From: an uncultured SAR116 cluster alpha proteobacterium | GTDB lineage: Bacteria; Pseudomonadota; Alphaproteobacteria; Puniceispirillales; Marisalimonadaceae | Assembly (NCBI GenBank): GCA_902623995.1 | Contig: CACNWE010000008.1 | Span: forward strand, 1 to 64,000 | DNA length: 64,000 nucleotides | Direction of reading: 5' to 3' | Shown here: positions 1 to 64,000 of the stretch, piece by piece | Layout: the number at the start of each line of letters is the position of its first letter | Numbering within the stretch: position 1 is the stretch's first letter | The notes under the pieces: generated by a model | Database searches by the model: none | What the model saw: the letters and a program-made list of their open reading frames with translations, nothing else | What the model was told of the DNA's origin: nothing | Made by a program: the position numbers and the translations under genes

Positions 1-1
1 T

Positions 2-2365
2 TTCCCTCATAACAAAAGAGCACAACAAGGTTTAGCATCTTTAAACAAACCTAACCACAATAATTCCTTAAAAAGTCCCTCTCAAGACGCTATTAATCAA
101 CTAATGAGTCTCTACAACCAGGGACAACTTTCACTTGTAGTTCAGCAGGCTAAGGATCTTACAGAGCAATATCCAGAAGCATTTATAATCTGGAATATAC
201 TGGGAGCAGCACATATAGGATTAGGACAAGTTATAGAAGCATCAGAAGCTTTTAAGACGGTGACAAGATTGAACCCTAATTATATTGATGGGTTTAACAA
301 TCTTGGCATAACACTCAAAGATCAAGGTAAACTTGACGAAGCCATTGAAGCATATAATAAATGTATATCACTTAAGCCTGATTATGCTGAGGCCCATAAT
401 AATATTGGGAATGTTTTTAAAGAGCAAGGTAAGCTTGAAGAAGCCGTTGAGTCTTATAATAAAGCTATCTTATTTAAACCTGACTATGCGGAGGCTTATA
501 ACAACAAGGGGACGATCTTCCAGGACCAGGACAAACTGGATGATTCTATTGAGGCTTATAATAAATGTATATCGCTGAAACCTAATTATGCTAATGCTTA
601 TTACAATTTGGGTAATGTTCTAGGAGTTCAAGGTAAACTTGATGAGGCAATAAAAACTTATAAGAATTATATCTTACTAAATCCTAATCATGCTGAAGCT
701 TATTACAATATGGGTAATGCTTTGGAAGTTCTTAGTAAGCCTGACGATGCTATTGAAGCATATAATAAAGCAGTTTCACTTAAACCTAATTATTCAAAAG
801 CATATAACAACATGGGAACAGTTTTCCATGATCAGGGTATACTCGACAAAGCATTTCAGGCTTACAACAAAGCACTTTCCTTGAACCCTGATTATGCAAA
901 GGGTCATTTAAACTTAGGAAACGTTTTAAGAGATCAAGGTAAGATCGAAGAATCTATAAAGTCATACAATAAAGCACTCTCAATCAAACCTGATTATGAG
1001 GTGGCTAGAGCAGAGAAACTGCATCAGTTAGCTAGGATCTGTGATTGGACATCTATTGACGATGATCGAGAATTAATCCCATCAATTGGAACTTTTAAAA
1101 ACTGTATTTCTCCACTTCCAATGTTTTCCTTAGAAGATGCGCCAGAAAGTCATTATCTTCGCTCAATTTTATATGCCAAAACTATGTTTACTAAAAAGCC
1201 TATACCACTTCCAGCTAAACCATCTGAGAAACCAGAACGAATTCGTATTGGTTATTTTAGTGCAGATTTTAAAACACATGCTGTTGCCTATTTGATTGCT
1301 AAAGTTATTGAACAACATAATCGTGAGAAATTTGAAATTTTTGCGTACTCCTTTATTAGTGATTTTGATGACGAATTACAAAATCGCCTTAAAAAATCAT
1401 TTGATGTATATAAAGATGTTAGTGAAATGAGTGATGAAGAAGTTGCTCTTCTTTCAAGAAAAGATAACATCGACATTGCTATAGATTTAAATGGTTATAC
1501 TAGAAAAAATCGAACTAACATTTTTGCATATCGTGCAGCACCAATTCAAATAAACTACCTAGGTTTTCCTGGAACTATGGGTGCTGAATTCATAGATTAC
1601 ATAATAGCTGATAAATATTTAATTCCCCCCAGTAATGAAAAATACTTCATTGAAAAGAAAATATATCTTCCTCATAGCTATATGCCAACAGATAATTCCA
1701 GAGAGTTTTCTAAAAGTCTTATTTCTAGAGGTGATATGAATTTGCCAGACAATGCTTTTGTTTTCTGTTGTTTCAATAATAGTTATAAAATTACTAATAA
1801 CGAATTTGATATTTGGATGCGGTTAATCCAAAAAGTTAAAGGAAGTATTTTGTGGCTTAGTATGTCCAACAAGATATCTGCAGATAATATTATGAAAGAA
1901 GCTAAAAAAAGAAATGTAGATGCCTCTAGGCTTATTTTTGCAAATAAAGTAACCATTGACGAACACCTTTCAAGACATAAATTGGCTGATTTGTTTCTAG
2001 ATACGTTTTCTTTTAACGCCCACACAACAGCTTCAGAAGCACTTTGGGCAGGTCTACCTGTGGTAACTAAAAATGGAAAAGGATTTGCCGCAAGAGTTGC
2101 TGGTAGCTTACTTAACTCCCTAGGAGTTCCAGAGTTGATTGCAGAAAATGAAAGTGAATATGAAGCATTGATCTTAGAACTTGCCACCAACCCCTATAAG
2201 CTCAAAACGGTTAGAGAAAAGATAGCTGTGAACAGATTTTCTGAACCACTCTTTAATACCGAATTATATGTTAGACATTTAGAAACCGGTTATCAATTAG
2301 CTTATCAAAACTACTTTTCTGGAAATACCCCAAAAACAATTATTGTCCCCGCTGAAATGAACTAG
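2..2365 (+). CDS. TPR / O-GlcNAc transferase-like (SPINDLY family) protein, 5' partial
   Basis: Cytoplasmic glycosyltransferase of the OGT/SPINDLY family; these transfer a sugar from a nucleotide donor to protein Ser/Thr. The first ATG is at 104, but the frame is open all the way back to base 2 and the upstream residues read as normal protein, so the gene almost certainly starts before the window. The N-terminal half is about nine 34-residue TPR repeats with the alternating pattern YNKALSLKPDYA. The C-terminal half is the catalytic region, with SADFKTHAV, a CFNNSYKI segment and FNAHTTASEALWAGLPVVT, all typical OGT-domain blocks. The acceptor is unknown; the flagellar context suggests flagellin or another surface protein. 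It is unlike the double-OGT protein at 2787 in detail, so it is a paralogue and not a copy. Confidence 0.85.
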   Translation, partial: FPHNKRAQQGLASLNKPNHNNSLKSPSQDAINQLMSLYNQGQLSLVVQQAKDLTEQYPEAFIIWNILGAAHIGLGQVIEASEAFKTVTRLNPNYIDGFNNLGITLKDQGKLDEAIEAYNKCISLKPDYAEAHNNIGNVFKEQGKLEEAVESYNKAILFKPDYAEAYNNKGTIFQDQDKLDDSIEAYNKCISLKPNYANAYYNLGNVLGVQGKLDEAIKTYKNYILLNPNHAEAYYNMGNALEVLSKPDDAIEAYNKAVSLKPNYSKAYNNMGTVFHDQGILDKAFQAYNKALSLNPDYAKGHLNLGNVLRDQGKIEESIKSYNKALSIKPDYEVARAEKLHQLARICDWTSIDDDRELIPSIGTFKNCISPLPMFSLEDAPESHYLRSILYAKTMFTKKPIPLPAKPSEKPERIRIGYFSADFKTHAVAYLIAKVIEQHNREKFEIFAYSFISDFDDELQNRLKKSFDVYKDVSEMSDEEVALLSRKDNIDIAIDLNGYTRKNRTNIFAYRAAPIQINYLGFPGTMGAEFIDYIIADKYLIPPSNEKYFIEKKIYLPHSYMPTDNSREFSKSLISRGDMNLPDNAFVFCCFNNSYKITNNEFDIWMRLIQKVKGSILWLSMSNKISADNIMKEAKKRNVDASRLIFANKVTIDEHLSRHKLADLFLDTFSFNAHTTASEALWAGLPVVTKNGKGFAARVAGSLLNSLGVPELIAENESEYEALILELATNPYKLKTVREKIAVNRFSEPLFNTELYVRHLETGYQLAYQNYFSGNTPKTIIVPAEMN

Positions 2366-2786
2366 ACTTCAACTTTAAATATGAACTAAACTCACCTTTA
2401 TTATAAGTGTAACTTATTATATGTGTTTAGGCTCAATTTCCTTCTGTATAAAATCATATCAATAAATTATTTCCGAAGAATTATATACTCATTTCTTTAA
2501 CTTAAGATAAGTCCAAAATAATTGAAATAGTTAAACCTTTTAAAACTAAGAAATATTTTTTTCAATAATGACATACAATATTTTTTTGATAGTACATTGG
2601 TTAGATATTAAGAAAATTGAATGAATTCAATGTTTAAAATGAAACTATTTATAGTTTATTTAAATGAATATCGAAAATTCAAAAAAGTAACCAACTAAAA
2701 ATTTTAAAATAAAGTTTTAACATATTTAAGTCTATCTATCAAATTTACCTTGATTACTAACATAAATCAGGATCTAGTTAAATTTT
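2366..2786. other. Intergenic gap between convergent OGT genes
   Basis: This 420-base stretch is very AT-rich, lies between two convergent genes, and shows no ORF with a ribosome site, no RNA gene and no clear GC-rich hairpin terminator. I see nothing further that I can support in it. Confidence 0.5.
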
Positions 2787-5700
2787 TTATTCGGATACAT
2801 CATCATTATTTATTGGCGTTTTTAAATATTTTTTCCACATATCTTTATAAGAATCCTCAACATCTCTAGCGAAAGATTGGCCATTACATAATGGAGATGA
2901 TAACATTTGTTTTCTTAATCCCTGTCTTATCTCCTTTAGATATTCAGGCCTGTTAGACATTTTACTTGCTAGAGCCACATAATCGTCAATATCTTGAGCA
3001 ATAAAATCTGTCAGCCCTATATTTGTTAAAATACTAGCACCAACACGACCTACATGACGGTCCCCTAGTAATGTAATTACTGGAACACCCATCCACAAAG
3101 CCTCACATGTTGTCGTAGCTCCATTAAAACAGAATGTATCTAAGCAGATATCTATTTTATTATAAAACTCTAAATGTTCATTCTTATCAGATACCCTATT
3201 ATGGAATTCTATTCGATCAGCAGCTATACCTTCTTCTTCAAAAAGGCCAATATAGTGCTGTCCATGAGTGTTAAGTTTTGGACTTTTTATAATAAGTTTA
3301 GAATTTGGTACAGCTTTTAAGATTTTTGCCCAAACATTGATAACTTCAAATGTCATTTTCGCCAAGTTATTAAAGCTACCAAACGTAATATAGCCTCTAC
3401 TATTTTGAGGTAAGTCAGTGTTCACATTAATATTTTCATTACCTTTGTAACACTGAAAACCGTTGGGTAACCGAAATAGTGTTTCACTATGAAAGTCATC
3501 TGCTTCTCCAACTGGATCGGCTATCATATCTGTAAAACGGTAGTCAATCGCTGATAGACCCGTTGTGTTTGGATACCCAAGCCAAGTGACTTGAATAGGA
3601 GCTGGCTTCTGAGCAAATACTAATAATCTGTTATTTGCAGTATGGCCAGCTAAATCAACTAGAATGTCAATCTTATCTTTTTTGATTAGCTTAACAACAT
3701 CAGTATCGGAAATACTAAATATAGGACGCCAATGATCTGATAAGGCCATAAGACGCCTTGTGGTACCATCAATTGGAGTATTATTATAATAGCAAAACGT
3801 TTCAACAACTGAAGCATTATGATGCTCTAAAAGTGGCTCAAAAAAATAAGATACTGAGTGACTTTTAAAGTCTCCAGAAACATAGCCAATACGTAATTTA
3901 TCTCCAGAATGTTTAAAATTTTTATAGTCTAACGGAGTCCTTATATCTAATCCACCAAATTGTTTCTCAAATTCAAGATGCTCTTCATAAACTTGTGTGA
4001 GTGACCACATCCACGAATAGTTTAAAGAGTTATTTTTACTATGATAAAAATCATTGTTGTTTTTTTGTAATGATATAGCTTTATTATGATTTAATTTGGC
4101 CTCTTCGTGTTTTCCAAGTTTAATAAGTATATTACCTAAATTATTATAAGGCTCAGCAAAGTCAGATTTCAAATTTATGGCTTGTCTTTGGATTAGTTCT
4201 GCTTCACTTAATAAACCTAGCCGTTCTAGAACATTACCTAAGTTATTATAAGCGGCTATATATTCTGGATCTATACTTAGAGCTTTTTTGTAATTTTTTT
4301 TTGCTTCTTCATAACGTCCAATTTTACATTGTGTATTACCTAGATTATTATAAATTTCTGCATCTTTAGGATCAATTTTAATAGCGAATTTATTTGCTTT
4401 AATACTATCGTTAAATTTTCCATTCCGATTATGGATGAGAGCAAGGATTTTCCATGCTAATTTGTCATTAGGTAATTGTTTAGTGATTGACAGTGCTAAT
4501 TGTTCTGCATCTTGATATTTGTCACTTTGAAAAAGTTCTATAAGTTTTTTAAATTGTAATGCTATTTCTAAATTGTTAAGTGCGATAGAAGACTTTGGAT
4601 CAAATACTAAAGCTTGTTTATAACTCGTTACGGCTTCCTTAAATCGTGAGGTATTTAAAAATAAATTTCCAAGTTTAATATGAACTAAAACATAATCAGG
4701 CTTTAATTCAATAGCTTTTATATAACTTGCCTCAGCTTTTTTTAATTGATTGAGTATTTCATAGATTTTACCAAGATTACTAAAGGCTTCTGAGTCTTCT
4801 GGATCCTTTTCTAATAAATTTTTATAGGCAATTAACGCTTCTGAAACTTTTCCTGATTTTAGTAAAACTGCGGCAAGGATATTCATAGAAAGAAGATGAT
4901 CAGGAAATTGTTTTATAATTGAAAGTGCTAATTTTTCAGCATCCTCATATCTATCACCTTTATAATATTCTACAAGTTTTCTAAATTGTATGTTTGACGG
5001 TAACATAATATCATCTACTAAAACATTTTGTTGGGATACATCATCATTATTTATTGGCGTTTTTAAATATTTTTTCCACATATCTTTATAAGAATCCTCA
5101 ACATCTCTAGCGAAAGATTGGCCATTACATAATGGAGATGATAACATTTGTTTTCTTAATCCCTGTCTTATCTCCTTTAGATATTCAGGCCTGTTAGACA
5201 TTTTACTTGCTAGAGCCACATAATCGTCAATATCTTGAGCAATAAAATCTGTCAGCCCTATATTTGTTAAAATACTAGCACCAACACGACCTACATGACG
5301 GTCCCCTAGTAATGTAATTACTGGAACACCCATCCACAAAGCCTCACATGTTGTCGTAGCTCCATTAAAACAGAATGTATCTAAGCAGATATCTATTTTA
5401 TTATAAAACTCTAAATGTTCATTCTTATCAGATACCCTATTATGGAATTCTATTCGATCAGCAGCTATACCTTCTTCTTCAAAAAGGCCAATATAGTGCT
5501 GTCCATGAGTGTTAAGTTTTGGACTTTTTATAATAAGTTTAGAATTTGGTACAGCTTTTAAGATTTTTGCCCAAACATTGATAACTTCAAATGTCATTTT
5601 CGCCAAGTTATTAAAGCTACCAAACGTAATATAGCCTCTACTATTTTGAGGTAAGTCAGTGTTCACATTAATATTTTCATTACCTTTGTAACACTGAAAA

Positions 5701-7481
5701 CCGTTGGGTAACCGAAATAGTGTTTCACTATGAAAGTCATCTGCTTCTCCAACTGGATCGGCTATCATATCTGTAAAACGGTAGTCAATCGCTGATAGAC
5801 CCGTTGTGTTTGGATACCCAAGCCAAGTGACTTGAATAGGAGCTGGCTTCTGAGCAAATACTAATAATCTGTTATTTGCAGTATGGCCAGCTAAATCAAC
5901 TAGAATGTCAATCTTATCTTTTTTGATTAGCTTAACAACATCAGTATCGGAAATACTAAATATAGGACGCCAATGATCTGATAAGGCCATAAGACGCCTT
6001 GTGGTACCATCAATTGGAGTATTATTATAATAGCAAAACGTTTCAACAACTGAAGCATTATGATGCTCTAAAAGTGGCTCAAAAAAATAAGATACTGAGT
6101 GACTTTTAAAGTCTCCAGAAACATAGCCAATACGTAATTTATCTCCAGAATGTTTAAAATTTTTATAGTCTAACGGAGTCCTTATATCTAATCCACCAAA
6201 TTGTTTCTCAAATTCAAGATGCTCTTCATAAACTTGTGTGAGTGACCACATCCACGAATAGTTTAAAGAAAACAATTTTTGATGATGATATGGATTACTC
6301 TCAGGTTCAAGTTCAACAGACTTGTTAAAGCTTTTTGCAGCATCTTTTAACTTTAAAAAACTCATCAATGTATTACCTAAGTTGCTGTAAGCTCCTGCAT
6401 AATTAGGCTTTAATTTTATTGCAGATAAGTAATTAACTTCAGCATCTGCATACTTACCAAGTCTGAATTGAACAAGTCCTAAATTGTTGTAAGCTTCCGC
6501 AAAATCAGGATTTATTTTTATTGCTTTTTTAAGTTTTTCTTCAGCTTCTTCTAAGAAAGTTAATTCTTTTTGACTAACTCCTAAGTTATTGTAAGCCTCC
6601 GCAAAATTAGGATCAATTCTAATTGTTTTATTGTAACTTTCTATTGCTTCTTTATAATTACCGTATTTATAATATATATTTCCTAAATTATTATGAGCGG
6701 CTGCAAATTCTGGTTCTAAATCTATCGCTTTTTCAATGTGGATTTTGGCTTCTTCTAGTCGATCTACTTCAATTAAAAATTCTCCAAATTTATTATGATA
6801 TTTAGATGAAGAATTTAAATTTATCAATTGTCTATAATATGCTTCGGCTTCTTTAAGTCTTCCTAGATTTTTCAACATAATAGTTAAGTTACTGAGTGTT
6901 TCAAGATCTTTTGGCTCAATATTTATAGCTATTTCAGATGCTGTTACTCCCTCTGAAATTCTGCCTGTTTCACTCATTATGACAGCAAGAGTTTTCCAAG
7001 CAAAAGGATGATTAGGAAATTGTTCGGTAATTGACAGTGCTAACTTTTCAGCTTCTTTGTATTTCTGATTTTGATAAAGTTCAAAAAGTTTTTTAAGTAA
7101 AGAATCAGATGGTGAAAGACTATTGCGTATATTACTTATTTGTTCACTGAGAAACTCAAATTTAGAACTCCAAATACCATTCTGCTTTGCTCTATCAATT
7201 ATAGATTCCGCATCTTTAAAGTTTTTCTCTTTTATAAGCGCCTCTATATAACTTAACCAAAATTTTTCAATCCTTGGGTTAACTTCAACAGCAGTTTTAA
7301 AGAAAGAAATAGCATCCTCGTGATTATTTAAAGATAATTTACAAGTTCCCAAATTATAATTAGCATCTGGGTGTTTAGGATTATTTTTTAATATTGAGCT
7401 ATAAAGCTGCTCTGCTTCTTTAAAATCACCTTTTTTTTGAAAATTTATACCTTTTTCAAGTTTTTCTGATATTGAGTTCAT
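2787..7481 (-). CDS. Giant TPR protein with two O-GlcNAc transferase-like catalytic domains
   Basis: A predicted cytoplasmic protein glycosyltransferase of 1564 residues. The order is TPR block (about 1-400), OGT-type catalytic domain (about 405-816), second TPR block (about 820-1150), and second OGT-type domain (about 1152-1563). Each catalytic domain carries GYVSGDFKSHSVSYFF, GSFNNLAKMT and FNGATTTCEALWMGVPVIT. The two catalytic domains are identical in protein, and by eye in DNA. The usual family member has one such domain and about 700-800 residues. It starts 56 bases downstream of fliD on the same strand, with no promoter of its own visible, so it is probably co-transcribed with fliD. 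This makes flagellin or another flagellar protein a reasonable acceptor (inference). A collapsed or duplicated assembly is the main alternative for the repeat. Confidence 0.85.
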   Translation of the reverse strand: MNSISEKLEKGINFQKKGDFKEAEQLYSSILKNNPKHPDANYNLGTCKLSLNNHEDAISFFKTAVEVNPRIEKFWLSYIEALIKEKNFKDAESIIDRAKQNGIWSSKFEFLSEQISNIRNSLSPSDSLLKKLFELYQNQKYKEAEKLALSITEQFPNHPFAWKTLAVIMSETGRISEGVTASEIAINIEPKDLETLSNLTIMLKNLGRLKEAEAYYRQLINLNSSSKYHNKFGEFLIEVDRLEEAKIHIEKAIDLEPEFAAAHNNLGNIYYKYGNYKEAIESYNKTIRIDPNFAEAYNNLGVSQKELTFLEEAEEKLKKAIKINPDFAEAYNNLGLVQFRLGKYADAEVNYLSAIKLKPNYAGAYSNLGNTLMSFLKLKDAAKSFNKSVELEPESNPYHHQKLFSLNYSWMWSLTQVYEEHLEFEKQFGGLDIRTPLDYKNFKHSGDKLRIGYVSGDFKSHSVSYFFEPLLEHHNASVVETFCYYNNTPIDGTTRRLMALSDHWRPIFSISDTDVVKLIKKDKIDILVDLAGHTANNRLLVFAQKPAPIQVTWLGYPNTTGLSAIDYRFTDMIADPVGEADDFHSETLFRLPNGFQCYKGNENINVNTDLPQNSRGYITFGSFNNLAKMTFEVINVWAKILKAVPNSKLIIKSPKLNTHGQHYIGLFEEEGIAADRIEFHNRVSDKNEHLEFYNKIDICLDTFCFNGATTTCEALWMGVPVITLLGDRHVGRVGASILTNIGLTDFIAQDIDDYVALASKMSNRPEYLKEIRQGLRKQMLSSPLCNGQSFARDVEDSYKDMWKKYLKTPINNDDVSQQNVLVDDIMLPSNIQFRKLVEYYKGDRYEDAEKLALSIIKQFPDHLLSMNILAAVLLKSGKVSEALIAYKNLLEKDPEDSEAFSNLGKIYEILNQLKKAEASYIKAIELKPDYVLVHIKLGNLFLNTSRFKEAVTSYKQALVFDPKSSIALNNLEIALQFKKLIELFQSDKYQDAEQLALSITKQLPNDKLAWKILALIHNRNGKFNDSIKANKFAIKIDPKDAEIYNNLGNTQCKIGRYEEAKKNYKKALSIDPEYIAAYNNLGNVLERLGLLSEAELIQRQAINLKSDFAEPYNNLGNILIKLGKHEEAKLNHNKAISLQKNNNDFYHSKNNSLNYSWMWSLTQVYEEHLEFEKQFGGLDIRTPLDYKNFKHSGDKLRIGYVSGDFKSHSVSYFFEPLLEHHNASVVETFCYYNNTPIDGTTRRLMALSDHWRPIFSISDTDVVKLIKKDKIDILVDLAGHTANNRLLVFAQKPAPIQVTWLGYPNTTGLSAIDYRFTDMIADPVGEADDFHSETLFRLPNGFQCYKGNENINVNTDLPQNSRGYITFGSFNNLAKMTFEVINVWAKILKAVPNSKLIIKSPKLNTHGQHYIGLFEEEGIAADRIEFHNRVSDKNEHLEFYNKIDICLDTFCFNGATTTCEALWMGVPVITLLGDRHVGRVGASILTNIGLTDFIAQDIDDYVALASKMSNRPEYLKEIRQGLRKQMLSSPLCNGQSFARDVEDSYKDMWKKYLKTPINNDDVSE
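2793..4028. repeat. Direct repeat copy 1 (OGT domain 2)
   Basis: This is one copy of a 1236-base direct repeat. Aligned at an offset of 2241 bases it matches 5034-6269 with no difference that I could find by eye. The offset is a multiple of three, so both copies are read in the same frame of one gene. It encodes the C-terminal catalytic domain. Confidence 0.9.
5034..6269. repeat. Direct repeat copy 2 (OGT domain 1)
   Basis: Second copy of the 1236-base repeat at 2793-4028. The match ends sharply on both sides, and the flanking TPR-coding DNA differs. This indicates a recent duplication or gene conversion limited to the catalytic domain. Confidence 0.9.
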
Positions 7482-7537
7482 TATTGTTCTTTTCTATTTT
7501 TAAATTTTAGAAAATGTAAATTAAAGACATAAATAAT

Positions 7538-10156
7538 TTAATCATCATCATTCATAGCATCTAACAAATTAGTTAAATATTCACCTGTTGACTTTAAACT
7601 AGTTACGGCTTGTTCCATACTAGTAAACTGCTGAATATATCTTTCTCTTAAAGATTTCATTTGAGCATTTAAATCTTCTAATAATGCTGACTGGTCCGTT
7701 ACTTCCTTATTAATTGTAGTTTCTCTTGTCGATAATTGCCCACTTGATGTGTTTAAAGTATCAGTTAAAAATGTAGTTAGTTTATCAATTAAACTTTGTC
7801 CGTAATACACTGTTGCATTAGCCCCAAGTCCTGAATATTTTACTTTTAAACCAGCTGCATTGCCTGAGGAAATAGTAAAGGTTTTATTAGTTATATCAGC
7901 TACCATCGCTACGCCATCTAATGTAGCAGATCCTGTTATGCCAGTAGTAGTTATCCCAGCTCCTGTTACCCCCACTGTAACTGATCCAGTCGTGTTTGAA
8001 GATGGCGTAATGGAAGATATTGTTTGAAAAGTTTTAGTACTATTTACTGTAGCATTTGCAGTAGGCCCCGTTATGACGTCTGTTTGTGCATTACCAGACA
8101 TATCTGTTCCAACGATAGTAAATGTTTTGTTACTCTCGTCACCTCCTGCGCTCACAATTGAGGGCCTTTTACCAGCTAGGTCTACAAAAGCAGATTTTGA
8201 TCCAATGTTGACTCCTGATGCAGCTGCATTAGATGATATTTGGGTTATATTTTGGAATATTTTTGTACTGGTTACACTATTTCCTGCAGTCGGTCCTGTT
8301 ATAATTTCCTCTTGTGCATTTCCATTGATATCAGTGCCAGTAATTGTAAATGCCACTGATGATAAATTATTTGAGCTTGCAATAGTTATTAATGAATTTA
8401 AATTAGTTGCACTATTAGAACTTGTTTGATCACCATCAAGAGCAAAATTTCCAGAACTACCAAGTGTTTCATTGTCAACAAGTCCGTCTGAGTCAGTAGT
8501 GGTAACAAGTGCTCCATTTATTGTTAAGGGATTGTTGGCAGTTCCAGATTGAGCTGTTCCTATTCCATCAGAATCTGATGTTCCTACAAATTTAAGGAAA
8601 CTATCCAAGTTGCTTCCAATTGAATTTATTACCATTGATGATGATGCACCAGTTGAACTAGAGGTAATTGAATAAGTACCATTAGAATGTGTTACAACAA
8701 CAGATTTTCCTGCAGCAGTTAAAGTACTATCATTGTTGATAGCAGTTTGAATTGCAGTAGCTAGTGCAGCCTCTGAAGAATAATGCGCGGCGGGAATTGT
8801 CACAGTACCAGATTGTGTTCCATCAACAGTTAATTGAACTGTATTATTTGATGCAGTTACTTCTGGTGAAGTATCACTACTTTTTAAGCCAGTGAATGCC
8901 CCTGATACATATGCTGTCATCGCAAATGCGTATGAACCAGCAGCAGGAGAGGAACTTGACGCTCCACTTACGTCTAAAAGAGTTGAAGTAGAGGAATACA
9001 TAGAGTTGAAAATAGCGTCTAACGAACTGGGATTATTTTTTAATTCTGTTTCTAATACATTAATATTTAGGCTAAGTAGTCCATTCTTTTCAGTTCTGAC
9101 ACCTAAATTTGATAGGTATACTCCATTAGCTCCAAAGCCAGATAATTGATTTGAAGTGAGCGTATTTAATCTTGAATGAATACTTTTTATAACAGGGTCA
9201 TCTGATAAATCTCCTGCTTGTCTAATTGATGAACCTCTAAAAATTTTGTCATTTAATAAAGTTCTAGCATCATTAATAGCACTTACAAAAGACTGTAAAT
9301 TTGTCTTTGCAGCATTGACATCAACTGTTCCTGAAAGTATTGATGGAGTATTGGTTCCGTTTACAATAGTGGATGAATTTAAATTAACTCTGTATCCAGA
9401 GAATAAATCATCAATTTCATTTGATGATCTTGTTAAAGAAATACCATCCACTGTAAATGAAGCATCTGTTCCAGCTACTTTTTGTTTTGATGAATTTGTA
9501 GTTGAATTATCTATACTCGCTAAACCAGAACCAGATGGACTTTCAGTAGCAGTAACTCTTATAGCATTATCTTTACCATCTCTTCCTTTTAAAACAAGAG
9601 TAAAAGTATCATCTCCAGCACCAAGCACACTAGCAGTAATTCCGTAGTTTAATGCATTAATTTTATCTTTTAATGACTCGAGCGTATCAGTTTCAAGAAC
9701 GGTTAACGATTTTGAACTTATCGTTGGACTAGCAACAAAACTTCCTGAAGACCAGTCACCTATTTCTAAAACAAGACTTCCAGCACCTACTAAAGATGTG
9801 TTAGATGCGTAATCCTCAAAAGCTAGTGTTTGTCCTTTTGCTATATTAGTAACACTAATAGATGAATTTATAGCAACTGCAACTGATGGGTCAGATATTG
9901 AAGCACTAACGGCCGTACTTGAAGAATTTACACTTAAAGACGTATTTCCAGTTAGAGTTGATAATGATGTCGATAATTTTGATAGAGAACTCTTAATTTC
10001 ACCAATTGCAGATATAGCTGTATTTTTCGCGTCAATTCGAGTTTGAATAGAATTTTCTTGAGGTGCTTTTTCTGCCTCAACTAAGCTGTCAACAATTTGA
10101 GTAATGTTTAAACCACTACCTTTTGAATTAATAGCACTTAAATAATCTACAGCCAT
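7538..10156 (-). CDS. fliD: Flagellar hook-associated protein 2 (filament cap), enlarged
   Basis: FliD forms the cap at the tip of the flagellum that folds exported flagellin into the filament. The N-terminus (GLNITQIVDSLVEAEKAP) and the C-terminus, with a coiled coil (TTINKEVTDQSALLEDLNAQ) ending in FTSMEQAVTSLKS, are typical. The length of 872 residues is well above the usual 450-700. The excess lies mainly in the middle, where two tandem modules (about residues 565-735) match modules repeated in FlgK of this window. A sigma-54 type -24/-12 site precedes it. It is followed closely by the double-OGT gene and preceded by the GDP-sugar cassette. The cap domain is exposed at the cell surface, so the added modules would face outwards (inference). 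Confidence 0.93.
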   Translation of the reverse strand: MAVDYLSAINSKGSGLNITQIVDSLVEAEKAPQENSIQTRIDAKNTAISAIGEIKSSLSKLSTSLSTLTGNTSLSVNSSSTAVSASISDPSVAVAINSSISVTNIAKGQTLAFEDYASNTSLVGAGSLVLEIGDWSSGSFVASPTISSKSLTVLETDTLESLKDKINALNYGITASVLGAGDDTFTLVLKGRDGKDNAIRVTATESPSGSGLASIDNSTTNSSKQKVAGTDASFTVDGISLTRSSNEIDDLFSGYRVNLNSSTIVNGTNTPSILSGTVDVNAAKTNLQSFVSAINDARTLLNDKIFRGSSIRQAGDLSDDPVIKSIHSRLNTLTSNQLSGFGANGVYLSNLGVRTEKNGLLSLNINVLETELKNNPSSLDAIFNSMYSSTSTLLDVSGASSSSPAAGSYAFAMTAYVSGAFTGLKSSDTSPEVTASNNTVQLTVDGTQSGTVTIPAAHYSSEAALATAIQTAINNDSTLTAAGKSVVVTHSNGTYSITSSSTGASSSMVINSIGSNLDSFLKFVGTSDSDGIGTAQSGTANNPLTINGALVTTTDSDGLVDNETLGSSGNFALDGDQTSSNSATNLNSLITIASSNNLSSVAFTITGTDINGNAQEEIITGPTAGNSVTSTKIFQNITQISSNAAASGVNIGSKSAFVDLAGKRPSIVSAGGDESNKTFTIVGTDMSGNAQTDVITGPTANATVNSTKTFQTISSITPSSNTTGSVTVGVTGAGITTTGITGSATLDGVAMVADITNKTFTISSGNAAGLKVKYSGLGANATVYYGQSLIDKLTTFLTDTLNTSSGQLSTRETTINKEVTDQSALLEDLNAQMKSLRERYIQQFTSMEQAVTSLKSTGEYLTNLLDAMNDDD
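7950..8460 (-). repeat. Type A module repeats inside fliD (2 copies)
   Basis: Two tandem units of about 80-85 residues with the pattern TFTITGTDxxGNxxTETITG, then an F-x-x-I-x-x-I segment and a closing V-x-[IV]-G. The first unit, with its lead-in SDGLVDNETLGSSG, is strikingly close to a unit in FlgK at 20585-20900. Coordinates are approximate. Confidence 0.75.
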
Positions 10157-10202
10157 TTAAAATCTCTTATATTATTATAAAAATTATAAACGACTTTTAA
10201 TT

Positions 10203-10219
10203 TGCAATATTTATGCCTT
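10203..10219 (-). promoter_or_regulatory. Sigma-54 promoter of fliD
   Basis: On the minus strand this reads AAGGCATAAATATTGCA. GG and GC are separated by exactly 10 bases, as in the -24/-12 consensus TGGCAC-N5-TTGC. It lies about 50 bases before the fliD start codon. Confidence 0.75.
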
Positions 10220-10299
10220 AATGAAATTAAATTGACAAAATTTAGCTAAAGTATTTGAGTCTTAATTTTATTTAAAAAAAAGGTCTTAAAAAAACCCTT

Positions 10300-11469
10300 C
10301 TAAAAATCTAATTTTTCTAAAGTATTCATTGCTTCTTTCATATTTAGGTGATGATTCCCAATAAATAAACCATTTTTATCTATCCAATCGGCATTGATTA
10401 ATTCATCCTGAAGTTCTTTATCAAAAAAATCTACTACTTTGTTATTAGCAAAATTTCCAGCTACTATCGGCCTACACTCAAAACCTTTTTTATATAAAAT
10501 ACTCATTAATTGGTCCCTATTTCTATTAGATCCAGGTTTTAGGACAATGCTAAACCCAAACCAACTACTTAAACCAATTTCCTTTTGGGTGTATATGAAA
10601 TCATGCTTTTGCATTTTTTCTAAAAACAATTTTGCATTTTCTATTCTTTGTAATAAAAATTTTGGAAATTTTTTTAATTGTATACTTCCTATTGCACCTG
10701 ACATTTCTAATGGTCTTAAATTATAACCTGGAAGTACAAAGTTAAATGATTCTCTAAATTCGTCATTTGATTTTGGTGCAACATGATTTTCTTTAGGTAA
10801 ATTTCTAGTCCAACCATGAGCTCTTAATGATAAAAGAATATGATATAACTCTTGATCATTTGTAACTACCATACCACCTTCCATAGTAGATATATGATGA
10901 GAAAAGAAAAAACTAAATGTTCCTAATAACCCAATGGTCCCTGTTTTTTTATTTTCAAATTCTGCTCCTAATGACTCACAATTATCTTCAATAAGTGATA
11001 TATCTTTATCCCCAATTATTTTTTTTATTTCTGTAAAATTATTTGGATTACCTAATAAGTTCACAGCTAAAATAACTTTTGTTTTGTTTGAAACTGCTGA
11101 TTTTAATTTTTTTAAATCATAGTTAAGTGTCTCAATATCAATATCTACAAATTTAATTTTTAAGCCATACTGGTATAAAGGGTAGTATGATGTACTCCAA
11201 GAAACAGCTGGAACAATGACTTCATCACCTCTTTTTAGTTTTTTTTTATAATCCTTCGTATAAAAAAGACTAGCTACCATTAAAAGATTTGCTGATGAAC
11301 CTGAGTTCACCATAATTGAATATTTACTTCCAATGTAATTGGAAAACTCTTCCTCAAACTTTTTGACTTTTTTACTCATTGTAAAAAATTTATCTTTAAC
11401 AACTTGTGAAATTGCTTCTATTTCTTCATGATCCCAACTGTCATACGATAATGGAAATTTATTAGACAT
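10300..11469 (-). CDS. DegT/DnrJ-fold PLP enzyme with His for Lys; probable GDP-4-keto-6-deoxymannose 3-dehydratase (ColD-like)
   Basis: A 389-residue sugar-modifying enzyme of the DegT/DnrJ/EryC1 aminotransferase fold. In true aminotransferases a lysine binds PLP in the block SFxxxKxxxxxEGG. Here the block is SFFFSHHISTMEGG, so the lysine position (about residue 191) is histidine. That substitution is the known mark of the 3-dehydratases ColD (GDP-4-keto-6-deoxymannose) and RfbH (CDP sugar). Since gmd lies in the same operon, a GDP-mannose-derived substrate is more likely, giving a 3,6-dideoxy-4-ketohexose. The start overlaps the end of the reductase gene upstream by 8 bases. A perosamine-type transaminase is the alternative, but the missing lysine argues against it. 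Confidence 0.75.
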   Translation of the reverse strand: MSNKFPLSYDSWDHEEIEAISQVVKDKFFTMSKKVKKFEEEFSNYIGSKYSIMVNSGSSANLLMVASLFYTKDYKKKLKRGDEVIVPAVSWSTSYYPLYQYGLKIKFVDIDIETLNYDLKKLKSAVSNKTKVILAVNLLGNPNNFTEIKKIIGDKDISLIEDNCESLGAEFENKKTGTIGLLGTFSFFFSHHISTMEGGMVVTNDQELYHILLSLRAHGWTRNLPKENHVAPKSNDEFRESFNFVLPGYNLRPLEMSGAIGSIQLKKFPKFLLQRIENAKLFLEKMQKHDFIYTQKEIGLSSWFGFSIVLKPGSNRNRDQLMSILYKKGFECRPIVAGNFANNKVVDFFDKELQDELINADWIDKNGLFIGNHHLNMKEAMNTLEKLDF

Positions 11470-12409
11470 TTTTATTACTTTCTAAATAATATTTAATAGT
11501 TTCATCAATACCTTTTTTTAATGAAAATTTGCTTTTCCAGCCAAATTTTTTAAGCTTTCTTGTAGAAACTAATTTTTGTTTTTGACCGATTGGTTTTGAA
11601 ATATCAAAATCGAAGGCACCTCCCCAACCAAAACTTTTTGCCACTATTTTATAATAATCTAAAACCGAATAATCTTTTCCCACACCAACATTCATGACTT
11701 CTGGCATTTCAAAAAAATTTTCAATAGAGTAATATAAACAATCAATAAAATCATTAACGTACATAAATTCTCGTCTTACAGAACCATTACCCCAGATTAT
11801 AACCTTATCTTTATTATTTAGTTTTGCGTTATGAATTTTATTGATTATGTTTGGGAGTAGATGTCCTGAATTAAGACTAAAGTCATCATATTTTCCATAA
11901 AGATTACAAGGAATTATTGTTTTATATTTTAAATCAATATTTTCTTTATTAATATAAGTACACAATTTCTGAACGAAAATTTTAGCAATTGCATAACCTT
12001 CGTTTGTTGGTTCAAGAGGACCTGACAAAATTAAATCTTCTTCAAGAGGAATTTCCATGTTTTTTGGATATACACATGAAGTACTTAAATTAATTAAATG
12101 TTTGATATTTTGTTTTTTTGCTGCCAAGACTATATTTTTGCCTATTTCTGCATTTTCTTGTAAAAAAAGCAAAGGTTCTCTGATGTTTGCTTGAATACCT
12201 CCTACTCTTCCAGCGGCATGTATAATTAAATCAATTTTATTTTTGGATATAAAGGAGTTCACATTATCAAACTCTAATAAATTTAGCTCATTTCTTGTAG
12301 GTGCTATAAGGTGATAATTTTTTGAACGGTCATTTTCAATAAAATTTCTACCTACCATACCTGAACCACCAGTTATTAGCACTTTTTTTTGTCGAAAATT
12401 AATATTCAT
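11462..12409 (-). CDS. GDP-L-fucose synthase / GDP-colitose synthase-like epimerase-reductase
   Basis: A 315-residue short-chain dehydrogenase of the Fcl/ColC family, which epimerises and reduces a GDP-4-keto-deoxysugar with NADPH. The nucleotide-binding loop ITGGSGMVGRNF is at residues 13-24. The catalytic block NLSTSCVYP is followed by YAIAK, giving the Ser/Tyr/Lys set. It sits between gmd and the ColD-like gene, so by context its product is more likely GDP-colitose or a related 3,6-dideoxyhexose than GDP-fucose. Sequence alone does not separate Fcl from ColC. It is probably translated as part of the three-gene operon. Confidence 0.8.
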   Translation of the reverse strand: MNINFRQKKVLITGGSGMVGRNFIENDRSKNYHLIAPTRNELNLLEFDNVNSFISKNKIDLIIHAAGRVGGIQANIREPLLFLQENAEIGKNIVLAAKKQNIKHLINLSTSCVYPKNMEIPLEEDLILSGPLEPTNEGYAIAKIFVQKLCTYINKENIDLKYKTIIPCNLYGKYDDFSLNSGHLLPNIINKIHNAKLNNKDKVIIWGNGSVRREFMYVNDFIDCLYYSIENFFEMPEVMNVGVGKDYSVLDYYKIVAKSFGWGGAFDFDISKPIGQKQKLVSTRKLKKFGWKSKFSLKKGIDETIKYYLESNKNV

Positions 12410-12423
12410 TGGGTTTTCTAATA

Positions 12424-13500
12424 CTAAAATGACTTCAAATCATTTAAATCACTGTCAACCATTTCTGAAACTAGTTGGTCAAATGATGTTTTGGGTTCCC
12501 AACCTAATATTGATTTTGCCTTGGAAGAATCTCCAAGCAAATTTTCAACCTCTGCTGGCCTAAAATATCTTTCGTCTACAACAACAATTGGCTTACCTAT
12601 CCATTTGACTAAGTATTTATTATTTGGCGAAACACTTGCTACAACTCCAATTTCATCTTTACCCTTTCCCGACCAATTAATTACAATGCCTAAATATTTG
12701 GCTACACTGTTAACAAATTCTTTAACTGAATATTGAAAACCTGTTGAAATTACAAAGTCGTCTGGTTTGTCATGTTGAAGAATAAGCCACTGTGCCTCTA
12801 CATAATCTTTAGCATGACCCCAATCACGTTTTGCCGAGAGATTACCTAAATATATTGGCAATTTTGATCCATGAAAAATACTTGCGAAACCTCTTGTTAT
12901 TTTACGTGTTACAAAAGTCTCACCTCTTCTAGGAGACTCATGATTAAATAAAATCCCATTGGATGCAAACATACCATAGGCTTCTCTATAATTTTTTGTA
13001 ATCCAGTGTCCATACAATTTTGCAACACCATATGGACTTCTTGGATGAAAAGGTGTTTCTTCGTTTTGTGGAGACTCCTTTACTAAACCATATAATTCAG
13101 ATGTAGAACTTTGGTAAAACTTTATTTTTTTTTCTAAACCCAAAATCTTTATGGCTTCCAAAATTCTCAATACTCCAATTGCATCTGAATTTGCTGTATA
13201 TTCTGGCTCTTCAAATGAAACAGCAACATGACTTTGTGCAGCTAAATTATATATTTCATCTGGTTTTACCTTAGAAATAATTCCAATTAAAGAGGATGTA
13301 TCTGTCATATCCCCGTGGTGCAATATTAAGTTTTGTTCACTTTCGTGAGGATCTTTAAATAAGTGATCTATCCTTGATGTATTAAATAAAGAGGCTCTTC
13401 TTTTAATTCCATGGACTTCATAATCTTTATTGATTAAAAACTCTGCTAAATAACTACCATCCTGACCAGTAATTCCAGTTATAAGTGCTTTTTTTTTCAT
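12424..13500 (-). CDS. gmd: GDP-mannose 4,6-dehydratase
   Basis: Gmd converts GDP-D-mannose to GDP-4-keto-6-deoxy-D-mannose, the branch point for GDP-fucose, GDP-perosamine and GDP-colitose. The 358 residues are full length for the family. They start with the loop [18 protein letters not shown], followed by the [14 protein letters not shown] block that binds NADP and GDP-mannose. The catalytic YGVAK follows HPRSP. It is the first gene of the gmd/reductase/ColD-like operon (15-base gap, then an overlap). A sigma-54 type site lies upstream, which ties sugar synthesis to flagellar gene expression. Confidence 0.95.
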
Positions 13501-13568
13501 TAATACCTCTTAAAATAAATTTTTTAGACTATACAATCTAACAACTTATGAAATTGATATGTTCTGAA

Positions 13569-13585
13569 TGCATTTTTTATGCCTA
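13569..13585 (-). promoter_or_regulatory. Sigma-54 promoter of the gmd operon
   Basis: On the minus strand it reads TAGGCATAAAAAATGCA, with GG and GC 10 bases apart. It ends about 70 bases before the gmd start codon. The first T of the core TTGC is replaced by A, so it is slightly weaker than the flagellar sites. Confidence 0.6.
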
Positions 13586-13834
13586 ATTGAAAATTAGGAA
13601 TGGATTTAAAATTTTATTTTTAACATTCCAGATTTTCTTATAACTTTTGATATTGTAGTGGAATTTCCCTAAGCTTAATCCCTATCATAATTTAAGTGCC
13701 AAGTTCTAATTTAGTGGCAATTTTCAAATATAATCTTTAAATTATCAATGTAACATGGATCTGTTGATACAATTTCTAAAGTACTGGATCAAGACAGAAT
13801 TTTTTTGAGTTTAAATATTATTTTGGAGGTTTAT

Positions 13835-14218
13835 ATGATTAAAGTTGTTCTTTCAGTTGGCGAATTAATTGACAAAATAACAATCCTCCAACTTAAAATG
13901 AAGTTTATTAAAAACAAAGAACAGTTAAACAACATACGTAATGAACTTGGTACTCTAAAACCTCTTTTAAAAGAAAACAATTTGGAAACACCCAAGATTA
14001 ATGAGCTATTTGCAGAGCTTTATGAAATAAATTTAAAGTTGTGGAAAATAGAAGATAAAATAAGGGAAAAAGAGAGACAATCGGATTTCAACGATGAATT
14101 TATAAGTTTAGCTAGATCAGTTTACTATACAAATGATAAACGAGCAGATATTAAGAAAAAAATCAATTTGATATCTGGTTCAGAACTCATCGAAGAAAAA
14201 TCTTACGCAAAATATTAA
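13835..14218 (+). CDS. Small DUF6165-like protein
   Basis: A soluble 127-residue protein of unknown activity. The opening KVVLSVGELIDKITILQLK and the charged helical body look like the DUF6165 family as I remember it, which is often found beside glycosylation genes. I chose the ATG at 13835 because GGAGGT lies 5 bases upstream; an earlier in-frame start would lie before this ribosome site. It is divergent from the GDP-sugar operon, and the 330-base gap between them holds the gmd promoter. A role in surface glycan assembly is only suggested by location. Confidence 0.6.
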   Translation: MIKVVLSVGELIDKITILQLKMKFIKNKEQLNNIRNELGTLKPLLKENNLETPKINELFAELYEINLKLWKIEDKIREKERQSDFNDEFISLARSVYYTNDKRADIKKKINLISGSELIEEKSYAKY

Positions 14219-14562
14219 CCTAAATAAAGAGTATTTTTTTTAACGTCGCCTTCTTAATATGTATTGATCATTTTATACTCTTTTTCTATCAATAATTACT
14301 TCTAAAAAATTTTATAAGGAATATTTTTTGCGTTTGGTAAATTTTTAATAATTTTTATTATACTTAATTAAATACGATAAAGTTAACGACTTAAATCATA
14401 AGTCGGCATTTACGAGCTCTAATGTTAATATTCATATATATATTTATTCATATTAGATTCAAAGTTTATGCATTATTTAATTAAAAATTTTAAATTATAA
14501 TAATTTTATAATTATAAATGACAATTGAGTAAAAATATGTAGTAATTTTATTGGAGCTCATA
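14219..14562. other. Intergenic gap before the ClC gene
   Basis: AT-rich gap of 344 bases. Neither a GC-rich terminator nor a convincing promoter was found. The last 12 bases hold the GGAG ribosome site of the next gene. Confidence 0.4.
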
Positions 14563-16275
14563 ATGTTTAGAAAGATAAACATAAAAGCGATAAGAGATAG
14601 CATAGCATTATTAATGATTGCAGCCATAGTTGGCACAATCGTATCATTTGTTGCGCAAATATTTATGATAGGCGCAAAAAATATATATAATTTCATTTTT
14701 AATAATAAAGATTTTATTTTTACTATCGACATTGGAAATATATCTCTTAATTTAGTCCCACTAATCATATGCGTGCCAAGCTCCATTATAGTAGGTCTTT
14801 TGATGTATAGCTTGAAATTGCCAAGATGGTTTGGCCCTGCAGACACCATTTATGCAGCACACCATAGAGCCGGGATTTTAGATTTAAAAGGTGGGTTTGG
14901 ATCTACATTAGCTTCATTTATATCAATAAGTGGTGGTGCTTCAGTTGGAATATATGGTCCTCTTGTCCATTTTGGAGCAACTGTATCTTCATTTATAAGA
15001 CGACAAAAATATATTCCTAAAATACCTCACGATATTATTATAGGAAGCGGGGTTGCAGCTGCTATATCTGCTGGATTTGGAGCTCCTTTAGCAGGAATTA
15101 TATTCGCTCATGAAACTGTTTTAAGGCATTTTTCTATGAAGGCAGTTGCTGCTCTTGCAATTTCATCTATGGCAGCAAATTTTTCTGCTACAGAAATAGG
15201 ATTTGTGATTCCTCCCCTTTTACTTACAGCTATTCCATTTGAGATGAGTGATATTATAATAAGTTTAGTAATTATTGGTCCATTAGCAGCTATAGTAGCA
15301 ATTTTTTTTATGAAACTAGTGGTTTTTCTTGGTACTATTCCTGCTAAAATTAATATAAAAAGCTGGCAAGCTCCAGTAATTGCAGGATTTTCTTGCGGTT
15401 TATGTGGAATGATTTTTAGTGAAGTTTTAGGTTTGGGAACCGAAGTTTTGATGTCTGTCATAACAAGCCAACAACTATTAGGATACCTCTTCGCTCTTTT
15501 AATAGGGAAATTAATCTTAACTGCTATTTGTATAGGTTTTGGATTTTTTGGTGGTATGTTTTCCCCAGCCCTATTTTTAGGTGGAGTTTTAGGCGCTATA
15601 GTTTTTCAGTTGCCCGTTACATCAATGAGCCCAGAGTTACTTTCTGTTCTTGCAGTCTCAGGTATGGCTGCTGTATCAAGCTCAGTAATTGGGGCTCCAA
15701 TTACTGCTGTCATATTAGTATTAGAACTTACAGGGTCATATGAATATGCAATTGCTGCTACATTTCCTATTGTCGTTTGTTCGTTCATTACCAGTAGAAT
15801 TTTTGCTAATAGTGTCTTTGATAAACAGCTTATTTCAAGAGGTGTTGAAATAACAAAAGGTCGTGAACAAATTCGTTTAAATGAAGCTTTAATTAAAAAT
15901 TATGTTGATAATAACTTCACCAGATTGAAATCAACAACTCCAACCGAAACCGCTGTTAAAATATTAACAAAGGAAAAAACAACTGAAGGATACATAGTAT
16001 CAAATGACAGTAAGTTCATTGGTAAAATAAGCCTTTTGGACATAATTAACAAAAAGGGATCTAATCTAGTAAAATACTCTGAGTCAAAACCGTTAATAAT
16101 TGATCCAAATTCAAATTTAATTTTTGTAATAAAAAAACTATCAAAGTTTGTTGGTGAAAGTATTCCAATTGTTAATAAGAAAACTAACGAAATGATAGGT
16201 ATTATTTCAGAAAATGACGTTTTACAGGCATATCTTGATATTTCTGAAGAAATAAATCAGATCGAAAAACATTAA
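14563..16275 (+). CDS. ClC-family chloride channel/transporter with C-terminal CBS pair
   Basis: Inner-membrane anion channel or transporter of about 570 residues. It has the ClC fold over about 1-430 with many hydrophobic segments, then two CBS domains (about 440-565) that usually sense adenine nucleotides. The Cl-binding block GGMFSPALFLGG (GxFxP) and FGAPLAGIIF are present. The block normally reading GREGP is GIYGP, so the gating glutamate is tyrosine (about residue 131). The inner proton glutamate position appears to be Thr. The ATG at 14563 is preferred over the earlier TTG because GGAG lies 7 bases before it. No link to its flagellar neighbours is evident. Confidence 0.88.
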   Translation: MFRKINIKAIRDSIALLMIAAIVGTIVSFVAQIFMIGAKNIYNFIFNNKDFIFTIDIGNISLNLVPLIICVPSSIIVGLLMYSLKLPRWFGPADTIYAAHHRAGILDLKGGFGSTLASFISISGGASVGIYGPLVHFGATVSSFIRRQKYIPKIPHDIIIGSGVAAAISAGFGAPLAGIIFAHETVLRHFSMKAVAALAISSMAANFSATEIGFVIPPLLLTAIPFEMSDIIISLVIIGPLAAIVAIFFMKLVVFLGTIPAKINIKSWQAPVIAGFSCGLCGMIFSEVLGLGTEVLMSVITSQQLLGYLFALLIGKLILTAICIGFGFFGGMFSPALFLGGVLGAIVFQLPVTSMSPELLSVLAVSGMAAVSSSVIGAPITAVILVLELTGSYEYAIAATFPIVVCSFITSRIFANSVFDKQLISRGVEITKGREQIRLNEALIKNYVDNNFTRLKSTTPTETAVKILTKEKTTEGYIVSNDSKFIGKISLLDIINKKGSNLVKYSESKPLIIDPNSNLIFVIKKLSKFVGESIPIVNKKTNEMIGIISENDVLQAYLDISEEINQIEKH

Positions 16276-16351
16276 TTTAAATTTTTTGCTAAACATTAAA
16301 ATCAACGATCCGTAGTAAATATTAACGGCAAAATCAGTTTTGGGGATCAAA

Positions 16352-16735
16352 ATGAATTATAATGTATCTATAAAGCAATACTTGGCAGACGAAATTGCAT
16401 CTAAAACTACTAATCTTAATCCTCATAAAATAATAGAAGAAGTTTTAAGTGATCTTAAAAAGAATATGGAAACATTAGCATACTCTATAGATAATGAGCC
16501 CGTAATATCTTCTATAAAATCTCAAAGTTTTTCTAAATCTTTAACAGCTATTTACATATTACAGTCAAGTTTAAATTTTGAAGAAGGCAAAGAAATTGCT
16601 GAAAACCTTTTTCGTATTTATGAATTTTGTAAAGATGGAGTAATGAAAGGATTTACCAAAAAAGACTCAAAATTTGTTTATGATGCAATACCCCCTATCG
16701 ATGAAATATTAGATGGTTGGAAACAAATAAAGTAA
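16352..16735 (+). CDS. fliS: Probable flagellar export chaperone FliS
   Basis: A 127-residue helical protein. FliS binds flagellin in the cytoplasm and keeps it unfolded until export. The block LNFEEGKEIAENLFRIYEF matches the conserved FliS helix (gGEiAqNLyrLYdy). The C-terminal stretch IPPIDEILDGWKQI also fits the family end (L..lreaW). The N-terminal region is divergent and lacks a clear version of the usual YQ..Q motif. I placed the start at the ATG at 16352, behind GGGG, rather than the TTG at 16340. The neighbouring flagellar genes support the call. Confidence 0.65.
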   Translation: MNYNVSIKQYLADEIASKTTNLNPHKIIEEVLSDLKKNMETLAYSIDNEPVISSIKSQSFSKSLTAIYILQSSLNFEEGKEIAENLFRIYEFCKDGVMKGFTKKDSKFVYDAIPPIDEILDGWKQIK

Positions 16736-16813
16736 ATAACATATTGATTTACTTATAAAAGGATTTATTTATCATATATAAAGTTGATATTTTAAATATT
16801 TATAGGTGATAAA

Positions 16814-17296
16814 ATGTCTAAGTATTGTCCTGAATGGATATTCGGAATTTTCAGTGCTCAAACTGCTAAAGAATTTTTATCTTCTAACAATTCAATTGCT
16901 GGCATTTCAAGAAAATATTCAACAGCGATCAGCGAACGTTATAATGAAGTTAAATTTGAAGAAATTATGGATGTAGCTGAAAAAATTCTTCAATTTTTAT
17001 CTGAAATTAATGCTGGTGAAGAAGCTGTAAATTATATTACAGATTATATATATTACCGTGTGAATTATGAATCAAGCGGAAGTGAAAGAAAATTATCTGG
17101 CATGTTTTCATCTGCTTTTGATGCAGAAAAAATTAAGGATTACAATTCTGATAAATGCTATAAAATATTTAAAGCAACAATATTTAGTATTAGAAATGAT
17201 GCTTTACCAAAAGCGACACCTGGTTGGTTAATAACTGATGTAGAGGACATTGACTGGATTGGCGAAGCATTTACGCAAGAACCAGATTTATTCTAA
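16814..17296 (+). CDS. Conserved-looking hypothetical protein
   Basis: A soluble protein of 160 residues that I do not recognise. It has no signal peptide or membrane segment, appears mostly helical, and contains a Tyr-rich stretch (YITDYIYYRVNYE). The end is Trp-rich and acidic (PGWLITDVEDIDWIGEAF). An AGGTGA ribosome site precedes the ATG by 6 bases. It lies 79 bases after the FliS-like gene on the same strand and is convergent with flgL, only 10 bases away. A chaperone or accessory role in flagellum assembly is a guess from position only. Confidence 0.6.
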   Translation: MSKYCPEWIFGIFSAQTAKEFLSSNNSIAGISRKYSTAISERYNEVKFEEIMDVAEKILQFLSEINAGEEAVNYITDYIYYRVNYESSGSERKLSGMFSSAFDAEKIKDYNSDKCYKIFKATIFSIRNDALPKATPGWLITDVEDIDWIGEAFTQEPDLF

Positions 17297-17305
17297 TAAT
17301 AAAAT

Positions 17306-18586
17306 CTATCGTAAATAGTCAAACAAATTTAATTGTGAAATTTTAACGAATGATTGCTGACTGGCTTGCATGGAAGTTAATTTACTTTGTAGGTTAGTTA
17401 CTAAGGCCGCAAGATCTGCATCTTTTAAATCACTAACATCTTTTTCTACACCTAACCTTCTATTAGCCAGAAGCTCTACTTGTCTTTCAAGCGAATTTGT
17501 TCTAGCACCAATTTCACCTCTGTTGTTAGAAATGTGGACCTGGGTTGAAGCAATGTTGTCTAATTGTTTTGACGGTAACTGATCGTTATCAAATAATTTT
17601 TGAATACCTCCAATATTGTTTCCAGATCCGTCTGTTGGTTGAACTTGAAAGAAAGACGAAGGGTCTTTTTGAGCAGTTTCTATCCCATAAACTGACAGAT
17701 TATTGATCTCCATGGGACCATTAACTGAATCAGTTAACTTAATTGTTTTTCCATCGTCCATAATAGTTGCAACTACACCTATGTTACTAAGATTGATTTG
17801 CCTTACGAACTCTGACGGATCTTCACCAGTAATCTCAGTTTTTATTGTGGCTGTACCTAAATTTCCTGTTAAATCAAATGTCCATGTTCCAGGATTTTTA
17901 TTTTCAAAAGTAAGCTCTGCGACACCAGTTGATTTAACTGAATTTACACCTCCGGAAGCAGTCCTTATTGAATAACTAATGTCTTCTAACATTTGAAATA
18001 TTGAAACATTTTCACCGGATGGCCCCTTAACAGCTTGGAATAAAGTACCTCCATCTAGAGTTGTTTCCATTACTCGAGACTCAGAGATAGATAAAGATGC
18101 TATACCTCTATCTCCTTTGTAGTTAATTTTTCCAGTTAAATCTTTTTCAAAAGGAATTGTATTTGTTTTATAACCGCTAAATAAAAAACTTCCATTACTA
18201 TCCTGAGCATTAGCTAAACTTAATACTTCTTCTTTCATTTGATCAACTTCAATAGCTATTGCTTCTCTGTCTGAAGCACCTAATACATCACTTGAGGCCT
18301 GAATAATCAATTCTTGAACTCTAGTAAAAATATTTGATAAATTAACTAAGTTCTTGTCTAGTAGCGATAATCTGTCATTTGCAGAATTTACATTTCTTTC
18401 GTATTGCTCAATTTGTTTTTTTATGACATTCAAACCTGATAATTCAACAGACCCAACTGGATCATCTGAAGCCCTTAAAATATTTTCACCAGTTGCTATT
18501 TTATTTTGAAGATCTTGAAGTTCTTCTGTTGTTGATGAAAATTGTTTTAACTGCTGTTGATTAAATAATTTTGAACTAATCTGCAT
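17306..18586 (-). CDS. flgL: Flagellar hook-associated protein 3
   Basis: FlgL is the second junction protein between hook and filament, exported by the flagellar type III system. The N-terminus (LQDLQNKIATGENILRASDDPVGSVELS) is the conserved flagellin-like helix, with YERNVNSANDRLSLLD following. The C-terminal helix contains LVTNLQSKLTSMQASQQSFVKISQLNLFDYLR, typical for FlgL. The 426 residues are near normal, unlike FlgK beside it. It starts 20 bases after flgK and is the last gene of the flgG-L operon. Confidence 0.93.
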   Translation of the reverse strand: MQISSKLFNQQQLKQFSSTTEELQDLQNKIATGENILRASDDPVGSVELSGLNVIKKQIEQYERNVNSANDRLSLLDKNLVNLSNIFTRVQELIIQASSDVLGASDREAIAIEVDQMKEEVLSLANAQDSNGSFLFSGYKTNTIPFEKDLTGKINYKGDRGIASLSISESRVMETTLDGGTLFQAVKGPSGENVSIFQMLEDISYSIRTASGGVNSVKSTGVAELTFENKNPGTWTFDLTGNLGTATIKTEITGEDPSEFVRQINLSNIGVVATIMDDGKTIKLTDSVNGPMEINNLSVYGIETAQKDPSSFFQVQPTDGSGNNIGGIQKLFDNDQLPSKQLDNIASTQVHISNNRGEIGARTNSLERQVELLANRRLGVEKDVSDLKDADLAALVTNLQSKLTSMQASQQSFVKISQLNLFDYLR

Positions 18587-18605
18587 TTAAAAACCACTTT
18601 ATTTA

Positions 18606-21600
18606 TTAAACAACATCTATTAGAGATTGAAACATTTCCTTAGCTGTTTGCAAGATTCGTGCCGAAGCTTGGTAAGCTTGTTGAAATTCAAGTAAATGAG
18701 CTGCTTCTTCATCTAAGTTAACTCCTGCAAACTCACTTTGGCTTGCTTCTGCCGCATCAAGGGTACTAGAAGCTGAGTCCAAAGATAATTTACTTGCTTG
18801 AACGTTTGAACCTACTTTAGCAACCGTTGTATTAAAAATTTCCTGAAAATTACCTTTATTACCACCTGATTTATCTGATCCTTGAAGATTTAAAATATTA
18901 ATTATGTTTCTGTTATCTCCAAAACCATTTTTGTTACTTGAAAAATCAAAACTATTATTGACTATAGTTTCGTCAGAAAATTGAAATTTTGTGTTATTAA
19001 CTTCAAAAACTCTATTAACGTCTAGGATTCTTGATGCAATAGAATGACCAGAAATTTTATCAAAAATTTCCACTTTATTTTTATTTGTTGCATCAACTTT
19101 AATAGTTAATTCAGAGTCAAATTCATTATTTAAATTTTCACTTTCAGTAAATTGATCATATTGTGCACTTATTTTTCTTGCACCACCACCCATAACAATT
19201 GTAATCAAGTCCTCTGGTGGCATATTTGTTAAGCTTATTTTTTCTGCAACAGTGTTTTGAATTGATCCATTTGGTATCTCAACTTTTACTGGTTCTCCAG
19301 AAAATGACGTTACTTTTATTTCGTCACTATCAACTATAGCTCGTACATCTTGAGTTTTAAGACCATACACCTTGCTTGCATTAGGACTTGGATCAATCTT
19401 AAAATTAAGTTTATCAACAGTATAACTTAATGACAATCTACCTACCTTTTTTGTCCCAACTTTTACTGTTCCAGCAGAATTACTTTCAGGTACTATCGAT
19501 TTAATTTGAGTAAAAACCTTTTCTCCTGTAACAAGTACATCTTGACCTTTAGCAGTTAAAACTTCAGTTTGTGAGTTACCAAATTGATCTAAACCAGTTA
19601 TTGTGTATTTTCCTGTGTCATTTCCTGCAGGTTTAATTGTAATAACTTGTGGGTCCATAACTACAGAAGTTGCTTGTACACCAACCTTAATAGTGCTTGT
19701 TGTATTGTTGGCTACGGATATAGATGAAACTTCACTAAAAGAAATTGTGCCAGTTGCAGTCGAATTGTTTGCTCCTGAAATAGTTTCTGTCTTAAACACA
19801 CCATCAGTATCAATACCTGAAATTACAAAAGAATTATTACTTTCATCTCCATTACAAAATATTGTTATTTTACCATTTAAAGCTTTTGAGTTTTTTAAGG
19901 CACCATCGAGAGACAAATTACCTGCTGTAGCTGATTTACTTGTAAATAATCCATCAACATCAGTTGTTGATAAAATACCGTCAGTAATTATACCAACTCC
20001 TGCTGACATTGTATCGTTATATATAGAATCTTCAAGAGTTATGCCTGACGATTCATTCCATGATAAAGTGATTGAAGTGGGTGGTGAACTACTAAGTGCA
20101 GATCCATCACTATTGAAAAACACCGGATCATCACTACTATTAAATCTTATAGTATAATCTTTTTTAACTTCATTTTCTGTTACTTCTATCCCAATAAGAG
20201 GACTTGTAGTAGTTGGTTGAACAACAAAATTTCCAAGCATTGTTGTTGTACCTTCTTTTAAACCAAATGTTTCAGCATTGGCGGTATTTGCAGTGTTGGT
20301 AACTAATTTAAATTGAGCACCTTCGATTGTTCCTTCGGCAGTAGCTATAAGTTCATATCCTGGTGCAGTCCCAATTTCTATATTACCTAGGGTATTTGAT
20401 GCTGGGGTAATTGAGCTGACAGTTTTAAATAAACCTAATGATACTACTGTTTTTCCAGAGTTAGGACCAGAAATAGTTTCAGTTTTACTTAATCCGTCTG
20501 TTCCTATACCAACTATTGTAAAAGAATTATCGCTTTCATTACTTGTTGAAGTTATCGATATCCTTGTACCTAAGGATGAACCAAAAGCAGGTTCAGTTCC
20601 AACATTAATTCCTGTTGCCGCGTCATCAGAAGAAATATTTGTAATTTCTGTAAATAACTTAGTACCCTTAACTGTATTATTATTTACACCTGTAATAGTT
20701 TCTGTTTGGTCATTGCCGTCTAAATCTTTGCCAGTTATAGTAAAAGTAACAGATGCATTATCAGATGTGCTTGAGATACTTACTGTGGATTTCAAATTAG
20801 TGGCTGATCCAGAGCTTGTTTGAGCTCCATCAAGCGTAAAAACACCTGAACTTCCAATTGTTTCATTATCAACAAGACCATCACTATCTGATGATACTGA
20901 ATTTAAACCATTTATAATTAATTCTGTTGATGCTGTCCCAGTTTGGCTCGTAGCAATTAAATTTGGTATATTTTCTGATGTACCATTAAATCGTGCTTTA
21001 ATTCTATTTGTTTCAGGACCCTCAACAAGCAGTTCTCCAGAAGCCATTTTAAGAGTATAGACTTGTCCTTCAAAACTTAAATCTACTGATTGTCCATCTA
21101 TAGGTAAGGCGTTTATAACTTTACTTTTTATTTGAACAGTTGGAGTTTCAGATCTCAATGATGTAAGTAGCGCCGTAGATATTTCTTTTTGGGTATCTAT
21201 ATTTAATGCATTTGCATCAATTGTAGTATTCCAATTTCCATCAGCTGCTTCTGTACCTATCCGTATTTTACCATTATAGGAAGTTCCCGACGCATTTATG
21301 GACGTCACTGTTTTAAAAATGTTAGAACTAGTAACTATACCACCATTAGATCCAGTAATGGGTTCTGTTATAACCTTATTGTTTAAATCCGTACCAACAA
21401 TAGTAAAAGTTGTACCACTTGTATCCTCTTGACTCTTAATTTTAATTCTAGCTCCAAGATAGTTGGCTGTTGATAAGACACCATTCATTTCAATTGGATT
21501 ACCAGATGTAAAAGATGTTAATTGAACTAAACTATCATCATCATTTATATCATTATGACCAACTGTTCCAATATTTATATTACCACCCGGTCTTACAGAA

Positions 21601-24600
21601 GAACTAATAGAACTTATGGTAGTAAATTTTGTAGAGCCAACAGCAGTGCCATTATTTACACCACTTATGGTTTCAGTGATAATATTACCGCTTGAATCTT
21701 TACCTGTGACAGTAAATATATTTCCCGTCGCCCCGGCCCCGGTACTGCTCTCATTAGCCGTGCAATATATAGTAACAACAGCATTTAAATTATTAGCATC
21801 TTTTAATTCTCCATCAAGTGTAATAGTTCCCGAAGAACTAGGTCTATTTGACGAGTACAAGCTATCATCATCACTCACGAATAATTTGTAATCTTTTTGA
21901 TTTATGTCAATTCCATATTTAGACAAGCCAACAACAGCCTTTTTACCGTCAGGAGATCCAAGGCTATTATCTAAATCATCAAATATTTCAGGTTTTATAG
22001 TAACAACTTCCCCGGTTTTGTTTCTATTTACGTTCACATAGCCATTTGTCAGAGCATCTTTTATCGCTACATTTGAAACCCCTGAATTTATTTGTGTTGT
22101 AAAAGTTTCACTTGATGTAAATTTTAGTTCACCTTTAATATTGGCCGAACTTTTCTTTGAATTACTTACATCTATTAATAGTCTTGAGTTTCTTTGTGAG
22201 TCATTTTCACTTAATTTTTCAAAATCTTTTCCAAACACCTCCAGAAAAAAGTCAGATGGAGCTGTGATGTTTTTTAAATTAATGTCGTATCCATCCTTAG
22301 ACTCAATGATTATTTTCTTAAAATCTCCAGTAACTACAGCTAATAAACCTGTCTGAGAAGAATACTCATTAATTCTTTTTGCAAGTGCTGAGATGTCGCT
22401 TGCATCTATACTTGCATTTATTGAGACTGCTTCTGAATTTTTTCCTTTTAAATCAAATGTTATAGAACCACTAACTCCATCATTAAAAGGACCAAGCAAA
22501 ACTTTTGTATTCGCTGATACATTTACCCCAGTACCCGCTAACTCTGTGTTTAATTTATTTGCTAAATAGTAGGCACTAGTACCCACAGGTACATTTGTAG
22601 TTTTTTCTATGTTGTTATTATTAATGACTTTAAGAGAATATCCAATCGCTTCTGTCCCGATAGTCACCTTACCAGCTGAATCACCATCTATACTTATATT
22701 TCTAACTTTACTAAAAACTTTACTACCAACAACAGTAGTAGCATTACCACCAGGAATAGTTTCAGTTTGATATAACCCATCTAAGTCGTAACCTGTAACA
22801 GTAAATGTTCTTCCTGATTCATCTTTCTCACATGCAATTGAAATATATGAATTAAGTTCTTTTGAATGTATTTTTGTTCCATCAAGTGTTATTATTCCAG
22901 AGGAAAAATTTTTTATTGAAGCGCCATTTGCGTGCGCTGTTGCAGTAGACGTAAGTGTATTTACTGTTGTTCCCCTAGTTACACCAGTAAAAGATGTAGC
23001 TGTGATACCAGTATAAGTCACATATTCTGGTCCAATTAATAATGTACCAGCTTCAGGAAAACCAGTTGTACTTGTGACATTAAAGGTTGTAGCCGTTGGG
23101 TCTATTGCTTGAGAAATGCCAGTATTTCTATCATGTTTTGCAGCTGTTGTACTACTTGTTGCTCTTGTTACCCCATTAAAAGTTGTTCCTGTCTTACTTG
23201 TGTATGTAAAAAGCTCGTCACCAATTTTAATAGCACCAACAGAGTCAAATGCTGAAGTGTTTTCTACAGTTATTGTTCCTGAGCCAGACATGGTGTCACC
23301 ACTTCCGATAACTAAAAAAACATCAACGCCATGTGCATGATCTGCAGCAGTACTACCTTCTTTAGCCCTGGTTACACCAGTTAGATTATTTCCACTTACA
23401 CCTGTATATGTGAAATATTCTGAACCAATTTTAATTGTTCCTCCGGTGCTAGGAAAACTTGTAGCATTATCAAGAGGTATTTGGGTAACAGCGCTAGTAC
23501 CTAATGTTCCACCAGAGTTGTTGTAAGTTGATTCTGCACCTCTTACTGTGGTTGCAGCAGTATAATTTAATGATGTTTCTGTTAGTGTAGTTTCAATCAA
23601 CGATAGAGTCTTGGAAGTTAACAAGCCATCCATATCTGTTTCTTGTTTATTATAACTAAGGTTTGATCCAAAACTGCTTGTAAAATCACCCTCAGCTGTT
23701 TTTCTATTTGAGTTAATCCCTCTATAATTATTATTTAAATAATCATTTCTATATTCAGCACTTTCAAAAAACCCATTTTCAGCTTTTATTAATGAAGCTA
23801 TTTGAGTTGCGTTAAGTGAAGTGCCAGACACGTGTCGTCCATCCCTGGTAAAAACTTGTAAGTTACTTGCAGCAGCTTCATCTGTTGTCAAATTTGAAAT
23901 AGATGGGCTAAAGGAATTACCTCTGGATAAAATAGAAGAACTCGAAATATCATATGAAGAAGAGGAAATGGTAAGATAGCCATTTGATCCAGTGGCAAAC
24001 AAACCTAATTTTCTAAAATCATGTTGACTTTTTCCATCTAACATCAAACCAGAGTTAAGTAGATTAGCAAATTCTTTTACGGTTTTAATACCATCTCCGG
24101 GGTCTGTAGCTGCTGAATTTATTATAATTTCTCTATTATCAGTATCATCACTAAGTTTAATATTGAAGGATGAAAATCCCTTAATATCTGCATCAGAAAT
24201 AGTAAAAGTCGCAGATGATTGATTTCTTAGTGAATTTAAATTTATTGATTTAGTAGATGAAGGGATTGTTATTATTGGACCGTCTTTTAAAAAAGATGTA
24301 GCAACTAATGGATTTGTACTAGAGGTAAAAACTTTATTGATACTCGGTGGGTGATCTATTTCAGTTTGAGTTGTTGAACCTATAATGTTTAATTCAACAT
24401 TCCCAACATTAGCGGCATTTTTTGAAATTAAACTTTTTGAAGCAGCTGCAAAATCTTCAGGATTTTGAAGATGAAATTTCATAGCACCAGCTTTTGTTAA
24501 CGTTGGTGAAATTTGAAAACCATCACCATCTTTTGGCTGTCCAATTATTTCAATTTGATATCCTTCAAAATTAATTTTATTTCCTGTTGCTGTAGATATA

Positions 24601-25730
24601 CCTTTTGAGTCTCTTATTTCCCAATTGTTGTTTATTTTTGAATAATTTACTAAAATTTTCTCTTGAATAATTTTACTTAAATCGCCCTCAATTATATTAA
24701 ATTTCAATTCTGATTTATTGCTGAAATTAGCCTGAGGTAGCATTGAATTTACAGAAAACATAGCTTTCCCAGATTTCCCATTGAGATCAATTCCGAAGGT
24801 TTGAATTTCATTAACATCGTTTGAAAATTGTTCTGCAAGTTTACTTATTTCACTACTTACAGAGTCAACTAAGTTATAAAAGTTTGAAATTCCAAATATT
24901 ATTCCTGAAGAATAAATTCCAGCTGTTTTTTTACCACCTCCTTCATTTACAACTAATGAAACATTTTTATCATCTGAAGTTGAGGTTAGAATTGAACCTT
25001 TACTTCTATTAACTAAAAAAGCTCCATTGCCTGAGTCACCTAATCTTACTATAGCTTCACCTGTATCAGCATAATCTACAGTGAAATTTAAAAGTTTTGA
25101 TAAGTCTATTAACAACTTATCTCTTGCATCTAAAACATCATTTGATGCATCACTATTGCCACTAGTAGCAATTAATTTATTTACTTCGACTAATTGATCT
25201 ATATATAGATTTGCTTCAGTTAATTTTATATCGATTTGCCTTATCGCGTTGGATTTAAAATTTTTAAATTGATCATCATAACTGTTAAAAGCAGAAGCTA
25301 ATGCTTTACCTGCCTCTAATGACACTGCTCTTGCTGAAATACTATCCGGATTACTTGCCACATCTTGAAGGGTATCAAAAAACCGTCCTATAAAAACACC
25401 TAAATCGCTTCCTGAAGGTAATAACATATTTTCTAAGTCGCTTAACTTAGAAACAAAATCATTTAACATTTCATAATCAGATTGTGAGGTTCTTGTTTTA
25501 TCAGCAAGATAAGCATTAAATGATCTACGAACATTAGTAACTCTTACGCCTAAACCAGATTGGTCAGATACATTCGTCGGTCCACCTGTTACGCCTGCCA
25601 CCTCACTAACATCTGCTCTTCTTTTGTTGTATCCATCAGTATTAATATTAGCAATATTCTGGCCAGTTACAGACAAAGCTTGTCTATATGCTTGTACACC
25701 AGTTTTTCCAATTTCAAATAAAGAGGCCAT
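18606..25730 (-). CDS. flgK: Giant flagellar hook-associated protein 1
   Basis: FlgK joins hook to filament. The ends are canonical: an N-terminal GKTGVQAYRQALSVTGQNIANINTDGYNKRR block, and a C-terminal block with VNLDEEAAHLLEFQQAYQASARILQ. The total of 2374 residues is about four times the usual size. The extra length is a central region made largely of two kinds of repeat: three type B modules (about residues 740-940) and seven type A modules (about 940-2100, not all adjacent). Type A modules also occur in FliD, and type B modules in FlgE. The insert should project from the hook-filament junction (inference from FlgK structure). It overlaps the end of the flgJ gene by one base, within the flgG-L operon. 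Confidence 0.93.
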   Translation of the reverse strand: MASLFEIGKTGVQAYRQALSVTGQNIANINTDGYNKRRADVSEVAGVTGGPTNVSDQSGLGVRVTNVRRSFNAYLADKTRTSQSDYEMLNDFVSKLSDLENMLLPSGSDLGVFIGRFFDTLQDVASNPDSISARAVSLEAGKALASAFNSYDDQFKNFKSNAIRQIDIKLTEANLYIDQLVEVNKLIATSGNSDASNDVLDARDKLLIDLSKLLNFTVDYADTGEAIVRLGDSGNGAFLVNRSKGSILTSTSDDKNVSLVVNEGGGKKTAGIYSSGIIFGISNFYNLVDSVSSEISKLAEQFSNDVNEIQTFGIDLNGKSGKAMFSVNSMLPQANFSNKSELKFNIIEGDLSKIIQEKILVNYSKINNNWEIRDSKGISTATGNKINFEGYQIEIIGQPKDGDGFQISPTLTKAGAMKFHLQNPEDFAAASKSLISKNAANVGNVELNIIGSTTQTEIDHPPSINKVFTSSTNPLVATSFLKDGPIITIPSSTKSINLNSLRNQSSATFTISDADIKGFSSFNIKLSDDTDNREIIINSAATDPGDGIKTVKEFANLLNSGLMLDGKSQHDFRKLGLFATGSNGYLTISSSSYDISSSSILSRGNSFSPSISNLTTDEAAASNLQVFTRDGRHVSGTSLNATQIASLIKAENGFFESAEYRNDYLNNNYRGINSNRKTAEGDFTSSFGSNLSYNKQETDMDGLLTSKTLSLIETTLTETSLNYTAATTVRGAESTYNNSGGTLGTSAVTQIPLDNATSFPSTGGTIKIGSEYFTYTGVSGNNLTGVTRAKEGSTAADHAHGVDVFLVIGSGDTMSGSGTITVENTSAFDSVGAIKIGDELFTYTSKTGTTFNGVTRATSSTTAAKHDRNTGISQAIDPTATTFNVTSTTGFPEAGTLLIGPEYVTYTGITATSFTGVTRGTTVNTLTSTATAHANGASIKNFSSGIITLDGTKIHSKELNSYISIACEKDESGRTFTVTGYDLDGLYQTETIPGGNATTVVGSKVFSKVRNISIDGDSAGKVTIGTEAIGYSLKVINNNNIEKTTNVPVGTSAYYLANKLNTELAGTGVNVSANTKVLLGPFNDGVSGSITFDLKGKNSEAVSINASIDASDISALAKRINEYSSQTGLLAVVTGDFKKIIIESKDGYDINLKNITAPSDFFLEVFGKDFEKLSENDSQRNSRLLIDVSNSKKSSANIKGELKFTSSETFTTQINSGVSNVAIKDALTNGYVNVNRNKTGEVVTIKPEIFDDLDNSLGSPDGKKAVVGLSKYGIDINQKDYKLFVSDDDSLYSSNRPSSSGTITLDGELKDANNLNAVVTIYCTANESSTGAGATGNIFTVTGKDSSGNIITETISGVNNGTAVGSTKFTTISSISSSVRPGGNINIGTVGHNDINDDDSLVQLTSFTSGNPIEMNGVLSTANYLGARIKIKSQEDTSGTTFTIVGTDLNNKVITEPITGSNGGIVTSSNIFKTVTSINASGTSYNGKIRIGTEAADGNWNTTIDANALNIDTQKEISTALLTSLRSETPTVQIKSKVINALPIDGQSVDLSFEGQVYTLKMASGELLVEGPETNRIKARFNGTSENIPNLIATSQTGTASTELIINGLNSVSSDSDGLVDNETIGSSGVFTLDGAQTSSGSATNLKSTVSISSTSDNASVTFTITGKDLDGNDQTETITGVNNNTVKGTKLFTEITNISSDDAATGINVGTEPAFGSSLGTRISITSTSNESDNSFTIVGIGTDGLSKTETISGPNSGKTVVSLGLFKTVSSITPASNTLGNIEIGTAPGYELIATAEGTIEGAQFKLVTNTANTANAETFGLKEGTTTMLGNFVVQPTTTSPLIGIEVTENEVKKDYTIRFNSSDDPVFFNSDGSALSSSPPTSITLSWNESSGITLEDSIYNDTMSAGVGIITDGILSTTDVDGLFTSKSATAGNLSLDGALKNSKALNGKITIFCNGDESNNSFVISGIDTDGVFKTETISGANNSTATGTISFSEVSSISVANNTTSTIKVGVQATSVVMDPQVITIKPAGNDTGKYTITGLDQFGNSQTEVLTAKGQDVLVTGEKVFTQIKSIVPESNSAGTVKVGTKKVGRLSLSYTVDKLNFKIDPSPNASKVYGLKTQDVRAIVDSDEIKVTSFSGEPVKVEIPNGSIQNTVAEKISLTNMPPEDLITIVMGGGARKISAQYDQFTESENLNNEFDSELTIKVDATNKNKVEIFDKISGHSIASRILDVNRVFEVNNTKFQFSDETIVNNSFDFSSNKNGFGDNRNIINILNLQGSDKSGGNKGNFQEIFNTTVAKVGSNVQASKLSLDSASSTLDAAEASQSEFAGVNLDEEAAHLLEFQQAYQASARILQTAKEMFQSLIDVV
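19440..22905 (-). repeat. Type A module repeats inside flgK (7 copies)
   Basis: Seven units of roughly 75-90 residues, at about 22640-22905, 21560-21840, 21240-21510, 20585-20860, 20355-20580, 19675-19930 and 19440-19660. Each has L-D/N-G, then TFTITGTDxxGNxxTETITG, then an F-x-x-[IV]-x-[SN]-I segment and a final [IV]-x-[IV]-G-T. Units are diverged from each other. Coordinates are approximate. Confidence 0.75.
22910..23510 (-). repeat. Type B module repeats inside flgK (3 copies)
   Basis: Three units of about 60 residues. Each has a Thr/Ser-rich strand, SFPxxGTIxIGSExxxYTG, SFTGVTRG and then T-x-A-x-H. The same unit occurs four times in FlgE at 31135-32115. Confidence 0.75.
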
Positions 25731-26062
25731 TATTTATCCTTTTTTGGATTAACATGGGATTGAAATTGTTTTATCAATGCATCAGCAATACCAAAATTAT
25801 TCTTTTTGGATAAAATTTCTGAATATTCCATATCAAGCATATTGTTGAACGTATCTTGAGCTTCAGAACTAAAAATTCCTTCTGCTAACTTACTTTGTCT
25901 TGCTTGCTTTAACATTTGGAAAACAAAAATAGACTCAAACTGATCAGCAACAACCTCTAAGTCATTATTATTTTGTTTTTGCAGTAAATTAACATTTTTA
26001 TCATCTACAGATTTTGTAGATAAATGTCTAATATGATTAATTTTAGATAATGAATTATCCAT
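25730..26062 (-). CDS. flgJ: Rod-binding protein FlgJ, muramidase-less form
   Basis: A 110-residue protein matching only the N-terminal rod-cap domain of FlgJ: DNKNVNLL..LEVVADQFESIFVFQMLKQARQS and then FNNMLDMEYSEILSKKNNFGIADALIKQ. The peptidoglycan-hydrolase domain found in enteric FlgJ is absent, as is common in Alphaproteobacteria. It should guide rod assembly in the periplasm, with another enzyme opening the cell wall. It lies between flgI and flgK, with an 11-base gap and a one-base overlap. Confidence 0.85.
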   Translation of the reverse strand: MDNSLSKINHIRHLSTKSVDDKNVNLLQKQNNNDLEVVADQFESIFVFQMLKQARQSKLAEGIFSSEAQDTFNNMLDMEYSEILSKKNNFGIADALIKQFQSHVNPKKDK

Positions 26063-26073
26063 TAACTCATCCC

Positions 26074-27198
26074 TTAAATTATAATCATTTGTGCTCTTAA
26101 GGCACCAGCAGCTCTTAAAGCTTCTAATATTGCAACTAAGTCAGCACTTGTAGTTCCAATTGCATTAATTGCATCAACAATATCGGCTAAAGACGTACCT
26201 GCATCAAAAACAAATGCTGATGCTGTCTCCGCACCTGCTTTTATGTCAGTATCATTTTCTGTAGTTGCTGCAGTTTGTTGTGTTATATTACCTGCATCAT
26301 CAAATAATGTTTGCCCTGGAACAGTATTTGTATCTTCGTTTACTTTCACTGTTAAACTTCCATGGCTTACCGCAGCAGGAGTAACTCTCACATCACCACC
26401 TATAACAATTGTTCCAGTTCTGGCATTTACTACAACTTTTGCAATTGGAGATGCAGGGTCTACTTCTAGATTTTCTAATAAACTCATAAAACTTACCTTT
26501 TGAGAAGGATCCTTAGGAGCTCTTACAGAAATTGAAGTGTGATCTAGCGCTTTAGCAACATCAGGACCAAATACTTTATTAATTTCTTCAGTAATTCTAT
26601 TTGCAGTTGTAAAATCTCCTTGATGAAGATTCATTACAAAGTTTTCAGAGTTAATAAAAGGCGCTTCAACCATTCTCTCAACAGTTGCACCATTTGAAAT
26701 TGTTCCAACAGTTGGAATATTTACTGACATTGATGACCCATCAGCACCTTCAACACCAAAGCCACCCACCGCAAGATTACCTTGAGCAATAGCATATGTT
26801 TTACCATCAGCACCTTTCAATGGAGTCATTAAAAGAGTTCCACCTCTTAAACTTTTTGCTTTTCCCATTGAAGAAACAGTAACACCGATTTTTTGACCCA
26901 CTTTTGTAAATGGATCTAAGTCTGCAGTAATCATAACCGCTGCAGAATTTTTTCCACTCAAACTACTGGCATCAACATTCATTCCAAATTGTGAAATAGT
27001 TGATTGCATACTTTGAAGGGTAACAGCTAGCGATGAGTCACCTGTTCCGTCAAGTCCTACAACAATTCCATATCCCATTAATTGGTTAGATCTAATTCCG
27101 TCAAAGCTAACCATATCTTTTAATCTATCTGCATAAACAGTTTGAATTATTGTTGAGAAAAAAAAGGTAAAGAAAAAATATAATTTAAAACTTTTCAT
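26074..27198 (-). CDS. flgI: Flagellar P-ring protein
   Basis: FlgI forms the periplasmic P-ring around the rod. The 374 residues begin with a Sec signal peptide (hydrophobic [16 protein letters not shown]) followed by [31 protein letters not shown], the diagnostic FlgI start. The C-terminal half has [30 protein letters not shown] and ends [21 protein letters not shown]. Length and order of blocks are normal. It lies 11 bases from flgH and 11 bases from flgJ in the same operon. Confidence 0.96.
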
Positions 27199-27209
27199 AA
27201 CTAAATTCC

Positions 27210-27872
27210 TTAAAATGGTGAAATTGCTCTAAAGATTTTGCTACCCCAACCAGGTTTTGTTGCACTATCTAATATTCCTGCGCCTACATACTCAATTTGA
27301 GCCTCTGCAATCTTTGCTGATGAAACAGTATTAGTTGTTGATATATCTTCTGGTCTTATAATTCCACTAAGTCGAATATATTCAGTTCCTTCAGTTATTC
27401 TTAATTTTTTTTGTCCTTTTATTTCTAAGTTACCATTTGGGAATACTCTTACTATTGTAGCTGAAAGAGTTCCGCTTAAGCTATTTGACTGATTTGTTGC
27501 CATAGATCCAGAAAATGAATTTGTTTTTGAAGCACTTCCACCTAATCCTGCAAAATTTCTCATTATGCCAGTTGGACCAACTTCAGCTCCTATAACATCA
27601 GCCTTTGCGGAAGAATTTGTAACAGCCTTATTAGAAGAAAAAGTCTCGCTTAAAGTAACGGATAATATATCTCCAACTTTTTTTGCTCTTCTATCTGATG
27701 AAAAAAGTCCTGAAGAGCTAGAACTATATATTGAACCATTAGATGGTTCAGCTCTCTCAAATTCTTCAAATGACGGTCTTAACGGTTTGAACTGTTGATT
27801 ATTGGCTTCTTCAACATAAGTTGAACATCCAGATAACATCATAAAAGCTAAAATATAAATTAATATTTTCAT
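27210..27872 (-). CDS. flgH: Flagellar L-ring lipoprotein
   Basis: FlgH forms the outer-membrane L-ring. The 220 residues start with a lipoprotein signal (MMLSGC, Cys about residue 16). The family blocks [31 protein letters not shown] and [34 protein letters not shown] are clear. The C-terminus [28 protein letters not shown] is canonical. It is followed directly by flgI. Confidence 0.96.
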
Positions 27873-27887
27873 AATTATCCCTAAATA

Positions 27888-28673
27888 TTAAAGGTTTTGA
27901 CTTATGAATCTAAGCATGTCATCAACACCAGAAATAGCTTTGGAGTTAACCTCATATGCTCTTTGTGTTTCAATCATATCCACCAATTCTTGAACAACAT
28001 TTACATTTGAACTTTCAAGTGCACCTTGCACTAAACTACCGAAACCATTTTCAAAAGGATTAGCTATAACAGCAGGTCCACTTGCAGGAGTTTCAACTAA
28101 CATAGATTGACCAATTGGTTGTAAACCCCTTGAATTAGCAAAATCTGCCAATTGAAATTGTCCAACTTCTTCTGCTTCTACTTCGCCTGGATTTTGAACT
28201 GATACAATACCATCAGCAGATACGTTAATGTTTGTTACTCCCTCAGGAATGGCGATTTCTGGCTGAATAACATACCCAGATGCTGTAGTAAGAAGACCCT
28301 CTGCGTTTCTTCCAAAAGCTCCATTTCTTGTAAAACCGATTCTTCCATCTGGCATTAACACCTGGAAAAAACCTGAACCGTCAATTGAAATATCTAATGC
28401 ATTGTCTGTAGAAACAATATTACCCTGTGTAAATAATTTATCTGCGTTTATAATACGAACTCCAGTTCCAACTGAAAATGCTGAATTAGTTCTTGTTTCA
28501 CCAGATGTCTGAGCACCCGAGGCTTTAATAACTTGATATAATAGGGTTTCAAAATTTGCTCTATCCCGCTTAAATCCAGTAGTGTTTACGTTTGCAAGGT
28601 TGTTTGCAATAACTTGCATTCTACTATTTTGAGCATTTAAACCAGTTTTGGCAACGTGCATCGCATTTGACAT
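27888..28673 (-). CDS. flgG: Flagellar distal rod protein
   Basis: FlgG builds the distal rod that crosses the periplasm. The 261 residues have the N-terminal block AKTGLNAQNSRMQVIANNLANVNTTGFKRDRANFE and the C-terminal SSNVNVVQELVDMIETQRAYEVNSKAISGVDDML, with length normal for FlgG. It is the first gene of the flgG-H-I-J-K-L operon and has its own sigma-54 type site upstream, in the gap after flgF. Confidence 0.96.
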   Translation of the reverse strand: MSNAMHVAKTGLNAQNSRMQVIANNLANVNTTGFKRDRANFETLLYQVIKASGAQTSGETRTNSAFSVGTGVRIINADKLFTQGNIVSTDNALDISIDGSGFFQVLMPDGRIGFTRNGAFGRNAEGLLTTASGYVIQPEIAIPEGVTNINVSADGIVSVQNPGEVEAEEVGQFQLADFANSRGLQPIGQSMLVETPASGPAVIANPFENGFGSLVQGALESSNVNVVQELVDMIETQRAYEVNSKAISGVDDMLRFISQNL

Positions 28674-28706
28674 ATTCCACTCCTTATTATGAATATAGAA
28701 TAATAA

Positions 28707-28723
28707 TGCAATTGATATGCCAA
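28707..28723 (-). promoter_or_regulatory. Sigma-54 promoter of flgGHIJKL
   Basis: On the minus strand this reads TTGGCATATCAATTGCA, a near-consensus -24/-12 element with the 10-base GG-to-GC spacing. It lies 34 bases before the flgG start and splits the long rod/hook run into two transcription units. Confidence 0.8.
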
Positions 28724-28738
28724 TATTTTAAAGAAGTT

Positions 28739-29491
28739 TTAGCCTGGCATTCTCATTAAAGAAGCACTGGCTTCATCAATTTCTTGGGCTGTAGTAATAA
28801 ATTTAACATTGATTTCATATGCTCTTGATTGATCTATTCCAGTTACCAATTCATCAACTGACTGTACATTAGATCCTTCTAGAAACCCACTTAAAAGTAT
28901 TGTTCTATTATCTGGGGCAGGCACAGAACCATCTACTGGTCTTACAAAACCATCTATTGTTTTACCTAATGGAACTTCTGATCCAAAAGTTGTTGCAAGT
29001 TGTCCAACTACTAAAGTTTGACCAATTGGTGCATTTAATGGCTCAATTTCTATTATTCCATCACCTGAAATAGAAATTTTTCTATGTGGTGGTATTGAAA
29101 TAGGTTCTAAATCTACTGATAAAGGCTGAGTTCCCGTTCCATCTCTTAATGTTCCATCAGCAGAAACGGTAAAATCACCACGCCTTGATAGCGCTGTTAT
29201 ACCGTTTGCAGGTTTAACTATGAAATAACCAGAACCATCAACAGCGAGATCCAGTGGTGCACCTGTTTGTTGCATTGGTCCAGGAGTGGCATCAAAACCA
29301 CCTGGCTCCTGCAGTGCCAAAACTCTTGGATCAACACCTTTATTTCTATCTAAATATACAGAAGAAAAGTTAATTTGAATATCTTTTTGGAAACCTGTAA
29401 CACTAATATTTGCTAAGTTTTGGGCTGTAACAGATTGGTTGTCTCTTAAAATATTCATACTATTAAGAGCTGTATAAATACTTCTATCCAT
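28739..29491 (-). CDS. flgF: Flagellar proximal rod protein
   Basis: FlgF is a proximal rod subunit. The 250 residues show the family N-terminus (MDRSIYTALNSMNILRDNQSVTAQNLANISVTGFQKD) and C-terminus (LEGSNVQSVDELVTGIDQSRAYEINVKFI). The central LDLAVDGSGYFIV matches the rod/hook core. It lies 30 bases after flgE, in the flgB-F operon. Confidence 0.95.
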   Translation of the reverse strand: MDRSIYTALNSMNILRDNQSVTAQNLANISVTGFQKDIQINFSSVYLDRNKGVDPRVLALQEPGGFDATPGPMQQTGAPLDLAVDGSGYFIVKPANGITALSRRGDFTVSADGTLRDGTGTQPLSVDLEPISIPPHRKISISGDGIIEIEPLNAPIGQTLVVGQLATTFGSEVPLGKTIDGFVRPVDGSVPAPDNRTILLSGFLEGSNVQSVDELVTGIDQSRAYEINVKFITTAQEIDEASASLMRMPG

Positions 29492-29520
29492 ATTGCCTAC
29501 CCCTTAAATAAATCACTCAA

Positions 29521-32500
29521 TTATGTTCTAATTTGAATTATAGCTTGCGTTAGACTTGTATTTGTCTCAATTGTCTTAGCGTTAGCTTGGAAGTTTCTTT
29601 GTGCAGTAATCAAGTTAACTAATTCTTCAGTAATATCAACGTTAGATCTTTCTAAAGAACCAGATAAAATCGTTCCATAACCATCCGCACCAGCTTCTCC
29701 AACTGCTGCTACACCAGAAACTGAGGTTTCAACATAAGTTGCATTACCAATTTGTTTTAATCCATTTTGGTTGTTAAAATTAACCATCACTAGTCGTCCA
29801 AGTGCAATATTCAGACCGTTAGTATAGTTTGCACTTACCAATCCGTTTGCAGCAATATCTAAGCCATCTAATTTACCAACAGTTTGTCCATCTTGTGTAA
29901 CAGTTCTAACGTTGAAATCAGATGCAAATTGTGTTGATCCGTCAAAGTCTAAATCTAAGTCAATTGACAAGGCATTAGTACCAGCGGCTGCGTCTGCAGC
30001 AAAATCACCTTTATAATTAACTTTTTGAGTCGGACTTAATAAGTTACCTTGAGTATCAAAAGTCAATTCACCAGGTCTTAAAAAAACCTTCGCAAAAGTA
30101 CCATCCGTAGTAGGTGTCCAAGCATTATCTGGAGCAAGTGTTGTAGTATTACCTGCATCATTAACATACAATGATTGTCCAGTATCTGATTTAGCAATTG
30201 TATTGGCCATATTAACAAATGAAGGTGTTGTTCCTGTTACTAATTCAAGATCATCTAATCCCATACGAGCACTTGCAGAAACAAAGATTTTACTGTTCAA
30301 ACCTGTTGTACCAGTAGTAAATGTGAATGAGTTACTAGTAGTATTATATACAACTGTTACACCATTAACCGTGTTACCTGCTAGGTCTTCCATTTGATTA
30401 ATTCTTGACTGAAGCGCTGTTGCAAGTGATGTTCCGTTATATACTCCTTCAGGCACTTTAATAGCTGCTGTAATATCATTAACGTTTACAACAAAGATTG
30501 TCTCTTCTGCAGCATCTGATAGGAAAAAATCTTCAGATAAGTCTTCATTTGAAGTTTTTCCATTTAAGACAGCAGGTTCAGATTGTAAGCCTTTTCCAGC
30601 TGTATCCGCTGTAACTGTCGTAATTGCATTTGTAGCGTTAATACCTAATAGAGCACTTGTGCCACCAGTACCTGTTGCAGAAGCAGTAGCAACACCATCA
30701 ACAATTGCAAGTCTACCAATCTCTATGTTGGATGATGGTTGACCAGAATCTCCAACACCAACAGCAGAATTTGCAGGAATATTTTCACCAGTTGATCCGC
30801 TTGCAATACTGAATTTTCTTGTAAGGTTGTTATATGATACCTCTACTCCAAAAGCTTGCTGTGTATCCGCAGCAATCTGGTCACCAGTAAAAAGCACAGA
30901 TTCAGCTTTTAAAACTGCACCACCACCAATGTTTGAGGATGCTTTATTACTTAATGTCTTAAGACCTATAGCATTGGCTTGATTACCCTCTCCAGGCCCA
31001 AAAGCAGAGAAAGAAAACATTTTACTCGGTGTAGAAGTTCCTATTTTAGAAGGAATTCCTTGCAGGGTAAAATTTTGTCCAGAAATATCATAGCCAATTT
31101 TTAATGCAGGATCATTTTCATCGACCCAATCATCGGTTACAGATATATCTTGGAAAATTGCAACATTATTAGCATGTTGTACATCTGATGTACCGCCAGC
31201 ACCTCTTGTTAATCCTGTAAAAGAAGTTGCAGTTTTACCTGTATAATGGATTAATTCATTATTAATTCTTATGTAACCATTATCTTCAAATCCTGATGTA
31301 TCATCTACCGTTAGGGTTGTAGCACCTTGTAAAAAATTACCAGCATCATCAACATTAGTTGTCCTAGTTTCCATTCCAAGAGTTTCTACGCTCTCAACTA
31401 AACTAACCTCAGGTAACACTATAATGTCTACATTATCGTTATGTATAGCTGCTGTTGTTCCATTGACACCTCTAGTACAACCAGTAAAGACATTTTCACT
31501 ATTAATTACGGCTAAACCCGTATAACTTATTTGTTCAGAACCTATTAATATAGTTCCTTCACTTGGTAATGAAGTTCCGGCTGCCACGGTATCATAAGCA
31601 ATTGTAGTTGCAGTAGCAGATATGTTTGAAGTGTTGTCTACCTTAGCTTTGGAACTTGTAAAAGTTGATGTATTATCAACGCCTCTTGTTATTCCAGTGA
31701 AGGAAGTTGCAGTTTTACCTGTATAATTCATTTTTTCTGTACCAACTAAAATAGTTCCAGTATCAGGAAATCCATTTGTTGATCCAACGTTTAATGTTCC
31801 ACCTGTAAGAGCAGGCGTTGGAGTTGAGGTTTCTACTTGAGCTGCAGTAACTGTGTTTCTCAATTCGTCCTTGAAACCACTAAAAATACCATTAGTAAAT
31901 GTTTTTAAAGTAATTGTAGTATCATCAGTATGAGCCGAAAGAGATTGTGTGGAAATAGACCCAGAAGCCGTAAAAGAGGTTGATGTTTTACCATCATATT
32001 CAAATGTATCTGATCCAATTATAAGAGTGCCAGAGTCTGGAAAGCCTGAGGTACTATCGACATTTATTGAAGTAGTGTTACCTGAAGATATAGCACCATT
32101 TATAAGAGTATCAGGTCGCATCACTTCTTTGTTTAAATAAGCATGTTTATTTAATTCTTTAATAACAATTCTTTTACTTCCAAAATGTTGTGTTTGCCCG
32201 TCAAAAACATTTGTGCCACCCTCAAAATAAGCGTCAACATCCTTTGATACTGTATGAAGAACCTTAATTTTAGTGTCAGTAATATTGATAGCTGCGGTAG
32301 AGTCAGATTTTAGATTTAAAAATTTGTTACCATTTGCATCTGTGCCAGCACTTGATACAGAAAATTTAGCTCCATTATATTTAAGATTATTTACAGTTGA
32401 TGTTGTAGTATCAAATTCGCCAGCTATATGGACCTCAGTTGGAAAAGTTGTAGAACTAATTGTGTTGTCAGGGTCATTTATGAAAACTTTAAGAGTTCCA

Positions 32501-34185
32501 CTTGCATCCTGTACCATTGTATTACCACTTACAGCTTTTACATCTAAGGCCTTATCAAATACCTTTAATTCTGGAGATGAGTTATAATAACTATGAAGTA
32601 AAAATTTAGTTTCATCAGTAGCTGCTTGTTCATTAGTTAGATCTGTAGAAGGATGCTTATAATTAAAACTTAAAACTTCAGTTTCTTTTACTGCTCCTGC
32701 CATTTTTAAACCAGTACCTCTTGCAAAAAGAGAAGAACTTACTCCATAAGTAGCAGAATTATTAGTCGCACCATCTGCAGAAACAGCTGCTCTGTTCAAT
32801 GAATCATTAATTCTTAATTGAGCATGTGCTAAAAATTGCTCTCTTTCAAAATTTGGAGATGCTACATTTTCAATACCATTTGTGGAAGAAAACAAATCTT
32901 CAGTAACAAAACTGTCCTGCATCAAATCAACATTAATTGCTGTTAAAGTTTGAATTTCATCATTATTATCAAGCTGGTTAAACTGGATTGAAAAACTACC
33001 GTCAGTCACAGGATCAATAGCCAATTTTGCATCATCTGATAATCCTGCATTGATGGCTCTTTGAACTTCAGAAGCAAGACTAGTTGCAGTATAGGTGCCA
33101 GGTCTAATATCTATACTTTTGAAGCTTGCACTACCAGTTGTGTCATCAACACGAACTGTCAAGAAATCTTTACCCCAATAGGTAGATTTATTCAATGTAG
33201 GGTTGGCTTCATATGTAGTATAGTATTGTAATGGATCAGTTACAACTGTTATGGAAGGTGCAGTAGCAGTGAACGCTGCATCTTCTAGAACTGCTGACTC
33301 AACAGTGGCAGACTTTGAAACAGTTTTATTTGAAAGGTCGTCAAGAAAAAATAATGGTTGTGTTTGGGCAACTGAAATAATCTGTGGTTTTTCATTTATT
33401 GGAATAATTTGACCAAAACGGTCAACAACTAATGTCTGTCCTGTTGGTGAGATAGCCTCTGTCAAAGATGGTTCAACTTCTCTTCCATCAACGATAAATT
33501 TGGTTTGATATTTATGTGTTACATTGTCCCCTGATGCAGCCTGAGTTTTAATAAAAAAAGCAGTTGCAATTACTGGATTACCCAAATTATCAAAAATTGT
33601 TACAGAAGTTGATGAATTAAAAGTTGCAGGATTTTTGGGGTCGAAATCTGCAGCTGACTCAAAAACTGTTGATGAAGCAGGTAAGTTTACAGCTAATTCA
33701 AGATTATCTGTTTTCTTAGCTTCACCTGCTTCTAATTCTAATTTTAGTGGTTTAGCGTCAGCAATTTCACCACCTTGAACAGATCCATCGTCAGATACAG
33801 GTAACGCAAGAACAAACTGACCTGCTGAGTCAACAACAAATCTGTCGTTGTTAACTGAAAATGAACCGTTTCTTGTATAAACAGTTTGGTTAGTAGTTAA
33901 TGAAGGTTTTAGTGCAAAGAACCCTTGCCCTGATATAGCCATATCCAAAGCATTAAGGGATGAAGATACGTTTCCTTGAGTAAATTGTTGTTTAATACCT
34001 TTCAAAATTGTTCCTGATCCAATGGATGATGATGCATTTTGGAGAGGAGATGTAGCAAAAATATCACCAAATTCAGCCTTACTTCTTTTATAACCTGTCG
34101 TTGCGACGTTAGCGATATTATTTGAAGTAGCTGAAATATCTGCTTGTGATCCGTTTAGTCCTGTAAGAGCGGTGTAAAATGACAT
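29521..34185 (-). CDS. flgE: Giant flagellar hook protein
   Basis: FlgE polymerises into the hook. Ends are canonical: MSFYTALTGLNGSQADISATSNNIANVATTGYKRSKAEF at the start and LERSNVDITEELVNLITAQRNFQANAKTIETNTSL at the end. The core LDMAISGQGFFALKP is also present. At 1554 residues it is about three times the usual size. The excess is a long central region containing four type B modules (about residues 690-1017) plus further Ser/Thr-rich sequence. A second, short hook-like gene lies at 45800, so which protein forms the bulk of the hook is open. It lies 33 bases downstream of flgD. Confidence 0.93.
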   Translation of the reverse strand: MSFYTALTGLNGSQADISATSNNIANVATTGYKRSKAEFGDIFATSPLQNASSSIGSGTILKGIKQQFTQGNVSSSLNALDMAISGQGFFALKPSLTTNQTVYTRNGSFSVNNDRFVVDSAGQFVLALPVSDDGSVQGGEIADAKPLKLELEAGEAKKTDNLELAVNLPASSTVFESAADFDPKNPATFNSSTSVTIFDNLGNPVIATAFFIKTQAASGDNVTHKYQTKFIVDGREVEPSLTEAISPTGQTLVVDRFGQIIPINEKPQIISVAQTQPLFFLDDLSNKTVSKSATVESAVLEDAAFTATAPSITVVTDPLQYYTTYEANPTLNKSTYWGKDFLTVRVDDTTGSASFKSIDIRPGTYTATSLASEVQRAINAGLSDDAKLAIDPVTDGSFSIQFNQLDNNDEIQTLTAINVDLMQDSFVTEDLFSSTNGIENVASPNFEREQFLAHAQLRINDSLNRAAVSADGATNNSATYGVSSSLFARGTGLKMAGAVKETEVLSFNYKHPSTDLTNEQAATDETKFLLHSYYNSSPELKVFDKALDVKAVSGNTMVQDASGTLKVFINDPDNTISSTTFPTEVHIAGEFDTTTSTVNNLKYNGAKFSVSSAGTDANGNKFLNLKSDSTAAINITDTKIKVLHTVSKDVDAYFEGGTNVFDGQTQHFGSKRIVIKELNKHAYLNKEVMRPDTLINGAISSGNTTSINVDSTSGFPDSGTLIIGSDTFEYDGKTSTSFTASGSISTQSLSAHTDDTTITLKTFTNGIFSGFKDELRNTVTAAQVETSTPTPALTGGTLNVGSTNGFPDTGTILVGTEKMNYTGKTATSFTGITRGVDNTSTFTSSKAKVDNTSNISATATTIAYDTVAAGTSLPSEGTILIGSEQISYTGLAVINSENVFTGCTRGVNGTTAAIHNDNVDIIVLPEVSLVESVETLGMETRTTNVDDAGNFLQGATTLTVDDTSGFEDNGYIRINNELIHYTGKTATSFTGLTRGAGGTSDVQHANNVAIFQDISVTDDWVDENDPALKIGYDISGQNFTLQGIPSKIGTSTPSKMFSFSAFGPGEGNQANAIGLKTLSNKASSNIGGGAVLKAESVLFTGDQIAADTQQAFGVEVSYNNLTRKFSIASGSTGENIPANSAVGVGDSGQPSSNIEIGRLAIVDGVATASATGTGGTSALLGINATNAITTVTADTAGKGLQSEPAVLNGKTSNEDLSEDFFLSDAAEETIFVVNVNDITAAIKVPEGVYNGTSLATALQSRINQMEDLAGNTVNGVTVVYNTTSNSFTFTTGTTGLNSKIFVSASARMGLDDLELVTGTTPSFVNMANTIAKSDTGQSLYVNDAGNTTTLAPDNAWTPTTDGTFAKVFLRPGELTFDTQGNLLSPTQKVNYKGDFAADAAAGTNALSIDLDLDFDGSTQFASDFNVRTVTQDGQTVGKLDGLDIAANGLVSANYTNGLNIALGRLVMVNFNNQNGLKQIGNATYVETSVSGVAAVGEAGADGYGTILSGSLERSNVDITEELVNLITAQRNFQANAKTIETNTSLTQAIIQIRT
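31135..32115 (-). repeat. Type B module repeats inside flgE (4 copies)
   Basis: Four units of about 60-85 residues carrying the pattern GTIxIGSExxxYTGKTATSF followed by TG[VIL]TRG and a T-x-x-x-H segment. The same unit occurs in FlgK at 22910-23510. Coordinates are approximate. Confidence 0.75.
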
Positions 34186-34218
34186 CTCTAATTTCTCCTA
34201 ATATTATGATATATTTTC

Positions 34219-34911
34219 TTAATTTTTAAATCTGACAACTTGTGAAGGATCAATTGTTCCATAATCCTCTACCTCTAGCATCACTCCAGTGTCTGTTTTT
34301 GAAGTACCAGAGACATGTGCAAAAACTTGAGTTGGCAACTCACCAGTGTCTCCTGTATTTCCAGTAAAAGCACGAATTGTTATTGGGGTACCTGACTTTC
34401 TAATATCGTCTGGTAAATCTTTCCACTCAAAACCAACTAAACCTGCCTTTTGCATTCCTAATGTATCTTGATGCAAGACCTCACCTTCACTATTTTCAAA
34501 AATAATATTCAAGTTTGAAGCTGTTTCAGGTAAATCTACAACTCCACTAATAATACCTTCTTTGTCAGGTCTAGCAAACTTACCGGGTACTAAAACTGAA
34601 TGTCCCATCAATTGTGTTGTAGAGGCTATCCTCATTTCAGATAATTGTTGACTTACAGACTTAATAGTTTGATCCATTGAAGTAATGCCTGTAACTGTTG
34701 AAAATTGTGCCATCTGGGCGATAAAATCAGCGTTATCAACTGGTGCAAAAGGATCTTGATTTTGCAACTGTGTTGTCATTAATTTTAAAAAATCTTCTTG
34801 ACCAAGTTGATCTTTAGTTTCTTTAGGTGCAAACTTTTCTTTGGCAGAGTTTATACCTAATTTATCTAAAATTTTATTTAATGATTGATTTGATGGGTTA
34901 ATTTCAGACAT
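34219..34911 (-). CDS. flgD: Flagellar hook-capping protein
   Basis: FlgD is the scaffold at the tip of the growing hook and is discarded later. The N-terminal block LGQEDFLKLMTTQLQNQDPFAPVDNADFIAQMAQFSTVTGI is diagnostic. The C-terminal half is the usual beta domain (VDLPETASNLNIIFENSEGEVL...). The 230 residues are of normal length. It sits between flgC and flgE in the flgB-F operon, 9 bases after flgC. Confidence 0.95.
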   Translation of the reverse strand: MSEINPSNQSLNKILDKLGINSAKEKFAPKETKDQLGQEDFLKLMTTQLQNQDPFAPVDNADFIAQMAQFSTVTGITSMDQTIKSVSQQLSEMRIASTTQLMGHSVLVPGKFARPDKEGIISGVVDLPETASNLNIIFENSEGEVLHQDTLGMQKAGLVGFEWKDLPDDIRKSGTPITIRAFTGNTGDTGELPTQVFAHVSGTSKTDTGVMLEVEDYGTIDPSQVVRFKN

Positions 34912-34920
34912 TTTGTTTCC

Positions 34921-35334
34921 TTATTTACCAATATTAATTGTTCTCATTGTTAAAGCTCTCAAAGTTGAGATAACTTCAACGTTATTTTGATACTGCCTTG
35001 AAGCTTCAAGCATATCGACCATTTCTTCATCTACATTTACAGCAGCTTTATAAATATAACCTTGTGCATCAGCCGCTGGATGTTGTGGCATATATTGTTT
35101 AATTGGCTCTCTACCTATTTCTTTCACTTCGACAGCATCAACAGTAGCTACACCATTTTTTTTAACTAAATCACTATATTGAGTTTCAAATATAGATTTT
35201 AATGGTTTATAAGTCGTTTTTGGATCTCCTGTCGTAGAACCAGCATTAGCAAGATTAGATGCAACCGTATTTAATCTAACTAATTGGGCTGCCATGGCTC
35301 TTCCTGCAATGTCGTAAACTGATTTGATATCCAT
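34921..35334 (-). CDS. flgC: Flagellar proximal rod protein
   Basis: FlgC is a proximal rod subunit. The 137 residues include MAAQLVRLNTVASNLANAGSTTG at the start, HPAADAQGYIYKAAVNVDEEMVDMLEASRQYQNNVEVI in the second half and the end LTMRTINIGK, all typical. Its start overlaps the flgB stop by one base, implying coupled translation. Confidence 0.96.
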   Translation of the reverse strand: MDIKSVYDIAGRAMAAQLVRLNTVASNLANAGSTTGDPKTTYKPLKSIFETQYSDLVKKNGVATVDAVEVKEIGREPIKQYMPQHPAADAQGYIYKAAVNVDEEMVDMLEASRQYQNNVEVISTLRALTMRTINIGK

Positions 35335-35720
35335 TATTCACCCTTTATTGCTGAAATTATTTTGTTAATTTTTCCATTAAGAAAATTTACAGTAGTAGTA
35401 TATCTCATTGAATTTTCTGCAAATTGCATTTGCTCTACTGCAAGCTCTACAGTATTTCCATCTAAAGAAGATATTAATGGTTCTCTGTAAGAAGTCTCAT
35501 TTATTGATTTGCCTGAGTTTTGCATTATGTGTTTGGAGTGTGTTGTTGATATAGGACCATTTTTATCAAATTTTTTTATTTCATTCTCAAAACTTATATC
35601 TCTTGCTTTATAATTTGGTGTTGCAGCATTAGCGATGTTTGACGCTAAAATATTATTGCGCCTTCCTCTCAACTGTAGAGCTGATGAATAAAAAGATAAT
35701 TGGTCTTTAATTGTGTCCAT
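35334..35720 (-). CDS. flgB: Flagellar proximal rod protein
   Basis: FlgB is the most proximal of the rod subunits. The 128 residues contain ALQLRGRRNNILASNIANAATPNYKARDISFENEI and the C-terminal DGNTVELAVEQMQFAENSMRYTTTVNFLNGKINKI, both canonical. It is the first gene of the flgB-C-D-E-F operon and is preceded by a sigma-54 type site. No fliE gene is visible beside it. Confidence 0.95.
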   Translation of the reverse strand: MDTIKDQLSFYSSALQLRGRRNNILASNIANAATPNYKARDISFENEIKKFDKNGPISTTHSKHIMQNSGKSINETSYREPLISSLDGNTVELAVEQMQFAENSMRYTTTVNFLNGKINKIISAIKGE

Positions 35721-35759
35721 TTTAAAAACTCATTAAATTATTTGTATTTTCATTAGTTG

Positions 35760-35776
35760 TGCAATTTAAATGCCAA
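35760..35776 (-). promoter_or_regulatory. Sigma-54 promoter of flgBCDEF
   Basis: On the minus strand it reads TTGGCATTTAAATTGCA. The GG-to-GC spacing is 10 bases and both core boxes match TTGGCA and TTGC. It lies 40 bases before flgB. Confidence 0.82.
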
Positions 35777-35845
35777 TTTAATTTTTAAAAAAACTTTAGT
35801 TTTTTTTATATTGTCGTATTAGATTTATCATGTAGGATATTTAGT

Positions 35846-36298
35846 ATGGATTTATCTGAAAAAATCATTGATAAAAAAGAAGAGCTTTTGGATGAGTTTG
35901 AAAATTTATCACTTGATCAAATTGCAAAAAAAATAAAAGAAATTGAAAAACGAGATGATGATGTGATTTTTAAAATTGCATACTTAGCTGCAAGAATTTC
36001 AGTTTTAAATCAAAGAATTCAAGCCTTAATTAATGAAAATTCTGCAAATGATAATTCAATCAGAGAAACCAATGATGATTCGGCTAATATTGTTGAAAAA
36101 ATTATTAAAAGTTCAAAAAAACCAAAAGATATTCCTGTTGAATGGGTAAGAGTACAAATTAAAGAAACAACTGAGGTTAATGGGGTAAGATTTCCGTCTG
36201 GAATACAAATCGACGTTACAGATGAAGATGCGAAGCAAATGATAGAAGGCGATAAAGCTATATTACTTGAAGAAACTGAAAAAAATGAAAATGAGTAA
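35846..36298 (+). CDS. Hypothetical protein divergent from flgB
   Basis: A soluble, strongly charged 150-residue protein that I do not recognise. Residues about 1-65 are helical and coiled-coil-like. Residues about 95-140 form a compact-looking segment (VEWVRVQIKETTEVNGVRFPSGIQIDVTDEDAKQMI) similar in style to small beta domains seen in phage and adaptor proteins. No signal or membrane segment is present. It is transcribed away from flgB and convergent with the DUF2802-like gene, 5 bases away. Confidence 0.6.
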   Translation: MDLSEKIIDKKEELLDEFENLSLDQIAKKIKEIEKRDDDVIFKIAYLAARISVLNQRIQALINENSANDNSIRETNDDSANIVEKIIKSSKKPKDIPVEWVRVQIKETTEVNGVRFPSGIQIDVTDEDAKQMIEGDKAILLEETEKNENE

Positions 36299-36300
36299 AT

Positions 36301-36322
36301 AACTTATTTTTTATAATAAGTG
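36301..36322. terminator. Possible bidirectional AT-rich hairpin
   Basis: ACTTATT and AATAAGT form a 7-bp stem with a 6-base loop between two convergent genes, overlapping the stop of the minus-strand gene. The stem is AT-rich, so the call is weak. Confidence 0.3.
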
Positions 36323-36720
36323 TATATAGCTTCTACTTCATCTTCTCTTAAACCAGTTTTATTAATAATTTCTTCCTTACTATTTCCTTGTCTAGCCATA
36401 TTAATAGCTATATTAAGTATATCGTCAGATCCCTTAATATTTCCTAACCTATTAATTTCTCTTTCTATAAAATCTATTTTTTCAGAAATATTCGCTAATT
36501 CTTTTTTTTGTTGCTCTAGCAAATTTCCAACAACTATCAAATACTCTTTAATCTCTCTAGAGGTATTATTTATGCTATCTGCATATTCAATAATTGAATT
36601 TTTATTTGATCTGAAATTTTGGAGTTGAAGCAAAAATAATAATATAAAGGCAAATACAATAAATAATATAGAAAGAAATATAAAAATCTCAAAATTTGAT
36701 AGTAAAAGATTTATGAACAT
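36304..36720 (-). CDS. Membrane-anchored DUF2802-like protein
   Basis: A 138-residue protein with one N-terminal membrane helix (about residues 8-33), a coiled-coil middle, and a C-terminal helix-turn-helix-like block. That block, INMARQGNSKEEIINKTGLREDEVEAIYTYYK, resembles the end of DUF2802/DUF6115 proteins, which recur in flagellar and chemotaxis operons of polar flagellates. The biochemical role is unknown. It is 52 bases after the FlgN-like gene and probably ends the flgP-initiated operon. Confidence 0.6.
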   Translation of the reverse strand: MFINLLLSNFEIFIFLSILFIVFAFILLFLLQLQNFRSNKNSIIEYADSINNTSREIKEYLIVVGNLLEQQKKELANISEKIDFIEREINRLGNIKGSDDILNIAINMARQGNSKEEIINKTGLREDEVEAIYTYYKK

Positions 36721-36771
36721 GTACTATATATTCATCATTTTAAAATAAATTGCTATGAATAATTTTAAAAA

Positions 36772-37047
36772 TTAAGATTTTGACTTAGAGAATGAAATTA
36801 ACAAATTTGCCTTAGGTAATATTTTTGTTTCAAGCGTTTCTATTTTATTTAAAATCTTAGTGAAAATATTAATATAATCATCAGAAGAATTATTGTTTTT
36901 AAATATTTGTTCATTTGATTTTAAATCTATTAAAATATTTTCAATGTTAGAATTAACTTCTTTAAATTTTTCAGATGAAAAACGTTTATTATTTATTTCA
37001 TCTAATACATTTAGAGTTTCATCAAGAATTTCAAGTTTCTGTAACAT
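36772..37047 (-). CDS. Small helical protein, possible FlgN
   Basis: A 91-residue protein predicted to be almost all helix with no signal peptide. Its place directly behind flgM (14-base gap, AGGA ribosome site) is the usual place of flgN, the chaperone for FlgK and FlgL. The sequence itself is too diverged and short for me to confirm the family. It could also be an unrelated small flagellar protein. Confidence 0.45.
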   Translation of the reverse strand: MLQKLEILDETLNVLDEINNKRFSSEKFKEVNSNIENILIDLKSNEQIFKNNNSSDDYINIFTKILNKIETLETKILPKANLLISFSKSKS

Positions 37048-37061
37048 AACATTCCTTTGAT

Positions 37062-37355
37062 TTAAGATTTCATTTCCCTGTAGGCTTGCATAAGTGCATC
37101 AGACAACTTGTCTAGATCTAATGGGTATTTGCCAGACGAAATAGCTTCTTTTATTTTAGCTACTTTATCGACATCGATAGGAGCAGATTGGGCCATTTCT
37201 CTAACAAGTTTTTTTGTATCTTTAATATCAACAACATTAGAAGACATATTTTTGTCTAATAAAACTGAATTTACCTTGTCATGAAGAGGAGGCTTTGAAT
37301 CCTTAACATCTTTTTTAGGTATGTTACTTAATATATTATTTGTTATTTTATCCAT
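37062..37355 (-). CDS. flgM: Anti-sigma-28 factor
   Basis: FlgM binds FliA (sigma-28) until the hook is complete, when it is exported. The start MDKITNNIL and the C-terminal block DVDKVAKIKEAISSGKYPLDLDKLSDALMQAY are the classic FlgM features. I chose the ATG at 37355 because GGAG lies 9 bases upstream of it; the ATG at 37379 would put that site inside the gene. At 97 residues it is of normal size. Its target fliA is also in the window, at 44694. Confidence 0.88.
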   Translation of the reverse strand: MDKITNNILSNIPKKDVKDSKPPLHDKVNSVLLDKNMSSNVVDIKDTKKLVREMAQSAPIDVDKVAKIKEAISSGKYPLDLDKLSDALMQAYREMKS

Positions 37356-37401
37356 TTTACTTAACTCCACAGTATACATAACGACAACTTGTTAAATTAT
37401 T

Positions 37402-38148
37402 TTAGCGAAAAATTTTTATTTTTTTATTTTTTTTAATATAACCTTTTACTATCTTACCACTTTTTAAATTTTTGACTTTTATTAAATCACCTAAGTTTCC
37501 AGAATCCTGGGCTTCACCTGAGGCAGTCACTGAAACATTACCTAGTTTCGAAACAATTGAAATAATATCTCCATTATTAATGTCAAAACTTTCAAATAAA
37601 TGCCTAGGATGCAATATTTGTCCCATTTTTAGGTTTATTTTTAATTTTCTTCCAACTAATTCTTTTCTGCTAGAAAAAAAAGACGTCTGATATTTTTTTT
37701 CAACTAAAATGGTTTCAATATCATCTAATTTTATTATATCATTTTTTTCTAATGACCTTTTCAATTTTATGATTTTAAGTAATTCCTTTTTCTTTTTTGA
37801 CAGTTTGTTTCTAATAAGTAATTTGGATACTTTTTTAGGTGCATTCTTCTTTTTATTTTCAGCATTTCTTGAGGTTTGTACTCTCATTACTAACTCAAAT
37901 CCATTTTCATCTAAACAATTAACTTTTATTGTCTTATAATTTTGAAACATTTTTTTTATTTCAATTTTATCATTACAATCTTTATAAAAACTATTTTTTG
38001 AAAAAACCGGAGTTCCTTTTATCCCCTCCTTAATTAACCAATGAGAAACTTTTGAAGAAATTTCTTCTCCAGTAATTGCCATTGCATGTTTATTTATAAA
38101 TGAGATTAAAATAACCAATAAAAAAAAATTTTTTATTGTTTCAAACAT
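37402..38148 (-). CDS. flgA: Flagellar P-ring assembly chaperone FlgA
   Basis: FlgA helps FlgI assemble the P-ring in the periplasm. The 248 residues start with a signal peptide (FLLVILISFINKHAMA). The C-terminal SAF-type domain contains LKRSLEKNDIIKLDDIETI, GRKLKINLKMGQILHPRHL and GDIISIVSKLGNVSVTASGEAQDSGNLGDLIKVKNLKSGKIVKGYI, matching FlgA closely. The overall protein is very basic. It lies 4 bases after the LysM gene and is followed by flgM. Confidence 0.88.
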   Translation of the reverse strand: MFETIKNFFLLVILISFINKHAMAITGEEISSKVSHWLIKEGIKGTPVFSKNSFYKDCNDKIEIKKMFQNYKTIKVNCLDENGFELVMRVQTSRNAENKKKNAPKKVSKLLIRNKLSKKKKELLKIIKLKRSLEKNDIIKLDDIETILVEKKYQTSFFSSRKELVGRKLKINLKMGQILHPRHLFESFDINNGDIISIVSKLGNVSVTASGEAQDSGNLGDLIKVKNLKSGKIVKGYIKKNKKIKIFR

Positions 38149-38151
38149 TAA

Positions 38152-38592
38152 TTATCCTCCAAAAAAATAAATTTGTGACGTAATGGATGAATTATTTTTT
38201 TCTTTATTTTTAAAACTTTTATCTTTTTTTATAATCAAATTTTTAATTTCATTAACACTTGGCAGGTATAATTTTTTCCCTGAATAAAGAAAGTTAGGAT
38301 TGTTTCTAACAAACGCTTTCTTGTTAAAATAAACAATCGCCAAACTCAAAATCCTGTTATTAAATGCGCTAGAACCATAGTAATTTAGCATAATATCACT
38401 TAATGTTTCATTTTTTAAAACTACGTGATTTGCACTATAATTTAAATCTCTTAAAAACAAATTATCAGAACTCATATTTCCAAGATCTGAATTTCCTCTA
38501 TACTCTAAAACAACAAAAGGTTCTGAAAATGATAATTTAGAAAGACAGATAATAAAAAGTGAAAAAAAGGATAATATCTTAATTTTTTTCAT
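38152..38592 (-). CDS. Exported LysM/FimV-like protein
   Basis: A 146-residue exported protein with an N-terminal signal peptide (residues about 1-25) and a region from about 60 to 115 that resembles the LysM-type domain of FimV/HubP: VVLKNETLSDIMLNYYG, then ILSLAIVYFNKKAFVRNN and LYSGKKLYLPS. LysM domains bind peptidoglycan. The ATG at 38592 is preferred because GGAG precedes it by 7 bases. It sits between flgT and flgA, where Vibrio carries flgO. A role in anchoring the outer rings to the cell wall is an inference. Confidence 0.6.
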   Translation of the reverse strand: MKKIKILSFFSLFIICLSKLSFSEPFVVLEYRGNSDLGNMSSDNLFLRDLNYSANHVVLKNETLSDIMLNYYGSSAFNNRILSLAIVYFNKKAFVRNNPNFLYSGKKLYLPSVNEIKNLIIKKDKSFKNKEKNNSSITSQIYFFGG

Positions 38593-38596
38593 TATA

Positions 38597-39751
38597 TTAC
38601 TCCACAAATTTTACAATTTTATTATTTAAGTTTGTTAATTTAATATTATCATTTAAAGGTAGCAAAGTACTGTGATTGTCAAAAACATCCTCAGTATGTA
38701 CTATTAGTATACTGTCATTTAACATAGAATTTTGAATTTTAATCCCATTAACTAGACCAATCTGTTTTTGTTTAAGTCCTTGTTTGCTTCCCAAATCAAC
38801 GTGAAGTTCACCCTTATTTAAAGTTAATTTGCCCTCTAAGGGGATGCATTTAATATCATTAAAAAAACTATTTATTGCCTTTAACAAATGATTATTCACA
38901 TTTTGATCAATTTTATCTATGTCTAATATAGAAATATTTTTTAAAAACTGGAATTTGCTTTCTAACTGATAATTAATGAGTAGATTATAGCTTTTTGATG
39001 TCTCTAACCTATTTTTTTGCCCTTTATATAAATCAAATGAAATTGTTAATAAATAATTAGCAAAATTATTTCTATTAGTCTTTGTAAGAACTATTTTGGG
39101 AACAAGGCTATAATTACCAGGGTGTATTGTAGGTATACCTTTTGTAATTGCATTATAATCAAAAGAAGGATTTTGAGATGATTTTACAATTTGATCAAGT
39201 TGTCTATTTTGAAAGTTATTTGTATCAACGTTTGGCAGTTTAGATATAAATTTATATATTTTTTTATACCATAATGAAGTGTACCTAGCTAATTCTGATG
39301 GGACATTTGTATCGACTGAGATTGACCCTTTAAATAAATTGATATTTATTGGTCTAATTTTACAATTAATTTTTGATAATTCACTACCTATAATAGCGCT
39401 TATTTTTAAAGTGAGGTATTCTTTATTTTGTGTTTCAGATAAAATTTTAAAATCTAGTACTCTATTTGTCGGTTTTATAACTGATTGATCATTAATTATA
39501 GTGTTTGAATTAATCGCAGAAAATCCATTAACATTAGCGCCACCTTTTAGAGCTGCAATATATATTGCATCTTCTAAAGCTCTTTTTCTAGAAGTTTCAA
39601 TATTTTCAGGTATTAAAATTGATCTACCTGTAGCTTCTACCTGTTTGAAATTAGATTTATTTTGCGCATACAAATCAGAATTAAACGATAATAAAGCTAT
39701 AAACATAAAAATTATGTTAAGATCAATTAATTTTGAAATAGTTTTATTCAT
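38597..39751 (-). CDS. flgT: FlgT-like flagellar outer-ring protein
   Basis: In Vibrio, FlgT forms the H-ring around the L/P-rings. Here a 384-residue exported protein has a signal peptide ending near SDLYAQ. It then has VEATGRSILIPENIETSRKRALEDAIYIAALKGGANV, which matches the FlgT N-terminal domain, and a C-terminal beta region with LDLGSKQGLKQKQIG-like sequence (read VDLGSKQGLK). I chose the ATG at 39751 so that the signal peptide begins normally, with an MNK start. The middle is diverged. It directly follows flgP in one operon. Confidence 0.7.
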   Translation of the reverse strand: MNKTISKLIDLNIIFMFIALLSFNSDLYAQNKSNFKQVEATGRSILIPENIETSRKRALEDAIYIAALKGGANVNGFSAINSNTIINDQSVIKPTNRVLDFKILSETQNKEYLTLKISAIIGSELSKINCKIRPININLFKGSISVDTNVPSELARYTSLWYKKIYKFISKLPNVDTNNFQNRQLDQIVKSSQNPSFDYNAITKGIPTIHPGNYSLVPKIVLTKTNRNNFANYLLTISFDLYKGQKNRLETSKSYNLLINYQLESKFQFLKNISILDIDKIDQNVNNHLLKAINSFFNDIKCIPLEGKLTLNKGELHVDLGSKQGLKQKQIGLVNGIKIQNSMLNDSILIVHTEDVFDNHSTLLPLNDNIKLTNLNNKIVKFVE

Positions 39752-39758
39752 TATATTA

Positions 39759-40280
39759 CTAAGTTCTTCTTGCACTTTTTAACATCATAAGCATCATGTC
39801 TTTATCAATTTCTAAAACTGTTTCATAAGTATCTACACCTGTAGGATTAATTCTTACTGTTTTAGCGCCTCTTATAATTCCTTTAACAACTGCTCTAAAT
39901 GTATCGTTCTGAACCATTAGATCTATTACTGTTGTATTAGAATCAACTTGAATACCATGAATTTGTTCTGCTAATTCTCTCATTGCTGCCATTCTAGCTG
40001 ATCTAATAGCCATCAATCTTTTTTGTGCATCTGTTCTGCCCGGTTGACTAGAAACAACGGCATAACCTACAGCTGAAAGAGTTGGTATTTTTTCAACAGA
40101 ACTATCAAAAACTTCTTTTAAAGCAACTATTCCATCACTTTCAGAATTAATTTGTTTTGCATTGAAATTACTTGCTGGTGAAAAATTTGAGTTTGCTAAA
40201 TTCTGCAAGCATCCGGTATTTAAAAATAATGTACAAGCTGAAACACAAACTAAAAGATTCCTACTTTTTAAAATTGACAT
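39759..40280 (-). CDS. flgP: LPP20-family flagellar lipoprotein FlgP
   Basis: FlgP is an outer-membrane lipoprotein that builds a ring or disc around the basal body in Vibrio and Campylobacter. The 173 residues have a lipobox LNTGC (Cys about residue 24). The conserved block GYAVVSSQPGRTDAQKRLMAIRSARMAAMRELAEQIHG is characteristic, and ETVLEIDKDMMLMML ends the domain. It is first in the flgP-T-LysM-A-M-N operon and has a sigma-54 type site upstream. Confidence 0.82.
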   Translation of the reverse strand: MSILKSRNLLVCVSACTLFLNTGCLQNLANSNFSPASNFNAKQINSESDGIVALKEVFDSSVEKIPTLSAVGYAVVSSQPGRTDAQKRLMAIRSARMAAMRELAEQIHGIQVDSNTTVIDLMVQNDTFRAVVKGIIRGAKTVRINPTGVDTYETVLEIDKDMMLMMLKSARRT

Positions 40281-40316
40281 GCAATACTCCTTAATAAATT
40301 TTTACAAATACAACTA

Positions 40317-40333
40317 TGCAGAATACATGCCAA
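40317..40333 (-). promoter_or_regulatory. Sigma-54 promoter of the flgP operon
   Basis: On the minus strand this reads TTGGCATGTATTCTGCA, with the 10-base spacing between GG and GC. It lies 37 bases before flgP and faces away from the flhA promoter about 70 bases off. Confidence 0.78.
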
Positions 40334-40401
40334 AAATAGTATTTATTAGTTTTATTAAGTAAGTAAATATCAGAATAGTCTTTATTAATAGCTATCTTTC
40401 T

Positions 40402-40418
40402 TTGGCATTATTTTTGCT
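40402..40418 (+). promoter_or_regulatory. Sigma-54 promoter of the flhA operon
   Basis: TTGGCATTATTTTTGCT on the plus strand, with GG at 40404 and GC at 40416 and a TTTGC -12 box. It lies about 95 bases before flhA and is divergent from the flgP promoter. Confidence 0.82.
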
Positions 40419-40512
40419 TCTTTATTTTTCAATTATTATTATGAAACTCAAATTAAATAACTAATTGTTTTTATTGTATAATTTATTTGGGCTATAAATT
40501 TAAGGAGATGTC

Positions 40513-42633
40513 ATGAATTTGACAAATACATTAGCAACACAATTTTTTGCATCAGATAAATTAAAACCTTTCGGCTTACCTGTAGCTATTTTAATATTAA
40601 TGGTTATGATGGTTATACCACTTCCCTCTATATTATTAGATGTTTTTTTTACAACAAATATTTTACTTTCATTATTAATATTAATGGTCTGTATTCACAC
40701 TTTTAGACCTTTAGATTTTTCAAGTTTTCCTACAGTTCTCTTATTCGCTACAATTTTAAGACTTGCTTTAAATGTAGCGTCTACCAGAATAGTTCTAAGC
40801 GCTGGCCATACTGGACCTGATGCAGCAGGCAAAGTTATTGAAGCTTTTGGAGAATTTGTTATTGCTGGGAATTATGTTGTTGGTATTTTTGTTTTTGCAA
40901 TATTAATAATCATAAATTTAATAGTTATAACTAAAGGAGCAGGAAGAGTTTCTGAAGTTTCTGCAAGATTTACATTAGATGCTATGCCCGGAAAACAGAT
41001 GGCTATTGACGCCGACTTAAATGCAGGTCTTTTAACTAGCGAGGAAGCAAAACAAAGAAGAGATGACATTGCTAAAGAAGCAGATTTTTATGGTTCAATG
41101 GATGGTGCGTCAAAATTTGTAAAAGGCGATGCAATTGCTGGAATTTTAATTCTTCTAATTAATATAATTGGAGGTCTTGTAATAGGAATTGCTCAACATG
41201 ATTTACCTGTTTCAGTTGCAGCTGAAAATTATATCATTTTATCTGTAGGTGATGGGTTGGTCGCTCAAATACCCTCTTTGCTGTTAGCAATAGCTACTGC
41301 TATTATAGTTACTAGAGTATCAACTAGCCAAGATTTATCAAAACAAATTGGTTCTCAAATAGGAGTAAAGCAAGCATGGTTGCCTAGCGCATGTGTTTTA
41401 TTTCTTCTAGGTTTAATTCCTGGCATGCCAAACACACTATTTTTAATTGGCTCAGCTATAACTTTTATGGTTTGGTGGATTCTTAGAAAAAATAATGAAA
41501 GTTTTGATAATGGTGACACGAAGGTTTCTGAACATAATAAGGATATTAAAAACACCGAAAATGAAGAAGATGAAAATACTATATCTTTATCAGAAATTGC
41601 TGATAATTCTTCAATATCAATGCAACTAGGTTATGGACTAATACAACTTGTTGATGATGAAAATGATGGGCCATTAATTGCTAGAATAACAGGTGTTAGA
41701 AAACAAATTTCAAAAGAATTAGGTTTTATTGTACCTCAAGTAAGAATTAGAGATGATTTAACATTAGAAGCAAACCACTATAGAATTAGAATTGGACAAG
41801 AAATTGTCGCAGAAGATAAAATTTTTCCTCAACTACTTTTAGCAATCCCAGGAGATAATGCTCAAACAAAAATTGAAGGAACAAACGTTAAAGATCCAAG
41901 TTTCAACATGGACGCTACATGGATTGAGCCTCATCAACAAGCTAGAGCTGAAAATTTAGGATACATGGTAGTTGAACCTGAAGCTGTTATTGCAACTCAT
42001 TTAAATCAAATTCTTTCTAAACAAGCCGCTGAATTACTTGGTCAAGATGATGTTCAATTGCTTTTGGACAATCTAGCAAAAACATCACCACAACTGGTAT
42101 CTTCAACTGTGCCTAAATTAGTTCCATTAAATATTCTTACAACAATACTAAAAACCTTACTTGCTGAAAAAATGCCAATAAGTGATCTAAAACGTATATT
42201 AGAGGTTTTAGCAAGTCAAAATGTTAAAAACATGACACCAATAGAATTAGCAGAAGCAATAAGACCAACAATTTCAGGGTTATTAATACAACAAATTGCA
42301 CCCTTAAATAGTGCTCTTCCAATAATAACATTCTCTGCTGATTTAGAACAACTTATAGTAAATGTGGCGAAGCAAACAGGAGCAAATGGCCTGATACTAG
42401 AAGCTAATCTTATTCAAAAGATAGTCTCAGCTATAAATACAGTTACGGAAAAAATGCAAAGTGAAAATAGAAAGGCTGTAATGATTACAGCACCTGTAAT
42501 TAGACGAGATTTATCTCATATGCTCAGACAACATATTCCATCATTAGATGTCCTTTCATTTACTGAATTGCCAGATAACAAAAAAATAGAGGTAGTTGCA
42601 AACATTGGCTCAGAAGATGAAGAAAAAAATTAA
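40513..42633 (+). CDS. flhA: Flagellar type III export gate protein
   Basis: FlhA is the main proton-driven gate of flagellar export. The 706 residues have eight N-terminal membrane segments, the FHIPEP-type block ILRLALNVASTRIVL, and GRVSEVSARFTLDAMPGKQMAIDADLNAG. The large cytosolic domain begins near residue 350 and contains GYGLIQLVD, HLNQILSKQAAELLGQDDVQLLLDNL and APVIRRDLSHMLRQ. Length is normal. The start follows AGGAG by 5 bases. It opens the operon flhA-flhF-flhG-fliA. Confidence 0.97.
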   Translation: MNLTNTLATQFFASDKLKPFGLPVAILILMVMMVIPLPSILLDVFFTTNILLSLLILMVCIHTFRPLDFSSFPTVLLFATILRLALNVASTRIVLSAGHTGPDAAGKVIEAFGEFVIAGNYVVGIFVFAILIIINLIVITKGAGRVSEVSARFTLDAMPGKQMAIDADLNAGLLTSEEAKQRRDDIAKEADFYGSMDGASKFVKGDAIAGILILLINIIGGLVIGIAQHDLPVSVAAENYIILSVGDGLVAQIPSLLLAIATAIIVTRVSTSQDLSKQIGSQIGVKQAWLPSACVLFLLGLIPGMPNTLFLIGSAITFMVWWILRKNNESFDNGDTKVSEHNKDIKNTENEEDENTISLSEIADNSSISMQLGYGLIQLVDDENDGPLIARITGVRKQISKELGFIVPQVRIRDDLTLEANHYRIRIGQEIVAEDKIFPQLLLAIPGDNAQTKIEGTNVKDPSFNMDATWIEPHQQARAENLGYMVVEPEAVIATHLNQILSKQAAELLGQDDVQLLLDNLAKTSPQLVSSTVPKLVPLNILTTILKTLLAEKMPISDLKRILEVLASQNVKNMTPIELAEAIRPTISGLLIQQIAPLNSALPIITFSADLEQLIVNVAKQTGANGLILEANLIQKIVSAINTVTEKMQSENRKAVMITAPVIRRDLSHMLRQHIPSLDVLSFTELPDNKKIEVVANIGSEDEEKN

Positions 42634-42660
42634 ATTTATTAAAAAATCACGGAGAAAAAA

Positions 42661-43875
42661 ATGACACAGCATAAAGTAGTTGCAGAAGACAGTTTATCAG
42701 CAATGGATGAAATATCAAGAGTACTTGGGAAAGAAGCTGTAATATTAAACACTCAGAAAGTGAATGGAAAAATTGAAATTTTGGGATCTAATAATATTGA
42801 AGATATAGCTTCTTCTAATGCAAAGAAGATAAATAAACAAAAAAGTAATTTTAGTCGCTTATTTACAAATCAAGCTTTAGAAAAAGATAATCAGGCTAGA
42901 AGATATAATACAATTTTACAAAATCAAAATATAAAAAGTGATTTAAACTTACATAATCTAAATGAAACTAAAACTGATCTTAAAGAGGTTAAGAGTGATA
43001 ATTTTGATAAAAAATTTGTTGATATTGGAACTTTTGAAACATTTTCAAATAAATTAGAAAACATGCTAAAAAACATGATTATCTCAGATATAGACGATTA
43101 CAGTAAAGATAAAAATAATTCATTAACAATTGATTTATTGAAAAAAGGATTTTCAAAAAAAGTTATATCTGAGTTTCAAGAAAAAATAATTAACAATAAA
43201 GAAATTTCAGATTTGGAATTAATTTTTTATCACCATTTAGCAAAAAAATTAATTTTTCCTTATGAGGATCAGATCAAAAACTCAAATGTTCTGTTTTTGA
43301 ACGGTCCATCTGGCTCAGGGAAAACAACCTTATGCGCAAAGATTGCTTCATATATTTTGGATAATTTACTTTCTACAAACGAAAAACATAAATTATCAAT
43401 CATAAATTTTGGTCCAAAATCCTCAGACTATTCTGAACTTTTAAATTTTGGAAAGTTATTAAATTTAAATGTAGCATCAGTTTCATCATTGGACGATTTA
43501 ATTCAATATATTGAAGAAAATAGAATTAAAACCAAATTAATAATCGATGTATCACAAGAATATAAAAATTTATCAGGATATTTAGATTATTTAGAAAAAA
43601 TAGCTCGAAATGAGAAGTGTTCTAATTTATTGACCATACCTGCAAGTTCTAATAAAAATATGATCAATTCAATTATGAATTTTTATAAAAATTCATTTCC
43701 TACAATGGTGCTTACAAAATTGGACGAATCACATATAAGTGCAGAAGAGTTATCAATTTTGGCAGAATTAAATTGTAAAATTGGTATTTTATCAGGTTCA
43801 AGATCAATTATCGGTTCAATAGCTTTTGCTAAAAGTGAAGTTTTGGCACAATATATGAAAGACATTAGTATATAA
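42661..43875 (+). CDS. flhF: Flagellar placement GTPase
   Basis: FlhF is an SRP-type GTPase that places polar flagella. The 404 residues have an N-terminal basic region starting like other FlhF proteins (EDSLSAMDEISRVLGKEAVILNTQKV). An NG domain follows, with the P-loop LNGPSGSGKTTLCAKIA (about residue 215). A conserved LTKLDE motif lies near residue 347. The middle is a low-complexity linker. It is followed by flhG, the usual partner that sets flagellar number. Confidence 0.9.
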   Translation: MTQHKVVAEDSLSAMDEISRVLGKEAVILNTQKVNGKIEILGSNNIEDIASSNAKKINKQKSNFSRLFTNQALEKDNQARRYNTILQNQNIKSDLNLHNLNETKTDLKEVKSDNFDKKFVDIGTFETFSNKLENMLKNMIISDIDDYSKDKNNSLTIDLLKKGFSKKVISEFQEKIINNKEISDLELIFYHHLAKKLIFPYEDQIKNSNVLFLNGPSGSGKTTLCAKIASYILDNLLSTNEKHKLSIINFGPKSSDYSELLNFGKLLNLNVASVSSLDDLIQYIEENRIKTKLIIDVSQEYKNLSGYLDYLEKIARNEKCSNLLTIPASSNKNMINSIMNFYKNSFPTMVLTKLDESHISAEELSILAELNCKIGILSGSRSIIGSIAFAKSEVLAQYMKDISI

Positions 43876-43895
43876 ATTAATAATTAGGATTATTT

Positions 43896-44672
43896 ATGAC
43901 TGCAACAATAGCTATAACTTCTGGAAAAGGAGGAGTAGGTAAAACTACAGTAGCCGTTAATCTTGCTTTGAGCCTAGCTCTACAAAATAAAGAAACGCTT
44001 CTTTTAGATGCTGATTTAGGAATGGCGAATGCACATATTCTGCTTGGGATAAATCCAAAATATTCCTTAGATGACTTTGTTACTGGTAATTTGTCAATTG
44101 ATAAAGTAATTACAACTATAAATGGGAGCTTAAAATTTGTATCAGGTGGTAACGCAATAAATAACCTATTAAATTTAAGTGATCTTGAGCGTCATAAAAT
44201 TATCAAAAGTTTTAATGATCTCAAAAAGAAACCTGAATTCATGTTAATTGATGTTGGCGCTGGTGCAGAATCTTCATCGATGACATTTATGGCATCAGCA
44301 GACAAAATAATAGTCGTTATTACAGGGGAACCTACAAGTTTCATTGATGCATACACTTTAATAAAAACTTCTTTTTTAGATTATAAAATGAATAATTTTG
44401 GAATTATTATAAATATGGCATCATCACCAATGCAAGCCAAATTAAATTTTGACAAATTTCAATCAATTACTCAAAAGTTTTTAGATGTTAACTTAAAATA
44501 CGTTGGACAAATTCCAAACTCACAAAGAATTAGAAACTCAATTATTTCAAGGACAGCAGTAGTTTCTTCAAAAAATAATAATATTGAAACTAAAGCTTTC
44601 TATGAACTTTCTTCCGAAATATTGCTCGTTGAGACTAATAAAACTGGTTCAATTAAATTTTTTGATAATTAA
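43896..44672 (+). CDS. flhG: MinD-like flagellar number regulator (FlhG/FleN)
   Basis: A 258-residue MinD/ParA-type ATPase with the deviant Walker A motif TSGKGGVGKTTVAVNLA at residues 8-24 and LLLDADLGMANAHILLGI. The switch block is FMLIDVGAGAES. The position right after flhF and before fliA is that of FlhG/FleN, which limits the number of polar flagella and counteracts FlhF. In gammaproteobacterial relatives it also restrains the sigma-54 flagellar activator. That fits the sigma-54 sites in the window, although no activator gene lies in it. Confidence 0.9.
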   Translation: MTATIAITSGKGGVGKTTVAVNLALSLALQNKETLLLDADLGMANAHILLGINPKYSLDDFVTGNLSIDKVITTINGSLKFVSGGNAINNLLNLSDLERHKIIKSFNDLKKKPEFMLIDVGAGAESSSMTFMASADKIIVVITGEPTSFIDAYTLIKTSFLDYKMNNFGIIINMASSPMQAKLNFDKFQSITQKFLDVNLKYVGQIPNSQRIRNSIISRTAVVSSKNNNIETKAFYELSSEILLVETNKTGSIKFFDN

Positions 44673-44693
44673 AATAATTATGAAAGTATCAAT

Positions 44694-45398
44694 ATGAACA
44701 ATTATTCAAAAATTATTAAGCCAAACATTAATCAATTAATTAATGATAATACAAATTTAGTCAAAAAAATTTCGTGGCATTTGCACGGACGAGTAAATGC
44801 TATTGTTGACATTGAAGATATAATTCAAATAGGGATGCTAGGCTTAATTTCAGCTGCGCAAAATTATGTACCTCAACAAAAGGCCTCTTTTGCTGCATAT
44901 GCAAGTATAAGAATTAAAGGTGAAATTTTAGATTATTTGAGAAAAAGTTCTAATTTGGATAGAACAACAATCTTAATTAAAAAAAATTCAGAAAAAGCAA
45001 TTAATCATTTAAGAAATAAATTAGGACGAGAACCCTATCAAAATGAGATAGCTAATGAGCTTGGCATGTCGTCTCAAAAATATCTAGAATGGTCTCACGC
45101 ATTTGAAGCAAGTGTTATTAAAAGTTTAGAAGATTCATATGACGATTATTCTAATTGGTTTGTTACAAACGATTTAAATCCTGAAGAACAAGTGAATGAT
45201 GCAGAACTAAGAGATAATTTAAAAGAAGCTTTAAAAACATTAGAAGGTAAAGAAGCTCTTGTTATACAATTATATTTTGTAGAAGAATTAAATATTTATG
45301 AAATTGCTGAAGTTATGGAAGTTACGACTGGAAGAGTATCCCAAATTAAAACCTCTGCTATAAAAAGAATTAGAGATCAACTTAAAAAAGACAATTAA
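44694..45398 (+). CDS. fliA: Flagellar sigma factor 28
   Basis: FliA directs RNA polymerase to late flagellar genes. The 234 residues show region 2 (DIEDIIQIGMLGLISAAQNYVP and FAAYASIRIKGEILDYLRKSS), region 3 (LGREPYQNEIANELGMSSQKY) and region 4 (LEGKEALVIQLYFVEELNIYEIAEVMEVTTGRVSQIKTSAIKRIR). It sits 21 bases after flhG. Its antagonist flgM is at 37062. No flagellin gene is present in the window. Confidence 0.94.
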   Translation: MNNYSKIIKPNINQLINDNTNLVKKISWHLHGRVNAIVDIEDIIQIGMLGLISAAQNYVPQQKASFAAYASIRIKGEILDYLRKSSNLDRTTILIKKNSEKAINHLRNKLGREPYQNEIANELGMSSQKYLEWSHAFEASVIKSLEDSYDDYSNWFVTNDLNPEEQVNDAELRDNLKEALKTLEGKEALVIQLYFVEELNIYEIAEVMEVTTGRVSQIKTSAIKRIRDQLKKDN

Positions 45399-45405
45399 TT
45401 TTATA

Positions 45406-45786
45406 ATGCAAAAATTAGAAATGCTAATAAAGACAGTAGATGCGCATTATGACAGCAAGCATCAAATACAATGTTTTTATTTATCGTGTAGTCTTCTTAA
45501 TATTGCCAGAGGTACTTGTAATCTAATGATTGTTAATGATAAAAGCAATTTTCAAAATAAAATTACAATAAAATATGAAAGAGCAGTAATGTCTGGCTCA
45601 ATACGAGTAAAAGACGATTATTTCAATACATTGGGAAAACAATTATCAATAAAGAATGAACGACCAGCTAGGTTGGAATTAATAATTAATGATAAATTAA
45701 ATATTAACAAGAATGGTATATTGTTTCTTGAAAAAGAATTAATTACAGAAGTATTAGATTATAAATTTTTTATTCCTTTGTTATAA
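45406..45786 (+). CDS. Hypothetical protein after fliA
   Basis: A soluble 126-residue protein that I do not recognise. It starts 7 bases after fliA, so it is probably the last gene of the flhA operon. It has no signal peptide or membrane segment and reads as a mixed alpha/beta protein with two or three Cys near the N-terminus (IQCFYLSC and RGTC). It is convergent with the hook-like gene, 13 bases away. Confidence 0.55.
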   Translation: MQKLEMLIKTVDAHYDSKHQIQCFYLSCSLLNIARGTCNLMIVNDKSNFQNKITIKYERAVMSGSIRVKDDYFNTLGKQLSIKNERPARLELIINDKLNINKNGILFLEKELITEVLDYKFFIPLL

Positions 45787-45799
45787 GAAAATTATACTA

Positions 45800-46603
45800 T
45801 TACCCATCAATTAATCTTTTTGTGACATCAACTTCCGTCTGAAGAAGCCTAGAAACACCTGAAAATGCTTGTTGTGCTTTGAGCATAGTAATCATCTCAG
45901 AGGTAATGTCTACGTTAGATCTTTCTAAATTTCCAGATTCAATTTTGCCAAATGCATTATTCATCGGAATGCCAAAATTTGGCAGTCCTGATTTTGCATT
46001 AATTTGATAACGATTATTGCCAACCTGTCTCAATCCAGTTTCATTAGGAAATGAAGCAAGAATAAAATTTCCAATAATTACTTCTTCGTCAAGTCCATAA
46101 GTGGCGGTAATTTTACCTTTTGAATTTACATTTATATTTGATATTAATGATATGCTTTGATCTTCATTTGTTTTTTGGGGAGGTATGATTAAATTTTTTA
46201 AAACCTCATTATCTTGACCAAGATAACCCATTACTTTTAATCCATCATTAGTAACCACTTCTCCTGTTGCAGTTAAATTAAATGAGCCATCTCGTGTAAA
46301 ATAAGGGGTTTCAATATTATCTTCATGAATAACTGGGAAAAATCCTAATCCTGTTATAGCTAAGTCTAAAGCACCATTGGTTGTCTTCAGTGATCCCTGG
46401 CTCATCTGCAAAAGTGGATCATTAATACCAACACCTTGGCCAGTAAATTTATTGGGAGACGATGATCTATCTTTTGAGTAAATATGTTCAAAATTTGTTT
46501 TACTCTTTTTGAATGCTGTACTATTTACATTTGCAATATTATTTGAAACTATCCCAATTTCTTTAGTGTTTGCATTGAGGGCGCTTTTTAAAATTGATAA
46601 CAT
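45800..46603 (-). CDS. Additional short hook/rod family protein (FlgE/FlgF/FlgG-like)
   Basis: A flagellar axial protein of 267 residues. The N-terminus (LKSALNANTKEIGIVSNNIANVNSTAFKKSKTNFE), the central LDLAITGLGFFPV and the C-terminus (ESGNLERSNVDITSEMITMLKAQQAFSGVSRLLQTEVDV) are all family hallmarks. LERSNVDITSEM is most like FlgE, but the length fits FlgG or a minimal FlgE. FlgE, FlgF and FlgG are already encoded at 28-34 kb, so this is a fourth member, on its own with its own sigma-54 type site. It could be a short hook protein, a hook adaptor, or a second-system remnant. Confidence 0.85.
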   Translation of the reverse strand: MLSILKSALNANTKEIGIVSNNIANVNSTAFKKSKTNFEHIYSKDRSSSPNKFTGQGVGINDPLLQMSQGSLKTTNGALDLAITGLGFFPVIHEDNIETPYFTRDGSFNLTATGEVVTNDGLKVMGYLGQDNEVLKNLIIPPQKTNEDQSISLISNINVNSKGKITATYGLDEEVIIGNFILASFPNETGLRQVGNNRYQINAKSGLPNFGIPMNNAFGKIESGNLERSNVDITSEMITMLKAQQAFSGVSRLLQTEVDVTKRLIDG

Positions 46604-46629
46604 TTCAGATCTCCTGTTTCTTTTTTTGG

Positions 46630-46646
46630 AGCAAAATTTATGCCAT
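46630..46646 (-). promoter_or_regulatory. Sigma-54 promoter of the extra hook-like gene
   Basis: On the minus strand it reads ATGGCATAAATTTTGCT with the exact 10-base spacing. It lies 27 bases before the start of the 267-residue hook-like gene. Confidence 0.78.
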
Positions 46647-46674
46647 TGACTTTATATTAAATAAAATTTTATAA
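46646..46674 (+). promoter_or_regulatory. Possible sigma-70 type promoter of the NHLP-like gene
   Basis: TTGACT, 17 bases, then TTATAA, about 65 bases before the next plus-strand start. The region is AT-rich, so chance matches are likely; the good -35 box is what makes it worth listing. Confidence 0.4.
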
Positions 46675-46740
46675 ACATATTGCTAATATTAACGTATTTG
46701 TATTTAATATAATCCAATTAGAATCTGGAGTTTTAGTCAA

Positions 46741-47139
46741 ATGAGTGTTTCATCTAAAAGTACAGATTTGGTTAAATTCAATGAAAAAAAATCCAAACTT
46801 CCTATAAAGTTTAATCCAAATGAAGTAAATCAAGCACTAGAATTAGTTGATAAAGACCTAATACTAAAAAATAGAGAAGAGGTTAAAAAATATTTACCAG
46901 ATATTTTAGGTAGAGTTTTAGCTAGAATATGGATTGATAAACCATTTAAAGAAAGCTTCAAATCAAATCCTAGACAAGTTCTTAATGATAATGGTGTTTT
47001 TTTGCCTGATGATATGATATTGGAATTTCAAAAACCAAATTCTGATAGACCAAAAATCATAGTGTATGAAAAAAAGAAAGATTCTAATTTTAAAATAAGA
47101 GTTGTTCAATTACAGTTGGTAATGTTAGCGGGAAGATAA
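46741..47139 (+). CDS. Protein with nitrile-hydratase-leader-like (NHLP) domain
   Basis: A soluble 132-residue protein. Residues about 52-110 resemble the nitrile hydratase alpha-subunit/NHLP leader fold: LGRVLARIWIDKPFKESFKS, NPRQVLNDNGVFLPDDM, then a beta-like tail ending in IIVYE. NHLP domains serve as leader peptides for modified peptides (proteusins) or as the N-terminal part of nitrile hydratase. The nitrile hydratase metal motif is absent, and the protein has no Cys at all. The 22-residue C-terminal tail has no Cys and no Thr, so it is not an obvious peptide core. No maturation enzyme is seen within 17 kb downstream. The function is unknown. It is likely the first gene of a small-gene run. 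Confidence 0.7.
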   Translation: MSVSSKSTDLVKFNEKKSKLPIKFNPNEVNQALELVDKDLILKNREEVKKYLPDILGRVLARIWIDKPFKESFKSNPRQVLNDNGVFLPDDMILEFQKPNSDRPKIIVYEKKKDSNFKIRVVQLQLVMLAGR

Positions 47140-47171
47140 TAGTTTTTATTTTTTAAAGAATTTTAAAATTT

Positions 47172-47771
47172 ATGAATAAATTATTAAAAATTTTTATTAT
47201 ATATCTTTTGTTTGTTCCTTCTCATTTAATAGCTAATGAAAAAAAACAAAGTCTCCAAAATATTTATACACTTTTACAAGAAAAAAAATTTGAAGAAGGA
47301 ATAAAAAATTTACAAATTTTATCAGAACAGAATGATATAAATGCTCAACTACTATATTCTAAAATTTTATTTTCTGGAGACTTAACACCACAAGATTTTG
47401 AAAACTCATACTTTTGGGGATTTTCTGCACTACTTGGAGGGCTAAAAAAATCATCTAGTATTTTAGAAAAATTAAATGAATATTTAACAGAAGAACAAAT
47501 AAGTGAGATTACAAATAAACTTAGAGATTTTTTGGAAAAAAGAGCGTTTGCAAAAGATAAAAAGGCAATTATTCAAATTGCAAAAATATACGAAAACTTT
47601 ACTGACCCCGCAGATTTAGTTAATGCATACACTTGGTATAACATAGCTGTGGCTCAAGGAATCAAAACTGCAAAACTTAAAAGAGATGAAATTTTAGATA
47701 ATCTAAATGAAAAAGATTTACTTGATGCTCAATCTTTATCGATTAAGCTATTTAAAAAAATTAATAATTAA
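47172..47771 (+). CDS. Exported Sel1/TPR-like repeat protein
   Basis: A 199-residue protein with an N-terminal signal peptide (KLLKIFIIYLLFVPSHLIA, cleaved near residue 21) and helical repeats. The segment PADLVNAYTWYNIAVAQGIKTA is a typical Sel1-like repeat, with FENSYFWGFSALLGG as a degenerate one. Such proteins are periplasmic scaffolds. It follows the NHLP-like gene by 32 bases, and its stop overlaps the ribosome site of the next gene. Confidence 0.65.
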   Translation: MNKLLKIFIIYLLFVPSHLIANEKKQSLQNIYTLLQEKKFEEGIKNLQILSEQNDINAQLLYSKILFSGDLTPQDFENSYFWGFSALLGGLKKSSSILEKLNEYLTEEQISEITNKLRDFLEKRAFAKDKKAIIQIAKIYENFTDPADLVNAYTWYNIAVAQGIKTAKLKRDEILDNLNEKDLLDAQSLSIKLFKKINN

Positions 47772-47782
47772 TGGAGTTTTTC

Positions 47783-47986
47783 ATGAAATATAAAGTTCAT
47801 TGGTTAATTGACGGTCTAGTGGAGATAGATGCTAATGATGTTGATACAGCAGAGAGTGTAATCAAAAATAAAATCGAACGTTTTATAAAGAATAATGCAA
47901 TATTTTTTGATGATGTGGGAGCTAAAGCTGTACAAGGTCAAGCTTATTTGCCGGGATCTGACGAAAAAAATAATGGAGAAGCTTAA
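47783..47986 (+). CDS. Small hypothetical protein
   Basis: A 67-residue acidic protein (MKYKVHWLIDGLVEIDANDVDTAES...) with no signal peptide. The first part reads as a small beta-alpha domain of the kind seen in proteins annotated only as conserved hypothetical. I placed the start at 47783, 8 bases after GGAG; the upstream ATG at 47771 contains that site. Function unknown. Confidence 0.55.
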   Translation: MKYKVHWLIDGLVEIDANDVDTAESVIKNKIERFIKNNAIFFDDVGAKAVQGQAYLPGSDEKNNGEA

Positions 47987-48280
47987 TTGTTTAATGTAAA
48001 AAATATTTTCTTTTTAAATACTATGGTAATTTTTTTAAGTATTTGCGTAACATCATCTTATTCTAAAGGAAAAATTTATGGACAATCTAAAACTTTATCT
48101 AAGGAATATATAAAATATGAAAATTGTAGACTTAGAAAAACAGAGATTAATATGAAAGATGGTGTAAAAGATGGATATAAATGCATATTTAAAAGACAGG
48201 GTAAAGGAAAAGATGTTACCGTTTTTCAACCTTCACCAATATGCCAAAAATCATTTAAATGTAAAACCGAGATACAATAA
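47987..48280 (+). CDS. Small secreted Cys-containing protein, TTG start
   Basis: A 97-residue protein with a signal peptide (FFLNTMVIFLSICVTSSYS) and a basic mature part holding four Cys (in ENCRL, YKCIF, SPICQ and FKCKT), which could form two disulfides in the periplasm. The TTG start at 47987 is favoured because GGAG lies 8 bases upstream and the signal peptide then begins at its N-terminus. The start comes directly after the previous stop. Function unknown. Confidence 0.55.
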   Translation: MFNVKNIFFLNTMVIFLSICVTSSYSKGKIYGQSKTLSKEYIKYENCRLRKTEINMKDGVKDGYKCIFKRQGKGKDVTVFQPSPICQKSFKCKTEIQ

Positions 48281-48409
48281 AGAATTTTCTTAATACAATA
48301 TATTATTATTTTAAAAAAAATAACTACTATATATTGTTTAATTTAAAAAAAATTGTAATAATTTCAATTATTTATAGCCAAAATCTATATTTTTTTTTAA
48401 TATCTATTC

Positions 48410-48760
48410 ATGGATAATTATGAAATAAATATATTAAGAAGAGGTGGAAACTGGAAAAAAGTTAAGCCTGGTGACTTAACTATTGATGAAATTAATAAAG
48501 AGTCAAAAGAAGAATATGAGCTAAATGATATGGTTTTACAACAAGATATTCTCACTTACGTGAATAAGGTTGACTCAATTATTACCAAAATAGAAGCTTT
48601 AGAAACTGAAAAAAATAAATTAAAAGACGAACTTAAAATATGTGAAGATGAATTTTTAATGAAAAAGAAACTTGCTGAAGATGAGATTGATAAAATTTCT
48701 CAAGAAAAAGAAATCATTGAAAAAACAATAAACGTAATTAAAAATTTAAAAAGTTTTTAA
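48410..48760 (+). CDS. Coiled-coil protein before a ParA-type gene
   Basis: A 116-residue soluble protein. The N-terminal 40 residues (ILRRGGNWKKVKPGDLTIDEIN) look like a short globular or docking segment. Residues about 50-112 are a continuous charged coiled coil. It ends 14 bases before the ParA-like gene, so the two probably act together, for instance as ATPase and partner (inference). No family recognised. Confidence 0.55.
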   Translation: MDNYEINILRRGGNWKKVKPGDLTIDEINKESKEEYELNDMVLQQDILTYVNKVDSIITKIEALETEKNKLKDELKICEDEFLMKKKLAEDEIDKISQEKEIIEKTINVIKNLKSF

Positions 48761-48774
48761 TTTGGAGAATTAAA

Positions 48775-49536
48775 ATGCCAAATAACAAATCAAAAATTTT
48801 AAGTGGAGCAAAATCTATTTTTGTTGCAAATGTAAAAGGCGGTGTAGGTAAAAGTACACTATCGATAATGCTAGCTAGATCCTTGGCTGAAAGGATTCCT
48901 GCTCGAAATATTACTGTAATAGATACAGATCTGCAAAGAACAGCAACTGAATTTTTGTCTAAAAGTAACCCTGAAATTAATGTTGAATTTCTTCCAATTA
49001 CCCCTGCATTTGAAAACACAAATATATCTCTCGTTCAACAATTTATTAAGCAGAATGAATTCCGACCAGGACATGTTGCAATTGTTGATACCCCAGCAGG
49101 TACGTCACAAAGATTATGGAATCTTGTTGCAGAAGGTTACTGTGTTCTAATCCCAACTACGCTTAGCAATGCAGATTTGTATCCAACTGAAAATTTTATT
49201 AGAAGTATGGATAAAGTTAAAGCAAGATATGGCAAGTCATATCCACACTTGATTGTTTGCCCTAACAAAATTCCTTTTGGTCAAAAAGATTTTTCAGTAA
49301 TGGCTGAAAGATTAAAAAATCACGATGTTGTTATTGGTCCTGCTTTAAGAGATTTAGCTAGTGTAAGACACTTTTATAATGGTAAAGCAGAAAATTGGGA
49401 AAACAAAACTAATATAAATGCTCAATCTGATTTCAAACAATTTGGGTCTTTTATTGAAAAATTTGTCTTGGGCGAAGAGTTAGATAAAATTTATTCTGAA
49501 AAGGTAGTACCTAAAAATGTTATCCCTATAAGGTAA
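48775..49536 (+). CDS. ParA/MinD-type ATPase
   Basis: A 253-residue P-loop ATPase with deviant Walker A VANVKGGVGKSTLSIMLARSLAE (about residues 17-39), VIDTDLQRTATEFL and the switch region VAIVDTPAGTSQ. ParA-family ATPases position plasmids, chromosomes, chemoreceptors or other cargo. There is no ParB gene or parS-like repeat beside it, so it is more likely an orphan cargo-positioning ParA than a segregation system. GGAG precedes the ATG by 7 bases. Its closest neighbour is the coiled-coil protein upstream. Confidence 0.82.
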   Translation: MPNNKSKILSGAKSIFVANVKGGVGKSTLSIMLARSLAERIPARNITVIDTDLQRTATEFLSKSNPEINVEFLPITPAFENTNISLVQQFIKQNEFRPGHVAIVDTPAGTSQRLWNLVAEGYCVLIPTTLSNADLYPTENFIRSMDKVKARYGKSYPHLIVCPNKIPFGQKDFSVMAERLKNHDVVIGPALRDLASVRHFYNGKAENWENKTNINAQSDFKQFGSFIEKFVLGEELDKIYSEKVVPKNVIPIR

Positions 49537-49539
49537 ATC

Positions 49540-49716
49540 TTAAGGATTTATTTCCAACCTATTCCCTAGTTGGCCTATCCATCTTTCAGTAGCTATAAAA
49601 GGAAGTAAATTATTCTTGCTTTTATCTTTGTTAACAATAATTTTATTAACATATAAGTTATCTTCAACTATTTCTTTTTTATCCAATTCATTCATTTGAT
49701 CTACTAACATATTCAT
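49540..49716 (-). CDS. Possible small protein (58 codons)
   Basis: A minus-strand ORF starting MNMLVDQMNELDKKE and ending LPFIATERWIGQLGNRLEINP, which has a protein-like composition. There is no clear ribosome site before the ATG, and the frame stays open about 27 codons further upstream without another ATG. It could be a real small gene, a remnant, or chance. Confidence 0.3.
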   Translation of the reverse strand: MNMLVDQMNELDKKEIVEDNLYVNKIIVNKDKSKNNLLPFIATERWIGQLGNRLEINP

Positions 49717-49796
49717 ATTAATATTAACGTCATTAATAAAACTTTGTTTAATTTTTCCGTATCTATAATAGGTAATTTTTAGGAAAAGAAGAGGTC

Positions 49797-50009
49797 ATGT
49801 ATATACTTACCAAAATTGAGAATAAACTAATTAATAGAATTAATGAAATTTTGCATGAATTTAAGGATTATGAGCAACCTTTTATTAATAATAACGGTGA
49901 TATTATTATCAAGAATAAGTTAATTAAGAGAACAAATAAGAAAACGTCAATCTTAACAAATATTTTTAAAGAAATAATAAAAAATGATGTAAAAAAAAAC
50001 AGGGTTTAA
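49797..50009 (+). CDS. Small basic hypothetical protein
   Basis: A 70-residue, Lys/Asn/Ile-rich ORF, predicted helical, without recognisable domain. A GAGGT sequence precedes the ATG by a single base, which is too close for a good ribosome site. Its last codons overlap a hairpin that is better oriented as a terminator for the opposite strand. Real coding is uncertain. Confidence 0.35.
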   Translation: MYILTKIENKLINRINEILHEFKDYEQPFINNNGDIIIKNKLIKRTNKKTSILTNIFKEIIKNDVKKNRV

Positions 50010-50020
50010 AAACCCTGTTT
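49991..50020 (-). terminator. Intrinsic terminator (minus strand)
   Basis: AAACAGGGTTT and AAACCCTGTTT form an 11-bp perfect stem with a 2-base loop. Read on the minus strand it is followed by a run of Ts. It lies 25 bases after the stop of the 26-residue ORF. The plus strand has only a short T stretch. Confidence 0.75.
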
Positions 50021-50045
50021 CGTATTTGATACAATTGATGGAAAA

Positions 50046-50126
50046 TCAAGATACAAATTTAACCAGAGATTGCTCTGACAATTTAAAAACCTTGAAACAA
50101 CCACTTTCATAAAAAATACTAGACAT
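50046..50126 (-). CDS. 26-residue small peptide ORF with perfect Shine-Dalgarno
   Basis: ATG at 50126 on the minus strand, stop TGA at 50046. AAGGAGGT lies 6 bases before the ATG, the best ribosome site I noticed in the window. The peptide begins MSSIFYESGCFKVFKLSEQS and ends in LVKFVS; it has one Cys and no signal peptide. A strong terminator follows 25 bases after the stop, so this looks like a self-contained short transcript. It could be a small protein or a leader peptide of an attenuation system, but no longer gene lies downstream in this direction before the terminator. Confidence 0.55.
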   Translation of the reverse strand: MSSIFYESGCFKVFKLSEQSLVKFVS

Positions 50127-50244
50127 CAGACCACCTCCTTTTCTTTTAATTAAAAAAATATAGCTAATTTATTTACTATATTTTATAAAATTACAAGCTT
50201 TTATAAAAAAATTAACAAATTTTAATTTAATTAGGCAAGTACTT

Positions 50245-50634
50245 ATGAAAACGAGCAATAAAGAACCTCAACGATTTAAGGCTGGAGAAATTATTTACTC
50301 ACATAACGACCCTGCTGAATTTATATTTTTAATTCATAGTGGAAAGGTTAGAATTGAGTCTAAACACGGATTAGAATTAGGAATACTTGAAACAGGGGAA
50401 ATATTTGGAGAAGTCGGTCATATAATTGAATCTCCAAGAACTGTAACTGCAGTAGCTGTGACAAATTCACTAATTCGTGTTATTGATGAAAAAACTATAA
50501 AAGAAAAAATGAATAAAGCTGATCCAGTATTAGCAGCAATAGTAAGAGGATTATCTCTTAGAATTGGTGATGCAAATGCTTTAGCTGAAAAACATTGGTT
50601 AGAATTAAATGTTTATAAATCTCTTAACAAATAA
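50245..50634 (+). CDS. Stand-alone cyclic-nucleotide-binding domain protein
   Basis: A 129-residue protein that is a single cNMP-binding beta-roll: RFKAGEIIYSHNDPAEFIFLIHSGKVRIE, then GILETGEIFGEVGHI as the phosphate-binding cassette, and SPRTVTAVAVTNSLIRVID. The usual Arg in the cassette (R-T-A) corresponds to PRTVTA here. No DNA-binding helix-turn-helix is attached, so it is not a Crp-type activator. It may regulate a partner, perhaps the FliL-like product downstream. Ligand unknown. Confidence 0.8.
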   Translation: MKTSNKEPQRFKAGEIIYSHNDPAEFIFLIHSGKVRIESKHGLELGILETGEIFGEVGHIIESPRTVTAVAVTNSLIRVIDEKTIKEKMNKADPVLAAIVRGLSLRIGDANALAEKHWLELNVYKSLNK

Positions 50635-50661
50635 ATTAGTGGAATTTTAATAAGTTTTATT

Positions 50662-51273
50662 ATGGCCAATCAAAAAATCTCATTAAAGAATAAAATAATG
50701 AACATCAAGCATCTTTATGCTTATTTAATTGCATTCTTTTCATCAGTCTTAACTTTCATTTTTTTTTACTTTAGTAACGAAATAATTAAAGAAGAAAAGA
50801 CCGTGGAAAAAGAAATAAATATTTATGAAGTTGCAAAAGAAGAAGCAATTAAAATGGGTAGAATGGAGCCAGATGAAAAACCTATAGTTCAAGAAATTGG
50901 CCCAGATGGTAACGTTATAGTTCCCTCTTTAAGTTATTGGGATATAGGTGGTATGGGTGATAATGCAAACAAAAGTTTTTGGACGAATGTACCTAATTCA
51001 AATTCATTTATTAGCTTTGATTTAGTTTTTTCTTCATATAAAGGTGAAATGCTAATGGATTTTTTAACAGACTATGATGTTGATTTTAGAAAAATTGTCT
51101 ATGATCAAATCAGTAAAACAAGTTACGAAAAACTTCAGGGTAGTGAAGGTAAAAACAAGTTGCTTGAGGATATTAAAAATGAATTCAATTCTTATTTAGA
51201 TGAAAAGAATTTGGACCCAATAATATTTGGTGTTCACTATAAAAAATTTGCCATTACAACTAGGGGTAATTAA
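50662..51273 (+). CDS. FliL-like membrane protein
   Basis: A 203-residue single-pass inner-membrane protein: a membrane helix at about residues 16-38 and a large outside domain. The C-terminal part, FISFDLVFSSYKG, FLTDYDVDFRKIVYDQISKTSYEKLQGSEGKNKLLEDIKNEFNSYL and FGVHYKKFAIT, follows the FliL pattern (short strand, helix with L-x-S-x-E-G-K, final strand). FliL supports the stator-rotor interface. The Tyr- and Gly-rich linker (about 75-110) is unusual. Identity is moderate only. Confidence 0.55.
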   Translation: MANQKISLKNKIMNIKHLYAYLIAFFSSVLTFIFFYFSNEIIKEEKTVEKEINIYEVAKEEAIKMGRMEPDEKPIVQEIGPDGNVIVPSLSYWDIGGMGDNANKSFWTNVPNSNSFISFDLVFSSYKGEMLMDFLTDYDVDFRKIVYDQISKTSYEKLQGSEGKNKLLEDIKNEFNSYLDEKNLDPIIFGVHYKKFAITTRGN

Positions 51274-52495
51274 TAAAAGTATTATAATCTATCTCATTAT
51301 CTTTATCTACACGATTAAAAACTTCTGGTAATGGATATTTTAACCCTGTTGCACAATTAAATAAAATAACTTTATCGTCTTTTGATATTAATTTTGAAGA
51401 CAATGCTTTTTCGTAAGCTGTCATTGTTGCAGCACCTTCAGGACACAAAAAGCACCCATCAATATTAGCAACTCGATCTCTTGCTTCCATTATATCTTGA
51501 TCTGAAACAGACATTGCGAAGCCTTCACTTTCACGAATTGCCCTTATAATTAGAAAATCTCCTACAGCGATGGGCACTCTTATACCGGCAGCTTGAGTAT
51601 AAGCATTTTCCCATAAGGGGGCATGCTCATCTCCATTTTCCCAAGCTTTAACAATAGGAGCGCAACCATTAGCTTGTACAGCAACCATTTTTGGTAATTT
51701 TCCATTTATCCACCCTAATTCTTTTAATTCTAAAAAGGCTTTCCACATTCCAATTAAACCAGTACCACCACCCGTAGGATAAAATATTACATCAGGCAAT
51801 TCCCAATTAAGTTGTTCTGCTAATTCAAGACCCATAGTTTTTTTTCCTTCAATCCTGTATGGTTCTTTAAGTGTTGAAACATCAAACCACCCTACTTTTT
51901 CTTTACCTTCGCCTACTATCTTTCCACAATCATTTATCAAACCGTTGACTAAAAAAGTTTGTGCTCCAAGTGATTGAATTTCTCTTATGTTTATTTCCGG
52001 AGTATCTTCAGGGCAGAACACAGTTGATTTTATACCTGCGTTTGTTGCATAAGCAGCCATAGCGGCACCTGCGTTTCCATTTGTGGGAATTGCTAAATGT
52101 TTTAACTTAAATTGCTTTGCCATTGAAACTGCCAAACATAATCCTCTAGCTTTAAACGAACCAGTGGGGAGCCTTCCTTCATCTTTGACTAATACAACTC
52201 CCTTATCATTTGAAGAATAGTTAACGGTTCTATTTAACTCCATCAATGGAGTAATCGTTTCACCAAGTGTAATCCTGTCTTTCGGATTTGAAACTGGTAA
52301 TAGTGGTGAATATCTCCAAAGACCGTCTACTTTTGAATTTGTTATATCATCTCTTGAAACTTCATTTTTCAAAGTTTGTAAATCATATCTAACCAATAAT
52401 GGTCTACCAGCATCTGATAAACCATGTATTTTATTTGCTTCATATTTTTTGCCAGTGATTGAACATTCAAGATGACTTACATAATTTTTTTCCAT
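51260..52495 (-). CDS. thrC: Threonine synthase family protein
   Basis: A PLP enzyme of fold type II, 411 residues, that forms threonine from O-phosphohomoserine in the cytoplasm. It has the Zn-ribbon-like N-terminal region reduced to ECSITGKKY, the PLP lysine in GSFKARG (about residue 115), PTNGNAGAAMAAYA for substrate binding and the glycine-rich PTGGGTGLIGMW. This is the plant/archaeal class of threonine synthase. A different beta-elimination or beta-replacement activity cannot be excluded. It is convergent with the FliL-like gene (14-base overlap) and follows the dehydrogenase gene by 18 bases, suggesting one operon. Confidence 0.8.
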   Translation of the reverse strand: MEKNYVSHLECSITGKKYEANKIHGLSDAGRPLLVRYDLQTLKNEVSRDDITNSKVDGLWRYSPLLPVSNPKDRITLGETITPLMELNRTVNYSSNDKGVVLVKDEGRLPTGSFKARGLCLAVSMAKQFKLKHLAIPTNGNAGAAMAAYATNAGIKSTVFCPEDTPEINIREIQSLGAQTFLVNGLINDCGKIVGEGKEKVGWFDVSTLKEPYRIEGKKTMGLELAEQLNWELPDVIFYPTGGGTGLIGMWKAFLELKELGWINGKLPKMVAVQANGCAPIVKAWENGDEHAPLWENAYTQAAGIRVPIAVGDFLIIRAIRESEGFAMSVSDQDIMEARDRVANIDGCFLCPEGAATMTAYEKALSSKLISKDDKVILFNCATGLKYPLPEVFNRVDKDNEIDYNTFINYP

Positions 52496-52513
52496 ATTTG
52501 TTCCTACTTTTTA

Positions 52514-53584
52514 TTAACTATTTTTACCTGAAATAATATCTATCATTGCTTTGGTAATTTGTTTTGTAGTGCTTTTTCCACCAAGATCTCTTGGTAAATA
52601 TTTTTTGTCTGATGTAAGCTTTTCAATTGCAAACAATAACTTTTGTGCAGCTTTAAGTTCACCTAAATTTTCTAACATCATCACTGCAGACCAATAAGAT
52701 CCAATAGGATTTGCAATTCCTTTTCCCATTATATCAAAGGCAGATCCATGAATTGGTTCGAACATAGATGGATGACGTTTTTCTGGATCTAAATTTCCTG
52801 TTGGAGCTATCCCCATTGAGCCTGATAATGAAGCTGCCAAATCTGTTAAAATATCTGCATGTAAATTTGAAGCTACAACGGTATCAATACTTTTGGGATC
52901 TAAAACCATTCTAGTGGTCATTGCATCAACAAGCATTTTGTCAGTATTAACATCCCTATAATCTTGCGATATCTCATTGAAAATTTCATCCCACATCACC
53001 ATACCATGTCTTTGAGCATTAGATTTAGTCACTAAAGTTAATAATTTTCTTGGTCTGGATCTCGCTATTTCAAAGGCAAATCTCTGTATTCTCTCTACAC
53101 CTTGCTTTGTAAACAGAGTAACGTCCATAGCAGTATCATGACTATAACCTCTATGGCTTCTACCACCAATACCAGAGTATTCTCCTTCAGAGTTTTCTCT
53201 TATAAAACTCCAATCAATATCTTTTTCTTCTACATTTTTTAGCGGAGAAATAATTCCAGGTAAAAGGCGTACTGGCCTTAAATTTGCGTATTGATCTAAA
53301 CCTTGGCATATTTTTAGCCTCAGCCCCCATAGTGTTATGTGATCAGGAATTTCAGGTACACCAGCAGATCCAAAATAAATTGCACTAAAACTTTTAAGTT
53401 CTTCAACACCTTCGTCAGGCATCATAACGCCATGTTTTTTGTAGTACTCTGCTCCCCAATCAAATTGATGAAATTCTATTGGTAAATTTTGGACTGACTT
53501 TGAAAGAGCTTTTAAAACCTCAACTCCACTATCTATTACTTCTGTGCCAATCCCATCACCAGTAATAACTGCAATTTTGTACAT
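52514..53584 (-). CDS. Tartrate/D-malate dehydrogenase-like decarboxylating enzyme
   Basis: A 356-residue NAD-dependent beta-decarboxylating dehydrogenase of the isocitrate/isopropylmalate family. Motifs: ITGDGIGTEVI at the start, YANLRPVRLLPG, ENSEGEYSGIGGRSH, VDAMTTRMVLDP, and SNLHADILTDLAASLSGSMGIAPTGNL with FEPIHGSAFDIMGKGIANP. The GLRLKICQGLDQYANLRP pattern and overall form fit tartrate/D-malate dehydrogenase (TtuC/DmlA), which oxidises D-malate or tartrate. Exact substrate cannot be read from the sequence. Co-directional with the threonine synthase gene. Confidence 0.8.
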   Translation of the reverse strand: MYKIAVITGDGIGTEVIDSGVEVLKALSKSVQNLPIEFHQFDWGAEYYKKHGVMMPDEGVEELKSFSAIYFGSAGVPEIPDHITLWGLRLKICQGLDQYANLRPVRLLPGIISPLKNVEEKDIDWSFIRENSEGEYSGIGGRSHRGYSHDTAMDVTLFTKQGVERIQRFAFEIARSRPRKLLTLVTKSNAQRHGMVMWDEIFNEISQDYRDVNTDKMLVDAMTTRMVLDPKSIDTVVASNLHADILTDLAASLSGSMGIAPTGNLDPEKRHPSMFEPIHGSAFDIMGKGIANPIGSYWSAVMMLENLGELKAAQKLLFAIEKLTSDKKYLPRDLGGKSTTKQITKAMIDIISGKNS

Positions 53585-53676
53585 CTTTTGCCTTCTTAAA
53601 TAAATAAATATAAATAATAATAAAAATAGTTTATCTATTAATAACTTAATTATTTCAATATTTAAAAAATTGTTAA

Positions 53677-55326
53677 ATGGTAGCTATCTCTAAACTATTA
53701 AATCAAATATTAAATTCGCATTTAAAAATCATAAGTATAATTATAATTTTCTTACTTCTCTCTCCAGTTATTTCTATAATTATATCAAGTTTTCAAAATA
53801 CATATGATTTATGGCTACATCTTATAAATTCACGTTTAAAAAATTATTTATACAACACTTTTATGTTAATGTTAGGTGTTTGTTTAACTACCTTTGTGAT
53901 TGGAGTTTCTCTTGCCTGGTTAGTTTGCCGATATAATTTTTACTTGAAAAATATTATTGAGTGGGCACTACTTTTGCCTCTAGCATTACCATCATATATA
54001 GTTGCGTATTGTTATACTGATTTTTTTGAATATAGTGGTGTTGTTCAGACAATATTAAGAGATATATTTAATTTTTCTTCACCAAGTGATTATTATTTTC
54101 CAGAAATAAGATCTCTTGGAGGAGCAGTGTTTGTAATATCTTTTGTATTATACCCTTATGTTTATCTAATTACCAAAGTTGCTTTTAAATCTACTCCTTC
54201 ATCTTTAATTGAGTTTGCTGAGATCTCTGGGAAAAATATTTTCTATTTTGTTTCTTTACCTTTGGCTAAACCTGCAATAGTTGCTGGATTATCATTAGTG
54301 TTGATGGAAACAGTTTCTGATTTTGGTACAGTAGATTTTTTTGCAGTTGAAACAATTACTCTGGGTATTTTTAACCTATGGCTTGGAATGAACAATCTAG
54401 CCTCAGCATCACAGCTAGCTTTGGTAGGATTTACATTTGTAATTGTTTTGCTTGCACTAGAGCTTTATGCAAGGAAAAAACAAAAATTTAACGATCCTAA
54501 ATTCAACACTCACAATTTTTTTAATATTCAAGTATCTAAATCTAAAAATATTATAATTTTTTCAATATGCGTTATGCCAATATTATTTGGGTTTTTGATT
54601 CCAGTGCTTATTTTAATTGAGAATTCTCTAAATTATTTACACCTTGAAAATTTTGATCACTTAGTTACGATTGCTCAAAACTCTTTTTTTATTAGCTTCA
54701 CTACTGCAACAATCATAATATTATTATCTATAATTTTAACAGTAAGTATTAAATATCAAAATTTTAAAGGCTTTAATTTTTTATCTACAATGGCAGGTAT
54801 TGGATATGCTTTTCCAGGCATAATTATAGCTCTTGGGACATTGTTTTTTATTTCTTTTATTGAAAAATTTGTAAATTTATCATTAGAAATCTTTTCTATT
54901 GATCTAAATTTAATCTTAATTGGTTCTTACTTTTTATTAATTTTTGCATACATATCAAGATTTAATGCTGTTTCATTTGGGGCAATTAATAGCGGAATAA
55001 ATAGATTACCTCCTAATTTGCTTGAAGCTAGTAGATCACTTGGTAATCCGTTTTGGTATAGTTTTAAGAAGGTTATATTACCGTTATTAAGACCATCTAT
55101 TTTAACTGCATTTATTCTGGCTTTTGTTGATATTATTAAAGAACTTCCTATAACATTGTTATTAAGACCTTTCAATTTTGAAACTTTAGCCACATACGTA
55201 TATCAATATGCAAATGATGAAATGCTTGAAAGAGCATCTAGCGCAGCTCTTCTTATAGTAATTATAGGACTTTTACCTATTTTGTTTATCAATAAAATAA
55301 TGAATATAAATAAAAAAATAATTTAA
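53677..55326 (+). CDS. fbpB: Iron(III) ABC transporter permease, double-domain
   Basis: Inner-membrane permease for ferric iron. Its 549 residues comprise two fused permease halves with about 12 membrane segments. Each half has an EAA loop that contacts the ATPase: EISGKNIFYFVSLPLAKPAIVAG in the first and EASRSLGNPFWYSFKKVILPLLRPSI in the second. This matches FbpB/SfuB/FutB. The periplasmic binding protein is at 56742, on the opposite strand. The ATPase subunit is not in the window. Fur follows 55 bases downstream. Confidence 0.9.
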   Translation: MVAISKLLNQILNSHLKIISIIIIFLLLSPVISIIISSFQNTYDLWLHLINSRLKNYLYNTFMLMLGVCLTTFVIGVSLAWLVCRYNFYLKNIIEWALLLPLALPSYIVAYCYTDFFEYSGVVQTILRDIFNFSSPSDYYFPEIRSLGGAVFVISFVLYPYVYLITKVAFKSTPSSLIEFAEISGKNIFYFVSLPLAKPAIVAGLSLVLMETVSDFGTVDFFAVETITLGIFNLWLGMNNLASASQLALVGFTFVIVLLALELYARKKQKFNDPKFNTHNFFNIQVSKSKNIIIFSICVMPILFGFLIPVLILIENSLNYLHLENFDHLVTIAQNSFFISFTTATIIILLSIILTVSIKYQNFKGFNFLSTMAGIGYAFPGIIIALGTLFFISFIEKFVNLSLEIFSIDLNLILIGSYFLLIFAYISRFNAVSFGAINSGINRLPPNLLEASRSLGNPFWYSFKKVILPLLRPSILTAFILAFVDIIKELPITLLLRPFNFETLATYVYQYANDEMLERASSAALLIVIIGLLPILFINKIMNINKKII

Positions 55327-55347
55327 TTTTTTGTAAACTTGTATTAG

Positions 55348-55372
55348 TTTAGAATGATTATAATTCTTTCTA
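55348..55372. promoter_or_regulatory. Palindromic Fur/Irr-type operator before fur
   Basis: TTTAGAATGATTATAATTCTTT contains the inverted arms AGAAT and ATTCT around an AT centre. A very similar block, AGAATGATTATCAATTTCTT, lies before the SDR gene at 55839. It is about 10 bases from the fur start, so autoregulation is plausible. Confidence 0.5.
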
Positions 55373-55381
55373 GGAAAAAGA

Positions 55382-55786
55382 ATGGCCCAACTTTATGAGA
55401 AATGTATAAAAAACGGTCTGAGAATGACACTGCCTAGAAAAATTATACTAGAAGTAATCGAGGATTCAGCTGATCACCCTGATGTGGATGAAATGTATAG
55501 AAGAGCTGTTGAAAAAGATCGTTCAATCTCAATCGCAACTGTTTACAGAACAATCAAATTATTTGAAGAGGCTGGAATAATTGAAAGATTAGATATTGGT
55601 GACGGCAGATCTCGATATGAAGAAGCTGGCGAACATCATGAACATTTAATTGATGTTGAGAGTGGTGAAATCATTGAATTTCAGAACGAAGAACTAGAAG
55701 AAATGAAAAGGCAAGTAGCTCTTAATATGGGATATGAACTAGTAGATCATAGATTAGAGTTATTTGGAAAAAAAATAAAAAAATAA
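55382..55786 (+). CDS. fur: Fur family metal-responsive regulator
   Basis: A 134-residue DNA-binding repressor of the Fur family. The N-terminal winged helix includes GLRMTLPRKIILEVIEDSADHPDVDEMYRRA and ISIATVYRTIKLFEEAGIIERLD. The metal site is the HHEHLIDVESGEIIEF block. The CxxC zinc motif of many Fur proteins is absent, as in several alphaproteobacterial Fur/Mur proteins, which can respond to manganese. It sits within the iron uptake genes and has a palindrome directly upstream. Iron as the signal is the likely reading; Mn is the alternative. Confidence 0.88.
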   Translation: MAQLYEKCIKNGLRMTLPRKIILEVIEDSADHPDVDEMYRRAVEKDRSISIATVYRTIKLFEEAGIIERLDIGDGRSRYEEAGEHHEHLIDVESGEIIEFQNEELEEMKRQVALNMGYELVDHRLELFGKKIKK

Positions 55787-55838
55787 CATTCTTGTTTATT
55801 TAATTTCTTTGATTTCAAAGTTACATAATGTATTATTA

Positions 55839-55860
55839 AGAATGATTATCAATTTCTTGA
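55839..55860. promoter_or_regulatory. Fur/Irr-type operator-like sequence before the SDR gene
   Basis: AAGAATGATTATCAATTTCTTG shares its first 11 bases of core with the element before fur. It lies about 11 bases before the next start codon. Confidence 0.4.
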
Positions 55861-55870
55861 AAATTTAAAA

Positions 55871-56611
55871 ATGGAAGAAAAAGATAAAATTATAATTCTT
55901 ACAGGAGGTAGCAGAGGCATAGGTCACGCTACTTCAAAAAAATTTTGGGATGATGGATGGACAGTAATTACATTCTCACGATCTGAAGTTGCACCAAAAT
56001 GTCCTTGGTCTAACAATAAACAATTTCACTTTCAAGTTGATCTTGAAGATGAAATTTCTTTAAACAAAAAACTTAGAGAGTTATCTGAATTTTTAAATGG
56101 GAGGCCAGTAAAAGCACTCATTAATAATGCTGCAATTTCTCCAAAAGACAAAAAAAATGAGAGACTTAGTTTTAATGAAACATCATTAGAATTATGGCGT
56201 AAAGTATTTAATGTTAATTTTTTTGCTCCAATCATTATTTCAAAAGCTATTGTTAAAAATCTTAAATCAGCCAATGGTATGATAATTAACGTAACATCTA
56301 TTGCCAGTGATAATGTTCACCAATTTGCAGGACCTGCTTACGCAACATCTAAAGCTGCTCTAAAATCACTAACAAGAGAAATGGCATCAGATCTTGCCAA
56401 AGATAATATAAGAGTAAATGCTATAGCTCCTGGAGAAATTGAAACCTCTATGGTTACTCCAAGTAGTAAAAAATTACTCACAGAGAAGATACCTATGAAA
56501 AGATTTGGAACACCCGATGAAGTTGCAGGCGTCATTCTTTCAATGTGCTCAGAAACTTTCTCATATGTTAATGGAACAGAGATCCAAATTAATGGCGGTC
56601 AAACTGTCTAA
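55871..56611 (+). CDS. Short-chain dehydrogenase/reductase
   Basis: A cytoplasmic NAD(P)-dependent oxidoreductase of the classical SDR family, 246 residues. The cofactor loop TGGSRGIGHATSK is at residues 11-23. The structural INNAA block, the catalytic Ser in NVTSIAS and the YATSKAAL Tyr/Lys pair are all intact. The C-terminus with FVNGTEIQINGGQ (read YVNGTEIQINGGQTV) is typical. The substrate is unknown. It is next to fur and shares a similar upstream operator, so iron-responsive expression is possible. Confidence 0.85.
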   Translation: MEEKDKIIILTGGSRGIGHATSKKFWDDGWTVITFSRSEVAPKCPWSNNKQFHFQVDLEDEISLNKKLRELSEFLNGRPVKALINNAAISPKDKKNERLSFNETSLELWRKVFNVNFFAPIIISKAIVKNLKSANGMIINVTSIASDNVHQFAGPAYATSKAALKSLTREMASDLAKDNIRVNAIAPGEIETSMVTPSSKKLLTEKIPMKRFGTPDEVAGVILSMCSETFSYVNGTEIQINGGQTV

Positions 56612-56741
56612 ATATCTAGATTATATAAAAATTTCAAAGATAAATATAAAAAAAACAGGACTTGTTTTGTTCCTGTTTTTTTTATTTAAAGGTATAGCTT
56701 GGCTATTAGTTGGTTATTTTGGTATTAGTTATTTCTTTTAA
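56592..56741 (+). CDS. Possible small membrane protein overlapping the SDR end
   Basis: A 49-residue frame starting MAVKLSKYLDYIKISKI inside the last codons of the SDR gene and ending in a hydrophobic helix (VLFLFFLFKGIAWLLVGYFGI). The basic N-terminus and single helix look like a real small membrane protein. There is no strong ribosome site, and the frame runs through a hairpin that could be a terminator. Confidence 0.35.
   Translation: MAVKLSKYLDYIKISKINIKKTGLVLFLFFLFKGIAWLLVGYFGISYFF
56653..56684 (+). terminator. Possible intrinsic terminator after the SDR gene
   Basis: AAACAGGA and TCCTGTTT form an 8-bp stem with a 10-base loop, followed by a T run, about 45 bases after the SDR stop. 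It conflicts with the small overlapping ORF at 56592 if that is expressed. Confidence 0.5.
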
Positions 56742-57779
56742 TCACCAACCCACCTGATCAATTATCATTTGTGCTTTTTTTGCATTTTTAGCAATCTCAC
56801 TTATAGGTAAGCTATCTGACTTAAATGTACCCCATTCCATTATTTTGCCATCAAGTTTAACTTTAGGATTTACTGGATATTCAAAATTAACATTTGCATA
56901 AATTTTCTGTGCTTTTGGCATAGTAAGCCATTCAATAAATCTTAGAGCTTCTTCACTATTTTTTGAATATTTTGCAATAGCCGCACCTGAAATGTTAACA
57001 TGTTGTCCTCTATTACCTTGATTATAGAATATTACTTCAGTAGCTCGTGCCCAATTTTTTTGTTCAGGTTTCTTTTCATTAAATTTCATTAATGCAAAAT
57101 AATATGTGTTCATTAAAACTATATCACACTCACCTGAGTAAATTCCTTTTGCTTGTGCTCTGTCATTACCTTTTGGTTTTCTTGCAAAATTTGAAACTAA
57201 ACCTTCTGCCCATGATTTTGCTTTTGCCTCACCCTTATGGGCAATTATTGAAGCCAATAATGCTCTATTATATGGGTGGCTTCCAATTCTTGTACAGATT
57301 TTCCCTCTGAACTTGGATTTTGTTAAATCTTCAATATCATTAATTTCATTTTTATTAACTCTATCTTTTGAAATACCTATTATTCGAGCTCTAGTAGATA
57401 AACTAACCCATTTTTTGTTTATATCTCTTAAATGATTTGGAACATTTTTATTTATTATGTCTGAGTTAATATTTTTAACTAAATCCATATCCGCAAGCTC
57501 AGATAATCTTGAAATATCAACGGTAAGAATTACATCCGCAGGAGAATTTTTTCCTTCGGATTTGAGCCTTTGCGCGAGGCCTTTCTTAGCGTGTAAAACG
57601 TTAAATTTTACTGAAAATTCTTTTTCATATTCTTTGGTAAATGGTTCCAAAAGAGCAGGGCTTCGATAAGAGTAAATATTTATCTCTTTTGAACTAGCGC
57701 GTTGAATTCCAAAAATTAAGATAGATAAACAAAAAATTAAGTTGAAAATACAAAATAATAAAGATTTAAGACTTTTCAT
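56742..57779 (-). CDS. fbpA: Periplasmic iron(III)-binding protein
   Basis: Substrate-binding protein of the ferric-iron ABC transporter, 345 residues with a signal peptide (LLFCIFNLIFCLSILIFGIQRASS). It shows the FbpA/FutA start KEINIYSYRSPALLEPFTKEYEKEF, then SRARIIG-like STRARIIGISK, and a Tyr pair in NTYYFALMKF as expected iron ligands. The C-terminal EALRFIEWLTMPKAQKIYANVNFEYPVNP is characteristic. It is convergent with the SDR gene and on the opposite strand to the permease. A Fur-box-like sequence lies upstream. Confidence 0.92.
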   Translation of the reverse strand: MKSLKSLLFCIFNLIFCLSILIFGIQRASSKEINIYSYRSPALLEPFTKEYEKEFSVKFNVLHAKKGLAQRLKSEGKNSPADVILTVDISRLSELADMDLVKNINSDIINKNVPNHLRDINKKWVSLSTRARIIGISKDRVNKNEINDIEDLTKSKFRGKICTRIGSHPYNRALLASIIAHKGEAKAKSWAEGLVSNFARKPKGNDRAQAKGIYSGECDIVLMNTYYFALMKFNEKKPEQKNWARATEVIFYNQGNRGQHVNISGAAIAKYSKNSEEALRFIEWLTMPKAQKIYANVNFEYPVNPKVKLDGKIMEWGTFKSDSLPISEIAKNAKKAQMIIDQVGW

Positions 57780-57800
57780 TTAAAACACCATTATGTAATT

Positions 57801-57825
57801 GCGAATCATTATCATTATTATTACT
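57801..57825 (-). promoter_or_regulatory. Fur-box-like sequence before fbpA
   Basis: On the minus strand this reads AATAATAATGATAATGATT, which matches repeated NATNAT hexamers of the Fur consensus (GATAATGATAATCATTATC). It is about 25 bases before the fbpA start. Confidence 0.6.
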
Positions 57826-57855
57826 ATAACTATTATCAATGTCAAATTAATTTTT

Positions 57856-58830
57856 TTAACCTCCACCTATTAATATACCAGCAGCCAGAACTAGTGATCC
57901 ACCAAAAACGACTTGAAACACGGCTTTTGTAAATTTAATTTCCATATATTTAGCTTGTATCCAAGCAATAGCCCAAAGCTCAACTAGTACAAAAAACATT
58001 GCAATCACTGTTGCAAGATAAAAGTCAGAAATCAAATATGGTAGTGCATGACCTAACCCCCCTATTGTGGTCATAATGCCTGAGGCAAACCCTCGCTTTA
58101 TTGGTGAACCTCTCCCTGATATTACTCCATCATCATGTACAGCTTCTGTAAAACCCATTGAAATTCCAGCTCCTATAGATGCTGCTAAACCAACTAATAA
58201 TGTTGTATGACTGTCTTTTGTTGCGAAAGCAGTAGCAAAAATTGGAGCTAAAGTTGAAACTGATCCATCCATAAGACCGGCAAGACCTGGCTGGACCCAT
58301 GTTAATATAAACTGCCTTTTATCTTTAGTAACCTCCTCATTGGCACTTCGTGATTTTTGAGCATTCAATAATATCAATTTAGCATTATCTTTCTGCTCTC
58401 TACTCATTAATGCTAAGTCAATAAGTAAATTTCTAATTTCTATATTTTGGGATGTTTTAGCAAAGGAATTATAGAATTGAGCAGATAAAGTTTCCATTTC
58501 AACAATTTCGTTTCTAACTTTTTCAATAGAATTCTTTATTACCAACCATTCAGGTTTTCTTTTGAAGTAATTAGCAATTTCTTTTTGGTTAGTAATGTTT
58601 AAAGTCTCACCAAATTTTTTTTTATGTAATTCAACTAATTTTTTTCTATTTTTATTTTTTAAAATAGACATTTGTTTAAACATTTTTGATGTAACTGGGT
58701 AATTTATAATAAAATGAGAAGAATACTCATCATATAATTTTATATCTTCTTCTAAACTAACAATTGCAAGAGATAATATTTCATTATCATTTAAGTCTTG
58801 AAATTTCTTTTTAATTAAAGATTTGTACAT
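57856..58830 (-). CDS. mbfA: Membrane-bound ferritin / VIT1-family iron transporter
   Basis: A 324-residue protein with an N-terminal ferritin-like di-iron domain (about 1-165) fused to a CCC1/VIT1 membrane domain (about 170-324, about five helices). Glu-rich helices carry LAIVSLEEDIKLYDEYSSHF and EIVEMETLSAQFYNSFA. The VIT part has GLAGLMDGSVSTLAPIFATAFA and GLAASIGAGISMGFTEAV. This architecture is MbfA of Rhizobiales, described as an iron exporter protecting against iron and peroxide stress. Two Fur/Irr-like palindromes lie upstream, which suits iron control. Confidence 0.87.
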   Translation of the reverse strand: MYKSLIKKKFQDLNDNEILSLAIVSLEEDIKLYDEYSSHFIINYPVTSKMFKQMSILKNKNRKKLVELHKKKFGETLNITNQKEIANYFKRKPEWLVIKNSIEKVRNEIVEMETLSAQFYNSFAKTSQNIEIRNLLIDLALMSREQKDNAKLILLNAQKSRSANEEVTKDKRQFILTWVQPGLAGLMDGSVSTLAPIFATAFATKDSHTTLLVGLAASIGAGISMGFTEAVHDDGVISGRGSPIKRGFASGIMTTIGGLGHALPYLISDFYLATVIAMFFVLVELWAIAWIQAKYMEIKFTKAVFQVVFGGSLVLAAGILIGGG

Positions 58831-58901
58831 AATGCATTCCCAAAGAGTTTTAATATATTAGTTTAATTAATAAGTCATTGAATTTATTATTTATTTTTGC
58901 A

Positions 58902-58919
58902 AATGATAATAATTATTAA
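58902..58919. promoter_or_regulatory. Second Fur-box-like element
   Basis: AATGATAATAATTATTAA is an imperfect version of the palindrome at 58942 and lies between it and mbfA. It may be a weaker second operator. Confidence 0.45.
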
Positions 58920-58941
58920 AACAATTAAATATATTATTGAC

Positions 58942-58960
58942 AATGATAATGATTATCATT
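58942..58960. promoter_or_regulatory. Fur-box palindrome between mbfA and the dehydrogenase gene
   Basis: AATGATAATGATTATCATT is a perfect 9-1-9 palindrome of 19 bases containing GATAAT-G-ATTATC, the Fur operator core. It lies 112 bases before mbfA and 180 bases before the divergent IPMDH-family gene. Confidence 0.75.
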
Positions 58961-59139
58961 ATTGTGAATACATGGATGAACTCAATATATATCTCCCAAG
59001 ATTAATTAAGTTCATCCACATTTCATTTAAAAATTTATAACTCTAAAAGATTTTTTTTATAAATTACAAATATCTATTAAATCATTGTAAATGTTAATTG
59101 ACCTAAGTAATATTTTATTAAAAAAATTTGGTATCACGC

Positions 59140-60267
59140 ATGAATAATAATGAATTTCAGATAGCTACAGTACCTGGAGATGGGATAGGTAAAGACATAG
59201 TAAATTCAGCTATTTCAATTGTTGACTTGTCTTCAAAAATAACAGGTGGATTTAAATGCGAATGGCATATGATCAAAGCAGGAGCTGAATATTATTCTTT
59301 GACTGGAAAAGATGTTGAACCAGGAGGAGAAAAAAAAGTTGATGAACTCGATAGTATTTTTTTAGGTGCAATTGGGTTACCTAGTGTTCGTCATAAAGAT
59401 GGAACTGAAATATGCCCTCACCTAAGATTTAGAGAAATGTTTGGCTTGTACGCTGGTGTTAGACCAGTTAAAGCATACAAAAACATACCAAATAGATTAA
59501 GTAATGAATTATCAAGAAATATAGATTTAGTTATTTTAAGAGAATCTACTGAAGGATTATTTTACACTGCTGCTGTTCATAATAGATGTCCAGTTGAAAA
59601 TGATCAAGAAGTGCAAGATGTAATGAAAATAACTAGAGCAACTACTGAAAAATTACATGATTTTGCATTTAAATTAGCAAGACAAAGAAAGAAAAAAGGG
59701 AAATTAGGAAAAGTTACTTGTGTAGATAAAGCTAATGTTTTCAGATCACAGGCATTTTTCAGGAAAATATTTGATGAAAGAAAAATTAAATTCAAAGATA
59801 TAGATGCTGATCATTGCTATGTTGATGCAATGGCACTCAACTTGATTAGAAATCCTTGGGAATATGATGTAATGGTGATGGAAAATATGTTTGGTGACAT
59901 ATTATCTGATTTAGGAGGAGGCCTGATAGGAGGCATGGGTATGGCCTCATGTGCTGAAATAGGTGATAATCACGGGTTATTTCAACCTGCCCATGGAAGT
60001 GCGCCTGATATACTCGGACAGGATAAGGCTAATCCGCTAGCTACTATTTTAAGTGCATCTCTGATGCTGGAATATCTATCTGATAAAAAAAGTTGCAAAA
60101 GTACTTTGTTAGGTTCCAGATTAATTGAGACTGCAATTGAAATCGGTTTTGAAAGAAATGAATTAAGACCAATAGAATTTGGAGGTGATATGGGAACAAA
60201 GGGAATAACTGAAACTTTAAGTGATTTATTAAACGATAATGAAATTCAAAAACAAATATTAACTTGA
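59140..60267 (+). CDS. Isocitrate/isopropylmalate dehydrogenase family enzyme
   Basis: A decarboxylating 2-hydroxy-acid dehydrogenase of about 375 residues. The motifs are IATVPGDGIGKDIV, VRPVKAYKNIP, LRESTEGLFYTAA, KVTCVDKANVFRSQAFFRK, VDAMALNLIRNP and ENMFGDILSDLGGGLIGGMGMA. FQPAHGSAPDILGQDKANP follows. I took the ATG at 59140, since the earlier TTG has no better ribosome site. Its neighbours are a DUF1537 kinase and an RraA-like protein, so the substrate is more likely a four-carbon hydroxy acid than isopropylmalate or isocitrate. It differs clearly from the family member at 52514. Confidence 0.85.
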   Translation: MNNNEFQIATVPGDGIGKDIVNSAISIVDLSSKITGGFKCEWHMIKAGAEYYSLTGKDVEPGGEKKVDELDSIFLGAIGLPSVRHKDGTEICPHLRFREMFGLYAGVRPVKAYKNIPNRLSNELSRNIDLVILRESTEGLFYTAAVHNRCPVENDQEVQDVMKITRATTEKLHDFAFKLARQRKKKGKLGKVTCVDKANVFRSQAFFRKIFDERKIKFKDIDADHCYVDAMALNLIRNPWEYDVMVMENMFGDILSDLGGGLIGGMGMASCAEIGDNHGLFQPAHGSAPDILGQDKANPLATILSASLMLEYLSDKKSCKSTLLGSRLIETAIEIGFERNELRPIEFGGDMGTKGITETLSDLLNDNEIQKQILT

Positions 60268-60285
60268 GAGGAGATTAATAAATTA

Positions 60286-60576
60286 ATGTTTGTAATTACA
60301 GTAAAATTCGTAATCAACGAAAAAGATATAGATAAATTTAAAACTAGAATTTTACAACAAGCTAGAGACTCTCTTGAACTTGAAAAAGATTGTCATGAGT
60401 TCGATGTATGTCATGATCCAAATGACAAAAATGTAGTTTTTTTATATGAGACATATACTGATAAAGACGCTTTTGATATTCACCTTCAAAGCAATCATTA
60501 TTTAGATTTTAATGAAGAGGTTACGCCTTGGGTTAAAGAAAAAATTGTCACACAGCTTGAAAAACAGAAACTATAA
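60286..60576 (+). CDS. ABM-domain (quinol monooxygenase-like) protein
   Basis: A 96-residue protein of the antibiotic-biosynthesis-monooxygenase fold (YgiN-like): a dimeric ferredoxin-like barrel. Family marks are KFVINEKDIDKFKTRILQQARDSLELEKDCHEFDVCHD, NVVFLYETYTDKDAFDIHLQSNHY and the end helix. GAGAGGAG precedes the start by about 10 bases. It lies between the dehydrogenase and the kinase in one operon. Its role in the pathway is not known; such proteins often act on quinol-like or keto substrates. Confidence 0.8.
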   Translation: MFVITVKFVINEKDIDKFKTRILQQARDSLELEKDCHEFDVCHDPNDKNVVFLYETYTDKDAFDIHLQSNHYLDFNEEVTPWVKEKIVTQLEKQKL

Positions 60577-60588
60577 AGTTGATTAAAC

Positions 60589-61866
60589 ATGATACTTGGA
60601 ATTATAGGAGATGACTTTACAGGGTCATCAGACATAGCAAATAATTTAAAAAAATCTGGAATGCAAGTTTCTATGTTTGCGGGGGTTCCCTCCTTTAAAA
60701 ACAAAGCCTCATTAACCAATGCTGATGCTGCTGTAATTGCACTAAAAACAAGAACAATTCCAATAAATGAAGCTGTATCAGAGAGTCTAAAAGCTTTGGA
60801 ATGGTTAAAAAATGCTGGTTGCAGTCAATTCATATTTAAATATTGTTCTACATTTGATTCAACAAAAGAAGGAAATATAGGTCCAGTTACTGATGCTATA
60901 ATGGAGGAATTAAATGTTGATTTCACCATAGCCTGTCCTTCTTTTCCAGATGCAGGAAGAACAGTGTTTTACGGACATATGTTTGTAAATGGAAAACCAC
61001 TTAATGAATCAGGGATGGAAAAACACCCTTTAACACCCATGATTGACCATAATTTAGTTAGATGGCTAGACCATCAGACTAAACATAGTGTTGGATTAAT
61101 TGATTATAAAACAATAAATAATGGTTCACAAAGTGTTAAAGATAAAATTAACAATTTAAAAATTGAAGGTTGCAAATACGCAATAGTTGATACAACCAAT
61201 AATGAAGATTTTGAAATCATTTGTAACGGGGTAAAAGATTTACAATTTTTAACTGGTGGATCGGGAATTGCCTTAGGTTTACCAAAAATTTATAAAAAAG
61301 ATGGTTTACTCTCGGATAAAAATTTTCAAATTCCTGAAAATACAACAAATGCAGTAATTCTATCAGGCTCTTGTTCATCTGCTACTTTGAGTCAAATAGA
61401 GGTTTATAAAAAAGATAATCCATCATATTTTATTTCTGCCGACGAAGTAATGAATAACGAAAACTTAATTGAAGATGTTATAAAATGGATTAGAAACAAT
61501 GAAACTCTATCACCTTTAATTTATTCATCTGCAGATCCAAAAATTGTTAAAGAAAAACAAATTCAGTATGGACAAGAAGTATTAGCGAATAAGATTGAAA
61601 GTATTTTTGAGAAACTATCGAATAAACTTTTAAATCATACTTTTGGTATTTTCATATCTGCCGGTGGAGAGACATCAGGTGCTGTAGTTAATGGATTAGG
61701 GCTCCAAGAATTAAAAATTGGAAAAGAAATTGCTCATGGAGTTCCTGCTCTTTGGTCACCAAATTCAAATTGTAACAAACCTGTTTCAGTTACTCTAAAA
61801 TCAGGTAATTTTGGTCAATCTGATTTTTTTAAAAGAGCTTTGCAAATTCTTAGAGGAAAAACTTAA
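60589..61866 (+). CDS. Four-carbon acid sugar kinase family protein (DUF1537)
   Basis: A 425-residue kinase family that phosphorylates four-carbon sugar acids such as threonate, erythronate and 3-oxo-tetronate (OtnK/DtnK). It has the N-terminal IGDDFTGSSDIANNLKKSG and LKTRTIP. The CPSFPDAGRTVFYGHMFVNGKPL block and the nucleotide-binding C-terminal GGETSGAVVNGLGL are also present. Length is normal. It starts 12 bases after the ABM gene. In known pathways the partner is a PdxA2 dehydrogenase; here an IPMDH-family enzyme takes that place, so the exact acid is uncertain. Confidence 0.88.
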   Translation: MILGIIGDDFTGSSDIANNLKKSGMQVSMFAGVPSFKNKASLTNADAAVIALKTRTIPINEAVSESLKALEWLKNAGCSQFIFKYCSTFDSTKEGNIGPVTDAIMEELNVDFTIACPSFPDAGRTVFYGHMFVNGKPLNESGMEKHPLTPMIDHNLVRWLDHQTKHSVGLIDYKTINNGSQSVKDKINNLKIEGCKYAIVDTTNNEDFEIICNGVKDLQFLTGGSGIALGLPKIYKKDGLLSDKNFQIPENTTNAVILSGSCSSATLSQIEVYKKDNPSYFISADEVMNNENLIEDVIKWIRNNETLSPLIYSSADPKIVKEKQIQYGQEVLANKIESIFEKLSNKLLNHTFGIFISAGGETSGAVVNGLGLQELKIGKEIAHGVPALWSPNSNCNKPVSVTLKSGNFGQSDFFKRALQILRGKT

Positions 61867-62513
61867 ATTTTTGAAAATTTCTTTAGTGCTTCTCTAAAAG
61901 TCAGACCATTTTCCATCTCTTGCATAGCCTTTTTATCGTCAGCAGTAAACTTTTCTGCTTCCTCTGTTATTTTTTCAACATGTTCAATTGGCAAACACAA
62001 AACTCCCGTTCCATCTCCAACAATAATATCTCCATGTCTAACCCTTACTCCTGCACAAATGATTGGCTCATTGATTGAAAGGACTTTTATTCGAGTTTTA
62101 CCAGGTGTCGGAACCATGTGTTTTGAAAAAGTTGGAAAAGAAAATTCTACTATTTCTTCTCGATCCCTAACTCCACCATCAACTACCAGCCCAGCTATAC
62201 CCTTTAATTTTGCAGAGTAAGAAGCCATTCCACCCCAGGTAGATACTTGTGCTCCATTATTTGCAACTACTATAACATCACCTGGACTAGTTGCGTCAAT
62301 CATATGCCCAACTTTGAATTCTTCCGTAGAAAAACTTCCATATGGCCCCGTAACCTCCTGTACAGTTACTGCCCTACCAACTATTTTCATACCCAGACCT
62401 GCAGGATGTAGATTATTCATAACTCCATTGAAACCAATATCATCAAGTGCATTCGCTAATGTGGGTGTTGCTATATTCCTTAATCTTTGCAAGATATTTT
62501 CATCAATCGACAT
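61863..62513 (-). CDS. RraA-like / 4-hydroxy-4-methyl-2-oxoglutarate aldolase family protein
   Basis: A 216-residue protein of the RraA/HMG-aldolase fold. It contains SPGDVIVVANNGAQVSTWGGMASYSAKLKGIAGLVVDGGVRDREEI, where the Arg-Asp of the aldolase metal site is kept, and HGDIIVGDGTGVLCLP. Family members cleave 4-hydroxy-2-oxo acids or decarboxylate oxaloacetate; others only bind RNase E. The metabolic setting favours aldolase or decarboxylase. It is convergent with the kinase gene, sharing four bases at the stops. Confidence 0.85.
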   Translation of the reverse strand: MSIDENILQRLRNIATPTLANALDDIGFNGVMNNLHPAGLGMKIVGRAVTVQEVTGPYGSFSTEEFKVGHMIDATSPGDVIVVANNGAQVSTWGGMASYSAKLKGIAGLVVDGGVRDREEIVEFSFPTFSKHMVPTPGKTRIKVLSINEPIICAGVRVRHGDIIVGDGTGVLCLPIEHVEKITEEAEKFTADDKKAMQEMENGLTFREALKKFSKI

Positions 62514-62655
62514 TTCTACCTCCTTAATCGTAAAAAGATTAAATTATGAAATTCTTAATATCAATAATTAAACTTATTTATATTATATTAATTCTATTGA
62601 CGTTTACCTTTAATTATTTAGTTTAATTGTAGTAACCAACTGTAAAGAAGAATTA

Positions 62656-63810
62656 ATGTCAAAATTCAATTTTCCATTTATAAAAGAAACAAGCGAACTC
62701 TCAAATCTTAGAAAAGAAGTAAGAGAATTTATAACAACCTGTATAAATAATGATGAATTTACACCATCTCCAGATGCCTGGGTTTTTTCAGCTGATCCAA
62801 GCTTTAGTAAAAAACTTGGATCTAAAGGCTGGCTTGGGATGTCATTTCCTAAAGAATATGGCGGACATCAAAGAACAGCTTTAGAAAGATACGTAGTAAC
62901 AGAAGAACTCTTGTCTTCAGGAGCTCCTGTAGCAGCTCATTGGATAGCTGATAGACAGAGTGGAAGTCAAATCTTGAGATATGGAAATGAAAAACAGAAA
63001 TCTTCTATTATTCCACGAATAACAGCTGGCGAGTGTTTTTTTGCTATTGGAATGAGTGAACCTGACTCTGGTTCGGATTTAGCCTCAGTAAAAACGAAAG
63101 GCACCAGAACTAAGGATGGCTGGAAACTTGAGGGTAGAAAAATATGGTCTACTGGCGCTCATTTAGCACATTATATGATTGTTCTAGCTAGAACCAGTCC
63201 AGCATCTGAGAAAAACAGGCATGAAGGTCTTTCTCAATTTCTGGTTGATTTGTCTCTTCCAAACGTAAAGATTACTGGGATACCTGACATGACTGGTCAA
63301 AGACATTTTAATGAAACTTTATTTGACAATGTTGAATTGTCAGATGATTCCCTTTTAGGAGAAGAAGGCAAAGGCTGGAAACAAGTTGTTGGTGAGCTTG
63401 CATTAGAAAGATCTGGTCCAGAAAGATTTCTCTCTCATTTCACATTATTAGATAGTTTTATAAATGAATTCAGAAACTCACTCATTCATTCAGGCACAAA
63501 GATAGTTGGTAAATTAATATCTGAAATACAAACATTAAGAAGAATGAGTTTTTCGGTTGCTTCAATGCTTCAAAATGGTGAATCTCCTGAGACACAAGCA
63601 GCATTTGTAAAAGAATTAGGTAATAAATTTGAAAAGATGATGATAGAAACATTAAGAGAATTTTCCAATATCGTTCCGCTTCATGAATGGCCAAATCAAT
63701 TACAAAATCTATTTGAAGATGCAACATTAAGAATTCCATCAAACTCTCTAAGAGGAGGGACAACTGAAATCATGAAAGGTATAATTGCTAGACAGTTAGG
63801 CCTAAGATGA
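62656..63810 (+). CDS. Acyl-CoA dehydrogenase
   Basis: A FAD flavoenzyme that forms a 2,3-double bond in acyl-CoA, 384 residues. Motifs: WLGMSFPKEYGG, FFAIGMSEPDSGSDLASVKTKG and WKLEGRKIWSTGAHLAHYM. The C-terminal IPSNSLRGGTTEIMKGIIARQLG matches the CoA-ligand helix and end of the family. It overlaps the start of a second acyl-CoA dehydrogenase, so the two likely form a heteromeric pair. Such pairs act on sterol or branched acyl-CoAs in actinobacteria and proteobacteria; the substrate here is not known. Confidence 0.9.
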   Translation: MSKFNFPFIKETSELSNLRKEVREFITTCINNDEFTPSPDAWVFSADPSFSKKLGSKGWLGMSFPKEYGGHQRTALERYVVTEELLSSGAPVAAHWIADRQSGSQILRYGNEKQKSSIIPRITAGECFFAIGMSEPDSGSDLASVKTKGTRTKDGWKLEGRKIWSTGAHLAHYMIVLARTSPASEKNRHEGLSQFLVDLSLPNVKITGIPDMTGQRHFNETLFDNVELSDDSLLGEEGKGWKQVVGELALERSGPERFLSHFTLLDSFINEFRNSLIHSGTKIVGKLISEIQTLRRMSFSVASMLQNGESPETQAAFVKELGNKFEKMMIETLREFSNIVPLHEWPNQLQNLFEDATLRIPSNSLRGGTTEIMKGIIARQLGLR

Positions 63811-64000
63811 TTGAAGAATTAGAAATAATTTTAGAAACAACTTCTAAAATTTTACAAAAACACGTAAATCATAGTTTAAGACAAAACATAGTTTCTGAAA
63901 ATACTGATATATTAAATTTGTGGAATGACATTGAAACAAATGGACTTCCAAAAATATCAGTTAAAGAAAAGTTTGGTGGTTATGAAATACCTTTTTTTTC
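63807..64000 (+). CDS. Acyl-CoA dehydrogenase-like protein, 3' partial
   Basis: The ATG overlaps the stop of the preceding gene (ATGA), and the frame is open to the window edge. The first 64 residues (MIEELEIILETTSKILQKHV... to KISVKEKFGGYEIPFF) match an acyl-CoA dehydrogenase N-terminal helical domain with the KEKFGG block. The rest lies beyond the window. Likely the partner subunit of the upstream enzyme. Confidence 0.7.
   Translation, partial: MIEELEIILETTSKILQKHVNHSLRQNIVSENTDILNLWNDIETNGLPKISVKEKFGGYEIPFF

Follow-up and report, generated by a model that had tools for sequence, protein, structure and literature searches.

A SAR116 cluster genome encodes a two-armed GT41 protein with an identical duplicated catalytic domain beside the flagellar cap gene

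The stretch of 64,000 nucleotides analysed here (the window) comprises positions 1-64000 of contig C8 in a 2.08-Mb genome of 48 contigs, and the nearest relatives found for it are SAR116 cluster genomes. Close to its start, a single open reading frame encodes a protein of two TPR arms and two catalytic domains (CATs), arranged as TPR(404)-CAT(412)-TPR(335)-CAT(412) (Table 1). Pfam assigned Glyco_transf_41 (PF13844) far above its curated cut-off of 25 bits together with many TPR families, and two Glyco_transf_41 domains were found within the one chain. Thus, the original prediction of a glycosyltransferase domain coded twice in frame is borne out. NCBIfam reported mostly TPR families for this protein and offered no name for the enzyme itself. 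A phage origin was dismissed, as the double gene had no relatives among phages or viral contigs.

Table 1 Features of the double-gene locus in the window.
Feature	Coordinates	Strand	Evidence
Separate TPR-GT41 protein, O-GlcNAc-transferase type, convergent with double gene	104..2365	+	human OGT 545 bits, SPY 361; residues S/R/F/H
Double TPR-GT41 protein, 1564 aa	2787..7481	-	ORF; PF13844 449 bits; TPR families (Pfam)
CAT2, copy 2 of 1236-bp identical block	2793..4028	-	ends 3 bp short of stop codon
Linker + TPR arm 2, residues 817-1151	4029..5033	-	L011 arm 2 matches its second part best, with 152-153 bits, next 132-134
CAT1, copy 1 of 1236-bp identical block	5034..6269	-	exact repeat
TPR arm 1, residues 1-404	6270..7481	-	reciprocal best of L011 arm 1 (280 bits, next 201)
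FliD, filament cap protein	7538..10156	-	FliD_N + FliD_C (Pfam); immediately upstream of double gene, same direction
ColD-like GDP-4-keto-6-deoxymannose 3-dehydratase	10300..11469	-	ColD structures 505-511 bits, next family 171; His replaces PLP lysine
GDP-fucose-synthase-like epimerase/reductase (ColC-like by context)	11462..12409	-	NF047922 290.6 bits, below 500 cut-off
GDP-mannose 4,6-dehydratase (gmd)	12424..13500	-	TIGR01472 559.9 bits, cut-off 415

Several flagellar proteins of the window are very long, i.e., FliD (872 aa) and FlgK (18606-25730, 2374 aa), and a hook-type protein (29521-34185) has 1554 aa. FliD of relatives matches the FlgK of the window at ~50% over ~200 aa, and inserted domains seem to be common to the flagellar proteins. 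On the other side of the double gene, the convergent gene is of the human OGT type while the double gene is of the SPINDLY (SPY) type described below, suggesting that two donor types may act at the locus.

The two CAT copies are identical over 1236 bp with no difference, as had been noticed by eye, and lie 2241 bp (747 codons) apart, which keeps them in frame. At the 5' edge of the block, identity between the copies rises at once from 13-14/30 just upstream to 30/30, and at both edges it falls off to background. Across the whole genome exactly two copies of the block exist, and none elsewhere. The TPR arms preceding the copies, which had been described as different, indeed share only 33% of their residues by BLAST (36.6% when aligned globally) and about 56% of their nucleotides. 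Chance as the source of this repeat is excluded.

The same architecture was sought in relatives and is present at locus L011 of SAR116 AG-335-B03 (contig C27 of genome G031, 66% complete), which encodes a double protein of 1455 aa with its own near-identical pair of CATs. Its copies show one difference across 1247 bp, located ~34 bp from the tract edge, and its CAT is 69% identical in amino acids to that of the window. The tract begins at 'SLNYS' in the window and ~18 aa farther upstream in L011. Arm 1 of the window (W1) and arm 1 of L011 (S1) match end to end and are reciprocal best, and the second part of window arm 2 (W2) aligns ungapped with L011 arm 2 (S2) (scores in Table 1). As TPR arms are repetitive, this orthology rests on bit-score margins, with a margin of 3 bits only for S1_pre against W1; over its full length, W2 gives better scores with L012 and S1 than with S2, which is shorter. 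Some TPR modules appear shuffled between arms, and we therefore read arm orthology as a margin and not as proof.

To place the catalytic domain, we compared it with solved structures. By sequence score the Arabidopsis protein O-fucosyltransferase SPINDLY (PMC9715652, PMC10027727) is closest with 333 bits, ahead of TtOGT from Thermobaculum (263), human OGT (200) and Xanthomonas OGT (117), the three OGTs sharing the GT41 fold and the TPR-CAT order with the window protein. Modelled with AlphaFold2 (15 rows; mean pLDDT 81), residues 365-1564 fold into a TPR superhelix and two GT-B domains, with low confidence for a linker at model residues 444-462. Fold comparison likewise put SPY first (SPY Z 43-46, TtOGT 43, XcOGT 37, human OGT ~31), the best match being SPY with Z 46.0 over 721 residues at an rmsd of 7.7; the SPY GDP-fucose complex superposes on the model with Z 42.8 and 2.7 Å over 574 residues.

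A closer inspection of the active site reveals mixed signature residues. Both CAT copies keep H495, K665, K689, H728, T748 and E752 (SPY numbering), and S496 and V497 are retained as well. The layout expected of GT41, a TPR superhelix followed by a GT-B domain with the essential lysine (K665 in SPY, K842 in OGT), is thus present. In SPY, K689 recognises the guanosine, K665 keeps the pyrophosphate in place, and O2/O3 of the fucose are bound by Y744 (PMC10027727). The window protein keeps the guanosine-reading Lys of the SPY-like clan, but in place of its Ala731 and Tyr744 it carries Phe at both positions, and Thr747 of SPY is replaced by Ala; L011 has Leu/Phe at 731/744. Phe at 731/744 matches an 'intermediate' GT41 group (PMC10027727). 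At the positions that mark the OGT/SEC-like clan (Leu866/Arg904/Cys917, human numbering), the window protein has Lys, Phe and Phe, and thus lacks the Arg904 that lies on the uridine side in human OGT. SPINDLY further differs in lacking a second catalytic domain per chain and a bacterial flagellar locus. Judging from sequence and the predicted fold, the CAT is a GT41 enzyme nearest to SPY. Of the earlier 'OGT-type' label, the family stands while the O-GlcNAc type does not, since the domain is nearer to SPINDLY and the residues that it carries favour a GDP-sugar. Given the mixed residues, naming the enzyme either a protein O-fucosyltransferase or an O-GlcNAc transferase is unwarranted.

Candidate donor genes stand upstream, near the flagellar cap gene. 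Together, gmd, a GDP-fucose-synthase-like enzyme and ColD make up the GDP-L-colitose pathway, and the cluster at 10300-13500 suggests GDP-colitose synthesis beside FliD with a possible link to Phe744/Ala747. Within the genus, ColD occurs in G000, G013, G019 and G016. The first three also encode SPY-like enzymes, all with Ala747, whereas G016 gave no match to the CAT query. Nine genus genomes without ColD lack Ala747, having Thr or Val in those aligned (G015 and G032, themselves unaligned, were counted via their close relatives G006 and G021), and carry gmd and an ordinary Fcl, 36-39% identical to the fucose-synthase-like protein of the window. The association of ColD with Ala747 within the genus yields a Fisher P of 0.014 among related genomes, uncorrected for kinship.

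A GDP-sugar is thus the likely donor as judged from these residues, and colitose is a hint, because the 744/747 rule is not clean outside the genus: G256 has a Y/T enzyme near ColD and G191 an F/S enzyme beside ColD. A broad 'donor code' outside SAR116 was therefore given up and kept as a hint only. We see an even chance that, instead of a GDP-3,6-dideoxyhexose such as colitose, the enzyme uses ordinary GDP-fucose or a UDP-sugar. The changes Y744F and T747A fit other sugars too, and GDP-colitose might serve the O-antigen. ApHMW1C, which uses UDP-glucose, has Phe at the 744 position (PMC9715652), and this counts for a donor other than colitose. So does G031, where the F/A residues including Ala747 occur but neither ColD nor gmd was found, and so does the Y/T enzyme of G256; the ColD search likewise returned nothing in G054 and G396, G031 and G054 being incomplete. 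A UDP-sugar is opposed by the retained guanine-reading K689, and the distribution of Ala747 within the genus speaks for colitose. A literature search combining colitose and flagellin gave no title or abstract with either term.

The flagellar setting points to the acceptor. In the window, FliD is the gene directly upstream of the double gene. The L011 double gene has FliD ~3 kb upstream, beyond two intervening genes, and two flagellins on its downstream side. Just before the L011 double gene, a weak PseF-like cytidylyltransferase was seen (4837-5643, 59 bits, below cut-off). In the window genome the three flagellins are found on a different contig, C10, a point against the flagellin link; as C10 begins only ~200 bp ahead of flagellin A, their place is probably past the end of the window contig. 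In G013 and G019, separate single-CAT transferases of the same group lie among the flagellin genes. At L047:7784-17861, genes for SPY-type transferases and for flagellins take turns, with one transferase per flagellin.

A related system is FlmG of Caulobacter crescentus, also a cytoplasmic alphaproteobacterial protein with a TPR arm and a GT-B domain, whose TPR part binds flagellins and is needed for their glycosylation, while its GT part needs the TPR part (PMC7591256). At 596 aa, FlmG carries a single arm and a single GT domain and uses pseudaminic acid, whereas the window protein has two arms and two CATs. The window protein shares the N-terminal TPR part, the C-terminal GT part and the flagellar locus, a likeness in domain order and locus; Caulobacter, taken as a control, matches PF13844. 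Our literature search found nothing on SAR116 flagellin glycosylation, nor anything joining gene conversion, glycosyltransferase, flagellin glycosylation and 'duplicated'.

It is plausible that the two arms serve two acceptors, because single-CAT genes interleave with flagellins in G013 and G019 and each double-OGT genome has 2-3 flagellins. A different purpose, which we regard as possible though doubtful, would be gene dosage or expression balance, with two CATs simply providing more activity or both arms working on one large acceptor and no distinct acceptors involved. Flagellin A is long (in L011, 1026 aa with 24% Ser/Thr), and one such acceptor could occupy two arms. Dosage sits poorly with the strong divergence of the arms and with the single-CAT relatives beside flagellins. 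As for the processive transfer once suggested for this chain, nothing in our analysis speaks for it.

Chains with several CATs are not confined to SAR116. Six other alphaproteobacterial genomes (G396, G428, G505, G261, G318 and G262) carry 2-3 CATs with TPRs in one open frame as in the window. Unlike in the window, these CATs have diverged, being 48-75% identical in amino acids to each other with longest exact matches of 20-65 nt (measured in G428, G505, G318 and G262), and homogenisation is absent in the multi-CAT chains found here in other Alphaproteobacteria. In the genus of G428 and G505, orthologous CATs are 76-79% identical while the first two CATs within a chain share ~69%; as orthologues exceed the in-chain pair, these CATs evolve independently, a pattern opposite to that in SAR116. 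At L066:7086-15633, in another alphaproteobacterium, a three-CAT chain (2012-aa frame) is followed by two single-CAT genes in tandem. One single-CAT homologue (L012:7038-9206), on a contig that bears the label Candidatus Pelagibacter RIS_SAG_65, is 64% identical to the window CAT and closer to it than most SAR116 ones, reflecting either transfer or a mislabelled contig. The double architecture as such is therefore not unique; what is remarkable is the homogenisation of the catalytic domain only, in two species.

Four-fold sites make this contrast explicit. Between the CAT copies 0/153 such sites differ in the window and 1/151 in L011, against 57/103 between window and L011. If both CATs were as old as the split, so few differences within a genome would have a binomial P of ~1e-51 or less. 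In two lineages, the paralogues thus resemble each other more than they resemble their orthologues, while the flanks are orthologous by bit-score margins, which is the pattern of concerted evolution. Most simply, the double gene is ancestral and intragenic gene conversion homogenised its CATs separately per lineage, and the original proposal of conversion acting on the catalytic part is well supported by L011 with its diverged CAT, its own near-identical pair and its reciprocal-best arms.

Near-identical pairs within genomes and divergence between them would likewise arise if, in each lineage, a CAT had recently been duplicated into, or inside, a TPR-rich protein that was already there, and the seemingly shuffled TPR modules show that the locus does rearrange. 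This route dispenses with ongoing conversion, but it requires the same architecture to have formed twice, at the same FliD-linked place and with arms that are reciprocal best on both sides, and we consider it unlikely. Assembly has to be weighed as well. In short-read assembly, a tandem repeat longer than the insert forms a graph loop, the topology of which sets the layout, and both copies are printed from one node. An exact repeat of >1 kb with a loop is the expected output of such a graph, and the only difference in L011 adjoins the tract edge. If the data are short-read, a few real differences could be hidden in either assembly by the tandem U1-R-U2-R-U3 layout, 'identical' may mean 'alike enough for merging', and exact identity is possibly overstated. 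We find it somewhat unlikely that the copies of a real double structure are up to a few per cent apart and were collapsed into one node, or that there are more middle units than printed. An assembler would keep apart copies as diverged as the arms or as the CATs in other multi-CAT genes, and near-identity would therefore still hold; since two species also show the pattern, the finding stands. A misassembly chimera, an unlikely source of the double gene, was rejected as a full explanation because L011 carries the same gene.

Taken together, we consider it probable that the product of the double gene is an FlmG-like O-glycosyltransferase that acts on flagellin in the cytoplasm, with two arms for substrates, a GDP-deoxysugar donor and CATs homogenised by conversion. 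Each TPR superhelix would hold a flagellin-type acceptor and offer its Ser/Thr to the next GT-B domain, and the two GT-B domains would catalyse one and the same transfer, the donor most likely being a GDP-6-deoxyhexose supplied by the genes nearby. The double gene may have been born by fusion or duplication prior to the split of the two SAR116 lineages, after which the arms would have drifted apart. The CATs form long direct repeats, and RecA-type recombination between them may repeatedly overwrite one CAT with the other, and the arms, at their DNA identity, would be too diverged for conversion to spread into them. A bolder version, which we hold to be quite improbable, is a two-armed flagellin colitosyl-type transferase using GDP-colitose, a bacterial SPINDLY counterpart in which the pocket for the sugar is altered; its CAT repeats would at once keep the two sites alike and allow loss or gain of 747-codon arm-CAT units, leading to heritable changes of flagellar sugars.

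Few bacterial SPINDLY-like enzymes have been characterised (PMC10027727), and the residue rule at 744/747 is testable for the sugar that such enzymes use. The locus offers a natural case in which catalysis is constant while substrate recognition diverges within one chain, making the role of the TPR arm in acceptor choice directly testable.

Follow-up and report, generated by a model that had tools for sequence, protein, structure and literature searches.

The window, 64,000 nucleotides of contig CACNWE010000008.1 from a genome of the SAR116 cluster (Puniceispirillales), encodes on its minus strand a giant FlgK, the filament cap protein FliD and a giant hook protein, FlgE. Two kinds of repeat, referred to here as types A and B, were found in these proteins:

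7538-10156, minus strand: FliD (filament cap), 872 aa, with FliD_N and FliD_C above cut-offs
7949-8167, minus strand: type A module 2 of FliD, aa 664-736 (HMM 87.9 bits; viral-only HMM E 8e-16)
8186-8395, minus strand: type A module 1 of FliD, aa 588-657 (HMM 83.7 bits; viral-only HMM E 3.4e-19)
18606-25730, minus strand: giant FlgK (HAP1), 2374 aa, with FlgK_D1, Flg_bbr_C and TIGR02492
19440-19649, minus strand: type A module 7 of FlgK, aa 2028-2097, second of a tandem pair (HMM 86.6 bits; viral-only HMM E 1e-7)
19665-19871, minus strand: type A module 6 of FlgK, aa 1954-2022, first of that pair (HMM 78.8 bits; viral-only HMM E 3.7e-8)
20358-20564, minus strand: type A module 5 of FlgK, aa 1723-1791, second of a tandem pair (HMM 85.7 bits; viral-only HMM E 1.8e-12)
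20583-20789, minus strand: type A module 4 of FlgK, aa 1648-1716, first of that pair (HMM 82.9 bits; viral-only HMM E 8.1e-16)
21240-21449, minus strand: type A module 3 of FlgK, aa 1428-1497 (HMM 79.0 bits; viral-only HMM E 2.1e-12)
21552-21779, minus strand: type A module 2 of FlgK, aa 1318-1393 (HMM 69.0 bits; viral-only HMM E 9.2e-6)
22641-22850, minus strand: type A module 1 of FlgK, aa 961-1030 (HMM 90.8 bits; viral-only HMM E 2.3e-12)
22920-23540, minus strand: type B cassette of FlgK, three units of about 54 aa within aa 731-937, shared with a 981-aa flagellin
29521-34185, minus strand: giant FlgE (hook), 1554 aa, with FlgE_D2

The protein encoded at 18606-25730 is FlgK (hook-associated protein 1), with the D1 domain (Pfam FlgK_D1, E 2.9e-43, 148.6 bits; cut-off 28.6), termini of the bbr type (Flg_bbr_C, 42.7 bits; cut-off 23) and a match to the equivalog model (NCBIfam TIGR02492, 231.7 bits; cut-off 170.75); PDB FlgK chains align with residues 1-436. 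FliD was likewise identified by FliD_N (50.5 bits; cut-off 24.8) and FliD_C (96.7 bits; cut-off 25.4). An iterative HMM detected seven type A modules of about 70-75 aa in FlgK (69-91 bits each, spanning 19440-22850) and two in FliD, in agreement with the preliminary description, which had reported about seven and two copies, the former at 19440-22905. The best score among 1000 shuffled FlgK/FliD sequences was 5.8 bits, and the repeats are not a product of chance or composition.

Two further type A copies lie in the 981-aa flagellin, encoded on another contig of the same genome, which has Flagellin_N and Flagellin_C at its ends and central repeats of types A and B. The viral-only HMM (see below) gave no significant type A match elsewhere in FlgK, FliD or this flagellin, nor in FlgE, FlgL or two more flagellins; the census of carriers in this genome draws on genome searches and on two stretches of contig C10. 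FlgL, the other junction protein, also lacked type A in the relatives surveyed, whereas across the family the module is present in FlgK, FliD and flagellins of two kinds. The closest match within the genome was to the module at the same place in the pair for FliD 1 and 2, FlaA 1 and 2 and FlgK 4 and 5. The proposal that the module is a building block of FlgK and FliD was thus borne out but too narrow, since flagellins carry it too; as that proposal had also supposed, no earlier description of the module in hook-associated proteins was found in a literature search. Neither Pfam nor PHROG contains a family for type A, as judged from scans of FlgK and the viral carriers.

The profile built solely from viral modules recovered all 11 copies (seven in FlgK, two in FliD and two in the flagellin) with domain E-values of 9e-6 to 3e-19, and comparison of the bacterial and viral profiles with hhalign gave a probability of 99.3 (E 1.9e-20). 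By sequence profile, type A can therefore be placed with a domain family of marine phage proteins encoded close to the head genes. In phages, the domain occurs once per protein, the protein being typically about 210 aa long and encoded soon after the major head protein. In four viral loci (L048, L050, L053 and L055), the gene for the major head protein (phrog_371) is followed 0.6-2 kb downstream by that of a carrier of about 200-220 aa, and in the isolated Pelagibacter phage HTVC023P the domain is in gp42, two genes after the capsid gene gp40. At least three types of viral protein carry it (about 210, 350 and 717 aa), and a distant alphaproteobacterium encodes it in what resembles a prophage. 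The link to marine phage virion proteins, which the preliminary description had drawn, was thus supported.

A fold common to both groups is predicted. The AF2 model of the FlgK module 4-5 pair is all-beta, with high confidence (pLDDT 89), and the last strand of the first module stops one residue before the first strand of the next. In a Foldseek search of BFVD, this model gave a best E-value of 2.4e-10 and six more matches at E <= 0.001, mostly to proteins described as from uncultured Caudovirales, and the same proteins headed the list obtained with a viral module model. Sequence and fold searches of the PDB with type A yielded nothing significant, and no solved relative was found. The expectation of a repeated beta fold therefore held in the model, whereas an immunoglobulin-like domain was not supported, there being no PDB match at E <= 0.001 and the prediction matching uncultured phage proteins instead; Pfam Big_13 appeared in one of 39 members, and then at E 0.0058 only. 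Compared with the phage proteins, such as HTVC023P gp42 and its IMG/VR relatives of about 200 aa, the likeness is that of a single domain: the phage proteins have it once, with N- and C-terminal parts of their own, whereas the FlgKs of this family have 7-9 copies without those parts. In SAR116, type A recurs inside flagellar proteins instead of forming a capsid-linked single-copy gene, so what is shared with phages is a domain rather than the same protein.

Enlarged FlgKs were found throughout the order, but type A in one family only, and the enlarged scaffold seems to predate the modules. The FlgKs of other SAR116 families, which lack type A, align with residues 1-690, 1087-1276, 1530-1584 and about 2105-2374 of the window protein, and the gaps of this alignment hold most type A copies and the B cassette. 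The boundaries are imperfect, with two FlgKs of family f3 aligning weakly into module 1 (aa 977-1169 and 1007-1280) and one into module 6 (from aa 1994). The preliminary description had anticipated a variable copy number, but the full-length FlgKs of the family have 7-9 copies at positions conserved across genera, and FliD has one or two. The modules are inherited vertically, being orthologous by position across genera in the module tree, and rapid copy-number turnover can be rejected from the conserved positions and counts together with this orthology. Purifying selection acts on every region of FlgK (dN/dS up to about 0.5 throughout and up to 0.36 in type A); values well below 1 and positional orthology speak against rapid antigenic variation of type A. 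In the same tree, which is unrooted and has no resolution at its deep forks, the viral modules formed one group (94/84). Among 385 genomes of the class and 399 of the phylum, three from outside the family had the module, one of them in a prophage-like setting. Outside the family, flagellar modules were seen in one genome only, G129 (family f4), and this is probably due to a binning mix-up: its module-bearing flagellin and FliD are on short contigs (10-11 kb), and its own FlgK (1219 aa) matches that of its neighbour G130, with the same length and E-value.

Within the genus, some FlgKs have the type B cassette and others lack it; where present, it immediately precedes type A module 1. The giant FlgE, without type A, has four type B units by HMM (aa 704-739, 794-841, 858-918 and 954-1007) in a region matching PHROG virion and baseplate families. 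Within genomes, the FlgK and flagellin cassettes differ by a dS of 0.25-0.39, and between G000 and G031 the cassette has a dS of 0.25 against 0.44-0.90 in its flanks, making it younger than they are. The cassette moved recently, most likely from a flagellin to FlgK. Within-genome concerted evolution was rejected, since FlgK-FlaA distances were not smaller within genomes than between them, and a single recent transfer followed by spread fits better. The FlgK genes also contain mosaic patches: in G031-G033, for example, dS is 0.2 at the 5' end but close to 0 over much of the 3' half.

We read the type A modules as outward spacers that may cover junction, filament and cap with an outer layer. Under this reading, type A is a small all-beta domain belonging to one family with that of the head-proximal proteins of marine tailed phages. 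It would have entered an ancestor of one SAR116 family, most likely from a phage, and have been multiplied there at about four places in a FlgK that was enlarged already, with a block of two modules then becoming common to FlgK, FliD and flagellins. Since the insertion sites are those at which axial proteins carry the outer D2/D3 domains, which are exposed in a solved flagellum (PMC12221982), the modules would stand out from junction, filament and cap as short stiff rods in radial orientation. Packing of like modules against each other would give a common layer that thickens and shields the structure, with the D0/D1 cores assembling as usual. This layer is possibly O-glycosylated, because types A and B contain 29-32% Ser+Thr, compared with 16-17% in the FlgK cores, and the modules are encoded near TPR-GT41 glycosyltransferases, whose genes are close to FliD here and in many relatives; the closest named precedent is FlmG, the flagellin O-glycosyltransferase of Caulobacter (PMC7591256). 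The homology and architecture in this account are very probably correct and its functional part has somewhat less than an even chance, so that the account as a whole, from phage-derived domain to outer coat, is slightly more probable than not. The absence of type A from FlgL weakens the idea of a continuous coat. It is rather doubtful, though conceivable, that a domesticated virion domain serves as a general flagellar coat module forming a homotypic, continuous and glycosylated layer, with the FlgK scaffold of family f2 filled by a different phage-type module (type C), besides type B.

The resemblance to phage proteins might be an artefact of beta proteins rich in serine, threonine and glycine (29% Ser+Thr and 12% Gly in type A), without common descent. 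In line with this, tblastn with the FliD pair found no match among the INPHARED phages (50,697 records); it found none among the PLSDB plasmids either, and profile methods and viral queries were needed. For degenerate-pattern scans, the sequences of alignment A1 varied too much, and one FliD pair was taken in their place. However, type B regions of equal composition and other axial proteins of the genome were unmatched, as were the shuffled sequences, and the profile-profile E-value is accompanied by an independent structural match, so that this explanation appears already contradicted at the level of sequence profiles and has very little probability. A different alternative accepts the homology and reverses its direction, with type A as an old bacterial surface domain picked up by phages. 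The viral group could indeed branch within bacterial diversity in the unrooted tree, but the rarity of the module in bacteria outside one family and the variety of viral proteins carrying it make this quite improbable.

Other alternatives concern function, for which the preliminary description had conjectured adhesion, phage evasion or sheath-like packing. The modules could be adhesins, phage-type surface domains binding glycans or particles, by which the flagellum would stick to algae, gels or surfaces; two type A copies are found in a non-flagellar, filamentous-haemagglutinin-like protein of 9496 aa and one in a non-flagellar BNR (sialidase-like) protein. We nevertheless consider adhesion unlikely, given that no known lectin or carbohydrate-binding domain was matched significantly by fold, that tryptophan is absent from all seven FlgK copies, and that the modules occur in junction, filament and cap alike rather than at the tip alone. 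Somewhat less probable is a variable surface, whose units would be swapped or diversified to escape flagellotropic phages or protist grazers. The young B cassette shared by FlgK and flagellin and the mosaic patches are in line with it, antigenicity and phage attachment being known roles of outer domains (PMC7018530), but the type A positions have been kept over several genera under purifying selection, with the FlgK copy number ranging only from 7 to 9.

For the spacer reading, the closest precedent is provided by the giant flagellins with tandem domain-extension (DE) repeats of the marine bacteria Bermanella and Oleibacter, in which a long tandem-repeat insertion replaces the outer D2/D3 domains, thick filaments being reported for such gamma-proteobacteria (PMC6248924). 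By architecture, the two cases differ in that the DE repeats are in flagellin only, whereas type A is in FlgK, FliD and flagellin; the text of that study mentions neither FlgK nor phage. Lineage-specific outer domains of cap and junction are also present in Campylobacter jejuni (FliD D4 and the bulky FlgL D2; PMC12221982), a likeness of architecture; these are single domains, whereas the SAR116 module is repeated and common to several proteins. In flagellinolysin (PMC5595980), the exposed part of a flagellin similarly hosts a foreign domain, in that case a metallopeptidase. No metallopeptidase domain was matched by Pfam in FlgK, FliD, FlgE, FlgL or the three flagellins.

The outer domains of flagellins are known to vary, but they are usually treated separately for each protein. 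In this widespread ocean clade, three axial proteins contain the same identifiable domain, which has a counterpart in phages and is absent from Pfam and PHROGs. The case points to a concrete origin of new outer domains, shows modules that have moved from one flagellar gene to another and gives structural access to a marine phage protein that has no name. The remaining relatives of the domain in FlgK, FliD and flagellin are mostly virion-region proteins of marine phages, so that this lineage seems to have furnished the exterior of its flagellum with a phage-type building block; that a common outer layer could extend across junction, filament and cap thereby becomes a testable idea.

Iterative HMM searches identified seven type A copies in FlgK, each of about 70-75 aa and all within positions 19440-22850 of the window, and two in FliD. 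The preliminary description, which had counted about seven and two copies in these proteins, was thus correct in both number and location. The features concerned are:

18606-25730, minus strand: FlgK, 2374 aa, with TIGR02492 at both ends
7949-8395: the two type A modules of FliD

In FlgK, TIGR02492 covers aa 3-385 and about 2243-2372, and aa 1-436 can be aligned with solved FlgK chains. A 981-aa flagellin with Flagellin_N and Flagellin_C, encoded outside the window on another contig of the same genome (C10), contains two type A modules and a cassette of three type B units, and the stretch that it has in common with FlgK aa 696-951 is 79% identical. Contig C10 also encodes a 482-aa non-flagellar ORF with one type B unit and no Pfam match (L010, 5511-6956). 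The type A repeats are not due to chance, since the real copies scored 69-91 bits and shuffled FlgK and FliD sequences never exceeded 5.8 bits. Furthermore, an HMM made from viral modules alone, with no flagellar sequence in its training set, recovered exactly the same copies (seven in FlgK, two in FliD and two in the flagellin) and gave no match to the controls, FlgE, FlgL and two other flagellins of this genome.

Type A was found in 29 IMG/VR contigs. The viral carriers have one module each and are proteins of about 200-220 aa or about 350 aa, with one of 717 aa. Only this last protein, which matches phrog_5107, had a convincing PHROG family among the ten viral carriers scanned, and none of the ten had a Pfam family. 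The phrog_371 major head protein is followed 0.6-2 kb downstream by the start of the carrier at four loci (L048, L050, L053 and L055). Among isolated phages, Pelagibacter phage HTVC023P has the clearest carrier, gp42, which is annotated as hypothetical and located two genes after capsid gp40. The idea that similar sequences are frequent in virion proteins of marine phages, previously put forward, was right in kind, but "frequent" is unsupported among isolated phages. Profile-profile comparison of the bacterial and viral modules gave a probability of 99.3 (E 1.9e-20). Transfer in the reverse direction, from bacterium to phage, appears unlikely.

The AlphaFold2 model of a tandem pair (FlgK aa 1618-1801; mean pLDDT 89, pTM 0.72) is all beta, with about six strands per module; the final strand of module 4 is separated from the opening strand of module 5 by a single residue. 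The hits of this model among predicted viral proteins were phage proteins, most about 200 aa long, and the same entries headed the list for a model of a viral 209-aa protein (pLDDT 84). An Ig-like fold, one of those that the preliminary description would have taken as support, is unsupported, since PDB searches yielded no significant match in sequence, with either the bacterial or the viral profile, or in fold, with the FlgK pair model.

The named relatives were proteobacterial throughout, the majority labelled SAR116 cluster, which assigns the window to that order. Within the order, 48 of 136 genomes carried type A, 47 of them from the window's own family (f1, four genera). The one outlier (G129) probably reflects a binning mix-up or contamination. 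This MAG of another family has its own 1219-aa FlgK, and its f1-type FliD and flagellins lie on short contigs (L112 and L115). Outside the order, among the 385 genomes sampled from the class and the 399 sampled from the phylum, type A occurred in only three and never in a flagellar protein. The carriers were a BNR-repeat protein, a 237-aa protein next to a phage major head protein and, with two modules, a filamentous-haemagglutinin-like protein of 9496 aa from another alphaproteobacterium (G787, L138 2-18472).

A long FlgK is common to all four families of the order, with full-length frames of about 2126-2475 aa in f1, 2030 aa in f2, 1114-1766 aa in f3 and 1200-1219 aa in f4, and type A was not found in the FlgK proteins sampled from f2-f4. 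These proteins can be aligned with aa 1-690, parts of 1087-1276, 1530-1584 and about 2105-2374 of the window FlgK; the B cassette and the majority of type A copies fall in the gaps between the alignable stretches. This arrangement suggests that the enlarged scaffold came first and that type A was inserted later, at about four sites. In f2, the 2030-aa FlgK (G005, L142 591-6680) has instead four copies of a different motif, HGFxxGDxVxY, for which the PHROG match was weak. Giant size extends to the hook protein, FlgE, with 1554 aa here (window 29521-34185) and 1559-1747 aa in the full-length frames of relatives. The type B region of FlgE matches PHROGs of phage virion and baseplate.

Complete f1 FlgKs have seven, eight or nine type A copies at corresponding positions, and f1 FliDs have one or two. 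One type of f1 flagellin has two copies and another none to three, the own-genome member of the latter having none. Most copies are 82-97% identical to their positional counterparts in other genomes (72% for FlgK copy 2), versus 39-57% for the best own-genome paralogue and 39-53% for the best viral module. The module tree agreed with this positional similarity and placed the viral modules in one group (94/84), but it is unrooted and its deep forks remain open. Each of FliD 1 and 2, flagellin 1 and 2, and FlgK 4 and 5 had as its best own-genome match a copy holding the corresponding place within a pair, suggesting that the tandem pair may be the unit shared among proteins. As dN/dS was at most about 0.5 along the whole FlgK, the modules are under purifying selection, weaker than that on the FlgK ends.

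The B cassette is younger. Among FlgK B copies, dS is 0.08-0.29, and between these and most flagellin B copies it is 0.25-0.44; the G031 flagellin copy is distant from all others (0.95-1.4). Between the FlgKs of genomes G000 and G031, dS was 0.25 in the cassette and 0.44-0.90 in its flanks. These distances are most simply explained if the cassette passed from a flagellin to FlgK and then underwent spread or conversion among members of the genus. The FlgKs of G031 and G033 (L094 and L095) have a largely dS 0-0.03 3' half (several regions) and a 5' end with dS 0.2, a pattern indicative of a recombination mosaic.

Giant flagellins with central tandem repeats (PMC6248924) and foreign domains within flagellins (PMC5595980) are already known. 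Open-licence papers yielded no account of SAR116 flagellar structure, nor of FlgK or FliD proteins with a repeated phage-related module, consistent with the earlier impression that this building block of hook-associated proteins was undescribed.

The type A insertion sites are the D2/D3 positions of axial proteins, domains that the solved flagellum (PMC12221982) shows to be exposed, so the modules could protrude as stiff rods on the outer face of junction, filament and cap. Serine and threonine together account for 29% of type A and 32% of type B residues, versus 16-17% in the FlgK cores, and the seven FlgK type A copies contain no tryptophan. Genes for TPR-GT41 (FlmG/OGT-like) glycosyltransferases neighbour FliD in many SAR116 genomes, both in the window (104-2365 and 2787-7481) and at L070, L071, L075, L080, L081, L083 and L098; in the window, L082/L103 and L098, they are accompanied by DegT, GDP-fucose-synthase-like and GDP-mannose-dehydratase-like genes. 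The 1564-aa TPR-GT41 gene at 2787-7481 contains two 1236-bp stretches 100% identical to each other, which may have arisen by very recent duplication inside the gene, by gene conversion or as an artefact of assembly. A role of such rods in adhesion seems unlikely, and one in escape from phages or grazers is rather improbable. The chief finding that speaks against a coat without gaps is the lack of modules in FlgL. We favour the reading that the modules may form a glycosylated outer spacer or coat, given their predicted outer position, their richness in serine and threonine, the TPR-GT41 genes near FliD and the precedent of FlmG, the flagellin O-glycosyltransferase of Caulobacter (PMC7591256).

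Follow-up and report, generated by a model that had tools for sequence, protein, structure and literature searches.

The window, a 64,000-nt stretch of DNA, comes from a SAR116 alphaproteobacterium and harbors the genes for the hook protein FlgE and the hook-filament junction protein FlgK, both of which are part of a flagellar (flg) operon and are not virion genes of a phage or prophage. The two proteins contain copies of one repeat unit, hereafter the B module, located as follows:

18606..25730, minus strand: flgK, hook-filament junction protein, 2374 aa (Pfam FlgK_D1, Flg_bbr_C)
22917..23108, minus strand: FlgK B module 3 (profile)
23118..23297, minus strand: FlgK B module 2 (profile)
23322..23504, minus strand: FlgK B module 1 (profile)
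29521..34185, minus strand: flgE, hook protein, 1554 aa (Pfam FlgE_D2, Flg_bbr_C, LlgE_F_G_D1, Flg_bb_rod)
31159..31338, minus strand: FlgE B module 4, the best family match and the copy whose structure was modelled (profile; model pLDDT 96)
31426..31626, minus strand: FlgE B module 3 (profile)
31639..31818, minus strand: FlgE B module 2 (profile)
31912..32091, minus strand: FlgE B module 1, degenerate (profile)

The module is about 60 residues long, with the consensus GTIxIGxExxxYTGKTxTSFTGxTRG, of which only G and Y are invariant across the seven copies; FlgE module 1 is devoid of the TRG stretch. Serine and threonine make up 32% of the B copies versus 22% of the rest of FlgK and 20% of the rest of FlgE. 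A pattern search of all stop-to-stop window ORFs of at least 60 aa (n = 165) found the core seven times, four times in FlgE and three in FlgK. When only the four FlgE copies were used for the profile, it recovered the three FlgK copies with 31.8–51.1 bits, everything else scoring at most 0.6 bits, and the FlgK-only profile recovered the four FlgE copies with 31.3–53.4 bits; in the controls, the best shuffle reached 8.8 bits (500 shuffles per target) and none of 101 other window ORFs scored higher than 1.7 bits. The reciprocal profiles thus recover exactly the four FlgE and three FlgK copies of the original prediction, at the same coordinates. The search against Rfam gave no match anywhere in the window.

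It had also been claimed that the unit resembles phage tail and baseplate proteins, which is borne out by PHROG profiles, tblastn and fold, and because all three give phage relatives, the idea of a unit devoid of them fails. FlgE matches PHROG families annotated as virion structural and baseplate wedge proteins, with E-values of 1.1e-25 to 1.4e-18 for its B-module region against phage virion PHROGs, and the FlgK cassette described below, taken alone, matches phage virion PHROGs at 3.5e-18 to 3e-13, whereas FlgK as a whole has no PHROG match at 0.1. FlgK residues 941–2330, the site of the type A repeats, have no PHROG match at 0.1 either, so these repeats are not established as phage-like. This blank region, together with the six unmatched FlgE segments from other SAR116 families mentioned below, argues against matches due to composition only. 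A tblastn search with one B module at E<=10 matched 417 phage records (best 4e-8), chiefly from Synechococcus and Prochlorococcus phages and pelagiphages, whose matched proteins are annotated as structural, tail fibre or baseplate wedge initiator proteins; with the entire FlgE block of 332 residues as the query, no phage record was matched at 1e-5. In IMG/VR, 18 loci with the B module were found, with identity up to 58%. No Pfam family was detected over the FlgK cassette at 0.5, and over the FlgE block only Lysostaphin_N was returned (0.031), below the cut-off.

The AlphaFold2 model of the B module, predicted from an input alignment of 27 rows with phage rows among them, is compact and all-beta with a pLDDT of 96. 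It resembles viral predicted structures with TM values up to 0.96 and eight matches at E<=0.001, both sides of the comparison being predictions. Among solved chains, the three top Z scores (9.0, 8.2 and 8.1) belong to phage proteins, with 7 to 8 being typical for unmatched models according to the tool, and the E-values of the Foldseek search against PDB were weak (best 0.3). The PDB search by sequence returned short haemagglutinin stretches (best E 0.7), which were judged to be chance matches, and the model of a 421-residue FlgE stretch had a pLDDT of 60, too poor to reveal how the modules pack. The wider family of the B module is found mainly in tailed-phage virion proteins, and it is the module, not the FlgE or FlgK protein, that belongs to this family.

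According to the profile search, the B module is present in 46 of the 58 genomes of the window's own family and in one of the 78 genomes from the rest of the order, with none of 384 other genomes in the class sample and seven of 397 other genomes in the phylum sample possessing it. The proteins of five of the seven phylum-sample matches were read, leaving out G536 and G604 (phylum) as well as G104 (order); G-numbers here denote compared genomes, L-numbers denote loci and W the window's genome. Of these five, L164 is identified as a tail-fibre protein by its PHROG match (1.4e-116), L163 and L165 have a Phage-tail_3 match slightly under the cut-off, and L161 and L162 resemble phage tail and sheath proteins by reading, with no profile support outside the B module. 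The opposite reading, in which phages acquired a general bacterial domain of long standing and its flagellar presence is no gain from them, is very improbable. Against it, 417 phage records match at E<=10 while the cellular occurrence is nearly restricted to one SAR116 family, and the five other bacterial proteins include one tail-fibre protein, identified by profile, and two that come close to the cut-off of a phage-tail Pfam family. In its favour, the short-module tree does not root itself, and a gammaproteobacterial bin has a copy next to minor-pilin-like genes. The latter copy (L157:2228-3508) is located in a pilin-like protein, a second surface appendage with the B module, and adjoins two minor-pilin-like genes with pilin-type methylation motifs. 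The direction of transfer was presumably from phage to bacterium.

In FlgE the four modules occupy a variable slot:

31156..32106, minus strand: FlgE variable slot, residues 694–1010, holding four B modules (alignment of 15 same-genus FlgE)

Three or four B modules are found there in each of the 15 same-genus FlgE proteins that extend to the slot (the window's own is one of them), the content being either four modules or three plus other material. In G019 the slot contains an extra module with matches to PHROGs of baseplate wedge and tail-fibre proteins (best 4.8e-12), and in G012 it has a stretch similar to a PHROG annotated as virion structural (5e-5). No B module occurs in the FlgE loci of other SAR116 families (L040-L050). 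Among nine FlgE segments from other SAR116 families, three match phage families in the middle region (best 5.2e-14, 1.9e-13 and 1.6e-8) and six have no phage-family match at 0.01. For L040, L042 and L043, the FlgE middle region resembles other families of phage baseplate, tail-fibre or virion proteins, and the slot therefore seems to collect several kinds of phage-type module. In three pairs with W, dN in the slot is 0.31–0.35 versus 0.000–0.031 in the flanks, approximately ten times higher, with dN/dS of 0.27–0.31. By these substitution rates the slot changes fast, and with dN/dS below 1 they demonstrate neither positive selection nor selection for change. The FlgE B modules are probably old, common to one family, inherited by position and fast-changing.

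In FlgK the modules lie in an insertion, most of which recurs in a flagellin gene on another contig of the window's genome:

22905..23606, minus strand: FlgK insertion, residues 709–942, a leader and three B modules (absent as a block in 14 of 20 same-genus FlgK)
22911..23582, minus strand: cassette common to FlgK and the flagellin at L077:3344-6268 (88.0% DNA identity)

The partner flagellin has 974 aa and three B modules. The cassette edges are abrupt, as identity between FlgK and the flagellin drops to roughly 35–60% outside (60-base windows). Locus L077 contains three adjoining flagellin genes, 203-3283 (1026 aa), 3344-6268 (974 aa) and 7583-9574 (663 aa), with the B cassette only in the 974-aa one. 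The FlgK insertion is present in six of 20 same-genus genomes, a count including G002, which is cut by the contig end in the leader and was added by hand; in G002, two flagellin contigs also stop at the cassette edges. The flagellin cassette is present in W, G014, G003, G020 and G044 and absent in 21 others. The flagellins of G051, G018, G019 and G012 (L116, L120, L122 and L130, respectively), with a length of 857–862 aa, exceed other cassette-free forms by about 100 aa and contain additional sequence, devoid of B modules, close to the cassette site.

Among the genomes that could be judged at both sites, five have the cassette in both genes, one in FlgK only, none in the flagellin only and 12 in neither (Fisher p 0.0007, ignoring kinship). 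As an association this co-occurrence was rejected, since it fails the kinship correction with one supported independent pair on the tree. On the FlgK N-terminal tree three state changes are needed for the insertion, of which the best-supported branches force one.

The original prediction proposed exchange between the genes of one flagellum and a tree of the copies to see whether they group by gene or by position. In the tree of 91 copies, the FlgK and flagellin copies cluster by cassette position (support 100 for position 1 and 97 for position 3) and the FlgE copies cluster by position across species, with phage copies interspersed and FlgE and FlgK copies not being each other's nearest. The tree of these short modules is poorly resolved, does not root itself and does not fix the direction of transfer. 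Exchange thus stands in kind, as the pairing by cassette position demonstrates it for FlgK with the flagellin, and is not supported by the same tree for FlgE with FlgK as the source of the common unit.

In G003, FlgK and the flagellin share tracts of 100% identity with up to 34 consecutive common polymorphic sites (permutation p 0.0002, 28 pairs compared), which is gene conversion in this genome; the same test on the FlgK-flagellin pairs of W and G014 gave no signal (p 0.38 and p 0.53, respectively). In FlgK, dS of the cassette is 0.234 versus 0.454 and 0.481 in the flanks for W-G014 and 0.271 versus 1.031 and 0.829 for W-G003, and in the flagellin it is 0.142 versus 0.236–0.561 for W-G014 and 0.240 versus 0.626–1.639 for W-G003. 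In these comparisons the cassette is younger than the surrounding gene, and the dS values, often well below those of the flanks, indicate that the cassette spread between species. No such drop is seen in FlgK for G003-G020 (0.205 versus 0.200 and 0.081), and the flagellins of W-G044 and G003-G020 show the reverse pattern, the dS of the cassette being near 1 there since the first allele is replaced by a second one. A phage-borne flagellin was considered as a vehicle and rejected: phrog_16088 matches the N-terminal end of the flagellin, and tblastn of that end gave 11 records, none labelled marine and none annotated.

The explanation that we favour, with a probability of about 60% for the account in full, is that SAR116 bacteria took a phage-type module into the outer domains of their axial flagellar proteins, where a cassette was exchanged and recombined and serves as a variable surface display. 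FlgK and one flagellin contain a three-module cassette that was copied between both genes, is homogenised by ongoing conversion in at least one genome and moves among species via recombination. The outer domains of the hook protein and flagellin sit on the organelle surface, and from the known structure of both the B-module regions would be expected to be exposed there. For flagellin, such a location of the outer domains is described in PMC7018530. The modules would then be display units that alter what hook, junction and filament expose, and recombination would vary the surface met by flagellum-binding phages, grazers or surfaces. Such variable display, possibly glycosylated, is the likeliest function.

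It is rather unlikely that the role is structural, with the barrels thickening or bracing hook, junction and filament and the sequence change being drift in tolerant outer domains. The arrangement of the modules as arrays in neighbouring axial proteins of one organelle and the slot dN/dS below 1 agree with it, but the cassette is dispensable in close relatives (absent in 14 of 20 FlgK and from the flagellins of 21 genomes) and relatives exchange the FlgE slot content for unlike modules. Adhesion, in which the modules bind a surface or glycan and so retain a binding role from the phage tail, seems somewhat less likely still: tail-fibre and baseplate proteins are among the phage relatives, yet many of these are annotated as baseplate wedge or virion structural and not as receptor binding, and no binding site was identified in the module.

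With respect to the favoured display function, the threonine-rich face of the B module may bear O-glycans. The window contains the following candidate genes:

104..2365, plus strand: TPR and Glyco_transf_41 protein, possible flagellar glycosyltransferase (Pfam)
2787..7481, minus strand: TPR and Glyco_transf_41 protein adjoining fliD, possible flagellar glycosyltransferase (Pfam)
10300..13500, minus strand: aminotransferase, epimerase and GDP-mannose 4,6-dehydratase-like genes, possible flagellar sugar source (Pfam)

Both large TPR/GT41 proteins are located at the flagellar cluster. Due to these two glycosyltransferases and the sugar-nucleotide genes near fliD, flagellar O-glycosylation, including that of the threonine-rich modules, is plausible.

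The B module is similar to the phage virion module of PHROG 4406, 2885, 708, 22827 and 11439 (virion structural, baseplate wedge and tail fibre) in profile sequence, tandem or repeated use and predicted fold, whereas the SAR116 copies are found in the cellular FlgE, FlgK and flagellin of one flagellum and were passed between two of them. Conserved ends with a variable middle are seen both in the dN of the FlgE slot and in the alignments of FlgE, FlgK and flagellin. Giant flagellins and the hypervariable outer (D2/D3) flagellin regions, as presented in PMC7018530 and PMC6248924, likewise have a long variable insert between conserved ends and block exchange among related genomes; in SAR116, however, the block is a phage-type module array common to FlgK and flagellin, and FlgE has an array related to it. 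Flagellin_IN (PF07196) is comparable as a repeat module of outer flagellar regions and has weak matches elsewhere in the window's FlgK and in the flagellin, but none over the B modules. Gene-conversion cassettes between paralogous surface genes are recognized by identity tracts beyond kinship, such as those between FlgK and the flagellin of G003. Exchangeable outer domains of axial flagellar proteins are thus a known kind, while phage-type modules common to three of these proteins (FlgE, FlgK and flagellin) appear to be new. A literature search, with most subscription papers outside its coverage, found no phage modules in FlgE or FlgK, no module common to FlgE, FlgK and a flagellin, and no FlgK-flagellin conversion.

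The locus is a specific example of how phage-type virion modules occur in the motility organelle of an abundant ocean clade, in which the outer parts of different axial proteins can share one module pool through gene conversion. The origin of new outer flagellar domains thereby becomes testable, as does the idea that in ocean bacteria this surface of the flagellum varies as one whole. A tentative and rather doubtful extension is that SAR116 flagella have a shared recombining coat of phage-type tail modules, with hook, junction and filament changing face together against flagellum-binding phages or grazers; if so, parts of phages would be used against such phages or grazers.

In total, the window's own genome has 11 B copies, comprising the seven in FlgE and FlgK, the three in the 974-aa flagellin and a divergent one in a 464-aa protein. 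The latter (L078:4565-5959, contig C10) has no Pfam match. Many same-genus genomes encode similar proteins of about 450–480 aa with one B copy, which suggests that the divergent copy was inherited.
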